Source: Amanita rubescens (lineage: Eukaryota; Basidiomycota; Agaricomycetes; Agaricales; Amanitaceae). Taken from it: a stretch of DNA of 64,000 nt. A program made the translations under genes and the position numbers. Below the pieces are notes generated by a model. It was not told the origin of the DNA, did no database searches, and was given only the letters and a program-made list of their open reading frames with translations. Shown here piece by piece: positions 1 through 64,000 of the stretch (position 1 is the first letter of the stretch; each line of letters opens with the position of its first letter). The DNA lies in contig WION01000057.1 of assembly GCA_015039365.1 (NCBI GenBank), forward strand, positions 154,770-218,769, written 5' to 3'.

Positions 1-140
1 ATGTGCGTAATATGGTCTGAAACATATCTGATACCGAGTCTCGGAGCTCCAATCCAAGGTTCTGAGTCTCAGAAGCTTGAGCAAGGGTTTTGGCGAGGTT
101 TGAGTGTCGATTCCAATGTACCCGGAATCGGTACGTTACA
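1..140 (-). repeat. Partial LTR, TGTAACG family, cut by window edge
   Basis: Read on the minus strand this begins TGTAACGTACCGATTCC at position 140 and follows the first part of the 349-bp LTRs at 28921 and 30714, including the shared GCTCCGAGACTCGGTATC stretch. The rest of the LTR lies outside the window. The bases just outside (from 141) lack the AGCGGG run that precedes the 3' LTRs of this family, so this is more likely a 5' LTR or a solo LTR. Confidence 0.75.
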
Positions 141-486
141 CCATAATCTTAAGGCCAAAAGATATCTCGATCATCATGTCGGGAAATCTAACCATAAAAG
201 GAAGCGACAAGAACTCCACCACTGGGAACCTGCCTGTGTGCGGATTCCTGTAGACATTAAATTAGAGTCAGAAGATCTACATTATCTTCTGTACTAATTA
301 CATCTCTCCTTATGCTATCTATTTACGAATTATGTTATGCTATACATCTCGATATGTAAAAAGCATGGATAATTAATTACATCACTGGACATGATGGAAT
401 AAGCATCATGGGAATATTGTCTTAACAATTACCCAAATATATGCTGACCTAAGTTGCTCTTTCAGGAATTTACTTTAAATAAGAAA
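141..486. other. No gene recognised
   Basis: An open frame runs from position 1 through the LTR edge to a TAA at 295-297, but half of it is LTR sequence, so it is not a convincing gene. The rest is AT-rich. A possible 3' splice site (CTCTTTCAG) lies about 25 bases before the Copia gag ATG at 487, so this may be the leader of that Copia fragment. Confidence 0.4.
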
Positions 487-700
487 ATGTCCAACTCGAA
501 ATCTGATTCAATTTCAATCTCCTCCGCAGTTGTTGTCTTTGACAGTACCAACTGGATCATGTTTGAAAGAACTATGATTGCTTACTTGAGAATCAATGGC
601 ATTGGAAACACTGAAAGATAATTATAATGAATATTATAAAGATGATAATGAAGTCATTGGTTATCTCACCCTACAATTAGTTCCAAGCTTGCAGCATATT
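487..700 (+). pseudogene. Copia gag fragment, frameshifted and truncated
   Basis: From the ATG at 487 the frame reads like the start of Ty1/Copia gag: a Ser-rich start, then FDSTNWIMFERTMIAYLR, matching FNGTNWHTFETNIIAYLQ in the Copia gag at 40626-41840. The frame breaks near 617. A shifted frame continues as GYLTLQLVPSLQHI, matching LGIITLKLSPTFRHLQ in that protein. At 700 it stops abruptly at the hAT terminus. Gag would form the virus-like particle; this copy cannot. It is a different Copia family from the one at 15-42 kb because the sequences are diverged. Confidence 0.7.
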
Positions 701-1096
701 TAGAGATCTGCATGGGTAAACCCGCAGGTGTGGGCAGGCCGACCCACACCCGCACCCGTGGCCGGGTTATACCCGCCAAGGCACGGGTACACCCTCTCAG
801 CGGGTCAGCTTTTACGGGTTACGGGTATAAACCCGTGACAGGTTAACCCTCTATTCTTGGCACATAGTAGCTACTAGTAGTTGGTAACGACTCTAAATAT
901 CATCCCACCCCTCTGGCATGACTTCAGTTTGTTGAATGTCCTGCATGGCAGCCACAGCCTTGAGATTGTCATTCTTGATCATCCCTAACAAGCTCCAGTC
1001 TCCGAGGCACAGGATAGCACGTGCAGTCTGAGCTGCCAAACGGTTTCGAGTGTGGGATATAAGATTACGGCCACGGCTGAAAAGTCGCTCAACATT

Positions 1097-1492
1097 GTAA
1101 CGAGCCGATTCCGGCTACGTTGGAACCGATCTCTGAAACCTTCCGAAGCTCCCCGAAGCACTCCGAGCCTATGCTTGATCCCGGAGGATGATCGTTTGTG
1201 TTCGGATGCATGCACAGGCCTCGGACTTGGTGCAGGATTCATCACATGGTCACCTCGTGCCTCCGTAGTATATATACCATTGTGTATGTAGTTGTAGTTA
1301 GCAAATTATCACCCCATCTGCGTTCCGAGTTCGATTCCTTCCGTTCCCTTCATTCCTCGGTGCTTTGGACACCTTCCACTCGTTCACCTTCATCTTCGGC
1401 ACCCTCTCTGCACCCGAGACTCCCTTCGGACTGACCTCCGTAGTCCCTTTGGCTGAACGCACTTCCGCATCGGCCTTCTTCTGATCGTTTCA
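1097..1492 (+). repeat. Solo LTR inside the hAT transposase gene
   Basis: Starts TGTAACGAGCCGATTCCGG and ends GATCGTTTCA, related to the LTRs at 1566 and 28921 but 396 bp long. The flanks ACAT and ACGT are nearly identical, suggesting a 4-bp target duplication with one change. It splits the dimerisation domain of the hAT transposase between the VDV and ERLFSRG motifs. No internal region is present, so it is the footprint of LTR-LTR recombination. Confidence 0.8.
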
Positions 1493-1565
1493 ACGTCAAC
1501 GGACATAGCTATTCAATTCATTTATTAAAGTGGTTGTATAGAATAAGTCAATTTGAACTTACCGG

Positions 1566-1881
1566 TGTAACGTGCCGATACTGGCTACGTTGTACTCAGT
1601 GCTCAAACCCGACACATGGCGGCTCCGACCTCCGACACTGCGGACCCCGAAACCCGATGTCGGATGCATCGGATCGTCGGACACATGTAGTACATGAGGT
1701 AGACATTATATAAATGTGTCATAGTTTAGTTTTTTATACATCTTCCCTTTAGACCACTTCATTGCAATCGTCCAACAGTGCGGCCGAGGTTGGGTGCGAC
1801 TGCCCCATCCACCGAACTCATTCGGCACACGCCGAAACACTCGGGGGTTGTGCGCAACACAGCCTCATTTGAGTTGTTACA
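1566..1881 (+). repeat. 5' LTR of non-autonomous element 1
   Basis: 316 bp, starts TGTAACGTGCC and ends GAGTTGTTACA. Nearly identical to 5990-6305; visible differences include a few C/T changes such as GATGTCGG versus GACGTCGG. TATATAAATG near 1710 could be a promoter TATA region. Confidence 0.9.
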
Positions 1882-3376
1882 ACTGGAGCCCACCGCTCGG
1901 TCCAGCCTTTGGCCGCACTCAAGAAACCCTCGTTTTTCATTCACAAACAGCCCCGGAGGCGCTCATTCTTTCTGGACGGCCCCATCAGCTCATTCCCGCT
2001 CCCATACATCTGCTAGTTACCGCCAAACACGCCGCATCTGCACTACAGCCCTCCGACATACACAGCACCGCTGCTATCTGCCATCCACCACATCAGCTCT
2101 GATCTGCCCGCCTACGCATCATTCCTGGCTCCGCACCCCGCCACTCGATGCCTACAGTCATCCGCAGCCCTATCGGATCCCATCGAGCACCATCTGCATG
2201 CACTGCCTCGCGCCACGTGTCCGCCTCGTGCACCATGGCCTGCTTTTACATCCTACCCCGTTGCTCGATGTTTACAGCCTACCAGATCCCGCCTGGCGAC
2301 GTCTACAGCTTACTGCACCCTTACTGGATCGCATCAGAAACCATCGGGAGCCCGCCAAGCCAGCCACACGACGTCTGCACCCTGCCACAGCCTTATCAGA
2401 CGCTATTGGTCACCATCGCACCCAATCCGCATGCACCGCCTTGTAGCACGCACCTGCATGCACATATCGGACTCCATCGGACCCCAGCTTGTATCCCAGC
2501 TCTTCGACACTTGCACAGCGCCGCTATCTGTCTCAGCAGCCCCAAATTGCTGGCCTACGATCCATCCAAGCCCACTGAGCCCACCACACGACGTCCACAG
2601 CCTATTGCAGCCTTATTGGGACTTATCGGAGCCCATCGACTGCTATCGCGCGCCCTATTCCTCAGCTGCCGACTTGTAGCATACCTCATGTTCAGGCCTC
2701 ATGTATCAGACACTCCCGGAGCACAGCCGCCAGTCATTTCACGCCAACCCGACCCTTCGTCGTCGGATCGCATTCCCTACCTCACCGACATGTGTAGACC
2801 ACACTCCTGCACCTTCCCTTCACCTCTCGCACTCGCCTAGCCATCCGCCACCGCGTTCGGACACTGCCAACACCTCAGCACACGCTACCGCCATTCCTCC
2901 GACGCATGCGAGTCAAGATCTTTTTTTTTCAGCCTTTTTTTTCTTTTCTACCCAGGATCGGGATACGGCGCAGCCGTATTCGTTCAAATGGCTACATTTC
3001 ATGCTCAATCGGACCCTCAACACATGTCTCATCGCCATCAGCAATATCTCCGCACAGAAACCCTCGCCAAGTCAACCTGCAGCGAAATTGGAGTGTGGGG
3101 GATGTTGGGACAGACTCGGATAACAGATATCAGTACGCACAATGCAGGACTCACATTAGGCCCCTTATGACTCGACTAGCACCGCCGATTTTACCGACTT
3201 CGCCTCCGCCTTTCTTTAATATTGTATTGCGCCGACGGCGTCTCAGGAAACAACTTAGCAGCCTCAATGCAAGGGGTCAGTGCTTTTGATTGGATTACTG
3301 GGATGACCGCGATTGGGGGAGTTGCGCCCCTCCTCGCCGACATTTTCTACCGCCTATGATGACCACCGCCGACACG
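1882..3376 (+). other. Internal region of non-autonomous LTR element 1, left part
   Basis: C-rich DNA similar to the internal region of the element at 28921-31062, including the paired landmarks GACGCATGCGAGTCAAGA, a T-rich run ending in CAG near 2953, and GCAGCCGTATTC. Open frames of 60-230 codons exist (for example 1778-2446 and 2148-2840) in overlapping frames of similar composition. None matches a known protein and none is kept as an obvious homologous frame in the other element, so I treat them as compositional. No gene called. Confidence 0.55.
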
Positions 3377-3385
3377 CCATCTGCT

Positions 3386-5659
3386 CAACACTTTACCCTC
3401 CCCCACGTGTCCTTGTGGACTCCTTGTGGACTCCCGGACTCCTCAGGACTCCTCAGGACTCCCTGTAGACTCCTGATAAATTGACATAAAATGCCAGGAG
3501 TGGACAAGGACTCCTTGTGGACTCCTTGTTCACTCCCTGTTCACTCCTCATTGACTGCAAAAAAGCAAAAAATGCCAGGAGTCATCCCACAAGGAGTGGA
3601 CCAGGAGTCCCTGTGGAGTCCTGCTCACTCCTGGTTCAAAGCAAAAAAGTAGTAAGTAAAATTGCAAGGACTGGACAGGAGTCCCTGTGGAGTCCTGCTC
3701 ACTCCCTGCTCACTTGTCATTACTGTAACAATGGCAACAGAAATCTGTTGCACTACAATGCTACATAACAGTGAATCTAAATAACAAGTTAGTACAAACC
3801 ATTTAAAAACATCATCTGTGCCAATCAATACCAACACCATCACCACCACTATCATCATCACCATCCACCTGTGGCCCACTTTTTTCCTGCTCTGATTGTT
3901 TGTTGATGTAATATGCAGGAACCAGTTAAAATTGCTGCTAATCATCCTTTTCAGTATTTGCTCATAACCACCTAGTAAGGCATTCAATGTTCACATGCCT
4001 GTGTATTGAAGGCACACATGTAACTGAGTCATATCTTCATTGAAACTTAATCCATCAGGATTCCTACTCATTCCCAGCCATTCCTATTGCATCCTATGTA
4101 AGTAAGACTGACATCACCAGTACTTTACACTCATGTGCAATTTCATGCTGCTTTCCAAATTTCAGGTGGGCATGCATGTTGTTTGGCAATGTTTATACTT
4201 GCAATAAAATCCTGAAAATTCATATGATCCAGGTCATATAGGACTTATTGTAAGACCAAATAATGCCAAGTACTTGAAATGTTTGCAAAAGACCTTTTCA
4301 GATGTGAGTGTGAGGAAATTGTAAAGTCTGAAAATAATCTTGAAAATGTCCCATGTGATCAAGGACATGCAAGAATTATGATGCCAAACTAAATAAGCTA
4401 AAATGTGAATGCAAAAAGTCTGTTTGTCTTTTGGTTTTGCCACTCCATGTGTGACCACCTGCAAAGTCAATTTAGGAGGGGTGTCTGGTGATGATCAAGT
4501 TTGGTCAGTTTTAGGAAGTTGGGGTTGCTGGTGGCTATGAGTGACTGGAAGTGCTGGAAGTCAGTTGCAGTGACTTCAATGTGCAATGGTTTGGAGTAGC
4601 ATCAGAAAACATGCCAAAAATCTGACATCTGATGGTGTCTGATTCCTTCCTGATCATCTTTGTTATGTGCATGGTGTTTGTACATGGAAATTGCTGCCAT
4701 CTTAAAGTTGTGTTACAAAACATCACAGGGCTCAGCTCCGTTATAAGATGGAGCATCATTTCATTCAGCCTTGGAACTGGTTGTTTGATTGTCTGACAAT
4801 CAGATGTCATCAGTTAATATCAGACAACAGACAACCAGTGTTTCAGACACTGTCAGACCATCACCATCAGACAACCAGTGTTCCAGCACAAGTCAGGCAA
4901 TCAGAAAATCAGATCAGGTTCAAAAGACTGGTGTTCAAAACAGTACTTTGCAAGTATCTTGAGTTTGGCAGCATTTGGCACTGCAATTCTTGCACAGATG
5001 TGATCACATGATTTTTTGGGATTTTTGAGAATTTTTTTGATTTTTTTGATTTTTTTCAAAGCTATGTTTGAAAATGTATTTTGCAAATATCTCATGTTTG
5101 ACTTTATTTGGCATTATGATTGTTGCATATTCTGAATCACAAAAGCTAGGCGCATCTTTTTTGTCACAGTCACATATTACATAATGTCACACTTCTATAA
5201 AAGGAAATTTTAATTTTGTTATATTTTATCTTATCTTATCTAGGCCATCATATTACTTAAGCTGCCTATCATCTATCTATCTATCTAATCTTATCTCCAC
5301 TACCCCCCCTTTTCCCGAGGGGGTGCTGGGGGATATGTGCCAGATGCCCCCTCCTTATATACCTGTGGGCCTGCGCACAGACCAACTGGTCATGTCACAT
5401 GACCACATAAACAGGAATGAAACAAGGAGTCCTTACACTCCTTGTGGACTCCTCATACAGGGAGTCCAGAGGAGTCCCGGGAGTCTACCAGGAGTCTACC
5501 AGGAGTCCCAGCTCACTCCCGGTACATTTTGGCTGGGATGAGGGGTCTTCCAGGGAGGTGGGAGTCCCTCTGGAGTCCCAGGAATTCCCGGGAATTCCCG
5601 GGAGTGAGCCAGGAGTCCTCAGGAGTCTACAAGGAACGCGTGGGGGAAGGTAAAGACCT
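3386..5659. mobile_element. GGAGTC-rich TIR DNA element E1
   Basis: A 9-bp direct repeat CCATCTGCT (3377-3385 and 5660-5668) brackets 2,274 bp. Ends are inverted: CAACACTTTACCCTCCCCC on the left and, on the minus strand, AGGTCTTTACCTTCCCCC on the right. Both ends run into 200-300 bp of GGACTCC/GGAGTCC repeats. The AT-rich interior resembles those of 17947-20414 and 11900-12860, with TTTGCAAATA and GTCAGACA motifs. It encodes no recognisable transposase. The duplication length suits a Mutator-like or foldback element; the superfamily is inference. Confidence 0.8.
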
Positions 5660-5668
5660 CCATCTGCT

Positions 5669-5989
5669 ATCCGCACCTTGACACGCCCCTCCTCCACATC
5701 CCGACAGCATCCGCAGCACGCCGACTGCCACTGAGACCTCCGACACTTCCTGAACCCTATCGCCATCCCCGACTCCCTTGTTTGCGACTACCTACGCACA
5801 ATCGGACGCCGTCGACACTACGTCTCACCTCCGATGCCCCTTCTGTCGACGCCGACATTCCGTCTTGTTCAATCACGGACTTCCGCTGCCCTTCCGACTC
5901 GGACACTCCGCTTCCAACACTTCACCTTGTTCATCCACTGACCCGATGCAGGTTGACGGTGACGTCAACATTCAAAACTGGTGAGCGGG
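5669..5989 (+). other. Internal region of LTR element 1, right part
   Basis: C-rich continuation of the LTR-element internal region, matching 30420-30713 of the second element. Shared landmarks are a CCGACAG run near the start and GACGTCAACATTCAAAACT just before the right LTR. No gene. Confidence 0.6.
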
Positions 5990-6305
5990 TGTAACGTGCC
6001 GATACTGGCTACGTTGTACTCAGTGCTCAAACCCAACACATGGCGGCTCCGACCTCCGACACTGCGGACCCCGAAACCCGACGTCGGATGCATCGGATCG
6101 TCGGACGCATGTAGTACATGAGGTAGACATTATATAAATGTGTCATAGTTTAGTTTTTTATACATCTTCCCTTTAGACCACTTCATTGCAATCGTCCGAC
6201 AGTGCGGCCGAGGTTGGGTGCAACTGCCCCGTCCACCGAACTCATTCGGCACACGCCGAAACACTCGGGGGTTGTGCGCAACACAGCCTCATTTGAGTTG
6301 TTACA
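5990..6305 (+). repeat. 3' LTR of non-autonomous element 1
   Basis: 316 bp, partner of 1566-1881. Preceded by GAGCGGG, the likely polypurine priming site, and followed by the target duplication CCGG. Confidence 0.9.
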
Positions 6306-6427
6306 CCGGGGACCGACAAATAATCCAGCGCCATACGTGAGAGTCGTGGATAGACAGAATGGTGTTTGTTCCACCATGCAATTGGGTCATCCACCTCTTC
6401 TATATCGGTTGCGAGATAGTTTCCAAG

Positions 6428-8000
6428 TAGTGTTGTTGGGGCTCGGCTAAGCTCGGCTTCGGCTCAGCTTAGTCACCGGAGCCGATTTTTCGGCTCAGCT
6501 CGGCTCCCAGAGCCAGCTATAGCCGGCTCTGGCTATGGTTTTCAAGCAACCGATGCCCTACCCCAGGTAAATGCCTCCTCAGGCATTGTAGGCATTTTGG
6601 AACCTTTGCTTCGCATATCCCTTGCCTCAGGAAGGTTGGAGAGTGCTGGCTGCATGACTGGAAGCCAGGGTAGGGTCTGGGCACAAGGTGAGTAAAGATT
6701 TGATCATATCTCAGCCATTTCTTGACGGATTCCCTTCAATATAGGATCATCTGAAAGCTCTTTCCAAGCTTATTCTCGACGTCTTAACCGTTTGGCACCG
6801 CACGCACTTGATTCCGCCCGTTAAGGCAGAGCTGAGTCACACCATATGTTTTCTTTCATCATATCTCCCCCATTTCCCGACGCTTTTGCTTCGATCTTGG
6901 ACCATTTAGAAGCGATTTTGGCCCTCTTTCTCGTCGCATTGACCGCTTGATGCGGCGCGCTTTCGTTCTTTCGCTATTCATCAATCTTTCCTTCAAAACA
7001 ATTTTTATCATATCCCATCTGTTTCTCAATGGTTTTACTTCAATCCTGCACCATTTAGAAGTGCTTTTCACTCTATTTCTCGACGCAGTGACCGCTTTAT
7101 GCTCTGCAAATTCATTGTCTCATTATTCACAAATCTGTATACTCAGTACTGGTTTTTCCTCATGTAGGTCCAGTTTTGCATGTAATTCTATCAAATTCAC
7201 ATAGATTAAAGTTATTTCCATTGGCATTTCAAGCTATGAGTGGACTGTGATAAAATAGGCTAGGTATCATTATGTCTCATTACTGTAATTACCCATCCTG
7301 GCCAAAAGTGCTTGCAATGCATTAAGTTGCCTATGTGTTGAGAAAATGCTTCTGAATGCGACATAATTGGAGTGAAACTGACCATAAATGAGTGAGATAT
7401 GACCCCACAAGCATGTAAAATACAATTTGAATGAAATATTGATGAATAGCGAAAGAACGAAAGCGCGCCGCATCAAGCGGTCAATGCGACGAGAAAGAGG
7501 GCCAAAATTGCTTCTAAATGGTCCAAGATCGAAGCAAAAGCGTCAGGAAATGGGGGAGATATGATAAAAGAAAACATATGGTGTGACTCAGCTCTGCCTT
7601 AACGGGCGGAATCAAGTGCGCGCGGTGCCAAACGGTTAAGACGTCGAGAATAAGCTTGGAAAGAGCTTTCAGATGATCCTATATTGAAGGGAATCCGTCA
7701 AGAAATGGCTGAGATATGATCAAATCTTTACTTACCTTGTTCCCAGACCTTACCCATGCAGCCACTACTCCCCAACCCTCTTGATGCAAGTAATGAGCAA
7801 AACAAAGCATCCTAAATGCTTAAGTGATGCAGGGGGGCTTTACTAGAGGCAGGGGGTTTACCTGTGGATCAGTACTGGGATGCCGGCTACAGCTGGCTAG
7901 AGCCGGCTGTAGCTGGCTTTGAAAATTCAGCTCCAGCTCAGCTCCCGATTGGCTCAGCTCAACTGGCTTGCAGCTTGAAGCCGAGCCGGCAACAACACTA
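6428..8000. mobile_element. hAT-type foldback element with long inverted arms
   Basis: TTTCCAAG is duplicated exactly at 6420-6427 and 8001-8008 (8-bp target duplication, hAT-like). The ends are TAGTGTTGTTG... at 6428 and its complement CAACAACACTA ending at 8000, followed by GCTCGGCT-rich subterminal DNA. Inside, roughly 6633-7005 and 7420-7790 form a second, long inverted repeat with only scattered mismatches, so a single strand could fold into a stem of several hundred bases. Open frames starting MMRRAFVLSLF on both strands are by-products of the symmetry. No transposase. Confidence 0.9.
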
Positions 8001-8431
8001 TTTCCAAGTTCATCGCGGAGGTGCGACGTTTTGGGCTTGGCGAGCGATGGCAAATTATCGAATATGTTCACTTTTTCTTCCTGATGAGGCATAGAAAACT
8101 GAGCTCCTCTCTCGTAGTACTAAATGGCAGTCTCACCTTCTGTTTAGATGCCTTACTATTCTCTTTCACCTTGCCCTTTTCTTTGGCCTGCTCATCGGCA
8201 TTTGGAATGACACGATCCGCATATGAGCGCTCATAGGCTGAGCGCAAAAGTTCCCGCGCAGTTGCAATCCAATTCTCCAACCATTTAGCATGCTTGAAGT
8301 ATTCCAGTTTGTGTTGAGGGTGAAGCACTGCGGTTATTGAGTTAATTCTGGTGGAGGAATAGAGAATAAATTATAAGCACGTACTCATAGCAATTCTGTA
8401 CAAGTCCAACATATCCGTCTTACTGTAATAT

Positions 8432-9237
8432 TAGTGTTTTAAAGTCCGGTTAAAGGACCGGCAAAAAACCGGCAACCGGACCGGACCAGTATCGGTTGCA
8501 ACCGAACCGTGGTTGCCAGTTTTGCCAGCTGCAGCCTTGAAACAGTTTCGGTCCGAGGCTTTGGGCCAGATGTCAAAGACCGGTTGCAAAACTGGTTGCA
8601 ACTGGTCTTTTTCAGCAACCGTTTGGAGGGTTGGAGGGGTGGATTGGCCGGTGCAAGCTTGGATGACGCTGCCGAAATTAGAAATTGTTCTAATTTTAGC
8701 AGTGTCATCCAAGTGTCCACTTCCGCATCCACCTATGCAACCCCTTGTATTAATGTAGAAACTATCAGATCTCAACAAATGACATATCCAATGCCATGAT
8801 ATAGCATATTCTGACCTGTAACCCCTGAGAATAACATATCAATGACATCTTTGTTGTCGAATTTTCTTTGTTTCTAATTTTAGCAACGTCATCCGAGTGC
8901 CCACTTATGCATCCACCTATGCAACCCCTTTTATCAATGCAATAACTATCAGATCTCAACAAATGACATATCCAATGCCACATTATAACTTATTCTGGCA
9001 CTTTAGGAACTCATATACTTTTATATTAATAAAATTCGATTTTTTTGCTATTACATAAACGGTTTTGAGTGAAAACCGGTTGCAACCGGTTGCACAATGT
9101 GCCTGCAATATAGAAAGACCGGTTGTCACCAGTTTTGGTCCGGTTGTCCCCAAATTAGAAATTCCAAAAAACCGGTTGGGTCCGGTTGCGCCAAAAATAG
9201 AGTGAAAAACCGGACCGAACCGGACTTTAAAACACTA
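8432..9237. mobile_element. hAT-type MITE with CCGGTT subterminal repeats
   Basis: TGTAATAT is duplicated at 8424-8431 and 9238-9245. The 806-bp element starts TAGTGTTTTAAAGTCCGGTT and ends with its perfect complement. Subterminal DNA is full of CCGGTTGCAACCGG-type palindromes. The centre holds a direct repeat of about 125 bp (8690-8815 and 8872-8997, both starting TTCTAATTTTAGCA). No coding capacity. It interrupts the hAT transposase gene between the regions encoding AAIGLAKK and the preceding part. Confidence 0.9.
8690..8997 (+). repeat. Two-copy direct repeat inside the MITE
   Basis: Copies at about 8690-8815 and 8872-8997 share TTCTAATTTTAGCA, CATCCACCTATGCAACCCC and AACTATCAGATCTCAACA, with scattered differences. 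A 56-bp spacer separates them. Confidence 0.8.
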
Positions 9238-11899
9238 TGTAATATCGGTTGAGCGTCTTTTTAGCGAGGCCGATTGCGGCGCGGATAGCTGGATCCAATC
9301 TTCTCTCATTTAACAATCCTGTGGTGAATATCTAGTCAATGTAATCTGTAGCGGGGATTACCATCGTGAGATTAGGCTTCGATCGAGAGAAGTAAAGCAT
9401 CGCCTCTTTCAGGACCTGTACGCATGGAACAGGTTTCAGTGTGTGGGTAGGGCATGCACAGGGCAAGGGTTCAGGCAATGGGACACGAGGCCGAGTGGGA
9501 CCGTGGGTGAGAATAGCAGTGGACGTAGAGCGGAACATCAGTCATTGCTCATGACGTGGCAGAGTGTAGAGTCTCACCTGCAAAATGTCTTGCAACTGCT
9601 CCACAAGCTTCCAATCTGCTTCGCTCAAGCCCAACTTGTCAACACCTAGTCATACCTTGTCCGTGATGGCATCGATCCCCTCTCGGTATTCCAAGGCGAA
9701 GTGGAGCATATCATACATTGAGTTCCACCGGGTTTGTACATCGCATGGCATGCATCTGACATCCAGACCGGCGTCTTTTAATGCAGATTCCCATGCAGGA
9801 AGCAAGCTAGTGGGCGAGTTTATCATTTTGAAGCTCAGTTTATGAAGCTGATCAGGTCGAGTCAGACTTCACTATTGTGAACCACAGCACGTTATCATAC
9901 CTTTAGAAGAATCAATCATATAGGCCTTATTGAGGCCTCAACTTCGGCGCGCTGCTGAGCTGTCATCAGAACGAGCCCATCAACAATACCGTCCTCATCA
10001 TCCAAACTATTTTCCTCCTCATCCTCGTCATTCTGGGGCCCATGCGTTGCCATATCCACAGCTATGGCGATACCCTGTGCTTCCATTTTATCGACTTCAT
10101 CTTGATTAAAATGGCTAGCATCGAATTGATTTATCAAGCATTTTGCGACTAAATTAGTAACATGCAAGAAGCAGCGAGCACGTGCAGCTGAGCCATTGAA
10201 CTCCAGTACGATTTCTTCAAGCTCATCAATCATAGTGTCATTATTTGATGCATTATCACCAGTGATCGCCAGAATTTTGTCGGAGATACCAAAACTGTTG
10301 AGAACGCACGCAAACACCTGCGCAAGCACAATGCTGGTGTGATGCTGTAAGATGGACTCAGATGCTTGCCGTGGTGAGTTCAGTTCATAACTTACCTCTG
10401 CCACTTCTATCACGTCGAGAACCATTGCTAACGGCGATCCATTATGTTCAAGATGAACAATGATTGCAACAAACAAACGATGACTGGCCTCAGATGTCCA
10501 GGCATTGGTGGAGAAGCTCAGGGCACCTTCATATGCCTGCAGCATCTTGGTGATCCTCTTGTGGGTGCATCCAAATACTAGTCGAACATTGCGTGACACG
10601 GTTGACAGATGGGGCAGGTAGAACTCTGGGTGACCTGTCTTCATAAGGGTTTTGAATCCACGATCCGCGACAACTTCAAATGGGCGCAAGCTTTTGACAA
10701 CCCACCGCACTATTTCAGCCCTCTTTGCGAATTAATCCAATCCTCTGGACACAATTCTACCACGACTTACTTAATTTCAAGCTTGGTCATTGGACGCGAG
10801 GAATAGGTATGAGTAAGCTGGCCTTTTCCGAATGCAGCTGAAATAGATCCATTTGCTAGGTATCCTTTCACACCAGCACGAGCGGCGTCGATGTCCCTTG
10901 CTTTTGATATCTGTTTATAAACGTCCTCGCCCCAACACTTAGATGTGCAAACATGTTTCAGCAAGTTGCCGGTTGACTTCGCATCTCCTTTATCAAGAAA
11001 ATGCCGAACAGTTCGGCCACAGCCCCTTCCAAGACATTTAAAGACGTGGCTTCAGCGCCCGTCTACATATTCAATAGTGGGAGTACTACCAAAGAAGGCA
11101 TACACCTGTGCGTTCCACTCATTTTTCAATCTTTCTGTCAGAACGTCAGCGGTATTGAATCCATTGTTCAGGGCTGGGGCTTACCCAATTCTGCCTCAGA
11201 ATCATCAGGGTCATCATTCTCCAAGTCTGATGCCTCTGATGCCTCGGGCTCTTCGTCGTCGGGCACCAATTCAGCTACCTTTGAAGCAGGGGCCTCGTCA
11301 TCTGAGGAGTTGATATCTATAGTAGCTGGTTCTTGAGCGGATGGACCAGACTACAAATGCAATTGGAGGTGAGATTAACTTTATTTCTAGTGTCAGTACG
11401 TTCATACCTTTTTGTGTTTCTTCGAAGAACCTTCTTCATGGTCAGGCTCTTTTTCTTGAACAGTTGGTCCAGACTACAAACACAAATCAGTGGTATTCCC
11501 GTACTAAAGCCTGACATATGTTTTTAGCTTTCTTTGATTTATTTGATGATGAAGAACCTTCTTCATGGTCAACCGCTTTGCGTTTAGACTGTTGAAGTCC
11601 TTCCTCGGCCTGTAGTAGGGCCTTTTTTTCAGTTGGTCTGCATTGGCGCTTCTCGCTGATGACATCACTCATTTTGTACTTTGTTACTAGTGTGGCCTTG
11701 TTTAGGAATACCAGAAATAGTCCATGATCACTGATAGACTTTAATTAAACTTTGATTAAAGTTTGATGGATATATACAGAACCAAGCCACCACACGTACC
11801 CACGGGTTCACGGGTTCAATATCCAAGACCCGTACCTGTACCCGGTCATACCCTTACCCGTGACCCATCACGGGTAACACATACCCGTGCTGATCTCTA

Positions 11900-12860
11900 A
11901 TCATCTATGCCCCCCTTCCTCCTTGACTTTGATGATATCACCAATCACATTTATTCATGACTTCTGACAACATGTCATAGGTGATTAGTGGTCACTGGTT
12001 GTTGCTGGCACAAGGTGAGATTGTGCAGATGGACCATGGCACACAACTAGAGCACCAGCAACTCCTGCACTGGCTACACCCCTGCACTTTGCAACTGGCA
12101 GCAGCAACACATTGCAAGTTTCTCACACTTGCATCCTAAAAAGTATTTTGCAAATACAATATGTCCAGTTTGGCCTCACAATTCTTCAAATATGACCTGG
12201 ATCACATGGTTTTTCTGCATTTTTAAAGAACTTTTTGGAATTTTATTAAAATATAAATGATGCCAAACAACCATGGATACCCATCACAAGGGTATCCAAA
12301 TGTGGTATCTAACATTGCATATGGCAAAATAGGATAATCCTAATATACTAACACTAAATAACAATGCAACATCATCACATTCAAAAGGACAAGAAGTGAA
12401 CAGTCACTTTTATGTACAACATACATCATCCATGTTCCTTGTGACATTCTTACAACATGCAATAGAAGTACAAACAATGACAAATAAGCATCACAGTTGA
12501 AACAAGTGAGAAAATAGCTTTCAGATGCATATACATTCATTACAAACATAATTTTAGATGTGTACTACATCATACATGTACAAACAGTAGAAAATGTCAT
12601 TAGTAATCATCAAAATTAAAACAAGCAAGAAGAGAGCTTTCAAATGCCTATACAAACATGTATATTCCCTTTAAATGAGTTTTTAGGTGTGAAAACATCA
12701 TAAAAATACATAATCAATATAGTAGGGGTGTTGTATACCATTATTTGTTAAAAGTAGGGTGTTATTCCACACAATTCCGCACAATTCTGCGCGGAATCCG
12801 TGGAATTCCATGGATTCCATGGATTCCTCAAGGAATGGGGGGTGGACTGCAAAGTACTGG
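11900..12860. mobile_element. Degenerate, one-ended copy of the GGAGTC-type element family
   Basis: The interior matches that of 17947-20414: both carry AGGTGATT, GGTTGTTGCTGGCA, TTTGCAAATA and CCTGGATCACATGG in the same order. The right end reads GGGGGGTGGACTGCAAAGTACTGG, which resembles the right end of 17947-20414 (GGGAGTGTAAAGTACTG), with GGAATCC repeats in place of GGAGTCC. No left inverted end or target duplication was found. The DNA joins directly to the hAT terminus at 11899. Confidence 0.6.
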
Positions 12861-13341
12861 TATGAAGCGGTAGCACAAGTCCATAATACTCGCAACTGCA
12901 TCAACATGATCCCAGGACAAGGAGGAGGATCATTATACTCACATCAGTCTTTGAAAGAAGATTGGAGCATTAGTCTTTCTAAGTTAGGTTGCATGACTGC
13001 AGTCGTGGCATGACTGCAGTTATGGTCACACTTTGTTGAACAAAGTTGCGGTCGCGGTCATAGAAAATTGGTCTATCTCCATGACCAGTTATGACCCCCA
13101 GTGAAAACCTAGGCTATTAGAGGCAATTTTCTGTCGATTACATGCATTTATTTCGATTGTGTACAATTGTTGGGGTGCCGGGGCCGGGCAATGGATTGCC
13201 GGAAAATAGATTGTATATTTTTATAATTTACGCTACATTCAACAATCGAACGAAATAGCTGTCCTCGTTGTCCTCGTTGTGCCCGGAAATCGTCAACCGC
13301 ACTATGAATATTCTGCTCATCGTGCATCCAATCACGTGTAA
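12861..13341. other. Unassigned DNA upstream of the tnp2 pseudogene
   Basis: A short open stretch at about 12840-12960 (HNTRNCINMIPGQGGG) looks protein-like but I cannot assign it. Around 12985-13110 there are GACTGCAGT repeats and a possible inverted end pair (TAGGTT...AACCTA) without a target duplication. Nothing else is supported. Confidence 0.35.
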
Positions 13342-15099
13342 ATGGACTTAGAAAAGTTTGAACACATCGAGCTAGTATATGGTATGAGACGTGCTTGCAA
13401 GGAAACAACAGCAGCATCACAATGTCATGCAATATGTCGAAGACTTGACCACGAAGATCATGCCAGTTGCCTTCAAGAGTTCCTCGCACATAGAGGGATT
13501 GCTCTACCACAGGGCAATGTAGCCGGCCATACACAAACAGATATGGTCGGAAGGTCATCTGAAGCAAGTGCTGGACAGAGCACCACCAATGTGGGCAATG
13601 ACCTGGATGCAATTCCACATTCCCCATGCGCTGAGGTATGTCTTACTACGTGATTTACGTTCAATTTCTTATACCGGTGTTTTTCCCATTTGTAGACAAG
13701 TGACGACACTGATGTCCATGACGTTCCCGAGGGTGCAGGTGACTCTTATGGAGATTGCAATAATGATCTGTTTGGACAACAACCTGAACAGGATGGTTTA
13801 TCGGGTCAACAGGTATGTTCTACGTGGTTTACATACTGTATACATTACTATGTGTAGTAGGCAAACAATGATATTCATATGGACGATGTTGAGCATGAAG
13901 CTCACGGAGAACATGCTGAAGGCTTCAATGATGAAGAAAACCATCCATTGGATGAGATCGAACACAACTTTTCTCAGTTCGACGCCGAAACTACTATCGG
14001 CTTGGATTCACAGATACATGACATAGAGATAACAACCAAGTTTATTGAAGCATTGAAAAATGCGAAACTTGAAGACAGTAACATGCTTCCAGATGATATA
14101 GCTCGCTTGCATGCAGCTCCGAGCGACTTTCCCTTCGATGTGTATGATCCCGACTTTCTATTGTCTCTTCGTACATTTCTATCTGTCAATACTGCATCCC
14201 AGGAAGTTTACAACACTTTTCGTGACGCCGTTCTTACCCAACACCCTGACAACACTTTTCTTTCCTATGACCAAATCAAGCAGCGCATTCAACAGATCAC
14301 CGGTATTGTTCCCATCACCCACGACATGTGTGTAGACTTGTGTGCCGCATTCACCAGTCCATTCAGTGATCTTACTGAATGTCCTCTCTGCACTGAACCC
14401 CGCTATCAATATACCTCTGGTCCACGTCCCAAACAAATTGCGAGGCACCAATATCATACTATACCCTTGGGATTTGTGCTACAAGCTTTCTACCGATCAC
14501 CAGAGGATGCTCAACGAATGCACTATCGCCAGAAGTGAACTGACGAGATCCTTGCTCATTTATGAGCTAACGGGTATCAAATTGATGTATACGATGATAT
14601 CTACATCGGAAGCAACTACCTAGATGCAGTTGAAAGTGGGAAAATCAAACCTGGCGACATTGTGGTGCAGGTTTCGCTCAATGGCACACAACTCTTTAGA
14701 GACAAGGAGTCAGATTGTTGGATGTACATATTCATCATCCACGACCTTTCTCCTGATCTTCGCTACACAAAAAACTATGTGATTCCCGGTGGATTTATTC
14801 CTGGGCCAAATAAGCCAAAGCACATCGACTCCTTTATATTTCCAGGCTTATATCATTTGTCGGCACTGCAACGTGAAGGGTTGCACATATTTGATGCATC
14901 GACTGGAAGGCGTATACATGCTATGCCATTTGTAGCGCTAGGGACCGCAGATGGGCCGGGTATGGCTAACATGGCAGGTATGGTCGGACACCAAGGGAAG
15001 TACGGTTGTCGGCTTTACTGTGGATTACCCAGCCGACACAGAGTGATGAAGTTGGAATATCTCCTCATCATGGAGTCCAACGCAGCAGCGCAGCGTACA
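13342..15099 (+). pseudogene. tnp2-type (CACTA/EnSpm-like) transposase, truncated
   Basis: Transposase_21/tnp2-family protein, the cut-and-paste enzyme of CACTA-type transposons. Exons appear at 13342-13635, about 13696-13815 and 13860 onward, joined by small introns starting GTATGT. Recognisable parts are the cysteine pair block CPLCTEPRYQY (about 14380-14415) and, further on, DIWVQVSLNG-like GDIVVQVSLNGTQLFRDKES, DSFIFPGLYHLSALQREGL and GKYGCRLYCGLPSRHR. Two in-frame TGA codons (14536-14538 and 14563-14565) break the frame between the cysteine block and the catalytic part. The Copia LTR at 15100 then cuts it off. The missing 3' part was not found beyond the Copia. Confidence 0.75.
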
Positions 15100-15749
15100 T
15101 GTACTGAGTAAGGAACCAACTTACTGTGAAGGTAGGAGGTTGGTTTGAGGGACTTTATAGGAGCTGAGGCTCAACTATAAGATGTGTGGATGAGAGTAAG
15201 AAGTTAGGAGAGAACGACGAATTGTCCCTCCTTTTATATTGTCTGAGATACAAATAAGTGTAAACTATGCTATCTACGGACCTTATCCTATTGGATGATA
15301 AGGTGTGTATTGTATTACACAGCTATCGTCATATTGACTCATCATATGACAATATGTGAGTCATAACGTATCATATGATCTATTCCTAGTCATAATGATT
15401 GACAGAATTTATAGAGTTCTGTCATATCTGACATATTGCTGTATGACAGATATTATAGAGTTCATTCTTGACAGATTGCTGTAGAATGACGATATATGAT
15501 TCATAAGGAATCATATTTAGTAACTATGACGCAAGCGTATTTATATCTACTTAATCTATATCCTTTAGTATAGATTTGATTATCAGTATCTTATCTTCTA
15601 TCTTATCTTATGATAAGATATGATAAGATAGTCTTGATAAGATAAGAAAATATCTACAATATATTATCATTATAAGATAGTCTTGATAAGATAAGAAAAT
15701 ATCTACAATATATTATCATTATAATATATGGTTTTATATATTTTCATCA
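15100..15749 (-). repeat. 3' LTR of the Copia element
   Basis: Sense (minus) strand starts TGATGAAAATATATAAAACC and ends CTTACTCAGTACA. The purine run GAAGGGGTG lies just before it on the sense strand as the plus-strand primer. AT-rich with many GATAAG/CTTATC palindromes. Confidence 0.7.
15626..15732. repeat. Tandem duplication inside the Copia LTR
   Basis: A unit of about 53 bp (GATAGTCTTGATAAGATAAG ... ATTATCATTATAA) occurs twice head to tail. Confidence 0.8.
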
Positions 15750-15870
15750 CACCCCTTCGCTAAGTACATAGGTACTTAACCTAATGCTGCTTCTTGATCT
15801 TCTTGAGTTCTTTCTCATAATAATTCACAAGTTCTTGAAAATAGCTGGTAGCATCAACATCACGAATGCG

Positions 15871-16907
15871 TCAAAGCATTCTGTCATGGTGATCATCTGC
15901 CTTGGATTGGCGGAATTCTTCAAGCCATTTCTTATCTACTTGTGACATATTATTTTGATGTCTTTTTAAGAATATTTGAGAATCATCAAAGATAATTCCC
16001 ATTCTTTGTTTGAACTGAACGATCTTATCATAACACAAATTTTTTGTCATGATGTCTGCTACCTGTTCATTAGTTGGAATGTATGTGAGTCGAACTTTGT
16101 TTTCTTCGGCCATATTAATATGAATTTCACTAGGGTTTGCACAAAATTGAGACATTAATATTACTTGGTAAGTAATATCTGGTCTAGTTCCTAATGCAAG
16201 ATATAACAATGATCCTATAATTTGTTGAAAGAAGGATATTGTTTCAGGTGAAGCTTGTTTATCATTAGGTACTGGTACATAACCAGCAGGGAGTGCTGTA
16301 CGAGTTGGCTTTGCGTTTTCTTGATCAAAACGCTTAACAATTTTCTTGGCATAATCTTCTTGGTCAATAATAAGGGTTTTCATTTCCTTATTGTAATTGA
16401 CTCTCATACCAAGATATTCTTTAACTTTACCAAGATCTGAACATTCCCAAAGTTTCATAAAAGCGTCTTTGGCCTTTTTAACTTCTAGAGAATTAGATCC
16501 CATGAAAAGTATATCATCTACATATAGTACAATAACTATAATAGATTTATTATCTTTTCTGATGTAAATACCAGAATCAGATAAACAGCGATCAAATCCT
16601 AAACTTCTGAAGGATTTATCTGCTTGTTTGTTCCAAGCCCAAGAGGCTTGTTTAAGGCCATAAATAGCCTTTTTAAGTCTGTATACCTTCTTTTCTTGAT
16701 TTTTGATTACATAGCCTTCTGGTTGTGTCATGTATACATCCGCTTCAAGATCTCCGTAAAGAAAGGCAGTCTTGACATCGAGTGCTTCTATATCCCAGTT
16801 TTCTAGCACTGCAATGGCAAACAAAAGGCGAATGGTCTCATATCGAGCCACTGGTGAAAAGGTTTCGTTGTAATCAATACCCGGTCTTTGTGAAAATCCT
16901 TTGGCAA
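15871..16907 (-). pseudogene. Copia pol, 3' half: reverse transcriptase to tail, RNase H deleted
   Basis: Continues the Copia polyprotein from 37634. In order it shows FSPVARYETIRLL, LDVKTAFLYGDLEADVYM, KKAIYGLKQASWAWN and the catalytic LYVDDILFMG (Tyr-Val-Asp-Asp) of reverse transcriptase, then IGSLLYLALGTRPDI. The frame jumps from FCANPSEI directly to EENKVRLTYIPTNEQVADIMTK, the end of RNase H, so roughly 100 residues including most of the RNase H core are missing without breaking the frame. The stop is at 15871-15873. Reverse transcriptase copies element RNA to DNA in the particle; without RNase H and with the split this copy is dead. Confidence 0.85.
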
Positions 16908-17227
16908 TGTAACAGGGCTACTATGTAGCTCTCGTACATATTCATCAAGACCTTCATCAAGATGGGAGATCCCTTTGGGATCTCCGAATACAAGGATGGG
17001 AGTTATCCATTAACTCCCTTGTAGATAGCTTTCCCTTATTCTCGTAGATAGTCTAACCGTGACGATACATATATGGTATCTAGTCACATTGTCACAGATC
17101 ATACTTACACTTACTTTACTCCACACGCGTCACCGCACGGTATCACGAATACACGTTGATTCAGTGCAAGACGCAAGGAGTGAATAAGTTGGAACCATAT
17201 TAGGTTCCAATAAGTAAGAACGTTACA
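16908..17227 (+). repeat. Left LTR of LARD-A
   Basis: 320 bp, TGTAACAGGGCTACTATG ... AAGAACGTTACA. Contains perfect hairpins such as GGAGATCC-CTTT-GGGATCTCC (one G shared) and GGGAGTTA-TCCAT-TAACTCCC. Near-identical to 37314-37633 and to the partial LTR at 63761. Confidence 0.9.
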
Positions 17228-17492
17228 CTTTTTTGCACTTTCACAAGTGTACTGTGCCATTCTTCTCAAACAGCTTATATCTCTCTCGAAAAACTATCTA
17301 CACACCAACCAGCACCAAGAAAGCGTTCTACAAACATCCCAATAACCCCTGGAGGTTCTCTAGAACCTCCATTTCGCGTTCCGGATCCCAGAAACCCGAA
17401 ACGACGCTTGTGACATTGTCCAAGCCATTTCAAATTTACGAATAAGATATACTCGTTCTACAACTACCTAGAGCGAACCAGAAACAACCTAA
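17228..17492 (+). other. LARD-A leader
   Basis: No gene. Holds a perfect stem GGAGGTTC-TCTA-GAACCTCC at 17351-17370. No obvious tRNA primer-binding site directly after the LTR. Confidence 0.5.
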
Positions 17493-20400
17493 ATGATTTC
17501 CGGAGGCTCCCACAACATGGAGCCTCCTCCACATAAGGATATCCCGAGAATGAACCTCCAGTACGACGAGGTATTCTCACTGCTCCTTCCTCAGAAGGAG
17601 AAGGGATATTGCGCTTCTCAAAGACGAATGAAAACGAAATACTACGAGCTCAAGGCTCGTTATGAGCAAAAACGCAAAGAAGTTCAAGAGAACTTCTGTT
17701 CCACGTCATCTCGGGAACTGGATCTGATGTCCAGTACCCTACATAGCTGGCACGAAACCCTCGTTGCTCTTAAACGGGAACACTATTCTGAGTGTTCCCA
17801 ACTCATCTTCAATCACGCAACTGAGTTCGACGACTTCGTCGCGAAATATCACGCTTCTCAATTCAAGATTAACCTCGACGAACCACTTTCACGCGACTTA
17901 CAATACGCCTGTCACGACGCGTATTTAGGCTTATATGATGGTTCGAGGTCTTTACCGTCCCCCCCCTATTCCGATCGGAGTCCGAGGAGTCCTATAGGAG
18001 TCACATCGGAATTTATTACAAATAAGATTACATTAACATTACAAATTTTTTAACACTACATTTTTCAATCGGACTGGTATCGGATGAATAGGAAGCCTTC
18101 CGATGGACTCGAATAGGACATAGGACTCTAATAGGACTATTCCTATAGGACTCCGACAATTCTGCGCTTTTTAATGTAGTCTTTGTAGTCTCATTTGTAA
18201 TACTACCATTTGCCAAGAGTACTGTGTGACCGTGGGAAAATTTGGAAAAAAAAATGTGAAAAATGCAGAAAAATCATGTAATCAGATTAGTGTGTAAATG
18301 AACATGCCAAACAATGCCAAACTCAAGTTATTTGCAAAATACTGTTTTAAACGCTTCATGTTAAAAAATTGAATGGCTGCCAAAAATCTTGAAAAATCTG
18401 GAAAAATCATGCGATCAGATTAGTGTGGAAATTAACATGCCAAACAATGCCAAACTCAAGATATTTGCAAAATACTGTTTTAAACACTTCATGTTGAAAA
18501 ATTGAAAGGCTGCTAAAAATCTTGAAAAATCAGGAAAAATCATGTGATCAAGATGGTGCAAGAATCATGCTCTAGAACAGAGCCAAACCCAAGATATTTG
18601 TAATTTATTCTTCAGATATAATGGAGAGAAAATTGATAGGTTGCCAAAACATCTTGTGACTTTGTACAAGGGCCCCTGGTTATGTTGATAAGACAATTGA
18701 ACCACTGGGGGTGTGGGGTCAGAGAAACTTCAAACATATTAGGTAAAACAATAGAATATCATAGTCTTAGGTTTGAGGCAATTCTGGAACAGAGCATGGA
18801 CAACCGTAAAGTTATAGTACTAGTAAAGGTGAGACTGACTGATATTGGCCTAGGCACTGTACTTAACTTCAAATTACTAATAGTACCTGTGATTGGAGGT
18901 AGCTGATAATGATCCATAGTAGGGCACTCAGTGTGGCAGGTCACAGGTGCCAGATGTCACTGCCACTGTGATTGGAACTTGAAGTTGATACTAGCCTATT
19001 ACATGTCACTGAGCCACCATTCTGTTACTAATAGTATTGACTCCCACATTATGCATGCCTGATTAGTTTTGGAAGTGACAGACCCACTTATGTATCTCTA
19101 CTTACTCATCATCAAATTATCTATCATTGTCCACACTCTGTTCAATTTCTATCATCACTGTTCTCTTAGTATTTGAGTTAACCATTGCTGAGTTAACTTT
19201 GCCACCGTATGCTTCTAGTGTGGAAGCTTAGTACATCAGCTAACACAGCAAAAGTCTGATCACAGACTTGTCTGATGTTATCTGATGCTTAAGTGTCTCT
19301 CACTGCTCAGATGGTTAGATAGTCTGAAGACAAGTCAGACAACTTATGAAACACTGTCTGTCAGACAGTCAGATAATCTGTGTGTCAGCATCTGTCAGTG
19401 CCTATTAGATAGTCAGACAACCAGACAATTAGTGTGTTAGCATCTGTCAGTGCCTGTCAGATAGTCAGACAGTCAGACAATTATTAATATGCTTCTAACA
19501 ACCACAGCTCACTGTGCCATACCATCCGACCAAATAACCAAGAACTCATCTCCACCTGCTTTCACCCCTTGACTTCAATACATACATAATCACAAATCCC
19601 TCATATTTACATACCTATGACAAATTGACAATCATAGGTGATTGGTGGTGAGTCATTGGTTGTTGCTGGCAACAAACATGTGGGATTGTGGAACTAAAAC
19701 TAGATCATCACTTCAACTGGCACTCTGCACTGCACCTCCAGCAGCCACTGCCATGTGCATGTTGCCAATGTCCTTGACCTCAGCAGCTACTCACCACTCA
19801 AGTCACATTACTGAAACTGACTTTCACCACTGCCAGCCCTTTCTAACTGATCACACATACTACATTGACTCATCATCACCAGCCAGACACACCCAAATTG
19901 TGTTGGGTTCAACTATGGCTTTGCAGGTGGTCACATGGAGTGGTGATACATTCCTTTACATTTACCTAGAATTTGGCTCAGATTTGTGTCCTAATTCTTG
20001 CATGACCTTGTGTGCATTTTTCAAGATCACACTTGCATCTGAAAAGTATTTTGCAAATATGTCAAGTTTGCCATTGTTTGGTTTTATAATTCTTATATAA
20101 CCTGGATCACATGGATTTTCCGCATTTTTTCAGTATTTTTTGAATTTATTCTGCAAGTTAAAGATACCTAATATAAATAAACATAAATAAACAATACCAA
20201 ACATGGTTCCCTATTTTTAAGGATTTTGGATTTCTTTTGCAAGTTAAGATGCCTAATATAAACAAACATAAACAAACAAAGCCAAACATGTTTCCTACCA
20301 TTTTACCTTTTTTTACATTTTATCAGAAAGTGATCAGAGTCCTATAGGAGTCCTATAGGAGTCCTAGGAGTCTGTCGGAGTCTAATCGGACTGGGGGGGG

Positions 20401-23400
20401 AGTGTAAAGTACTGGATGGTTCGATAGACCCGGAAGTAATATCCGAGTCGTTCTGGACGTTGGTCAAACATTGGGACTCGATATGCACAGCCATCTTCGC
20501 TAACGGCCAAGCTCATCCAGGCTCCAACCAACTTCCAAGCACAACCGATGAACCACGACCTGCAGCAGCCGTCAAAGCAATGGAGGAGGTTCCCAGAACC
20601 TCCGAGTCATCCACGAATGACTCCCCGACGTCTTCCGCTCAAACGCGTCATCATCCCGGCCCGAGTCCTTTTGAGTCTCGAAACATACCGGAACGAGTTC
20701 AAATGACTCGTTCCCAAATACTGCTTGAACTGGAGGGAAGCGCGCCTAGTACGCTTCCCGAAACGCCAAAGAACTCGGAGCGCATAACCGAGCGCTCCAT
20801 CTTGATAGACGGACTTGCTAATGCACAAGTCCGGACTCCCTCTCTTTTGGGTGAAACGCGGGAGGAACAACGGGTCTACAACCCCGTTGTTAGTATACAT
20901 GCAAAAGACGAGGATGTCTACTCACCGGAAACCGTATCAACAGCCCCCGTGCTGCCGGACTCCGTTCCCATCTCCTCGCCAATCCCTATTGCTCCTGCTA
21001 CGCCCAAAACCTGTCCTTCAACCCCGTCATTCAATCATAGCTCTTCACGAGCCATACGTGAGGTTAGAAGACCGAGAGACTCGACTTCCGAGTCTCCAAC
21101 GCCGTCGGAACGAGTTCGAATGACTCGTTCCCAAACACGTCCGAGCTCATTGAAGCCGGACTTCCTTTTTATGCCTCGGGAACTCCAACAGAACTCCCGG
21201 AGTTCCCTAATGGACCACGAGCTGTCCAAAGCTCGTAAAACGGACTTCCATGGGAAGTCCCCCTCGGAATCGTCAACGGAAACAGCAGCGACTGTCTCCC
21301 GCACTTCGTCGAAGTATCCTACGCATGTTGAGAAGCGACAATTGTCGGAACCAACTGTGCTTGTCCAGAAACTCTCGGACAAGAGTACAGGGACCGTTAA
21401 GTCATCACCTAGGTCCCAAGTCGTCACTGTCACTACGCCTTGCGCTCCTAGCTCTGGAGCTGCATCCAATTCGAAATCTCGAATGGAAAACGCGACTGTT
21501 AGCACAGGGAAACAAGCCAACATGTCAGAATATGCACCTTCGACCAAGACAGCCCTCACGCTGTCTAAACTCTCGCCCGTCTCCCCTTTACGGGCCCATC
21601 CTTCAAACCGGCTCATGAACGAGCCCAAGCCATCCCCTCTGAACGTTTCCAAACGGCATGCACCTGGCGTCGTTAGTACGAAACAAATGGCGAGCAGAAG
21701 TGCTCACCAGAAGGTTGATGCTCGTTCGAGAGCATCATTACCAGCCGCCAACTGGCCATTTGGTAAACCACCCTCGTCTCCAGGCCTAGGACAATCGGAT
21801 CAGCTCAAACAAGCTGCTAGACCGCTCGGAAGTTCTTTCGAACTTCCCGCAAATATCCCGGAATGCTCCGCAGAGCATTCCATACTATCTGGACGACTTA
21901 CCAACAAGCAAGTCGTCTCTCTTTCGCCCTCTGGTGGAACGGGGGAGGAACGGCATACGCTAGACGCCGTAATTAGCAAACAAAAAGAGAATATTGAAAA
22001 TCCCATACCTGAAGCTTCGGCAGCCTCCACGCTGCCAGTATCCACTCCCATCACCATTCCCATCCATCCTGGCCCTTCACAATGTTCGTCTCTTGAAGAA
22101 ATCCACACGCAAGTGACCGAAGGAGCCATTCAGAGAGTCTCAACTCCTGAGACTCGAAACACGCTCGAACGAGCTCAAATGACTCGTTCTGAAGCTAGTC
22201 CGAGTTCTGCAGAATCGGACAGTCATCCTGAAACTCCGGGACTCATTATGAGTCCCCCGAATATTGCTCGCGAGCCTATGTCGGCTCGAATACCCATATT
22301 GGTCAAACCTGTCCCGGAGATGGTCCTGCCCATCTCCCGACCTTTACTCAGCTCAGGTATACACGTCAAGGCTGGAAAACGACCTAAGCAAACCGTTCCG
22401 AGAACCAGAGAGCCCCCGAAAGGAAGCTCTCGTATCAGCAACAAGTCTTCTAGCCGAACCGTATCGACTCCCTCTTCGAAACGTTGGGATGTCGAGAAAC
22501 CAGCTATAGGAAAGGCGAAAGTCAACCCTGCGAAGAGAACGAGAGCAGTCAAACACTTACCTGCACCCAAGACGGCCCTCTCACTGCCGAAAACCTCGCC
22601 CATCATAATCTCCTCAACTCGGGCACCTCCAACTCGTCCTTCCAGAGACAGGGCCTCGCTTCCTTTCCCTGGAGTTTCGAAACGACGCGCATCGAGCGTC
22701 GTAAACACAAATCATGTAGTAGATACAAATATTACACACCGTTTACCGGAGACCCTCTCTCGGGTCTCCAATGAATTTTCTTCACCACCGTCTGGTGAAA
22801 GCTCATCTTCTCCTGCTACCGGAGAAGCTAAAAAATCGGTTAAACCTAAAGGAGGACCAACTCAGTCCTTCGGAATCTGTGAGCGTTCCGCTGAGCGCTC
22901 TGCTCAAATTCAAAGACTCATCGGCACACGAGCCTCAACCCTTTCCTTTTCGGATGAAAGGAGGGAGAAACGGCGGATCTACGACACCGTCATCAATATT
23001 CAGATCAATACAAGTGAAGAAAAAGACTCACTTGAAGCAACAGCAGCTTCCACGCTGCCATTCTCCACTTCCGTTCCCTCATACATCCGTCCTGCGCCAA
23101 CAGCATTCACTCGTCCATCTTCGGACGAGCATTCACCACCTGTTGAGGTGGTAACCGGACGACGCATCCTAAGCGTCGTCAATAAGACATTATTGGCGAG
23201 TGAACAACCACACTCACCTTATAACGGGACTGCTCGAAGACAGTCCCAATACCGTACAACTCCCTCAAGAGATGAAGGAGTGCAGCTTGCAAGAGCAGCT
23301 GCATACATTCGGGAGCGTATCAGTCGACGCTCCCTCGCCTGTGCCGAATCCATCCGTTGTTCTCCAAAGGTTCCGCCTGACAAGACAGTAGAACCTAGAC

Positions 23401-24902
23401 TGGATTCTAGATGGCTTGCTATACAAGTCATCAATAAAGAAATGGAAGCGAGCGTAACAATACGCTCACCTGAACCTGAAGGTCCCGAAGCTCCTTTGAT
23501 ACAGCCTGATGCTGCGATCCAACAGCCCAAGACTCGGAGAGCTAACGAGCTCTCCTCTGGACATTCGGAAGCCAGCCCACGGCTTCCTGGACCTACGCTT
23601 GACGAAGCGGACAACAGACAGCATCGAGACTTGCATGCTGTCAATAACGTCGAAATGAGCATGAGTTCACGCTCACTTGTACCCAATACGGCCCTCACAC
23701 CGTTCCGCTCATCCGCGTCTGCCTGTCCTACGCAGATCTATCCCTTGTTCCAGCCGAGTTACGTCTTGCTTGAACCACATCGGCTGGTCCATCCGCTCAC
23801 ACAGTCGAGTGCTGAGCTCGACTGGCTTTATACATCCCGACAATGTCCTTGGGATGTAGTCAATACGTCAATCAATTCGGAGAACACAATCCGGTACTTA
23901 CCTGAGTCAAAGGCCGAAAGCAACGAGCCTTCTCCCATCTTATCCAAGACCGGGAGAACTCGGGAATCCGGCCCCTCATTCCCTCAAGACGTTCCATATC
24001 AGTCTGGCACTGGAGAAGAAGCTCAGCAGCGCAGCTTATGCACTATCAGCAACGTGAAAACGGGTACAACTGGGTACTCACCTGATTACCCCGCGGTCCC
24101 TTTACCGCGTTCTCGCATACCGGTCGACTCCCTGCCGGTTTTCCCATCCGTTCGGCTGAATATTGAGCAACTCCAGCCAATTCCCTCGGAGCTTCCTGTC
24201 TCAGGACTCGGAAGCTCCCAACGATGTCCCTTTGATGTCGTTAACACTAAATTCGACTCGAGTACTAGTCTGTACTCACCTCAACCTGCGGCAGTGTACA
24301 CACTGCATATACCCGAACACACCAGCCAAGCCGTTTCTTTCGACCTTGACTGTAGTCTTGGCATATCCTTGAGAACGACACGGGTCCTCAGTGTCATTAC
24401 CTTCTGTGAAACCAGGCATTGCGAGGCTGAAGAGACGGAGTACACAATCATCCACGAGTACATCGAGGACGACGAGGCTCCCGCTTCAACCCCTCCTTCT
24501 TATGCCTATGTCGACGTCAAGGCCACAGTGAACGCGCTACCCTCGCTTCCGCCCGAGCCTTCGTGGTGGGCGGAAACTCCGGGTTCCGTGTGCGTCGAAC
24601 GCGTTTGGCGCACCCGCTGTAAACCGCCCAGCTTTGCGGTCAATTTAAGACGACAAAACTATCCTGTCGTCAATAAAACAATTAATATGGGTAAAGACAA
24701 CTCACCCTTATATCGGGCAGTACGAATACTGCCCAAACTGTTCAATTCCATTTGCATCAACCGCTTGAGGCCGCGACGACAGTTATACGTCGACATCTTC
24801 CGATTTACGAGCAATCCGGCAAGACCGCTACTTCATTGCCACTCCCTTGTCTCGCTCGTCGTCGCATTCTTGCAGTATTTGCGAATTGATTCGGAGGGCT
24901 AA
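17493..24902 (+). CDS. LARD ORF1, 1,643 aa of unknown function, interrupted by element E2
   Basis: Two open pieces, 17493-17946 and 20425-24902, are one gene. Dropping E2 and one copy of its target duplication gives 4,932 nt, exactly 1,644 codons including the stop, with no frame change (DGS joined to IDPE). The start is the ATG at 17493. Residues 1 to about 190 are mixed, charged and likely helical (KYYELKARYEQKRKEVQENF). About 1,150 residues follow that are rich in Ser, Pro, Thr and Arg and repetitive, with recurring RxxMTRSxxxPS and VVN...SP motifs. The last 200 residues are again ordinary, with TEYTIIHEYIEDDE and SLPPEPSWWAETPGS, and are well conserved in LARD-B with mostly synonymous changes and codon-sized gaps. 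I recognise no family. A gag-like role for the N-terminus is only a guess. E2 breaks it at this locus. Confidence 0.75.
18235..18600. repeat. Tandem repeat in E2, unit about 132 bp
   Basis: Two and a half copies share AAAAATCATG, GATCAGATTAGTG, AACATGCCAAACAATGCC and TTTGCAAAATACTGTTTTAA. Copies start near 18235, 18367 and 18500. Confidence 0.8.
19300..19490. repeat. GTCAGA-rich tandem repeat in E2
   Basis: A unit of about 61 bp (GTCAGCATCTGTCAGTGCC ... AGATAGTCAGACA) occurs twice, in a wider run of TCAGACA words. A similar run is at about 4790-4880 in E1. Confidence 0.7.
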
Positions 24903-26335
24903 TTTCGAGCCCTCCACACATGTAAATCTGTAAATTATGAATATACTTATCAGCAAAATGAACACAATCAAGTTATGAGCTTACAACTCACCTATTTAAT
25001 CGAATTACTCGGAAGGAGACTCCCTGAGAGTCTCCACACTTAATAATAACTTCCCTCTTCTTGTAAGAAGGGAAGAAACTCGCGACGAGTCAAGTTAGAT
25101 TCATCCGAGCCTAAAAACGGAGAGTTACAACGAACTCTCCACTAACATTTACCGGAGGACTTACCATTGAGTCCTCCCCGTCCATCCGTTTGACACCGCG
25201 TCCTCGGGAATGCCTCCTGGCCCTCGTTCATTCCAATACGTGAGAGGGCGACGCATAGTCCTACCCTCGAGACCGACGAACTGTCCAGGTCTCAAACAAG
25301 AATCCTGGAGAGAACTCATACTGAGTCCTCCCCTTTAACGTCCGACGAGCCGGGATAACTGCAGCTATACGACGCAGTTAATACGAATCAAAACGAGTAG
25401 AAAACGAGAACGCACCTGATGCCAAGGCTGCTCTCTCGCAGCCATCCATCGTCTACCTCGTCTGCTCCCTCTCCCAGTTGTAAACCACCCATAACGGACA
25501 AAACGGCGACGCTATAACGTCGTCAACAAAATATCACCCTCGGGTATAAGGAACTTACCTATACCCTCGACATTACACGGGAACTCAACGAGAGTTCCCC
25601 CGACCAACTCATACGCCCGTTTTTCTCCTTTTCTCTTGAAGGGGAAGAGACGCTGGGCGTGTTATTAAGATTAATCGTCCTAAACGATGGAGAGTTCCAA
25701 CGAACTCTCCGAATACATTCGGGACTCGAAAGAGTCCCACTCCTTCGACATTGACGGCAGACTTGTTCATAGGGACTCGCTTCTGAGTCCCAAGAATCGA
25801 TAAGCGAAGCTGAAAGAAATCGGTCAGCGAGAAACGAAGAAATAGAAAGAAGAGAACATACCTCTCCCGGAATCCCTGCCTTCATCTCGTCTCGCTCTCT
25901 CGCATCCGTTCTCGCATTCCCTCAGATCAATCCTCCATTGATAACGTCAAACGGACCGTTCCTGGCCCGTTCCCCCCTGTCAAAATGCGTGAGAGGTCAA
26001 GCCCTCGCTATCAGCCAGTTATACGCGTCTATACTCGGATGCTCGTCAGCCACGCCAACAGGAACAACACTAGACGCTTACCTGGTGTCTAGCATTATGC
26101 TCCCTTCTCCCCAAAGCACGTCGTGTGGGGGAGAAACCCTCTATCACCCGGGACCATGTATATCTGGTCCCCTGCTCCCTATTTCCCATCTCCTATCCCT
26201 CGGGATCGATCGTCGGTCAGCGCTGAAGTTACGTCGCACTATCCTAACAGCCAAGTCAGCCAATCAAACCCAACGAAAGGAAGAAAAAAGGAAAGAATCA
26301 AGAGACGCACCAAGTTATACCTTAGCCGCGCTCAC
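20876..26335 (-). other. Antisense array of at least 16 intron-like segments
   Basis: On the minus strand these stretches have a GT donor, a branch site and an AG acceptor: 20876-20925, 21664-21707, 21960-22008, 22979-23031, 23169-23217, 23419-23469, 23630-23676, 23848-23901, 24035-24081, 24230-24279, 24659-24705, 25365-25415, 25512-25558, 25810-25861, 26029-26081 and 26244-26335. Donors are mostly GTGAGT, GTGAGC or GTAAGT. Branch sites include ACTAAC, GCTAAT, GCTGAC and TTGAC. All but the last are 44-54 bp. Five lie downstream of ORF1, so a protein motif cannot explain them. Several are kept in LARD-B. The intervening exons show stops in all frames in places, for example 24280-24658, so a spliced noncoding or decayed antisense transcript is the best reading. 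Confidence 0.6.
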
Positions 26336-26416
26336 CGGCCATCTCATTTCCTTCCTCTCTCTCCTCTCTCTCTTCTCGATCACCAACGGATAAGACGCGG
26401 CTCTTGAAGCCGTACT
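24903..26416. other. LARD-A 3' region, hairpin-rich, no plus-strand gene
   Basis: Begins with the stem GGAGGGCT-AATTTCG-AGCCCTCC that contains the ORF1 stop codon. It continues with perfect stems such as GGAGACTC-CCTGA-GAGTCTCC, GGAGAGTT-ACAACG-AACTCTCC and GGAGGACT-TACCATTG-AGTCCTCC. Five of the antisense introns lie here. LARD-B carries the homologous region at 61553-63045. Gypsy 1 is inserted at the right end (GTACT duplication). Confidence 0.65.
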
Positions 26417-26867
26417 TGTTACGAACTCGTTAATCTCAACTTAAGTTGCAGCAACAACTCTAGTCACGATTACAAGTCTTAAGTCAAACGTTAAGATTAT
26501 AAGTTCAATTCCAAGTCAAGACGTTGACTTAGAATCTGAGGACGATTGTGGTAGATGAGTTAAGAGTAAGGTTATATTGCCAGATGACAATAAACAGCTA
26601 AGTCGAACTTAGGGTTCGACTCTAGAATACATGTGGTACTTATACTAGCAAGTACAATGAGACGTACTAATTAATGTACAAAGGTAAGTACGAAAGTATG
26701 TATAAGGACGGCGTCATATGTGGAACAAGGAATGGTATAAGAAAGTAAACGAGCTTGTCCGTATGAATCGAGCATAAGGGGGACGACGAGTAAGGTAGGC
26801 ATAAAGAAATAAACATGTCCGACGTATCATGTAAGCATAATGCGGGAGTCTGTACCGTGTTGTAACA
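26417..26867 (-). repeat. 3' LTR of Gypsy 1
   Basis: 451 bp. Differs from 36255-36705 at only a few bases (for example GAGGACGA versus GAGGATGA, GTCTGTACC versus GTCCGTACT). Contains the stem AGTCGAA-CTTAGG-GTTCGACT with a small overlap at the loop. Confidence 0.92.
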
Positions 26868-26907
26868 CTAGCTCTCCCCTACGTTGTTGACCGCAACAAC
26901 AAAACGT

Positions 26908-28641
26908 TCAGGTGTTCATGTTGTGCATGGCATCGTCGTCGTGCTGATAGCCGTAGTCGCCATAAAGGCCGCAGGCGTCGTCATCGGCTCCGTCGCATTG
27001 TCGTCCATTGACACATGCCTGACACTGTGACGCGTGGTGTGCCTTCTTCTTTCCCTTCTTCTTCGGCTGATGAGGGCGGCGGCTAGTGGAAGCGGGGGTA
27101 TTGGCGGTATCTGCGGCAGCTCGAGAACGTCCTTTCTTCTTAGTGGAAGGACCGGGCGTCGGATCGTGTCGGCGTGTGGGAGCGCGTGTAGATAGAGTAG
27201 ACACAGGAGGAATTGTAGTAGCGAGATGGTGATCCTCAGAGGCATGTTTACCTCGGCAGTGAATGCAGCGGTTGTAGCGGTGGGGACGTTGGTTGGTGGC
27301 ATTAGTCATACTACGGGTCGTAGGTCGTCGAGGAGGCGAAGTGTCGTTTCGTCGAGTAGTGGGGACAGGAATATTCCAGACTCCGTGGCGAATAACGGTG
27401 GTGGTTGGGGGTGATGCGGATCGAGGAGGAGGAGGAGCCTTCTTATCTCGTTTCGGTTCTTCCTCAATGAGATCGCCTGTTGTACGGATTCGGTGATGAA
27501 GATCGAGATCGCTGATCGCATTATTGATCTGCGCAATGTGGTCGCTAGTGAGTTGATGCAGGGGAACTCCGTCTGCGAATTCGGCTGTGGTCCATTCCGT
27601 GTCTCCTTGGATACTGGACAAGAGATCTCGGATCTTTCTGGTGAGGCACCAGATTTCTCTTGATTTGCGATCTGTCTCCATAATGCATCTAGTTGCTCGG
27701 TGTCGGTCGGGTGTAGCTTTGGTAGCGCGAAACCAATGGTTGACAGCGATGCGGTTATTCTGGTCGTGAGGCTGTATTTTTAGTCCAAACCTTTGATCGT
27801 CGATGCTTTCTATAGCAAGGATGATATAGCGCTCGACGTCAGCTGTGAGAAGTCGTCGTAATAGATCTATCGCCAGTTGATCTAGGTTTCCTCCTTTCGG
27901 ATGAACGTCTTCCCAGTATAGTGACGTAACGTTTACAAAGGTTTCGATTAAATCGGCACAATGATAGTTGTACTGATCTCGGGCTTGACCGGCAAGGGTA
28001 GTGGCGGTTCGGAAATCCATGAGGAGTCGCCAGACTCGAGCTATCCTTTCTTGGTCAAAAACGTCGACCTGTAGTCTAGCAGTGTTACAGATCAGAGTGA
28101 CGCGGTCTCTAACCTTGGTGTAAGTAGTAATTCCGTGATAACTGAGATAGAGATCGGGGGTGGTTCGTATGATGGAGCCAGCCATATCGCGGTTAGTCCC
28201 ATCTGTACCGTGACTCTGGTCGTTGCCTCGAATAAATTCGTTATGAGATTGAGTCGAAGCGTGACCGGCAAGTGCTGTCTCTCTATGTAAGGTAACGCTA
28301 ATGTCTTCAGCGTTTCTAGGTGGGATCGGTCGGCTAGTGCGATCTTCCGTAATTCGTCTAGGTACAGCCAGAGTTTCTGATGTTCCGTGGTGGGTTTCCT
28401 GGGTCTCGGTGGGAGTGATCGGGATCGTTTGCGATGAGGTCTGATCGGGAGATCCATGGGGAACATCAACGAAGTCGTTCGGGTCAGCGTCTTCTTCGTC
28501 GGTGTCGGTGGTATGTAGAACGAGTCGAGGTCGGTGGGGTTCGACGGAAGTGGTGAATCGGGTGTCGGTGGTCTCTCCAGCATAAAATTCAGACCAGGGG
28601 AAGTGCTGAACGGCGTCGGTCGTGTCGTTTCCATTCTGCAT
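26908..28641 (-). CDS. Gypsy 1 ORF3, 577 aa, unknown, Cys/His motif
   Basis: An extra open frame 3' of pol. Its ATG at 28641 lies 25 bases downstream of the pol stop (28667-28669). The first 150 residues are acidic and Thr-rich. A predicted globular part follows (about residues 150-370: YNYHCADLIETFVNVTSLYW, LLRRLLTADVERYIILAIES, TRKIRDLLSSIQGDTEW), then a Pro/Arg-rich tail with CIHCRGKHASEDHH, a C-x2-C-x3-H-x4-H pattern, and a Lys-rich patch. No signal peptide or membrane helix is evident, so it is not env-like. Gypsy 2 has a counterpart (42837-45047) at the same place. A nucleic-acid-binding or second gag-like role is inference. Confidence 0.75.
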   Translation of the reverse strand: MQNGNDTTDAVQHFPWSEFYAGETTDTRFTTSVEPHRPRLVLHTTDTDEEDADPNDFVDVPHGSPDQTSSQTIPITPTETQETHHGTSETLAVPRRITEDRTSRPIPPRNAEDISVTLHRETALAGHASTQSHNEFIRGNDQSHGTDGTNRDMAGSIIRTTPDLYLSYHGITTYTKVRDRVTLICNTARLQVDVFDQERIARVWRLLMDFRTATTLAGQARDQYNYHCADLIETFVNVTSLYWEDVHPKGGNLDQLAIDLLRRLLTADVERYIILAIESIDDQRFGLKIQPHDQNNRIAVNHWFRATKATPDRHRATRCIMETDRKSREIWCLTRKIRDLLSSIQGDTEWTTAEFADGVPLHQLTSDHIAQINNAISDLDLHHRIRTTGDLIEEEPKRDKKAPPPPRSASPPTTTVIRHGVWNIPVPTTRRNDTSPPRRPTTRSMTNATNQRPHRYNRCIHCRGKHASEDHHLATTIPPVSTLSTRAPTRRHDPTPGPSTKKKGRSRAAADTANTPASTSRRPHQPKKKGKKKAHHASQCQACVNGRQCDGADDDACGLYGDYGYQHDDDAMHNMNT

Positions 28642-28920
28642 AGTAACTTGGTATGTGAATGATATTTCAGAGTTTCCTTCGTCTTTTATATTCTAGAAGG
28701 AGGTCTTCCATATGCGTTAAGTTATTTTCTGGTTCCCATGTGTTTTCGCTGGTGTCATAGCCTTTCCACTTTACAAGAAATTGTAATTTCCCTCTAAACT
28801 TGCGATGTGCAAGCAGTGCTTCTACTTCGTATTCTTGTTCTCCTTCGATCAGATCGGGAGGGGGCCTTGTTTCCGTTGTTCCATGAAAGGAAGTTTCTTT
28901 GAACGGCGTTAGTAAGGCGG

Positions 28921-29269
28921 TGTAACGTGTCGATTCCGGCTATGCTGGAACCGACACTGAAACCCTCTGAAACCCTCACCGCACCTTCGGCTCGAACCCT
29001 TGACCTCGGAGCCACGTTCCGAAGCTCCGAGACTCGGTATCGGATACGTTTCGGACCGTATTACGCACGTAGCACACGAGGCATGTAGTTTATATACCCC
29101 GTCGTAGTTAGTTTTATACAGTTTACTTTCCCCTCACTTCGCATCTAAGTTCCTGAGCCCCGAGAGTGTGACCGAAGTTGGGCGAGCACCTTTCGGTGCT
29201 GCCAAACTCGCTCGGCAAACACCGAGCCTCGGAGATTGCACCCAACGCAACCTCTGTTTTGTTGTTTCA
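28921..29269 (+). repeat. 5' LTR of non-autonomous element 2
   Basis: 349 bp. Differs from 30714-31062 at very few bases (for example CTGCCAAAC versus CTGCCGAAC, CTCTGTTTT versus CTCCGTTTC), so the insertion is young. TTTATATACC near 29092 is a poss­ible TATA region. Confidence 0.9.
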
Positions 29270-30197
29270 ACTGGAGCCCACCGCTCGGTCCAATTCCGGT
29301 TGCACTCACGCTCATTCACACTTGCGCACAGCCCCGGAGGCTTTCACTCTTTTGGACGGCCCCATCTGCTTACTTCCGGCTCTCATACGTCTGTTGGTTA
29401 CTGCCAAACGCGCTCACTATGCATCACAGCCTGCCGAGCATGCCGCACGACGACTACTACAGCCTGCCAACCCTTATCGGATCCCATCGCAGCCCATCCG
29501 CACGGACCGCCGTGCAGCACGTGTCCGCCTCATGCACCACCTCTGCCTTGCACCCCATCGCCCGATTTCTACAGCCTGACGCAGCCCCATCCGAGCCCAT
29601 CAGCCACCGTTGCACCTTATCGGATCACATCTGGCCTCATCGGTTGCCATCGCGCCCATCGTGCCCACTCCGCCTCGCAGCATACACTCACCTCATGTAT
29701 CAGACTTCCGGACCACAGATGCCAGCCATTATTCCACCCAGCTCGACCCTTCATTAACCCACTGCGCTCCTTCCCTTCAGCAACACGTGTAGACCACGCT
29801 GCACCCTCCCTTCCCCTCGTTTCACACTTGCAATCGCCACAGCCGTCCACCGCCACGTCCCATGCCCTCCGGACGCTGCCAGCACCTCGGCACGTACCAC
29901 CGTCTCTCTGCTGACGCACGCGAGTCAAGAGTCTTTTTTTTTTAGCGATTTTTTTTCTTTTCTTCGCAGGATAGGCATACGGTGAAGCCGTATCTGTCAC
30001 TACAGCGCATGTTCACTAACCTCGGACCCCTCGGCTACCCCTCTTCACGACCGGCACCACCACAGCTCAATCCGCACCCCGACAAGCAACTGAAGCCCGC
30101 TCGGAGTGTGGGGGAAGTTGGGATGACTCTAGGATACGGATATCAGTACGCACACCGCAGGAATCATACAGGAACCCTTACCCCGAACCGAATTTAG

Positions 30198-30357
30198 CAT
30201 TTTGACGAAGCACGCCAAGGTACACTCCCCACCGAGCGGGGGTGGCCTACTCTTTCAATTTCTACGAGACACTTCACACCGAGCGGGAGTGGCCTCCATT
30301 TTAGCATTTTCACCTTCGAACAGACACTCCACACCGAGCGGGGGTGGCCTACATTTC
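30198..30357 (+). repeat. Three-copy tandem repeat, about 54 bp
   Basis: CACCGAGCGGGGGTGGCCTA (middle copy AGCGGGAGTGGCCTC) occurs three times at about 54-bp spacing inside non-autonomous element 2. This was not seen in element 1. Confidence 0.8.
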
Positions 30358-30713
30358 TGGATCTCTCATACTGCCGACGATGACTACCGCAACTGCACCT
30401 GCTACTCCACAACCTTAACGCACCCTTCCCCTACATTCCGACAGTCACCGCATCACGCCGACCAATCCTGCCATCAGACCCCGAGCCCTCCGAGCCATAC
30501 CGCCACTGCTGACTCCTCCTTATTCGCGACTACCTATGCACAGCCGGATCGGGCCCTACCGACACTTGTCTACACTGCCGCCAACTCCCACTGCTCTACC
30601 GACACTACGCCTTGCATCCGACATCTTTTCCCTCACCTCCGACATTCAATCTCGTTCACCACCGACGCGACGGAGGTTGATGAGGACGTCAACATTCAAA
30701 ACTCCCCAGCGGG

Positions 30714-31062
30714 TGTAACGTGTCGATTCCGGCTATGCTGGAACCGACACTGAAACCCTCTGAAACCCTCACCGCACCTTCGGCTCGAACCCTTGACCTC
30801 GGAGCCACGTTCCGAAGCTCCGAGACTCGGTATCGGATACGTTTCGGACCGTATTACGCACGTAGCACACGAGGCATGTAGTTTATATACCCCGTCGTAG
30901 TTAGTTTTATACAGTTTACTTTCCCCTCACTTCGCATCTAAGTTCCTGAGCCCCGAGAGTGTGACCGAAGTTGGGCGAGCACCTTTCGGTGCTGCCGAAC
31001 TCGCTCGGCAAACACCGAGCCTCGGAGATTGCACCCAACGCAACCTCCGTTTCGTTGTTTCA
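30714..31062 (+). repeat. 3' LTR of non-autonomous element 2
   Basis: 349 bp, partner of 28921-29269, preceded by AGCGGG and followed by the target duplication GCGG. Confidence 0.9.
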
Positions 31063-34000
31063 GCGGCGTGGAATACGTTATGAATTTTCCATTGTCTTGG
31101 TAGCGTGAGACGATATGTCACTGGTCCTAAGACTTCTTTAATGGAAAAGGGACCTTCTCGTTTAGGTGCGAGCTTTCTGCTCTGATAAGGAATCTTCAGG
31201 TTCCTAGACTCTAACCATACTTTGTCATTGACTTTGAACGGTTTAGTCTTTCTCGTTGTTCTCTCCATCATCTTAGCTCGTGCTAGATCATGTGCGGCGA
31301 GTGCTTCTTCTCGTGCGCGGAACAAGGAGTTGATGCGGTTATCAGCGGTTGGTGTATTTGTCTTATCTGAGACAAGGGGAAGTGCAACCGGGGATGTTCC
31401 ATACATCAATTGAAAGGGCGATTGTTTCAATGCTTCATGAGTGCGTGAATTATGCACGAATTGTGCTATTGGTATCATCTTGTTCCAAGTATCTGGTTCA
31501 TAGGCACAGAATATTCGGAGATAAGCTTCTAATTCGGCATTATATCACTCCATTTGTCCATCAGTCTGCGGATGGAAGGCGGTACTCATTTTGTGTTTGA
31601 TCTTTAATGAGTCCATTATGCCGTTAAAGACATGTGATGCGAACTGTGGTCCTCGATCGGAGATCATGATGTCGGGTAAACCGAAGTTTTTGAATACATT
31701 CCGAATGTAGAGGTCGGCGGTTTCGTCGGCGGTGATGGTTTTATTACAAGGCATGAGAATTACTCCCTTTGTAAGTCCTTGATCGACCACGATAAAGATA
31801 GAATCAAAACCGTTACTTGTGGGCAAATCGGTTATGAAATCCATAGTTATTTGTTGAAAAGGTCGGTGTGCGTGAGACTTGATTGGCATCAGAGGTGCGG
31901 CAGTAGGGTGTGTATTTGATTTCATTTGTTGACATGCCGTGCATCCGTCAATGAACTGTTTAACCATTTTAGACATTAATGGCCACCAGTAATATTCCTT
32001 TAATAAGGCGAGTGTTTTGAAGAAACCGGGGTGTCCGCTTGTTGGTGATTCATGAAAATCTCTAATAATATCTCGGCGAAGATCGGTGTCAGGGGGAATA
32101 AAGGATTTCCCTTTGTACAGGATTAATTCATCGTCAAGGGTCCAATCAGAAAGGGCAGTGCGTAAAGGTGGTGTTCCTTTTTCTTTTAGACATTTCTTGA
32201 TTGATTGAGCAAAGTCGTCTTTGACAGTTATTTCTATTGCTCTGTCACGGAGATCTTCGGCGATTGTGCGAACAAAGAGTTCTTTTGGGAGCATCGTTAT
32301 TAACTCTTCTGGTTCGTCTTTTGTCATATGATCGGGTCGGCGGGATAAGGCGTCCGCTATTATTAATTTCGCTCCAGGGATGTGGGTTAATTTAATATTA
32401 AATTGAGACAAGTCATTCCACCATCATGCTTGGCGGTTCGTAAGACGTTGTGGTTCTCGATAGTAGAGTAGATTCTTGTGGTCGCAATGAATAATGACAG
32501 GGTGTTCTGCTCCTTCAAGCAGATATCTCCATTCGTTGTAAAGAGCGTAGTAAATGGCGAATAACTCTCGGTCGTAGATTTGCCATCGTGTTTCAGTCGG
32601 TGTTAAAGCGTGGGATAGGTATCCGCATGGGTGTAAGTCGCCATTGTCATCTTTCTGCATTAGAACTGCTCCGATAGCGCGGTCTGATGCATCCGTTTGT
32701 AGAATAAAGGGTTTGTTAACATCGGGCATCATTAAGACAGGTGCGGATGTGAAGCGTTCTTTTAATAGATCAAATGCGACTTGGCATTCTGCGGTCCATG
32801 TCCATAATTTGTTTTTCTTTGTTAGGTCATGCAGGGGTCGTGCGAGGTGGGCGAATCCGAAAATAAACCTTCGATAGTAATTTCCGAATCCTAAGAAGGA
32901 TCTAACTTGTTTAACGGTAGAAGGGGTTGGCCAGTCCCTGATTCCGGCAAGTTTGATCGGGTCCATTTTTATTGTATTTTTGGATATAACGGTGCCTAGA
33001 AAATCAACTTCTTTGGCAGCGAATTTACACTTTTCAAGCTTGAGGTAAAGATCGTGTTTCTGTAATCGTTCAAGTACTTGTTTTGTTCGAATCTCGAGTT
33101 CTTCTTTAGTGCGCGCGTGTATTAGCATGTCATCCATGTAGATGACGAGCCATCCTTTTTCTGTAAAATCCCTGAAATAATCATCCATCATAGCTTGAAA
33201 CGTTGCTGGTGAATTTCGTAATCCAAAGAACATGACGTTAGGTTCAAATAAACCTCGATTGGTGATAAAGGCAGCTTTCCATCTGTCAGATTCTTTGATT
33301 TGAACATTATTATATCCCCATCGGATATCCAATTTCGTGAAGTATTCCGAATCTTTGAGTTTGATCATAAGATCGGAGATAAGAGGTAGTGGATATGCGT
33401 TTGGTTTAGTATATTCGTTCAAATATCGATAATCTTGGCAGGGTCGTAATTTTTGTGCTTCTTTCTTTTCTACAAAGAAGAAAGGTGATGCCTGCGGTGA
33501 TTTCGATGGTCTGATGTAGCCTTTTTCGACATGTTCTTTAATCCATTCATCCAGTGTGTTCTGCTGTTTCGGAGATAAGGGATAGATTTTTCCTCTTTTT
33601 GGTATGAAATCATCGCGAAGTTCTATCTGGTGATCCCAAGATCGGCTTTCTGGGAATCGTTCACTTGCTTTTTTCTCGAATACGTCTTTCCATGCCGAGT
33701 ATTCAGGAGGGAGCGTGTAAACCTCCTCTGTTTGATGGTATTTGTGTTCCATTTGTTGAGCTGGTGTATATCGTGCAATAGTTACTTGGTCGTATTCGTC
33801 TTCTGACCAGCTTCCTATATCCTCAAATGTATGCGCGTTCCATCCGTGATCTGTCATCTGTGATCCTTTGTGTGACATCAAATATCCGATGACGAGATCT
33901 TCTTCCCATTCAGGCATAGCTATTCTGTCGATCTGTTGACAGATGCTCCGAAGTGATGCCTTGATCTTATCCTGTTCAGAGTCTCGGAACTCTAGAGTCT

Positions 34001-34420
34001 TTTCTCTCCAATTTACGTCAGGGTTATGCTTCTCTAGCCAAGGAAGCCCCAGTATAATCGTTTGTTTTCCTATTGCTGATACGTAAAACCATTCGGTCAT
34101 GCGTTTTCCGTTCATTTCGAAGGTGATTAGACATTGTTCATCAATTTCTCCTTCTTTGTTTATGGTGCCATCGACGTTATAAACTCTAATTGGTCGTGGA
34201 GTTTTTCGTTTTCTCCATTTGTGTGCTATTCTTTTGTCGATAAATATCCCTTCGGCTCCGCAGTCGATAAGGGCAACGAGGTTTTCAGTGTTGTTTTCAG
34301 TTTCAACTTTGATAGGGACGGATAATCTTTGTTTTGAAATAGATTGTACTGTTACATGGGATATATCGAGAGTTGAATCTGATGGTTCTAGGACTTCATC
34401 CACTGTCATGAGTCCCACTG

Positions 34421-36163
34421 TTAAAAATCCTCGTTATCATCGGCAAGAGATAGTAATAGGTCATTCTTTTCGTCGGTTGACATTCCTTTCATCAGCGCTC
34501 GGATGTTTTTGGTGTAATTTGGTTTAGACTCTCGGACTTCTTCTTCTTCCCAATTTCCGTCACCATCATCTGATGTGGCTCGAATGTGACGTTTGGGCGT
34601 GAATCCTCTCTTCTTTCCTCCTTTGAATCGGCTTTTCCCTTTGTTTCTCTTCTTCTTTGGGCATTGCCCTGACATGTGTCCTTTTAGTCCGCAGATGAAA
34701 CATAAACCGTCTCTAATGTAGCGTTCTCTTTCTTCTTTGGTCATAGATCTGATCATAAGTTCCAATTCTGGATCTTCATCTTTTTCTAGATATTTATGAT
34801 CGATCTGCATTGCCCAAGATTCGTCGTTGTGAGAGGATGATGAATGACCATTTCCAGATCGAGGTGAATAGGCATATGAACGGGTTCGGATATTGTCAAG
34901 TTTGATAGCAATGTCATACCAGTCCTGTAACGTTTTTGGGTTCATGAGCATTGCTTTTTCGAATTCTGGTGCTGTAAGTCCTTTTCCGAACATATGGAAT
35001 GCTGCTTCTCCTTCGATTCCGGCTTTCGTGATTTGTTCCTTGAACTGATTTACGTAATTAGGTAGGGTCATCTGTTTCTTTCCTTTCATGGACGATCTGT
35101 TCTGTAGATTGAGAATTTTCGTGTATGCGTTTCCACTCGGATCGACTTCTCCCCAATCTGTCAAGAATGACAGTTTAAATGCTTCCCAGTCATCGAATAA
35201 AGCAGGTCTCGTGATGCCTCCTTCGGTGGTGGCGCGAGATTTTCGTAGTTCTGCTAATTTATTCTTTTTCCACTGTCTGGCTCCATCCGAGATCTTATTT
35301 AGGGCGGCAAGGATTTTTAAGCGGTCGGTATTCATCCGCTCAGGATTCATATCAAAGAAAATTTCAATGTCTTCTATGAATGTATTGGCATCCTTTCGCT
35401 TCCCTTTGAATTCAGGAAGATCTCCGATGAGACTAGGGGTTCGTGGATTGGGTATAGGGTCTGTACTTCCTCCAGACATTCTTGGTGATGGTGGGGGTGA
35501 TGGATCTCTGCGTGGTGGAGTTGGGTCGGTTTTAGGTTCGTCTACTTTGATTCTGTCAGAGTCAAACGGGTCTTCGTCGTCCTTTTCTTCTTTAGGATTC
35601 GAAGGACCTGGTTCGGGATTGGTCGGTTGTTGGGCAGGTGTTGGTGTCATTCCAACTGAAAGGTCACTGAGAAAATCAAGGGATAGATCGGGTTGTTGAT
35701 CTGTATCTCCTTCTTTCTCGGATTCACTATCGTTTAGGCCAAAGTTTGCTTTCTTTTTGCCTTTTGTAGTTGTCGGTGTGGGTAGGAGAGGTTTCGGTCT
35801 TAAGTTCTCTGGTAGAGCGTCAACAGTCCCTTTTATCCAAGTGGGGGTGTTGAAGTATTCGTTAGGAACAAATTCTTGTGTTTCGGATGCTATCCAACGT
35901 TCTGTGAGGTGATCAAATCTGATGTGCTGTTCTTGAAGATATAGATCTGCGAAGTAATAGTATGATTCGTTCAGAGGTCTAGTTTCTTTTTGTGGTATCC
36001 AGAATTCCTGTTCTTTAACTGGATTTCCTTTTAAATCTTCCCAGATTCGTTTTGCACCGTTTAGTCTGACATAGTATCCGTCAAGAACGTAGTTCCCTTT
36101 ACGATCTCGTGTAGCTCTATTTGGTGGAGCTCTCCAATCCGTTTTGACAACGTGGCCAGTAAC
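34421..36163 (-). CDS. Gypsy 1 gag with long ATG-less leader frame
   Basis: Structural protein. From the ATG at 35650 the 409-residue product has an acidic Pro-rich start, a capsid-like helical region (FKGKRKDANTFIEDIEIFF to about residue 270), and a zinc knuckle CFICGLKGHMSGQCPKKKR (C-x2-C-x4-H-x4-C) before a basic tail. The frame stays open for another 171 codons upstream, to a TAG at 36164, with no ATG. That leader encodes sequence clearly related to the same region of Gypsy 2 (QEFWIPQKETRPLNESYY versus HQFWVKQKLGRPPNQSFP), so it is probably translated. The frame ends GAT TTT TAA at 34421, where pol takes over in the -1 frame. Confidence 0.82.
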   Translation of the reverse strand, partial: VTGHVVKTDWRAPPNRATRDRKGNYVLDGYYVRLNGAKRIWEDLKGNPVKEQEFWIPQKETRPLNESYYYFADLYLQEQHIRFDHLTERWIASETQEFVPNEYFNTPTWIKGTVDALPENLRPKPLLPTPTTTKGKKKANFGLNDSESEKEGDTDQQPDLSLDFLSDLSVGMTPTPAQQPTNPEPGPSNPKEEKDDEDPFDSDRIKVDEPKTDPTPPRRDPSPPPSPRMSGGSTDPIPNPRTPSLIGDLPEFKGKRKDANTFIEDIEIFFDMNPERMNTDRLKILAALNKISDGARQWKKNKLAELRKSRATTEGGITRPALFDDWEAFKLSFLTDWGEVDPSGNAYTKILNLQNRSSMKGKKQMTLPNYVNQFKEQITKAGIEGEAAFHMFGKGLTAPEFEKAMLMNPKTLQDWYDIAIKLDNIRTRSYAYSPRSGNGHSSSSHNDESWAMQIDHKYLEKDEDPELELMIRSMTKEERERYIRDGLCFICGLKGHMSGQCPKKKRNKGKSRFKGGKKRGFTPKRHIRATSDDGDGNWEEEEVRESKPNYTKNIRALMKGMSTDEKNDLLLSLADDNEDF

Positions 36164-36254
36164 CTACGGGCTGGCTTTCCGGAAGTTCGTCGAAGTGTAT
36201 GTTATCAAATGCCAATGAATCGATGTTCAGGCTTATTGATAAGTTCGACTTAAT

Positions 36255-36705
36255 TGTTACGAACTCGTTAATCTCAACTTAAGTTGCAGCAACAACTCTA
36301 GTCACGATTACAAGTCTTAAGTCAAACGTTAAGATTATAAGTTCAATTCCAAGTCAAGACGTTGACTTAGAATCTGAGGATGATTGTGGTAGATGAGTTA
36401 AGAGTAAGGTTATATTGCCAGATGACAATAAACAGCTAAGTCGAACTTAGGGTTCGACTCTAGAATACATGTGGTACTTATACTAGCAAGTACAATGAGA
36501 CGTACTAATTAATGTACAAAGGTAAGTACGAAAGTATGTATAAGGACGGCGTCATATGTGGAACAAGGAATGGTATAAGAAAGTAAACGAGCTTGTCCGT
36601 ATGAATCGAGCATAAGGGGGACGACGAGTAAGGTAGGCATAAAGAAATAAACATGTCCGACGTATCATGTAAGCATAATGCGGGAGTCCGTACTGTGTTG
36701 TAACA
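36255..36705 (-). repeat. 5' LTR of Gypsy 1
   Basis: 451 bp, partner of 26417-26867. On the sense (minus) strand the leader begins directly after it. No TGG primer site is obvious in the first bases. Confidence 0.92.
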
Positions 36706-37313
36706 GTACTGGATTCTCGGCGAGCTCCAGGACTCGGAGCTCCCTCCCGCTTGGATTATTGCTAGGAGCCCCTAGCGATAAATGGACTTGACGCGTCTTG
36801 CGCGCGTCACATGATCACCGGATACCGGCCACTCCCTTTCAACCGGTACCAACCTCCTCACATCGAAAGCCTCTGGAGCGATCCCACCTCAACCGTTTGG
36901 CTTCAAACTTCGCACATGCGATGCTCTCACCATAAGCATCATGCCCAAGTCATCGGAACCCTCCTCAGCAACGTCCAGCCGAGCGCAATTCATTTTGACG
37001 CATCTGCCCCAGCTTGCTTGTCACATTCACGTGACTACCTTCCATACTCGGAAGGTACGCCGAATTTCGACGCGCCCAGACGTCGAATGCTCTACAGGCC
37101 CGAACTCCAAGTGAACAGCATCGCAGATGTTCGCTTTTATCGGGGATACATTCTATCCATTATCCCCTACACCCTCGGAGAGAAATTCGATTTTTACTTC
37201 GGTGAAATCATTATTCTCTCCCCTTTATCCTCTTTCCCAAGCAAGTTTGCATATGCAAACCTCTCCCATATATTCCTATACTTCGCCAGTGACCCTTGGC
37301 GAGTGGGGGAGGA
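36706..37313 (+). other. LARD-A 3' end with a possible second ORF
   Basis: Matches 63046-63653 of LARD-B closely. A frame from the ATG at 36811 (MITGYRPLPFNRYQPPH) is open to 37419 but runs into the LTR. In LARD-B the same frame is broken by a 1-base difference near 63354. Coding is therefore doubtful. Stems such as GGAGCTCC and TAGGAGCC-CCTA palindromes are present. GTGGGGGAGGA at the right end is the candidate polypurine tract. Confidence 0.5.
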
Positions 37314-37633
37314 TGTAACGGGGCTACTATGTAGCTCTCGTACATATTCATCAAGACCTTCATCAAGATGGGAGATCCCTTTGGGATCTCCGAATACAAG
37401 GATGGGAGTTATCCATTAACTCCCTTGTAGATAGCTTTCCCTTATTCTCGTAGATAGTCTAACCGTGACGATACATATATGGTATCTAGTCACATTGTCA
37501 CAGATCATACTTACACTTACTTTACTCCACACGCGTCACCGCACGGTATCACGAATATATGTTGATTCAGTGCAAGACGCAAGGAGTGAATAAGTTGGAA
37601 CCATATTAGGTTCCAATAAGTAAGAACGTTACA
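37314..37633 (+). repeat. Right LTR of LARD-A
   Basis: 320 bp, near-identical to 16908-17227 (differences such as TGTAACGGGG versus TGTAACAGGG). Followed by the target duplication GGCAA. Confidence 0.9.
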
Positions 37634-40600
37634 GGCAACTAAGCGTGCCTTTTTTCTGCCATCGGATTTTAAGACGAATACCCATCGACATTTGATGGCT
37701 GTTCTTCCAGGAGGAAGATCTGCTAATTCCCATATATTTCTAGCGTTTAATGATTTAGTCTCTTCATCCATAGAAATTTTCCATTTCTCATAGTTGGAGG
37801 GATTATTGATATGCATTTTACTAATGTCTCTGTAATCGTATGGAACAGTATCATCATCTTTTGCATATATTGCCTGAGCAAATAAATGATGAATCAGTTC
37901 AGTACCATTTTCTTTAATGATTTTTTGTGTCCAAGTATTCATTGCCTTTTGGTGATATTCTTTTAAGATGCATATGCTTGTAGCAGTATGTGTGATTTGA
38001 AATCTTAGAATATCTTCAACTTCTTTATCTGAAGAAGATTTTTGTTCTTCTAAGTCTTTTAACAAATCATATATGACATCTTTCTTTTCTGAGATTTCTT
38101 TTTCTATCTCAAGAATAGGTTTATCACCATAAGTGTTATCAGGTTGAATAACTGGAACTCTGAGACGATCAGATCGACGAAGTGGAATATCAGGATCTCT
38201 GACTGTTCTAGTTCGACGAGTTTTTGGTCTAGGAGGTGGAGAAGGAGTTTTATTCCTTCTTTGTCCTATGTAAGCATCTTCAAGATCCAAGTGAGGTTTG
38301 TCAATGGGTTGATCTGATTCAACACCCCTTGATTTGGTATCCTCATCTTTTTCTGATTTAGTTGATTTGAAAGATTCTTTATCAGAATCATCATGATCAG
38401 AAGGATCATCATTATCGCTATTACTAGGTCCAGAATAAGACTTTCTATCTGGAAATGTCTTCCTAGTATCTTTCTCATCTAAATCAATAAATGGGTTTAG
38501 ATCTTCTTCTTCCTGAATAGGACTGAGTTTATCAAGATTCTTGGTTGCAATATTTTTAGTTTTGCTCTCTCTAGGGAATTTGGATTCATTGAATTGTGCT
38601 TGGGTGGATATGACGAGTTTGTTATCATGTGTCATGAAGCGGTATGCTTTTGCATTTGGTTCATATCCAATAAATGTCATCTCTTCTGATTTAGGAGACA
38701 ACTTGTTTTTGCGCAATTCTTTTGGGATAAAGACCCAAGCAGTGCATCCAAATACTTTGAAGTATGAAACGTCTGGTTTATCCATGGTTAGATTTTGTAC
38801 TGGTGTAGACCAGTCTGTATGTCTAAGTGGAGTACGATTGTAAATGTGAACGGAGGTTTCAATCGCAAAATTCCACCAAGACTGTGGGCATGAAGCATGT
38901 AGATGCATTGCTTCACTCTTTTCTCTAAGTGTTCTATTAATCCTTTCTGCACGACCATTTTGTTGATGTATATGTGGTGTGCTGAGTTGATGTGTAATAC
39001 CATTGGTTTTTAAGTATTCTTCAAACGTCTTTGATGTAAACTCCCCCCCTCGATCGGAACGGAGTGAAACAATTGAAGTAGAATACATATTTTGAATATA
39101 AGAATACCAATGTTTAAAAGAGGTGAAAGCATCTGACTTCTTCTGAAGTAAAAGTGTCCATACATGAGATGTATAATCGTCTAACAAGACCATTATATAT
39201 TTATGTTTATTATAAGATGGAACAGGCATTTCCATCAAGTCAGTATGAACTAGTTCAAATGGTTTCGAAGCTCTTTTATCTGTATCTGGAAAGCTTTGTG
39301 AAACAGCTTTTCCTTTAACACATCCTTTACAAGGATCATTAGTGGTGGGTAAGGGTAACCTGGGTGGGAAACCTTTAAGAGATTTATTGCCCATTTTAAT
39401 TATTTGTTTTGAAGGATGTCCTAGACGTTGATGCCAAATTTCCCAATTAATCACATTATGCGTCAGGACTAGTAAGCTCCAAGCTTTTGGCTTATAAATT
39501 TCACCATTAATCCACATTAATGTGTTATCGTGAGTTCCTTCGATGTAAGGAACTTCAGGAGAACGTTTGAGACTAAAAATAATTTTCTTGTTATCTTGTC
39601 TTGCAATTAACCCTTGTTTGCACAAGGTTCCATTGCTTATTAATCTAAGTATTGCACTTGGCATGTAGAGAACAGGGTGTAATCGAATTTGATTCACTGT
39701 GCCATTTGATAGTTGATGTGAAAGTATAACTGTACCTTCACCTAGTATTTGAGATTGTGAATCAGTGGTTATTGCCATATGTGGAGTATCATACTCTGTA
39801 TAGTCTACATAATCACTTTTATTGAATGTAAAGTGATCTGATGCACCGGAGTCACACATCCAAATACAATCATTTCTGAATGCACTAAAGCATTTATAAC
39901 AGTTGCATGATGATGTTTTCTTACAAAGGGTAAGCTCAGGATCGAACATTTTACCCAAGTTTATACTTGGAAATGCAGAATAACCATCTATTATAGAATT
40001 TTCATCTATATATGACAAAGGACTAATAGATCCTGGAGAAACATTAGTGGATCTATCGTCTACAATTGGAAATTCTATATAATTTAAACTATTACGATGA
40101 GGAAATTCTTCAGAACTATTTGAAAGTTCTGTAGAATCAACTAAGGTATTTTCTGTGTCAGAAAATCTTTGAGAATCACTATCTTCGAAATTAATTTGAA
40201 TTTTGTCAGAAGTATTACTATTACCTTCATCGTTTGTGAGGTGTACTACCTCATTGTTAAGGAGTGCATTGATCATGTCAATTACCCCTATAATAGTTTC
40301 TTTGTTAGTTCGATCATATAAAGCCTGTTGTTTACAATATTTGGCATGAGCCTTTAATTGTTTCACATACCCTTTGTAATCATATTGGAAATCTTGGTCA
40401 TTTCCTAATGATATTTGATCATCATCATCTTCAACTGTTGCGCGTGCCTTTCCTTTGTCCTTAGGAAGGTTGACAATTGGAAGTGCATTAACATCCAAGT
40501 CTTTATTAATATCTGATACTTGTCCAGCATCAGATTCAGGTGGAGTAGGCCAAACTACTTTCACCCTAGTACCTTTGTAAGTCCAATTTGGTTTGGACTC

Positions 40601-40675
40601 ACTTTCTGTATCAGCGTAATTTGGATTATAATTCTTGATCCCAAGAATTTTCGTATTCATTTGGTAAATTATCAT
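37634..40675 (-). pseudogene. Copia pol, 5' half: protease, integrase, start of reverse transcriptase
   Basis: Minus-strand frame continuing from gag. It has the protease motif CIWMCDSGASDHFT, the integrase zinc region (HQRLGHPSKQII ... CKGCVKGK), the integrase core with HTDLMEMP, LDDYTSHVWTLLL, SLRSDRGGEFTS and QNGRAERINRTLREK, a variable acidic linker, and the start of reverse transcriptase (RNIWELADLPPGRTAIKCRW). It is interrupted at KARLVA by LARD-A; the rest is at 15871-16907. The frame overlaps the end of gag by about 50 bases, consistent with ribosomal frameshifting. No stop is seen within this half. Confidence 0.88.
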
Positions 40676-41840
40676 TATCCTGTATTGGATAATATGTTCG
40701 AACTTGTGACGGTTCGATCTGAGAAGACAAAGGTAAAGCTATGGCTGGTGATGCCATTGAAGAACCAGTGGCAACTTGTGCCATCGCAGCTCTTTTAGTC
40801 ATTTTTTGCTTTAACTTTGTTTCTTTATTACACTGATTATTAGGCCCTTTTGTTTGATTAGGCATTTGACCATGCCATTGAGCGTGAGCCTGAGGTATAG
40901 GTGGTTGACGAGTTTGTGTCTGTTGTGATCGGAAGTTTGGTTTAAAACCTCCACGACCACGTCCACGACCCCTATAGCTAGTATAGCGTCTATTGGATCC
41001 TGATGAAGATCCTCCAGAATTAGGATTATTACCAGGGTTATGTCCTTGCCATTTTGGGCGAGGATGGCCTTGGTTTAAATTAGTCCTAGCCATATTAACT
41101 GTAATAGTTTTGTTGCCGCTGAAAGATTTCTTTCTGCGCCATTCTTCTACTATTCTTGGTATTATCTTAGCCATTGCAATGTCTTTTGGTTCAATGCTAG
41201 CTAATAATACCAATGACATGTTATCCCAATGCTTTCCTAGAGCATTAAGGAGTAACATACATTGCATATTATCCGGAATCGGAATTTTATGCAAGGAAAG
41301 TTTATTGATTGCATCCTGGAATTTTTGGATAGCAATCGTTGGATCATGTCGATCATCGAATCTCCATTGGAGGACTTCTTTGAATTCAACATAAACTCCA
41401 GCTAATCCTGGTGTACCAAATTGAGCTTTCAATTTAGCCCAAAAGGATTTTGCTGTGTCCTCTTTTTCCTGCAGATGACGAAAGGTAGGACTGAGCTTAA
41501 GGGTTATTATCCCTAGAGCTTCTTTGTCGTCTTTAAGATCCTGTTTGTAATCTTTCTTTTTATCTTTGATAATATCCCTGGCGACTGCTGTTGTTGCGGG
41601 ATTAATGAGAGCGGTGGTCTCTGATTCAACGGGGGCTGGTGCCATATTGAAGGTAGTTGTAATGACTCTGTCAATTCCTCGAGTCTGTAAATATGCGATG
41701 ATATTTGTCTCGAAAGTGTGCCAGTTTGTTCCATTGAATGTTGGAACCGAATCTGCAATGCTACAAGTTGAAGTAGAAGTAGACATTTTAATCAAAGGGT
41801 TTCTTCGGATGTTGATGAAATTTTCTATATAATATTTCAT
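40626..41840 (-). CDS. Copia gag
   Basis: A 404-residue frame, or 385 from the ATG at 41784 (MSTSTSTCSIADSVPTF), which looks the more likely start because the upstream residues resemble leader. The gag domain of Copia type (FNGTNWHTFETNIIAYLQ, ITLKLSPTFRHLQ, WAKLKAQFGTPGLAGVYVEF) takes the first 220 residues. An Arg/Gly-rich stretch (YTSYRGRGRGRGGFKPNF) replaces a zinc knuckle as the likely nucleic-acid-binding part. The frame is intact and forms the particle shell in the family. The stop at 40626 overlaps the pol frame. Confidence 0.85.
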   Translation of the reverse strand: MKYYIENFINIRRNPLIKMSTSTSTCSIADSVPTFNGTNWHTFETNIIAYLQTRGIDRVITTTFNMAPAPVESETTALINPATTAVARDIIKDKKKDYKQDLKDDKEALGIITLKLSPTFRHLQEKEDTAKSFWAKLKAQFGTPGLAGVYVEFKEVLQWRFDDRHDPTIAIQKFQDAINKLSLHKIPIPDNMQCMLLLNALGKHWDNMSLVLLASIEPKDIAMAKIIPRIVEEWRRKKSFSGNKTITVNMARTNLNQGHPRPKWQGHNPGNNPNSGGSSSGSNRRYTSYRGRGRGRGGFKPNFRSQQTQTRQPPIPQAHAQWHGQMPNQTKGPNNQCNKETKLKQKMTKRAAMAQVATGSSMASPAIALPLSSQIEPSQVRTYYPIQDNDNLPNEYENSWDQEL

Positions 41841-42371
41841 GAGTAAAAATACTTTACAATATATGGCGCTTTTGACAGCTATTTCTTTCGAATTTTCTTA
41901 TCAATTTTCCATGTCCATGTCCAATAAAAAGGGTAAGGCTTAATTTATTAGATACTTTTACAGTTTCTCTACTATTTAGTATCTATAAATTATTCGGCCT
42001 TGTGTCAAAAAGATATAAATATCCTTGACTTTATCAAAGTTCATTTATTAAACTTTGTATAACAATCAAGGAACGATGAATCTTCCTTACTTGATCTTCC
42101 CTTACCTTTTCAGGATTGGGAATGCGCAAGTGAAGATTCTGTCTCCCTTCTCTGGGAGACGGTCATATTTGATTCCACCGATCTGGATTTGATCTGGTGG
42201 GTTCCTTTTGACGCTCGGCTGTACGAGACTTTAGTGAATTACTATAAGTCTCTCTATAAGGTTTAATACCTTAGTAGATGCCTTTTTTGCATGTACCGGA
42301 TTTTGCTGAAGAACAGGGCGTTTGTTCTTGTTCCCTTTAAAACGTGAGTACTGGTCCCCTTTAACATAATG
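41841..42371 (+). other. Copia leader remnant and an unknown coding scrap
   Basis: 41841 to about 42050 is AT-rich and may be Copia leader. From about 42113 a plus-strand frame reads DWECASEDSVSLLWETVIF and on to a TAA near 42265, preceded by TTTTCAG, a possible splice acceptor. Perfect stems (GTCTCCC-TTCTCT-GGGAGAC, CCACC...GGTGG) recall LARD sequence, but no match to LARD-A was found by eye. The region ends at the Gypsy 2 LTR. Confidence 0.4.
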
Positions 42372-42779
42372 TGTTACGTTTGTTCGTTCACTGATAAGTC
42401 AAGCTTATCAGGTACCGTAGGTTCCTCAAGGGAGTTCCGGCACTTAAGAACGTTCAAAGAATAAGAGTGTTATCGGATAAGTCCTCAAGGGAACTTAGAC
42501 GATAACGAGACAGATTTTGACTGTTAAAACTAGACTGAAGTCTAGTCGTATATTTGCGTGATTTATATAGTACAGAGTACATACGTAAATATGGTAAGTA
42601 TATATGCATGTGATAATGAAACGGTTAACATGTGAAAACGAACATACATGTGATAAAGATAATTGGCATATGATAAACGATGAATGTTCCAGAAGGAACG
42701 CATATGCAATCAATGACGTAGGAGGGATGACATAGATGATAAGATAAGAAAAGATAGGCCATGACGTACGTTTGTAACA
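42372..42779 (-). repeat. 3' LTR of Gypsy 2
   Basis: 408 bp. Contains the perfect stem CTGATAAG-TCAAG-CTTATCAG. Partner of 50419-50849 apart from the short duplication there and single-base differences. Confidence 0.9.
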
Positions 42780-42836
42780 TAGCCCTTCTCCTACATACGA
42801 AGTCCAATATTCACCGAATATTGAATTTTCTTGTGA

Positions 42837-45047
42837 CTACGTGTCACGATTGTGTTCGGCATCGCTGTCGTAGGTGTAAGAGTCTTCATTTCCTCGCCAG
42901 GGGTGACGACGGCGGCGGCGGTTGTCAGTAAGTCGTTCTTGAAGAGTCGGTCGCTCTTCTCGTGTGTTCGAGGCGGTCATAGTGGCGACGGGTCGTGTCG
43001 ATTGTCCTCGTATGGATTGGCCTCGGCGGTTTCCAAGGTTTCGTCGTGACGGTGGGGGCCCGGTAGAGTTGGTCGTAAAACGGTTACTCGGAGGACGAGT
43101 ATTTGTTCCTCGTCGTCTTCTTTCAATAAGTGGGGAAGGTTCGCCTTGTTCGAGTTGGGCGGAATCAATACTGGTAATCGGTGAAGCGGCAGCCATTCGT
43201 CGTTCGGGGATTTGTTCGAATGGTGTGGGCAGCGGCGGTTGAAATACAGCATCCGGATAAGCGGGAGGGGGTGTTTCTTCATGCACTGGTCCTCGACGCA
43301 TTTCTCTTCGTTGATGGTGTTCAGTGGTGTGGTGTGGACCTCCGCACATGTAACAGCCTTGAGTTCCAGGAATATCTTCTCCGTCGAAGGCTAGGTTATT
43401 CGGTTCAAATGATACTAACCGTTCAGCTGAGGGGTCGGGTCCGTGTAGATGAAAGATAGTGCGGCGTGTCGGGTTTTCAGGGATAGGGACATCGTGTCCT
43501 TCAATTGTGTGTCCTGTTTGAAGTGCGATAACGGCGGCGTCTTGGTATTCGTTGTTGGTATTGGGTCTATTAGGGTCACGATCATGTCTCCATACGAGAT
43601 TGTTAATCGTCGTTTGTAGTTGTCGTAATATAGTCACATCCCAACCATCAGGAGTCATCATCGGGTTGAGGCGGTCACTAAGGGTTCGAATTCGTTCGAG
43701 CGTAGCATTGACGGGAGTGCGGGGAAACACAGGGCGTCCGTGCATCCAGGCCATGCCAGTGTCTAAAGCGGGTTGTCGTGTTGGTTGGATGAAATGGTGA
43801 CGATGTCCGGCGGTGGTAAGACGGGTTGCTTCTTCGAGGTATACGTCTCCTCGTAGATCACAAAACCAGTGAATATTATTCCAGATCATCAAAGTGATCC
43901 AGCGGTTGTGTTGCGGTTCTCGGAACCGGCGGGTGAGATTAATGATGACGTTAACGAGGGCCATCAGATCGGGGCGAACATATCTATTCAAGATGAACAG
44001 ATAGTTGTTGGCAAAGGTCCAGGACGTGAACAACGTCCAGATTCTGTAAAAGGCTCGTCGAATTATCGGATCGACGAAGGAGGGGATGGCGTAATGCGTC
44101 AAGATGACGTTTATAGTGGGAATGTCGGGTGCGGGTACGTTAAAATTGTCGTCGTTGACAGAAGCGTGCTGAAATAGAAACCTAGGAATGGGTCCTTCGG
44201 CAGGAAGTCTAGGCACTGGGCTCATGGGTCGAGCGTGGGTTTCCCTCATTAGGTCCAACGGGGTGTAAAGGGGCCTTGGCGATGGGGTGTCTTCTGGGAA
44301 GACAATAGGGATCGAGATGGGGTTGACAAGTCTTTCATTGATCTCGTCGTCGGTGATGGCGTTAGCGGTGACAACATCAAGTTCGGCGGCGACAGCATTA
44401 GCAGCAGCAGAGATGGCGGCAGTGGTTGCAGCATTAGTGGCGGCAATGGTCCTTGCTCTTTCAAGGTAATTGTTTACGAGTTCTTCGTCGATGGGAGGAA
44501 TTCCCATAGTAAAGGCGGTGGTGTTAAACATGAGTAATCCTTCTCGCATGATCCGGATATCTTCAGGGGTAGTATCGGGACGTGGTCCGCGTGCGTAGGT
44601 GATGACCATTTGGTCTCTGGTGGCGAATACTTGAGCTACTATTTCCTGCATCTCAAGTGACACAGGAGTATTAGGGGGAATAGCGTTCCCCATATCTGTG
44701 ACGTTTCGCATTAGTTCTTCTATCGTAGAAGCGTTCGATGGTGGGAAGGTATAAGACGAGTTAGAAGATAAAGAATCTTCATCTCGTGGTATGAATTCCT
44801 CATCAGAAGGAATTATAGGGAACCATTCTGTACCGATGGACGTATAATGTAACATACTGATGGGAGGAGGAATTGGCAATGGCATGGGTGATTCCTCTCT
44901 AGAAGGGGTCGGAGGGATGGTTTCCTCGACGACCGTTGAAGTGGCTGGAGTAGCAGCGGCGGATAGGTTATCAATGGGAGAGGACATGGTTTTAAGAGCG
45001 GCGTTTTCGTGGTTTACGAGTAGTGGGGATAATTGCTGTAATTCCAT
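42837..45047 (-). CDS. Gypsy 2 ORF3, 736 aa, unknown, Cys/His motif
   Basis: Begins at the ATG at 45047, overlapping the end of pol by 56 bases in another frame. It has a Pro/Ser/Thr-rich start, an Ala/Thr-rich helical stretch (about residues 195-240), and a globular part with many Trp and Arg residues (RIWTLFTSWTFANNYLFILN, RWITLMIWNNIHWFCDLRGD). CYMCGGPHHTTEHH follows at about residue 575, with the same C-x2-C-x3-H-x4-H spacing as Gypsy 1 ORF3, then an Arg-rich tail. No signal peptide or membrane segment is seen. It is intact. The shared position, order and motif make ORF3 a real component of this Gypsy lineage. Function unknown. Confidence 0.78.
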   Translation of the reverse strand: MELQQLSPLLVNHENAALKTMSSPIDNLSAAATPATSTVVEETIPPTPSREESPMPLPIPPPISMLHYTSIGTEWFPIIPSDEEFIPRDEDSLSSNSSYTFPPSNASTIEELMRNVTDMGNAIPPNTPVSLEMQEIVAQVFATRDQMVITYARGPRPDTTPEDIRIMREGLLMFNTTAFTMGIPPIDEELVNNYLERARTIAATNAATTAAISAAANAVAAELDVVTANAITDDEINERLVNPISIPIVFPEDTPSPRPLYTPLDLMRETHARPMSPVPRLPAEGPIPRFLFQHASVNDDNFNVPAPDIPTINVILTHYAIPSFVDPIIRRAFYRIWTLFTSWTFANNYLFILNRYVRPDLMALVNVIINLTRRFREPQHNRWITLMIWNNIHWFCDLRGDVYLEEATRLTTAGHRHHFIQPTRQPALDTGMAWMHGRPVFPRTPVNATLERIRTLSDRLNPMMTPDGWDVTILRQLQTTINNLVWRHDRDPNRPNTNNEYQDAAVIALQTGHTIEGHDVPIPENPTRRTIFHLHGPDPSAERLVSFEPNNLAFDGEDIPGTQGCYMCGGPHHTTEHHQRREMRRGPVHEETPPPAYPDAVFQPPLPTPFEQIPERRMAAASPITSIDSAQLEQGEPSPLIERRRRGTNTRPPSNRFTTNSTGPPPSRRNLGNRRGQSIRGQSTRPVATMTASNTREERPTLQERLTDNRRRRRHPWRGNEDSYTYDSDAEHNRDT

Positions 45048-48000
45048 GTTGTTCCTTATATTCGTTCAAGGTTTCCTCGGAGTGTTCTAGGTTTTCCTCG
45101 GTTTCCCATGAATTGTCAGATGTTGGATAACCTTTCCATTTGACTAAAAATTGCCATTGGTTTCCTTTTCTCCGGTGCGAGACAATCGTCTCGATTTCGT
45201 ATTCTTCTTTGTTATCTATTAGGTCTGGGGTTGGTCTAGTAAAGTTTGGACCATGTGTTTCGTTTTCATGATAAGGGGTAAGGAGTGAAACATGAAAAAC
45301 GGGGTGAATCTTCCATCTTGGGGGAAGTGCAAGTTTAGCGGTGACAGGTCCTAAGATCTTTTCGATCTTGAACGGTCCTTCTCGTCTAGGCGAGAATTTT
45401 CTTATTTGTCCAGTTTTCAGGTTTCGTGAGTCTAGCCATACCAAGTCTCCTTCTTTAAATGCGGGAGATTTCCCTTTGACACGTTGAGTCATTAGCTGTC
45501 TAGCTAATTCGTGTGCGGCGAGAGCTTCGTCTCGTATTTGTGTTAAGACCTTGAAGCGGTCTTCAGCGGCGGGTACGTTGATTCGCGGGAATGCTGTGGG
45601 GATAGCCACAGGTTCTATTCCAAACATGATTTCAAACGGCGTCATCTTGGTAGATTGATGTATCCGTTGATTGTGCGCGAATTCTGCTAATGGCAGGTGA
45701 TCTTTCCACTGTTTTGGATGATCAACGCAGTATAACCGGAGGTAGGTTTCTAGCTCCTGATTGAGTCGTTCCGATTCTCCGTCAGTTTGCGGATGAAAGG
45801 CGGTCGACTTTCTATGGTTAATTCCGAAGATCTTGCAGATTTCTTCGAAAACTTTAGAGGTAAATTGTGGTCCTCTATCAGAGATGAGGGTTGTCGGTAA
45901 CCCGTATCGTTTATAAACATCGTTAATGTAAGAGTTGGCGGTATCCATAGCGGTAAAAGATTTTTTGCATGGTATGAATATTACGCCCTTTGTTAAGCCT
46001 TGATCGACCACGGTCAAAACAGAATCAAAACCGTCGATAATTGGCAGATCTGTGATGAAGTCCATTGAAACTTGTTCGAATGGGCGTGTGGCGTGGGATT
46101 TAATAGGCATCAAACCCGGTGTGATCGGATGTGTATTAACCTTCATTTGTTGACATAAGGCACAGCCTTCGACCCATTTAGATACGGTCGTTGTCATTCC
46201 AGGCCAATAATAGTCGCGGCGGATAAGCTCTAGTGTCTTCAATCGTCCAGGGTGACCCATAACTACGGGGTCGTGATGTGACTTGATTATTTCGTTTCGT
46301 AATTCTTCGTTTTGAGGAACATAAACGCGTCCTTGATAACGAATGATGTTGTTATCGTTCTTCCAGTCATTAAACTTTGATCGGAGGGGTAGTTTTCCGT
46401 GTTTGAGACCGTCGATTACAACTTTAGCAAATTTATCTTGTGGCAATAATTCGGTGATTTTGTCTGCCCAAGATACATTGATCGCGGCGATAACCATGTC
46501 ATCAGAGATCATGGTTTGTGGGATTTCTTTTGCTTTTGCCTCTTCTTCGTTAATATGGTCAGGGCGTCTCGATAAAGCGTCTGCCTGAATAAGTTTTGAT
46601 CCAGGGACGTGTTCTAACTTGATATCAAATTCCGTGATTTCTTGCCACCAGCGTGACTGTCTGGCGGTCATTTTCTGCGGATGTTTGTAATATGATAAAT
46701 TCTTATGATCACAGTGGATCATAATCGTGTGCGGGCTTCCTTTAAGAAGGTGTCTCCAGGTTTCAAACGCTTTCTTTATTGCTAATAACTCGCGATCGTA
46801 TACTTGATATCTTTGTTCGGTGTCACTTAACCGATGACTGATAAATCCGCATGGGTGCAGTTCTCCATCAGATCCCCGTTGTTTCAGGACGGCTCCTACC
46901 GCCCAGTTTGACGCATCGGTCTCTAATAAAAACGGTTTCGTTGGATCTGGCATAACTAGAACCGGTTCTTCTAGGAATTTCTCCTTTAACATGTCAAATG
47001 CTTTCTGACATTCTGCGTCCCATCGGTAGGGAACTGTTTTCTTCGTAAGTTCCGTGAGCGGAGCTACTATTTCGGCGTAATTTCCTATAAATTTCCTGTA
47101 AAAGTTCGCGAACCCTAGAAATGACCGTATTTGTTTAACAGTTTTCGGTTCGGGCCATTTGCTGATTCCAGCGAGTTTTACGGGGTCCATCATGATCTTT
47201 CCTTCTTTGACGATCATCCCAAGGAATTCGACTTCCTTGGCGACGAATTTACATTTTTCCAGTTTCAGGAACAGATCGTTTTCTTTCAGCCGTTGCAAGA
47301 CTTGCTTAGTGCGCTCCCTCGTTTCTTCCTCGTTTGCTCCATATATCAACATATCGTCAATATAGACGACTAGCCATCCTTCGGCTATCATGTCACGGAA
47401 GTATTCGTTCATCATCGTTTGAAATGTTGACGGTGAATTGCATAATCCAAAGAGCATTACAGTAGGCTCGAAGAGACCACGGTTCGTCGTGAACGCGGCT
47501 TTCCATTCGTCGCCTTTCTTTATTCGCACATTATTGTAACCCCATCGGAGGTCTAACTTGGAGAAGTATTTTGCTTTTCTTAGTTTTAATAATAAATCGG
47601 ATACTAAAGGAAGGGGATAGGCATTTCGTTTCGTCCAGCTATTGATGTATCGGTAATCTTGGCAGGGTCTCAACTCTCCTTTTTCTTTCTTTGCAACGTA
47701 AAAGAAAGGAGACGCTTGCGGAGATTGTGATGGTCGAATATAACCTTTTTTGAGTTGTTCGTCGACCCATTTATTCATTAGCTGTTCTTCATGGATTGAT
47801 AACGGGTAGTTCTTCGCCACTTTAGGTTTAAACCCTTCTTTCAGATCTATTGCATGATCCCATTGTCGTGAAATGGGAAATCGTTCTGATGTCTGTTTAT
47901 CAAAAACTTTTCTCCATTTGTCATATTCAGGGGGTAATTCTACTTTCGTAGATTTATCTTCGTGTTCATGTGCGAGCGTTTGAGACGCTGATGTTTTCGC

Positions 48001-48578
48001 TTGGATCCAAAGGTGATCAGTCTCGAGATCTTCGTCTTCATCTGCGTTCAATTCTTCTTCTTTTTGGATATATCGAAGGTACATTTCGGTTTCTTCGTCG
48101 TAATCAAACGTAGTTTTTTCTTCCGGATCGATCTTCCTTTCGTCGGGGAATCTAACTGTTCCTTCAGACCAATCTATTCTGGGGTTGATTTCTCAGAGCC
48201 AAGGTAATCCTAGTATCAGTCGTTGATCGCCTAGTCGTGTGACATAAAACCAGTCTTTAAACCGGTTATTTTCGATGTTATAGCTTATCTGGATTTTATA
48301 CCGTATATCTCCAGACTTGTTATTTGTTCCGTCCACATTTCGCACTGGGATGGGTTTCTTTAAGCGAGTGATTTTGTTCCAATTAACGAGTGAGCTATCG
48401 ACAAATTTTCCTTGCGCGCCTGAGTCGATAAGAGCTTTGGTTTCAGCGGTTTTTAGATTCGAACATTTGGTAATGGGAATGGTGATTTTATTTCTGGATA
48501 TGGAAGATACTGTTACACCATTTATACATAGTTGTTCGTCTTCAGAGACGACGGACGCTGATTCATCGTCGTCTCGTT
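44992..48578 (-). pseudogene. Gypsy 2 pol polyprotein, one TGA codon
   Basis: Minus strand, -1 relative to gag. Protease ALIDSGAQGKFVDSS lies just after gag. An in-frame TGA at 48193-48195 follows LGLPWL. From there it is open for more than 1,000 codons: reverse transcriptase (LRKAKYFSKLDLRWGYNNVR, YIDDMLIYG), RNase H (LETDASNWAVGAVLKQ), integrase zinc region (GCALCQQMK), core (SMDFITDLPIIDGFDSVLTV, SDRGPQFTSKVFEE) and a chromodomain (WQFLVKWKGYPTSDNSWETE) near the end. Apart from the TGA it seems complete, so readthrough or a recent mutation are both possible. Confidence 0.88.
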
Positions 48579-50381
48579 CTAAAAACCCTTTTTGTTCAAT
48601 TTTCGGCGGGCGCTACGTGGTAATGTTTTCGCCATTTCTCGTATGACGGCGATTCTCTGGTCTTCGTCGTTTTCACTGTTGGATTCTTCATTTGACGAGC
48701 CACTGTCGTCTTCATCGCTATCCGCATCCAGCGCTCTGATTCTTTTTCCTTTTCCTTTCCCTTTGTTGCGGTTATTATTTCGGCCGCGTGGTTTTCCTCG
48801 AAATTGTCCTCTAGGGGCTGCCCTTCCTCGTGAATTCCCAAGGTTTTGTCGTTTCTTTTTGGGATTAGGGCAGTCCGAGATTAAATGTCCTGTTTTTCCG
48901 CATCCATAGCATACAGCGGTTTTTACCCATTCCATGGAGGTTTCAGCAATCTGCATTTGTCGCGCTTGTCGGTTTAATTCTAGTACAGCCTCGTCGACTT
49001 CCATTTTGTCATCAAACTCTTTCACTTGGCCAAAAGTGGAGAATAAGGTGTTCGCCACTTCTATGTCAAGGATACGAGTTCGTAATGATTTATAGGTTGT
49101 CGGGGCACCTCCTAGTCGTAGCTTTTCTCGTAAGGTGTTTGGTAATCCTAAAACTAGGAGATGACATTTCGTCGTATCGTCAGTGATTTTGGCTAAGTTG
49201 ATGTCTCGATCGACGCGCGCAATATATTGATTAATTGATTGCTTTGGAAGTTTTCTCCATGTGAGTAATCTGTGCATGGCTAATCCTGCTTCGTCTACTT
49301 GTCCCCAATCTTCTTTCAGTTCTTTAATAAAAGCGTCATAGTTGGCGTATTTTGTCGTTTCGGCGTCATATTCAGTTATTTTGTTGTCGCGCCATTGTTG
49401 AGCGTTGCCATCAATATGATACATAATGAACTGTATCTTATCTTGAGCATCCGTCATTTTATTCATTTTCATGAATAATTCGGCTTTCGCTATGAACGGA
49501 TTGAGATATTTTCGATCTCCTTCGAACGGTTTAGGAGGTTTGATCTTCGGTAGATCTGACCTTGGTTCGGTCCGGGGTCCTGATCCACTCATATCTCGTT
49601 CTTTTCCTTTTCTAGAAGGAAATGGGTTGGTTGGTGGGGCAAATAAGTATGGAAATACGACAGGGGGTGATGGTGCGGGTCGTGTAGCTTCGAGTTTAGA
49701 TTCGGTTGCAAGGGATAAGGAAGCGATGAGTTGAGCTGAGGTTTCGTCTTCAACTCGTTGTTCTACTGTGGGTATAACAACGTCTTCGGTTCCAGGTGCG
49801 TATTCGAGTTTATCCTGGGATTCTTCTTCTTTCTCTTGTTCAGAGAAGGGATCTTTATTGTCTTCTTTATCGGACTCTCCTGACGGTTTGGCGCTTTCTC
49901 TGTAATGAACGTGTGGTGATACAACGGGAGTTTCTTCGCTAGTGATTAAAGTTTCTGGTTCGTTCGCTTTCTTCCAACGTTGTAGCGCAGTTCGTGTTAA
50001 CTCCTCTTTTCCTCCTATGAAGGGTTCTCCTTCAAAGTATTCGTCTCTAATAAAGTACGGTTCTTCTCCTGTTTCCGATTCAGTGGCGTACCAACGTTTA
50101 CTTCCTTCGTGGAAGGCAAGTTTGCGTTCGTTTAGATATAATCCTCCTTCGAACGGGAAGGATTGATTTGGTGGTCTTCCAAGTTTTTGTTTTACCCAGA
50201 ACTGGTGACCTGGTACGGGTTTTCCTGAAGCGGTATAACACCAGCCGTTTTCTCGTTTATCCCAATGAATGGAATGTTCGTCGAGATAATAGAGATGGTC
50301 AAGGGGGTTTCGTTTGGCGTTATTCGGAGGGGTACTTTTAGATTGTCGTGGAGCAATGGTGAATGATGGGAGGTGAGAGCG
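48579..50381 (-). CDS. Gypsy 2 gag with long ATG-less leader frame
   Basis: From the ATG at 49592 the product is 337 residues: capsid-like region (PFEGDRKYLNPFIAKAELFM to about 190), zinc knuckle VCYGCGKTGHLISDCPNPKKK, then a basic Arg/Gly stretch and an acidic tail. The same frame is open for 263 more codons upstream, to a TAA at 50382, without any ATG. That leader encodes ordinary sequence related to the Gypsy 1 leader (RWYATESETGEEPYFIRDEY versus RWIASETQEFVPNEYF). Translation may start at a non-ATG codon, or an upstream spliced exon may supply the start. The frame ends GGT TTT TAG at 48579. Confidence 0.8.
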   Translation of the reverse strand, partial: RSHLPSFTIAPRQSKSTPPNNAKRNPLDHLYYLDEHSIHWDKRENGWCYTASGKPVPGHQFWVKQKLGRPPNQSFPFEGGLYLNERKLAFHEGSKRWYATESETGEEPYFIRDEYFEGEPFIGGKEELTRTALQRWKKANEPETLITSEETPVVSPHVHYRESAKPSGESDKEDNKDPFSEQEKEEESQDKLEYAPGTEDVVIPTVEQRVEDETSAQLIASLSLATESKLEATRPAPSPPVVFPYLFAPPTNPFPSRKGKERDMSGSGPRTEPRSDLPKIKPPKPFEGDRKYLNPFIAKAELFMKMNKMTDAQDKIQFIMYHIDGNAQQWRDNKITEYDAETTKYANYDAFIKELKEDWGQVDEAGLAMHRLLTWRKLPKQSINQYIARVDRDINLAKITDDTTKCHLLVLGLPNTLREKLRLGGAPTTYKSLRTRILDIEVANTLFSTFGQVKEFDDKMEVDEAVLELNRQARQMQIAETSMEWVKTAVCYGCGKTGHLISDCPNPKKKRQNLGNSRGRAAPRGQFRGKPRGRNNNRNKGKGKGKRIRALDADSDEDDSGSSNEESNSENDEDQRIAVIREMAKTLPRSARRKLNKKGF

Positions 50382-50418
50382 TTAAAGCTATCGTGCTCGG
50401 AGAGGAGTCTAGTTTTAT

Positions 50419-50849
50419 TGTTACGTTTGTTCGTTCACTGATAAGTCAAGCTTATCAGGTACCGTAGGTTCCTCAAGGGAGTTCCGGCACTTAAGAACGT
50501 TCAAAGAATAAGAGTGTTATCGGATAAGTCCTCAAGGGAACTTAGACGATAACGAGACAGATTTTGACTGTTAAAACTAGACTGAAGTCTAGTCGTATAT
50601 TTGCGTGATTTATATAGTACAGAGTACATACGTAAATATGGTAAGTATATATGCATGTGATAATGAAAACGGTTGCATGTGATAATGAAACGGTTAACAT
50701 GTGAAAACGAACATACATGTGATAAAGATAATTGGCATATGATAAACGATGAATGTTCCAGAAGGAACGCATATGCAATCAATGACGTAGGAGGGATGAC
50801 ATAGATGATAAGATAAAGAAAAGATAGGCCATGACGTACGTTTGTAACA
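50419..50849 (-). repeat. 5' LTR of Gypsy 2
   Basis: 431 bp, partner of 42372-42779 with an extra copy of GCATGTGATAATGAAA. It abuts the truncated gene at 50853. Confidence 0.9.
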
Positions 50850-50852
50850 ACC

Positions 50853-51386
50853 TTGTTGTCACCAGAGGCAACTGCACTAGGTATCGACATATCCCATCTC
50901 CACAAGGTTGCGGATAAGGAGTTTACGGTACGGGAGGTCCAGGAACACATGTGGGGGATTTCAGAGTTATCGTTTCGGTTTGAACTTTTCATGCTGGATC
51001 GTCGTGCCCTTGATCGACGTCTGTTTGAGAATCGACGTCGAGATTTAGACTCTCTGGTCCGGGAGGAAGTCATGTTACGGTGTTTCTATTTTCGTCCCAA
51101 CCAACCTTGTCATCTCGCATCAGTTTCAGTTCAGAACGCTCGCCAGGGGCTAGCATCGCCCAATGTGCGGGATCGTCTGCCGTATCTCAATGCATTGCGT
51201 CTGGTGATGTTTGAATGGGAAAATTATCACCGACATCATGTAGCAAAACTGAAGATGCCAACGGCGGAGACCCGGGAAGATGACTTGTTACATTACGAAT
51301 ATGCCCTTGCCAGATTCTATACGCAGACGTACTATCGACACTTTGGTCGGGCCGCCATCATTCCAAGAACATTACTGGACACTTAA
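50853..51386 (+). pseudogene. Unknown gene, 5' end cut off by Gypsy 2
   Basis: Open from the LTR edge to the TAA at 51384-51386, 177 codons, with no natural start visible. The sequence is ordinary and charged (KEFTVREVQEHMWGISELSF, RLFENRRRDLDSLVREEVML, RLVMFEWENYHRHHVAKLKM) and looks like a real protein C-terminus with helices. Family not recognised. It is followed by a 270-bp gap and two more plus-strand genes. Its missing 5' part should lie wherever the original sequence left of Gypsy 2 went. Confidence 0.6.
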
Positions 51387-51658
51387 CTTCTTTGATGTCT
51401 TACGTACCAATCTTGATATCATTGTTTTTTGATTGCATTGATTGTGGGATGATAGTCATGAGATCTCTAGTTTGAGGGAAGCCGTCCATTCATTTATTGT
51501 CCATTGTCGCTTTGTTTAAACACCTTCCAGCGCGGCGCGCGTCTACTTGATTTACCTGTGGCATGAATCCGATGCACCATATCTTGACGTATAAAAGGGT
51601 GAGGTTTCGTCGCTACTTGCATCATTAACTCACTGACATCTCATTGAATTTGCCTCTC
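51387..51658 (+). promoter_or_regulatory. Gap upstream of the three-exon gene, with TATA-like box
   Basis: AT-rich spacer. TATAAAAGGG at about 51590 lies some 65 bases before the ATG at 51659 and is followed by CACTGACATCTCATTG, so a core promoter here is plausible. A GCGCGGCGCGCG palindromic run lies at about 51530. Confidence 0.45.
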
Positions 51659-52804
51659 ATGCCCGTTTCTCGAACTACTATCCGAGCCTCACGCAACGCT
51701 CCCTATGGACAACGTCCCGCACTGTTGGGGACCCTCGTTGCCAATAACGGGCAATCCGAATCGAGAGATGATATTATAGCTGCATTGTCGCAGGAGGCCA
51801 TGCGGGTTGCTGGAGCGTGTCCAAATAGGCGGGAGGATTGCGCTAGTAACGGCCACTCGCTTCTCGACCCCTTCCTCTGCCTGGGATTGACGACCCCAGC
51901 TAATTTTGGACGATGGACTCAATTGGTAAGTTATCATCCAGACGAAGTGCATTCAAGGACTGACGATGATTTCAACCACAGTGCATAACGTGTAGTGGCT
52001 ACAACAGAACTCGTTTTCTTAGCGATGAATTACCGTCCCACCTATGGTTCAATGAGAGGGTACAAATGCTTCAAAACCGTGCGGAAGAGCTCAAGTCCAA
52101 AAATCGCCCATCTATCGCGGTCCATCCTACAACTGCTGGACCCAGTGATTCCTCTCCTGCCTTCCCGTCATCTTCTCCCCCGTCGTTTCCGATTTTATCA
52201 TTGCCCCCGGTTATGACGACTCCTCCTACGACTCATCCGGTTTTGTCGCCACCTCTCCCATCTTCTCCGATCATGTCGCCACTTTCTTCTCCGTATCTGG
52301 CAGCTTCCCTCGCGTTTTCGCCTTTGTTCACTCCTCCATCACTGGCGGGCGTTCCGTTGTCTTCGCCTTTGTTGTCCCTTCCATCACCTTTGACGTCTCC
52401 TCCTACAACTTATTCTGTTATATCTCCTGTTATAACTCCAGCTGGGGAACTTCTGGACAACGAAAAACCGGTTTTTATCATATTTTGGAATCAGGCAAGT
52501 CCTAATCTGCGAAACGAGGTGCAATTACGGACTTAACTTCACTTAGGACGGCGTACAACCAATCATCACGACAGCTTTCCCCCGCAGGAACGGCTTACTT
52601 CAACTTGAAGACTTCAAGATGCAGCTTGGAGCGTTTAACGTAGAGCAGATGAATTCATTGGAAGTTGATTGCGGGGGGATTTGGGACAGTCTGCCGTGGG
52701 GCACCAGCATTATCGTTCATCACCCCCGCGAGATCTTTTGCTTCCGATATGAAGGGGTCAGGAACACTCCCTTCTGGAACGAGTATCGTCAATTTCTTCA
52801 ATAG
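51659..52804 (+). CDS. Unknown three-exon gene, 345 aa, one GC-AG intron
   Basis: Exons 51659-51925, 51982-52494 and 52547-52804 give 1,038 nt with every exon a whole number of codons. Intron 1 is GT-AG (GTAAGT). Intron 2 starts GCAAGT and ends TTAG, a GC-AG intron; splicing it joins VFIIFWNQ to DGVQPIITTAF in frame. The protein has a basic start, a CITCSGYNRTRFLSDELPSH block with a CxxC pair (about residues 90-110), a Pro/Ser-rich linker of about 110 residues, and a compact C-terminus (LGAFNVEQMNSLEVDCGGIW, SLPWGTSIIVHHPREIFCFR). I do not recognise the family. Its position right before the KDZ gene on the same strand raises the possibility that it belongs to that transposon. Confidence 0.75.
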
Positions 52805-52859
52805 AGGAGATGCCTTACGCAACAATTAGAGACGCTGGACGTATTTCTTTGTCTTTCAG

Positions 52860-53171
52860 AAGTTAATCTAGATGGGATTATCAATATCATTATGCGCACC
52901 GCATCTTCTTGCCGGTCTGATCAATCCGGTCCTGATATCCCCGCCTGGCCTGCATCATTGTCTCCCGGTGTTGTGACTTGCCATTCAAGCTGTAGCGAAG
53001 CCGTCCCCTGCTCTTTTCAGCCGTTAATCTAGATGGGATGTATCGATGATGCTGTGCGCACCTTCCTGTCGCTTTGATCATCGGGTCCTGATATCCCCGC
53101 GTAGCGCAACCATCGGCCCGTGCCATTGTCTACTAGTGCCCATCATTCAAGCTGTATCGAAGCCGTCTCCT
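52860..53171 (+). repeat. Two-copy tandem repeat upstream of the KDZ gene
   Basis: Two imperfect units of about 158 bp, both containing GTTAATCTAGATGGGAT, TGTGCGCACC or ATGCGCACC, GGTCCTGATATCCCCGC, CATTCAAGCTGTA and CGAAGCCGTC. The first starts at about 52863, the second at about 53022. It lies between the three-exon gene and the KDZ start and could hold promoter or transposase-binding sites. Confidence 0.75.
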
Positions 53172-53228
53172 CCTGCCCTTAGACCCTCCCCCCACTTCGT
53201 CGTTTCATTTACTTCACCCCCACGCGTC

Positions 53229-56200
53229 ATGTTTAAGCGAGCAAATAAACCGCCCAGGAGGAGAAAGGGCATTTCTTACGGCGACGATGATGCCGAGAAG
53301 TTTGACCTTGAAGCATCTGTGGTCATCGATGGGAGCGGTTTTGCCACTACAACGTATACTCGTTATGACAGGGTTCAAGTTACACAGCCAAGTAATCTGG
53401 ATGCAAGTCGTCCTGTTGGGCGTGAAGACATTAGCACGACGACATCGGAACTACCGAAGGTGCGAAAACAGGTCAGCCATCCAATTTGTTTCACGCTACT
53501 GTTGAATGACGCGTTTAGTAGGGTGCATCTGTCATGATGGACGCGTTTTTAAAACACATCGACTCTCTACAGCAAGTGATTCTAGATTCCGAGTATCCGG
53601 TTATATACCCCGATCGATTGTGCCGATGTGGAAGCAGAGATGCGCTTTACTATTGCAGGGATTGCTTTTTGTCGTCCCTTCATTGCAGGGCATGCATTCT
53701 TTCAGCCCATTCGCACCTGCCGTTCCACCGGGTACAAGAATGGACCGGCAATTACTTTCGTCGTGCATCTCTATCTGACATGGGTCTAGTTCTTTATCTA
53801 GGACATGACATCGGACGGTGTCCCAACCATCCTCTGAACACCAAACCTCGCAAAATAACTATCATTCATACTAACGGAGTCCACGAATATCACCTCGAGC
53901 TCTGTCATTGTGCCGATGCTGTTGCCGAACCTATCCAATTGACACGCTCGCGCCTCTTCCCTGCAACAATGGAGAGACCAGAGACCCTCTTTACTTTCGA
54001 CGTTTTGGATTATTTTCAAATGATTAGCCTTACTTCCAAGATCCCAGCGTATGATTACTGGAATGCGTTAGTCAATTTAACAGACCACGTCTTTCCAAAG
54101 AATGTGCCGGTAAGTCATATCAGACATTATCTCCATCATATATCGTGATCATCATCCAAGGATAGGTACCGCGAATTTCTTCGAGTGGAGCGTGTCTGGC
54201 GCCACTTAACGGTTATGCGTCGAATGGGTCAATTTCACGGCATCGACAATATATTGCCTCATCGCCAAGCGCAATCTTTGGCTGTCCGTTGCCCGGCATG
54301 CCCAGAAGTCGGTTTCAACGTGAAGAAAGAGGAAATTGATAACGCCAACGAAAACGAAACGTAAGTGATGCTCCACATCCACATATCCCCTTTTAACACC
54401 ATTGATAAGCCATAAATATACCCTCTTTTTATCCGTCGACGGTAACTTCCGCCTTCAAAGGAAAAACAAGAACAGCGACCCTGATGATGTGGCACTAAAT
54501 AACGGTCGTGCATATTTTGTCAAATCGGCGGACTTTGAGGATTATTTGGACGTTGTACAACCGTCTGATGACGTGCGCCAATCGTTCATCTCAACGCAGA
54601 CGTTACTAACTGTTGCGCAGAAAGGGACGTGTGCGCATTTACGAGCAGCGCGTATGCAGAATGTCATCAGGTTCAAGAATGCTGTCATTAGTGGCGTGGT
54701 CGGCGTACAATGTGCCCGTCATGGTTTCTACATGCCTTGCGGAATTGTCGACTTGAAGAAGGGCGAAGCGTAAGTCCATTCACTCTTCTATAAATGTAGA
54801 TACCTAACTATCCCTAGATACGCAAACACTGACTATGCCATTTCTCATTCCCTCGCCGAGGCGAAGGATCAGCGGTGGATAATGTTCAGCTATGATATCT
54901 GGTGTCAGTATTCTATCAATATTCAAAAGCGTTTCGAGAAATGGTTTCCCGAAACTTCCACGCTATTGCCACGCATACGAGGTGCGGTTCCAAAAATGCA
55001 TATAAAAAATCACCTCTCGTCTTGTCAACAGCTATGGGCATTCAACTATATAAAGTATTCGGGCGAGACATGGGGCGAAAATATAGAGGGCGGCTGGGCC
55101 GAGCAAAACCAGGCAGCGGGGAGCACCAAGGAACAGAACCATGGTCATCGACATGATACTCTCGATGACTTTTTTGGTTTTTGGAACTGGACGAAGCTCC
55201 ATCAGCTATGTGAGTTCCTGTGTTTTTCACGATAAAGCCCTTAAGCTGTTAGATAGCCTCAACTTTGTATCGTATGTTTGAAACTTGCGTAATGACACTG
55301 AAAAAGAGAGAGGATGCTTTCGACGCGTTCAGCAGCCGCCACCCGAAGGATAGAATAACTACATGGGAAGCAATGGACGACCAGCCTAAACTCGTGGACG
55401 GGACTGTCGTCAGCGTATACGAAACGTGCTTTGGTAATGGTACGCAAGTCAATCATATAAATGAATAAAGTTATTAGCAGCACGTTTAGCGCCTCTAACA
55501 CAGCTCAAGGCTTACCAAGACCTCGTTCAAGATGAAATGACGAAAAGACTTTCTGAATCACAGAGTACAAAGTCACTCGGAGATGCTCCGTTGGTGAATA
55601 CTGGGATTGATTTGGAGAACGAGCAGTGCGTAGACAGCGCTTATGTGAGAAATAAGCTGATGGATGATTCAGAATACGTCTGCGGGCCATGAACGGCAAC
55701 GGTGATGAAGGCGATTCACTTCGCCGTGCACGTACAAGGCTCTATGATGAATTTACAAAGTGGCAGGCCCTTTTGCTTTCACGTTATCCAGCTCTCCAAG
55801 ACCAAGTCTCTTGCATTGACCCTGATGCTCCCGAGGAAGCACCATTACCCCTACCTTCCTTCTTCAATGAACATACTCGACGGTCCCTCGGAATAGATAA
55901 GTTGGCGCACGCCGAAGCAACTTTACGTAGGGGCCAGGCACATGATGCACTGGCGAAGCTCCGTATGGCAATCCGTACATACAATAGCCATGTTGACTTC
56001 AAACACGACCATGTTCGGGGTCAGCGCGCAGTAACTCGGGCAGAAAATTTGATCCAGACATTAGTACAAGAGAAGAAGCGAGCAGCAGAACTGTATCGCC
56101 AGGCTTATTCAGCGCTTCTGCGTCTCGATCTGGCACCGGACGATCGGTCACTGCAGCCTTTGCTCGACGGCCAGCTCTTCATGAAGGATACGACTAAGCC

Positions 56201-56688
56201 GGCAAAATTGGGTGACAATAGGAGAGAGGACCCTTGGTTTTGGCAGGTGGAGCGTCTTCGTAGCTCGGGTATTGAGGATCAGGCATGGGCAGTTGAAAGT
56301 AAGTTCCTATCCGCATTAGAAAGTGTATTAATGCTAACTGAGATTTTAGTGGACAGAGTTAAATGGTTCCGGGACCGGGCCGCCAGAGACCGTGCACAAG
56401 AAGAAAAGGAGATCTTGGAAGCTGAATTTGGCCGTACTATACGATCTTTTACAAAGATGAGTGACGTTTGGAGCAAATTAGCAGCTAAGAATGCGAGTAA
56501 ACATAGTAACGCAGCGTATGCGCGAAAACAGGCTGCGTTATACCATGCACTTGCGGAGGATTGCAGGAAAACGTATAACAAAGCAATTGGTCTACAGGTC
56601 GTTGTACACAAATCTAGTTCAAACGTAAGTCCCCTCCTGTAGCCATAATCATCGTGTCTTACGATAGCCGTTCTAGACGTCTACTTAG
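53229..56688 (+). CDS. KDZ-family transposase with CxC2 domain, 1,006 aa, apparently intact
   Basis: Ten exons: 53229-53471, 53522-54109, 54161-54360, 54410-54769, 54818-55209, 55257-55433, 55478-55625, 55673-56298, 56350-56624 and 56677-56688. They sum to 3,021 nt, exactly 1,007 codons with the TAG. All nine introns are 44-53 bp GT-AG. The CxC2-like cysteine cluster (CRCGSRDALYYCRDCF ... CRACILSAHSHLPFHRVQEW) lies at about residues 115-160, a second pair CPACP near 340. The KDZ transposase core follows: HKYTLFLSVDGNFRLQRKNK, IMFSYDIWCQY and YSGETWGENIEGGWAEQNQA, giving the Asp-Asp-Glu set of an RNase H fold (my assignment), then a helical coiled C-terminus. KDZ enzymes move DNA transposons common in mushrooms. 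No stop or frameshift found. Confidence 0.88.
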
Positions 56689-57317
56689 CATTGGATATCC
56701 GCTCGTCCATACGTCCATACATGGTAAGCTTTATAGATGATTTTGGACGTACACTAATCTTCTTACTAGACTGTTTGTATCGTAGTAGATAACCTACTCA
56801 ATTATGTTTGCTAACAAGGGCCACTCTGTGTCGTGCCTCCAGAGATCCTCAACAAATAGGAACGTGTCTAGAGATATACAACAGCGCGTATGTTACATTT
56901 TAAATATAGATCAAGACGTCCGTCGTTCACATCAAATACTCCTACCCTGTTGAATTCGACTCTCCCCGCCCTCCTCCTGCGTTCGTCTCTGCCTGTTCGT
57001 CTCCCCGTGTTCCTTACCTCATTCGCATCATTCGATGTTTGTTCCCCCCATCTTGCCTTGCAATTGCAATGATATCGTGCCTTCTAACCGCCTACACCTC
57101 TCATTCACGTCGAGCGATCGATTCCGCCAGCTCTTGCCAACGCTTGCCCATCCCTCTGACCTCTCCGTGCCTGGGAAGACGTGAAGCACGTATTTTGTTC
57201 GACCATCCTCAAAACCGCGCACCGTCCAGCGGTCTTCACCCGTAGTATGCGTTTTCGATCCCCCCCTCCTCAAGGTTAGTAATATCAGCCGACGAACAAC
57301 AACGATTCACTCACATT
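56689..57317. other. Gap after the KDZ gene, no gene recognised
   Basis: The first part is KDZ 3' flank. A C- and T-rich stretch (56940-57060) resembles a fungal promoter. Several short frames overlap on both strands without support. No terminal inverted repeat for the KDZ transposon could be paired with DNA upstream of 53229. Confidence 0.4.
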
Positions 57318-57749
57318 ATGACCCAATCAACATTCCGTTCGTTGTCCAACGCATCCCGTGCATCGCTCGCGTATTTTGTCAATGCCAGGTAAGTCTTTTC
57401 CAGCGCCTCCTGCTCTTCTGACTGTGGCAGTTCCAATTCAGCATTACTCGTTTTGAGGGCGAAAATTCGTGGTCGTGATTCGTTTGACGTGGGAGCTTGG
57501 AGGGCGCGAGTGATATGGAAAGACAGGAGAAGTGGAATGCGGCTGGGAATGCTGGACCGGAAGCGGGCTGGAGTGAGCATTGATGCGAGTGGTAGAATCG
57601 ACAGGATGCGACTGAGGGTGCTGGAAGCGGCTCTTGGTGCGAGGGTTGGTGCAGCGCCAGCTTCTTTCTTGCAGCGCGCGTCGGTGCGTTTTTTTTCACC
57701 TCAAAGCCTCACAAGACTTCATTCATTCTGTAAACTCTATATTTGCTGA
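57318..57749 (+). CDS. Small two-exon gene of unknown function, 129 aa
   Basis: ATG at 57318 (MTQSTFRSLSNASRASLAYF), exon 1 to 57388, a 42-bp intron with CAG/GTAAGT donor, TTCTGACTG branch site and GGCAG acceptor, exon 2 from 57431 to a TGA ending at 57749. Total 390 nt, 130 codons with the stop, all in frame. The product is basic (Arg-rich, RARVIWKDRRSGMRLGMLDR). Its last 20 residues run into the tandem repeat that starts at 57706. An overlapping minus-strand frame (57580-57311) is the alternative, but it lacks a matching intron. Could be a gene fragment. Confidence 0.45.
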
Positions 57750-58410
57750 CCACCAGATGCACGTCACGCCCAGCCACCGACACTGCAGTGCGCGTCGACT
57801 ATACTCTGGTGCGTTGTTGCGCACATTTCACTCCAAGCCTCACAAGAGTACTAACCCGCCTACTATAGACTTTGACTTTGTATTCGCTGCCCACCATAGC
57901 CCATCACGCGCCGTTCTCAAGTTCAGCTGCCAACGTTGCACGTCGACCATAAGTGGAAGTTCGACTTCATGTGGTGCGTCTTTGCGACCCATTCTACCCC
58001 AAAGCCTCACAAGACTTACGCTATGTCACATGTTCTCTAGACTTGGATTCGCTCCCTATCATAATAGCAACCGTTACGCGCTGTTCTCAACGCAAATTCA
58101 ACTTTGTCCTTCCCAGCTCATGTCACGATGAGGTATGATTCTACTACACAGTTCCTCATACCGCTCTGATTTACCTGTCATAGACAACATCGTGTGTGTG
58201 TTGGTAGACTTTTTTCGGTAAGTTTATGTGCATTCATTTCTCCCACGTACCGTTTGTTTTTTGATAGAATTTTATAGACTGGACTTCATCGTGTGAACTT
58301 GCAGCAGAGTTTTCTCTGGCGCCTTTACCGATAGACTTGCAAAGACTTTCATAGACTGACTCATTTCTTCCACGTACCATTCATTTACTTCTGATAGAAT
58401 TTCATAGCCT
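57700..58410 (+). repeat. Diverged tandem repeats
   Basis: AAGCCTCACAAGA-type words recur at 57706, 57837 and 58004 (spacings 131 and 167), each followed by an intron-like pyrimidine stretch and TTCGCT/CACCA words. Further on, TCCCACGTACCGTTTG and TTCCACGTACCATTCA, each followed by GATAGAATTT, recur at about 58235 and 58368. This looks like a degenerate array leading up to the LARD-B junction. Confidence 0.55.
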
Positions 58411-58527
58411 GAATGTAGTGGACTTGATAGATTTAAATCTAGTAGGATTCACTTTTTTCACTAATAGACTGAATCTATCGGTGTGAGGTTTCTCACGTAG
58501 ACTTAAAGCTACGAACTGCAATGCCCG
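58411..58527. other. Junction DNA before LARD-B
   Basis: Short AT-rich stretch with repeated ATAGACTGAAT and ACTTGATAGA words. No gene. LARD homology begins at 58528. Confidence 0.4.
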
Positions 58528-58528
58528 G

Positions 58529-61500
58529 CTAGACGCCGTTATTAGTAAACAAAAAGAAAATAATGAAAACCCCATACCTGAAACTTCGGCAGCCTCTACT
58601 CTGCCAGTATTCACTCCTATCGCCATTCCTATCCATCCTGGCCCTTCACGACAATCTTCTCTTGAAGAAGTACATCCGCAAGCAATGGAAGAAGCCATTA
58701 AGAGAGTCTCGACTCCCGAGACTCGAAATACGCTCAAACGAGTTCAACTGGCTCGTTCTGAAGCATGTCCAAGCTCTGCGAAGTCGGACAGTCATCCTGA
58801 AACCCCGGGACTCATTAAGAGTCCCCCGAATATTCCTCACAAGCCCACACAGGCTCGAAGACCTGTATCCGTCAAGCCTGCCCCGGAGAAGGCTTTGCCC
58901 ATCTCCCGGCCTTCGCCCAGTGTACCCGCCAAGGCTCGAGAACAGTCTAAGCAGACCGTTCTCAATAACAGAGAGTCCCCAAAGGGAAACTCCCGTATCG
59001 GCATCAAGTCTTCTGGCCGAATTATCTCGGCTCCCCTTCCGAAACGTCGGAACGTCGAGAAGCCACCTGTTGGAAAGGCAGAAGTCAACCCTACGAAAGG
59101 AACGAGTGCAGTTAAGCACCTACCTGCGCCCAAGACAGCCTCCTTGCTGTCGAAACCCTCGCCCGTCATTGTATCCTCAACTCGGGCTCCTCCTACTCGT
59201 CCTTCCAATGACAAGGCTTCGCCACCTTTCCCTGTAATCTCGAAACGACGCGCATCGAGCGTCGTAAGTACGAATCATGTAGTAAATAGTAATACTACAC
59301 ACCGTTTGACGGAGACCCTCTCTCGGGTCTCCAATGGATCTACTTCAACACTGATTGGTGAAATTTCATCTTCTCCCGTTGCGGGAGAAGCCTCACAAAT
59401 TGTTGAAACCAAGGGAGGACTATCTCAGTCCTCCGGAATCTGTGAGCGCTCCGTCGAGTGCTCTAATCAATCCCAAACACTCGCTGGCGCACAAACCCAA
59501 ACTACTTCATTTTCGAATGAAATGGGGGAGAAACGGCGGATCTGCGATGCCATCGTTAATAATAAGATCAATAGAAGTGAAGATGACGCACCTAAACTTG
59601 CAACAGCAGCTTCCACGCTGCTACTCTCCGCTTCCGTTCCCTCATACATCCGCTCTGCACCAACAACATCCGCTCGTCCATCTTCGGACGAGCCTTCACC
59701 ACCTGTTGAGGTGGTACCCAGACGACATATCCTAAATGTCGTCAATAAGAAATCATCGGCGAGTGAACAACTACACTCACCTTATCCTGGGACTGCTCGA
59801 AGACAGTCACAACATACCTTAACTCCTTCGAGGAATGAAGGAGGACAGCTCGCGAGAGCTGCTGCATATATTCGGGAGCGTATGAATCGACGCTCCCTCA
59901 CCTGTAACGAATCCGTTCGTCGAAGCCCCAAAGGTCCACCTGACAAGGTTGTTGAGCCCGAATCCGATTCTAGACGACTGAACACACGAGTCGTCAATAA
60001 AGAGACAGAAACGAGCGTAACTGTACGCTCACCTGAACCCGAAGGTTTGGAGCCTTCTCCTATACGATCCGAAGCTGCTCTTCAACAGCCCGAGATCCGG
60101 AGAGCCAACGAGCTCTCCCTTTCAAGATATTCGGATTCCATCTCGCAGTGTCCCAAACTTGCGTGCAACGTTCCCACTGACAATGTACGGGAAAGTTGCT
60201 CAGAACGGCACGTTAAGGCCGTTAACGACAAAGAGCTTGTCGAAGAAGCCCTTTATACCCGCGAACTGTCCGACGAAACAGGAATACGACAGCTAGATCA
60301 GCCTGCTGTCAATAATAACGGAATGAGTGTGAATCCACACTCACCTGTACCCAACACGGCCCACACGCCGTTCTATTCGTCTGCGTCCGCCTACCCTACG
60401 CAGGCCTCTCCACCGTTCCAGCCGAGACCAGGCTTGCTTGACTTGCATCGGCTGGTCCATCCATTCACACAGCCGAGTCTTAATCTCGACTGGCTTCTTA
60501 CATCCCGACGACGTTCCTGTGATGTCGTCAATACATCAATCAACCCGGAGAGCGCAATCTTACGCTCACCTGAATCAAAAGCCGAAAGCAACGAGCCTTC
60601 CCCCATCTTATCCAAGACCGGGAGAACTCTGCAATCCGGCCCCTCATCCCCTCAAGATGCTTCACGGCAATCCAATGGAGCAGTAACTAGACAGCGCGAC
60701 CTATGCGCTATCAACAACGTGAAAACGAGTACAATTTGGTACTCAACTGATTCTCCTGTGGTCCCTCTGCCGCGTTCACCTATACCAGCCGATTTCAAGC
60801 TGGTTCCCCTGTTCCTTCAGCTGAGTGTCGACCAGCTCCAACAAAAGCCCTCGGAGCTTCCTGTCTCAGGACTCGGAAGCTCCCAACGACGTCCTATGGA
60901 TATCGTTAATGCCAATTTCGGCTTGAGTACGAGCCAGTACTCACCTCGGCCCATGGTAGTACTCATACCACATATACCCAAACACACCTGCCAAGCTGTC
61001 GTTCTTGCCCCTGGCTGTAGTCTTGACATGTTGTCGAGAATGACGCGGGTCCTCAGTGTCATTACCTTCCACGCGATCCGCAATCACGAGACCGAAGAGA
61101 CGGAGTACACAATCATCCACGAGTACATCGAGGACGACGAGTCTCCCACTTCAGCCTCTCCTTATGCCTATGTCGACGTCAAGACCACAACGAACGCGCT
61201 ACCCTCACTTCCGCCCGAGCTTTCGTGGTGGGCGGAAACTCCTGGTTCTGCGTGCGTTGAACGCATTTGGCGCGCCCGCTGTAAACCGCCCAATGTAGCG
61301 GTCAACCGGAGACGACTTGAAAGCTACTTCGTCGTCAGTAAGACAATCAATACGGGTGACGAACACTCACCCTTATATCGGGCAGTACAAATACTGCCCA
61401 TACCGTCCAATCTTCTTCGCATCAACCACCTGAGACCGCGACGACTGTCAGATGTCATCTCCCGATTCACGAGCGTTCCCGCGATATCTTCACGTTATCG

Positions 61501-61552
61501 CCGTTCCCTCGTCTCGTTCGTCGCTCGGCCTCTTGTGGCAATTGCGAATTGA
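58529..61552 (+). CDS. LARD-B ORF1, C-terminal part, unknown function
   Basis: Open from the truncation point to the TGA at 61550-61552, 1,007 codons. The first ATG in frame is at 58685 (MEEAIKRVSTPETRNTLKRV). Homologous throughout to the second half of LARD-A ORF1 with codon-sized insertions and deletions, including one extra block of about 35 codons near 60150-60290. The conserved C-terminal block (ETEYTIIHEYIEDDE, SLPPELSWWAETPGS, RCKPPNVAVN) is nearly unchanged. The persistence of a 1,000-codon frame with clear divergence argues that the ORF was translated in the element's recent past. Confidence 0.7.
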   Translation, partial: LDAVISKQKENNENPIPETSAASTLPVFTPIAIPIHPGPSRQSSLEEVHPQAMEEAIKRVSTPETRNTLKRVQLARSEACPSSAKSDSHPETPGLIKSPPNIPHKPTQARRPVSVKPAPEKALPISRPSPSVPAKAREQSKQTVLNNRESPKGNSRIGIKSSGRIISAPLPKRRNVEKPPVGKAEVNPTKGTSAVKHLPAPKTASLLSKPSPVIVSSTRAPPTRPSNDKASPPFPVISKRRASSVVSTNHVVNSNTTHRLTETLSRVSNGSTSTLIGEISSSPVAGEASQIVETKGGLSQSSGICERSVECSNQSQTLAGAQTQTTSFSNEMGEKRRICDAIVNNKINRSEDDAPKLATAASTLLLSASVPSYIRSAPTTSARPSSDEPSPPVEVVPRRHILNVVNKKSSASEQLHSPYPGTARRQSQHTLTPSRNEGGQLARAAAYIRERMNRRSLTCNESVRRSPKGPPDKVVEPESDSRRLNTRVVNKETETSVTVRSPEPEGLEPSPIRSEAALQQPEIRRANELSLSRYSDSISQCPKLACNVPTDNVRESCSERHVKAVNDKELVEEALYTRELSDETGIRQLDQPAVNNNGMSVNPHSPVPNTAHTPFYSSASAYPTQASPPFQPRPGLLDLHRLVHPFTQPSLNLDWLLTSRRRSCDVVNTSINPESAILRSPESKAESNEPSPILSKTGRTLQSGPSSPQDASRQSNGAVTRQRDLCAINNVKTSTIWYSTDSPVVPLPRSPIPADFKLVPLFLQLSVDQLQQKPSELPVSGLGSSQRRPMDIVNANFGLSTSQYSPRPMVVLIPHIPKHTCQAVVLAPGCSLDMLSRMTRVLSVITFHAIRNHETEETEYTIIHEYIEDDESPTSASPYAYVDVKTTTNALPSLPPELSWWAETPGSACVERIWRARCKPPNVAVNRRRLESYFVVSKTINTGDEHSPLYRAVQILPIPSNLLRINHLRPRRLSDVISRFTSVPAISSRYRRSLVSFVARPLVAIAN

Positions 61553-63045
61553 TTCGGAGGGCTAATCTCGAGCCCTCCACACATGTAAATCTGTAATTTA
61601 TGAAAATATATATCAGCAAAATGAATGCTATCAAGTTATGAACTTACAACTCACCTACTTAATCAAATTACTCGGAAGGAGACTCCCTGAGAGTCTCCAT
61701 GCTTAATTATAACCCTTCCTTTTGTAAAAAGGGAAGAAACTCGTGGCGAGTCGTATTAGATTCGTCCGAGCCTAAAAAACGGAGAGTTACAACGAACTCT
61801 GACTTACCATCGAGTCCTCCCCGTCCATCCGTTTGACACCGCGTCCTCGGGAATACCTCCTGGCCCTCGTTCGTTCCAATACGCGAGAGGGCGACGCATA
61901 GTCCTACCCTCGAGACCGACAATTGTCCAGGTCTCAAACACAAACCCTGGAGAGAACTCGTACTGAGTCCTCTCCCCTTATCGTCCGACGAACCGGAATA
62001 ATCGCATCTATACGACGCGGTTAATATGAATCAAAACAAGTAGAAAACGAGAACGTACCTGCTCCCGAAGCTGCCTTCTCGCAGCCATTCCCCGTCTACC
62101 TCGTCTACTACTTCTCCCGGCCGTAAACCACCTATAACGGACAAAAGACAACGCGACATTTACGTCGTCAGTAAATCATAACCCTCGGGTATAGCAAACT
62201 TACCTATACCCTCAACATCACACGGGAACTCAAACGAGAGTTCCCTCCATCAATCCATACGCCCGTTTTTCCCTTTCTCTTGAAGGGGAAGAGACGCTGG
62301 GCGTGTTAGTTAAGATCAATCGTTCAAAACAATGGAGAGCTCAAACGAACTCTCCGAATGCTTACAATTGGGATTCGAACGAATCCCTCCCTCTCGCCTA
62401 TCGTTCATTGACAAGAAAATCGATAGGAACTTGCTGCTGAGTCCTACGAGTCGATAAGATGAAGCTGAAAGAATAAGTCAGCGAGAAACGAAGAAATGAA
62501 AAGGAAAGAATATACCTTTCCCGGAGCCCTCGTTCCATATCGTTCTCCTGCATCCCTCCTCGCATCCCATCAGCTCCCTCTTCATCGATAACGTCAAACG
62601 GGCCGCTCCTGGCCCCGTTCCCCCCTGTCGAAATGCGCGAGAGGCCAAGCCCTCGCTATCAGCCGGTTACACGCGTCTACACCTGATGCTAGTCAGCCAC
62701 GTCGACAGGAAAGATATCAGGCACTTACCTGGCATCTGCACCATTCCCTTCTCCCCAAAGCACGTCGTGTGGGGGAGAATCCCATCTGTTATCCCGGGAC
62801 CATGTTTATCTGGTCCCTATTCCCCATTTCCTATCCCTCGAAATCGGTTGCCGTTCAGCGTTGAAGTTCCATCACGCTAGCCCAGCAATCATATCAGCAA
62901 ACCGAACGGAACGAAAGGAAGAAACGAAAGAAGAGACTTGAAGAGACGCACCATATGCCCTAGCTTCTGTCCCCTCACGGCCGTCTCATCTTCCTTCTCC
63001 CTCTCCTCTCGATCTTCACCGGGATAGTACACAGCTCTTGAAGCC
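61553..63045. other. LARD-B 3' region with hairpins and antisense introns
   Basis: Homolog of 24903-26416. It keeps stems such as GGAGGGCT-AATCTCG-AGCCCTCC and antisense introns, for example a donor GTAAGTGCC with GGCTGAC branch site and GTGTAG acceptor near 62680-62735, and a donor GTATATTC with CGCTGAC and TTTCAG near 62468-62516. No plus-strand gene. Confidence 0.6.
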
Positions 63046-63653
63046 GTACTGGATTCTCGGCGAGCTCCTGGACTCGGAGCTCCCTCCCGCTTGGATTATT
63101 GCTAGGAGCCCCTAGCGATAAACGGATTTGACGCGTCTTGCGCGTGTCACATGACCACCGGATACCGGCCACTCCCCTTCAGCCGGTACCAACCTCCTCA
63201 CGTCGAAAGCCTCTGGAGCGATCCCGCCTCAACCGTTTGGCTTCAAACTTCACACATGCGATGCTCTCACCATAAGCATCATGCCCAAGTCATCGGAACC
63301 CTCCTCAGCAACGCCCAGCCCAGCGCAATTCATTTTGACGCATCTGCCTCAGCCTGCGGTCACATTCGCGTGACTACCTTCCATACTCGGAAGGTACGCC
63401 GAATTTCGACGCGCCCAGACGTCGAATGCTCTACAGGCCCGAGCTCCAAGTGAACAGCATCGCAGATGTTCGCTTTTATCGGGGATACATTCTATCCATT
63501 ATCCCCTACACCCTCGGAGAGAAATTCGATTTTTACTTCGGTGAAATCATTATTCTCTCCCCTTTATCCACTTTCCCAAGCAAGTTTGCATATGCAAACC
63601 TCTCCCGTATATTTCTATACTTCGCCAATGACCCTTGGCGAGTGGGGGAGGAT
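63046..63653 (+). other. LARD-B 3' end, possible second ORF broken
   Basis: Homolog of 36706-37313, very similar. The frame from the ATG at 63151 ends at 63453; the downstream part is in another frame (63426-63668). The difference is one base near 63354, where LARD-A has AGCTTGCTTGTCAC and LARD-B AGCCTGCGGTCAC. Ends with GTGGGGGAGGATG. Confidence 0.5.
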
Positions 63654-63760
63654 GTGACAAGTGTTTAACACCTCACGAAGATCTTAAGACACAATTTCGA
63701 AGATACACAACACTTGTATCATCATTTCTTAAGATTGCAATGCAATCTTGTGGGGGAGGA
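63654..63760 (+). repeat. Insert with duplicated polypurine tract before the LARD-B LTR
   Basis: LARD-A goes straight from GTGGGGGAGGA into the LTR. LARD-B has an extra stretch of about 107 bp (ending TTGTGGGGGAGGA) so the tract TGGGGGAGGATG occurs twice. The insert has palindromes such as AAGATTGCAATGCAATCTT. Confidence 0.75.
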
Positions 63761-64000
63761 TGTAACGGGGCTACTATGTAGCTCTCGTACATATTCATCA
63801 AGACCTTCATCAAGATGGGAGATCCCCTTGGGATCTCCGAATACAAGGATGGGAGTTATCCATTAACTCCCTTGTAGATAGATTTCCCCTATTCTCGTAG
63901 ATAGTTATGTTATGGTACATATATAGTAGGTTGTCACACTTTGTGACACATCATCTTACACCTTACTTTACCCCACTCGCGTACACCGCACGGTATCACA
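63761..64000 (+). repeat. LARD-B right LTR, cut by window edge
   Basis: First 240 bp of the 320-bp LARD LTR, starting TGTAACGGGGCTACTATG. It differs from the LARD-A LTRs in the last 100 bases (for example TTATGTTATGGTACATATAT). Confidence 0.88.

Follow-up and report, generated by a model that had tools for sequence, protein, structure and literature searches.

The window analysed here, a 64,000-nucleotide stretch of the Amanita rubescens genome (contig WION01000057.1), contains the internal part of a multi-copy fungal LTR retroelement without a recognised pol domain, with its terminal repeats and nested insertions (Table 1). The LTRs are direct repeats with TG..CA ends, as is characteristic of LTR retrotransposons, and a target-site duplication (TSD; GGCAA, read at the LTR ends) flanks the element. 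Elsewhere in the genome, where 40 LTR matches were scored among 60 candidates, a 5-bp duplication is found at eight of nine further LTR pairs (C148 and C121a being the same insertion) and is absent at the pair C87. A purine tract lies beside the 3' LTR, and no TGG-type tRNA site was read downstream of the 5' LTR. Searched against Pfam, ORF1 gives no match, the cut-off being E ≤ 0.01 for the window copy and E ≤ 1 for two others. Within the window, a search of Rfam (which would register a retrozyme or another described RNA family) gave no match at the gathering score, a tRNA search found nothing and no telomere repeat is present. The genome is marked as fungal by 48 Fungal_trans matches; the single 5.8S rRNA match among 39 scored of 2808 candidates has an insect-like appearance, and a search with a fungal rRNA motif found nothing.

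Table 1. Features of the element and its surroundings (MC: donor, branch and acceptor motifs, with copy comparison)
Feature	Position	Strand	Remarks
5' LTR	16908..17227	+	320 bp, TGTAAC...GTTACA, own stems; TSD GGCAA; 99% self-alignment to 37314-37633
5' internal part	17228..17944	+	other copies join 17944 directly to 20415
ORF1 start (ATG ORF 17493-18053, from ORF list)	within 5' internal part	+	interrupted by following insertion
Nested insertion, foreign to element	17946..20414		TIR-like ends; ~10-bp TSD GATGGTTCGA
Main hairpin array	20415..26412		55 perfect stems, arm ≥7
Rest of sense ORF1	20460..24902	+	1480 aa here; Ser/Pro-rich; no Pfam match
Nested Ty3/gypsy-type insertion, foreign to element	26413..36705	-	LTRs 26413-26867 / 36251-36705
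3' internal part with stems	36706..37313		terminal purine tract GAGTGGGGGAGG (PPT candidate) adjoins 3' LTR
3' LTR	37314..37633	+	pairs with 16908-17227
LARD-B, second family copy	58528..64000	+	internal part, 3' part, cut LTR; 33 stems in 58528-63759
Antisense intron-like unit	20876..20925	-	MC
Antisense intron-like unit	21664..21707	-	MC
Antisense intron-like unit	21960..22008	-	MC
Antisense intron-like unit	22504..22560	-	3' end uncertain: 22504 or 22528
Antisense intron-like unit	22979..23031	-	MC
Antisense intron-like unit	23169..23217	-	AG within loop of GACGACGC..GCGTCGTC
Antisense intron-like unit	23419..23469	-	donor within stem GAGCGTA..TACGCTC
Antisense intron-like unit	23630..23676	-	donor stem altered on both sides among copies
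Antisense intron-like unit	23848..23901	-	MC
Antisense intron-like unit	24035..24081	-	MC
Antisense intron-like unit	24230..24279	-	MC
Antisense intron-like unit	24659..24705	-	MC
Antisense intron-like unit, outside ORF1	24928..24991	-	MC
Antisense intron candidate, outside ORF1	25111..25164	-	YTRAY branch motif not found
Antisense intron-like unit, outside ORF1	25365..25415	-	MC
Antisense intron-like unit, outside ORF1	25512..25558	-	MC
Antisense intron-like unit, outside ORF1	25810..25861	-	MC
Antisense intron-like unit, outside ORF1	26029..26081	-	MC
Antisense intron candidate, outside ORF1	26244..26310	-	acceptor lost or moved in all four copies covering it

The element resembles the large retrotransposon derivatives (LARDs) in its direct LTRs, TG..CA ends, 5-bp TSDs and a large internal region (about 7.5 kb in an 8.2-kb copy) in which no gag or pol domain is recognised. 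LARDs are not known to possess a conserved long open reading frame, a conserved hairpin array or antisense introns; the present element, in contrast, combines a long frame with conserved hairpins and apparent antisense introns. The lack of coding capacity by which LARDs are also defined does not extend to this family, in which five other distinct fetched copies carry ORF1 stop-to-stop frames of 1653-1721 aa.

Hairpins were counted as perfect stems with arms of at least 7 and loops of 3-14. By this rule, positions 20425-26416 hold 55 stems, against 3.8 in 30 dinucleotide shuffles (largest, 9); when the minimal arm is set at 6, 8 or 9, the counts become 71, 32 and 7, against 12.5, 0.87 and 0.27. 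The portion within the ORF retains this excess against 200 codon-preserving shuffles, both for arms of at least 7 (43 stems versus 3.1; largest, 10) and of at least 8 (26 versus 1.0; largest, 5), and the remainder of the family sequence is similarly dense (10 versus 0.8 in 16908-17944, 8 versus 0.55 in 36706-37633 and 33 versus 2.9 in LARD-B, with 20 shuffles each). The folding z-score over 120-nt segments averages -1.9 in the element, alike on both strands, versus -0.05/-0.56 in one comparison stretch of 6 kb within the window and -0.78/-0.73 in another. The original prediction, that the stem density of this LTR element exceeds that of shuffled sequence, is therefore upheld, and the five hairpins that it quoted all lie where it placed them (20585-20603, with an arm of 8 by the rule used; 20690-20714, arm 9; 21828-21847; 21860-21881; and 21892-21917). 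The starts of the last three are indeed spaced by 32 bp, and the start-to-start distances of the other listed stems vary widely. Two points required amendment: the LTR measures 320 bp, and the element is extreme rather than unique, because a milder stem enrichment (0.9 to 8.4 times that of shuffles) occurs elsewhere in the window.

The evolution of the stems was followed by counting substitutions in the window copy and nine others, out of 21 compared (20 fetched loci and LARD-B). Near-duplicate or short copies were left out (L009, which is 98.6% identical, L012, L015, L018, L019, L022-L024, L026-L028 and LARD-B), and two close pairs remain among the nine (L014/L016 at 93% and L017/L020 at 94%). 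Across these ten copies, stem arms differ at 8.5%, versus 19-21% elsewhere; their divergence is 2.2-2.5 times slower than that of spacers and loops, with transversions slowed 3.4-fold and, in the non-coding 3' part, about 12-fold. Compensatory changes make up 17.4% of changed stem pairs, versus 7.3% in control pairs, and 88.5% of double changes, versus 54.7%. Slow arm divergence together with this compensatory enrichment points to selection on the hairpins for pairing, even though some insertions and deletions create or remove them: several of the 17 indels listed (at least 10 nt, in alignments of 600 bits or more among the nine copies) gain or drop one arm or a whole hairpin, as at 17266 (three copies), 21384-21416 (five copies), 25027 and 25122. 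Stem positions also turn over with distance; L038 has a stem at the same place for 14 of the 55, where 2.6 would be expected and 1000 shifts reach at most 10, and L037 for six, against 2.7 expected and a maximum of 11.

Such turnover at high density, the arm-sized and hairpin-sized indels and the mild excess of stems in the window's other repeats are what might be expected if functionless stems were made and continually renewed by a mutational process, namely the switching of templates, or slippage, between short repeats as the RNA is reverse transcribed. Arm-to-arm copying alone, however, does not predict that the divergence rate of arms should be less than half that of loops and spacers, or that their transversions should be slowed as described above, and it should render most changes compensatory, whereas only 17% are. 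A purely mutational origin is thus very improbable, although template switching or slippage may create or delete some of the stems. The LARD-like element of the original prediction is sustained by the LTR pairs, the 5-bp TSDs and the lack of a recognised pol domain, as are a genuine hairpin array and selection on the folded nucleic acid; template switching, one of the origins it proposed, is not supported as the sole cause.

An attempt to assign the folding strand from wobble pairs was dropped. Raw counts lean towards G.U on the minus strand (A.C in 1178 cells versus G.T in 663), but control pairs lean likewise (a ratio of 1.41 versus 1.78), a column-level test of G.U against A.C with composition controlled gives 99:63 versus 1679:1267 (p=0.33), and the donor helices considered below (GT 15 versus 4.8 expected, AC 2 versus 0.7) display no strand preference relative to shuffles.

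The minus strand carries motifs of the spliceosomal type (donor GTRNGY, branch YTRAY and acceptor HAG) in the correct order and spacing. Pattern matching together with visual inspection picked out nineteen putative introns in the window copy, and the automatic pattern alone counts 16 units; shuffled sequences yield 1.45 such donor-branch-AG units (largest, 4), and the plus strand yields none. Neither these introns nor the arrangement of hairpins around their acceptors had figured in the original prediction.

Among copies, the splice signals are constrained far more tightly than their surroundings. The rate of change is 1.3% both for the donor +1 G and for the +2 T, and 3.9% for the +5 G, versus 12-34% for the nine other positions between -3 and +9; the branch A is an A in all 166 cells (18 of them from the window copy itself), while the T of the same motif changes at 0.7%, its purine at 8% and its two pyrimidine positions at 21-28%. 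In the distant relative L038 (54% identity), 16 of the 19 donor places still read GT, where independent conservation of positions would leave some five to six, and in L037 (45% identity) only nine do. Acceptors have been lost or moved in several copies. A genome-wide search with the motif gave 82 matches, against 10 for the reversed pattern, and many of these lie outside the first family. The strong preservation of antisense splice signals suggests that both strands of the element matter.

A peptide repeat in ORF1 was rejected as the cause of the antisense motif: it cannot account for all of the units, because seven of the 19 lie outside that frame, and the residues encoded at the donors vary while the donor stays valid. 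Spliced antisense retrocopies were sought among 39 candidates, and at the exon junctions tested no scored match runs across with the intron missing; in this test, the match to most diverged copies is confined to sequence past the first of the two junctions.

Both strands were also compared for coding. In nine diverged copies, of which 907-1456 codons each were aligned, the plus frame contains from zero to three stops per copy, and none in five of the nine, whereas neutral drift predicts 21.7 (9-36 across 300 simulations). With dN/dS of 0.58-0.82 in diverged pairs, and pN/pS along the frame mostly 0.5-0.9 (just above 1 in two places), ORF1 is, by these comparisons, evidently kept open under weak amino-acid constraint; the same pN/pS profile and the missing Pfam match led us to discard the idea of a conserved domain within it. 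On the minus strand, every frame of 16 of the 20 antisense exons is interrupted in at least half of the copies, and each of the remaining four has a frame open in most; the antisense exons look non-coding, and minus-strand coding is disfavoured. The introns do resemble ordinary fungal introns, and those four mostly open exons would suit a view in which the minus strand is the true sense strand and belongs to a family of host-like genes with several exons and with terminal repeats, the plus ORF being accidental. The other 16 exons and the near-absence of plus-frame stops (up to three per copy, where about 22 are expected) speak against such a gene, as does the loss of introns that retrotransposition would cause were the minus RNA its template, so that this possibility is exceedingly small.

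The placement of the hairpins was compared with that of the introns. The acceptor G falls within a hairpin loop at a frequency of 0.343, versus 0.085 (p=0.001), and donors pair over at least five Watson-Crick base pairs in 44% of 59 non-redundant introns, versus 8% in shuffles (largest, 19%), or in 43% of 56 introns when only the antisense strand is considered. The donor effect is confined to such shorter pairing, since donors inside perfect stems with arms of at least 6 are not enriched (0.283 versus 0.246, p=0.31). The branch region shows a weak depletion of hairpins (p 0.02-0.05, for an interval ending one base past the branch A) and no donor enrichment. Looped acceptors and downstream-paired donors therefore tie part of the array to the antisense introns.

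It might nonetheless be argued that the hairpins serve the sense RNA, compacting or protecting the genomic RNA for packaging into particles of an autonomous element, with the introns as a separate matter. Stems are also present in the LTRs and in the internal parts adjoining them, where zero to one antisense intron-like unit was counted, both strands fold equally well and the sense ORF is kept open; against this, acceptors sit in loops beyond chance, donors pair downstream, and ribosomes would open stems within a translated ORF. On balance, we regard a packaging role as rather unlikely. Stalled spliceosomes are a trigger of RNA interference in Cryptococcus, and the placement of stems at acceptors and the pairing of donors could likewise mean that hairpins slow antisense splicing, feeding SCANR-like small RNAs that limit copy number or silence competitors. 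However, canonical splice sites kept for so long suggest productive splicing, the majority of stems are exonic, and an element that silences itself would be expected to lose such a feature; this explanation appears improbable.

The reading that we prefer, and to which we would give an even chance, is that the element is used on both strands, that its antisense RNA is structured and multiply spliced, and that the hairpins are selected for pairing. The plus strand would provide the genomic and sense RNA with its one long ORF kept open, and the minus strand would be transcribed into an RNA that has no long protein frame and is interrupted by some 19 short introns of the spliceosomal type. Hairpins at the introns would place acceptor AGs in loops and pair many donors just downstream, and those in exons would keep the RNA locally folded. 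Retroelements lose the introns of their own RNA with each cycle; the orientation fits, because introns can persist in a retroelement only when antisense to the RNA that is reverse transcribed. Once spliced, the antisense RNA might become mRNA-like and be exported, and the local folding of each RNA on itself might impede their annealing into the long double-stranded RNA that feeds RNA silencing. Antisense transcription, actual splicing and a benefit against double-stranded RNA are what we infer from these patterns, and the last presupposes active RNA silencing in the host; that the 19 or so introns and the strand-symmetric hairpins jointly shield the sense and antisense RNAs from such silencing, so that the cell would treat them like any other spliced and translated RNAs, is a tentative proposal, and in our judgement a doubtful one.

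Antisense RNA from LTR elements has precedents. The HBZ transcript of HTLV-1 is a spliced, protein-coding antisense product, described with two splice variants (PMC1459196). The present case differs from HBZ as there described: it has some 19 intron-like units, its antisense exons look non-coding and give no long frame, and the element is fungal and has no recognised pol. The portion of PMC7264820 used here describes an antisense RNA without coding capacity from the micropia element of Drosophila hydei, and antisense ORFs in plant LTR elements, and an array of conserved hairpins or antisense introns figures in neither. In mouse L1, antisense-strand splice sites are conserved and drive exonization (PMC2176070, in part); L1 is a non-LTR element, whereas here complete short introns would lie inside an LTR element.

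In at least two diverged subfamilies, a full set of introns appears to be retained in antisense and under strong selection, and the regular, multi-copy anatomy of the family would make it a testable case of how splicing and local structure in a parasite's RNA affect export, escape from silencing and control of copy number. The fungal introner-like elements are likewise short, structured introns, which occur as near-identical copies across host genes. The introns described here differ from one another in sequence and occupy fixed places in a single element; of 117 distinct antisense intron starts, clustering at 75% identity leaves 56, which is not the pattern of near-identical copies.

The original prediction, that the stretch 20425-26416 of LARD-A (a hairpin-rich LTR element) is densely built from short perfect hairpins, was borne out: 55 'stems' (perfect inverted repeats) with arms of at least 7 were counted there versus 3.8 in shuffles, and the excess persists in the ORF part when codons are preserved (43 versus 3.1). 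In LARD-B (a second family copy), and in both the 3' part and the LTR-plus-5' part of LARD-A, stems stand at 11 to 15 times the level of shuffles; enrichment in the main array (20415-26412) is approximately 20-fold, with folding z-scores of about -1.9 on plus and minus strands alike. Some other repeats of the window are mildly hairpin-rich, because ratios elsewhere range from 0.9 to 8.4. Outside the LARD family, stem density at 5001-10000 and 15001-16907 is 6 and 8 times that of shuffles.

Comparison of copies argues that the stems are maintained by selection on pairing. When stems were set in one copy and change was scored among the others, in rotation over ten lineages, difference rates were 8.5% in arms, 21.0% in loops and 18.7% in the remainder. 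With stems taken from the window copy, transitions amount to 6.9% in arms versus 13.6% outside stems, and transversions to 1.7% versus 5.8% (0.4% versus 4.7% in the non-coding 3' part). Change affects 11.7% of the 'cells' (one site or site pair in one copy) of stem pairs, versus 34.6% for chance Watson-Crick pairs at equal distances; the compensatory share of changes is 17.4% versus 7.3% in control pairs, and 88.5% versus 54.7% of double changes restore pairing. These cells are not independent, the copies being related; by column, 278 of 462 stem pairs and 1858 of 5000 control pairs are invariant. Wobble-pair tests (G.U versus A.C), run to identify the folding strand, did not name it. In several of the 17 listed indel rows between copies, one arm or an entire hairpin is gained or lost; the indels at 17266 and 21384-21416 are possibly traces of template switching or slippage.

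The minus strand carries a repeated, intron-like unit: a GTRNGY donor, then some 30 nt to a YTRAY branch and a further 9-22 nt to an AG. A pattern count found 16 of these in 20415-26412, where shuffles yield 1.45 (4 at most) and the plus strand of that interval has none. Nineteen putative antisense introns were listed, 18 with the branch motif. Across the ten lineages change is rare at the donor G and T (1.3% each) and at the +5 G (3.9%), compared with 12-34% for the remaining nine positions between -3 and +9. All 166 cells (18 being the window's own) retain the branch A, and the branch T changes at 0.7%; the motif's pyrimidine pair changes at 21-28%, still to a pyrimidine except in single cells. 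Donor variants (GTGAGT 58, GTAAGT 32, GTGAGC 31, GTGCGT 11, GTATGT 8, GTACGT 6, GC donors 2) are mostly forms acceptable to the spliceosome. Acceptors are less strict than donors, the AG often being kept at a shifted place and sometimes lost. For 16 of the 20 antisense exons, no frame stays open in a majority of the copies.

Hairpins and antisense introns appear to belong together. The acceptor G lies in a hairpin loop in 34% of cases, where random shifts give 8.5% (p=0.001), and hardly ever in stem arms; the middle of the intron is nearly stem-free (0.041 versus 0.249). Of 59 non-redundant introns, 44% have a donor that pairs with downstream sequence over at least 5 bp, versus 8% in shuffles; this link is weaker, because donors are not enriched in perfect stems under the stricter definition (arms of at least 6).

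On the plus strand, ORF1 extends over 1653-1721 codons between stops in five distinct copies that were retrieved (L012 repeats L011), and has no Pfam match. In 300 simulations of neutral drift from the window copy, its 1480 codons acquire about 22 stops (range 9-36); the aligned ORF1 codons of nine diverged copies hold 0 to 3, with none in five of the nine, although indels break the frame in some. In diverged pairs dN/dS stands at 0.58-0.82, fairly even along the frame. ORF1 is probably translated or at least protected, and its sequence would drift within limits set by the stems and the antisense splice signals.

Were it the minus RNA that is retrotransposed, introns would be missing from spliced copies. 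Among 39 candidates no scored match spans a tested exon junction without the intron, and the plus RNA is therefore the likely genome of the element. All that follows beyond anatomy, we infer: the antisense orientation would be what allows introns to persist, the antisense RNA would be spliced and locally folded, the sense RNA would be locally folded as well, and folding together with splicing would keep the pair from forming long double-stranded RNA. A precedent for an LTR element with a spliced antisense RNA is HBZ of HTLV-1, whose transcript is so reported (PMC1459196); non-coding antisense RNAs are noted for micropia and others in a review (PMC7264820), and conserved antisense splice sites are reported for mouse L1 (PMC2176070). 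Among the papers listed by literature searches of incomplete journal coverage, none was seen to describe a fungal LTR element with a multi-intron antisense RNA, or a comparable hairpin array.

A second, L038-like subfamily exists, and in the two members examined (L038 and L037) hairpins and putative antisense introns occur again. L038, aligned at 54% identity, possesses a stop-to-stop plus frame of 1548 codons and 53 stems within 6630 nt; the pattern picks out 14 antisense units there and nothing on the plus strand. L037 (45% identity) has a broken plus frame and 11 antisense-strand units. GT stands at 16 and 9 of the 19 donor places, respectively, although the aligner may favour such words. 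The L038 group comprises 17 loci with strong matches, including that of L037.

Long terminal repeats of LARD-A and the insertions nested within it
Feature	Coordinates	Characteristics
LARD-A LTRs	16908-17227 and 37314-37633	99% alike; TG..CA ends; TSD GGCAA
First nested insertion	17946-20414	TIR-like ends; later than LARD-A
Second nested insertion	26413-36705	own LTRs and ORF for Ty3-type reverse transcriptase; later than LARD-A

Related copies are uninterrupted across the site of the first insertion, which resembles Mutator-like elements in its ends (CTTTAC..TCCCCCCC) and its 10-bp target duplication, GATGGTTCGA. The assembly (75.7 Mb, 786 contigs) contains 48 matches to the Fungal_trans family, which mark it as fungal, and, among 60 candidates, at least 40 scored LTR matches of the LARD-A family. 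Five-bp TSDs flank eight of nine further LTR pairs checked; the exception, on C87, seems to join LTRs of adjacent copies. Two full-length copies (C121:57967-66161 and C148:64951-73145) are a duplicated segment or separated haplotypes rather than two insertions, because they are identical over 5789 aligned bases and both 20-nt flanks.

A family fragment adjoins a 52-bp tandem satellite in C21 (L026, C21:1-9900) and C732 (L025). The satellite-adjoining block is near-identical between contigs (these two, L027 on C499 and L031 on C471), and the same match score recurs on 15 contigs; a subtelomeric position or an artefact of assembly may account for it. With 39 of 2808 candidates scored, a single 5.8S rRNA match came from the assembly (L030, C566:7900-10400); it resembles an insect sequence, has AT-rich spacers, and is possibly a contaminant or a sign that the fungus was sampled together with an insect.
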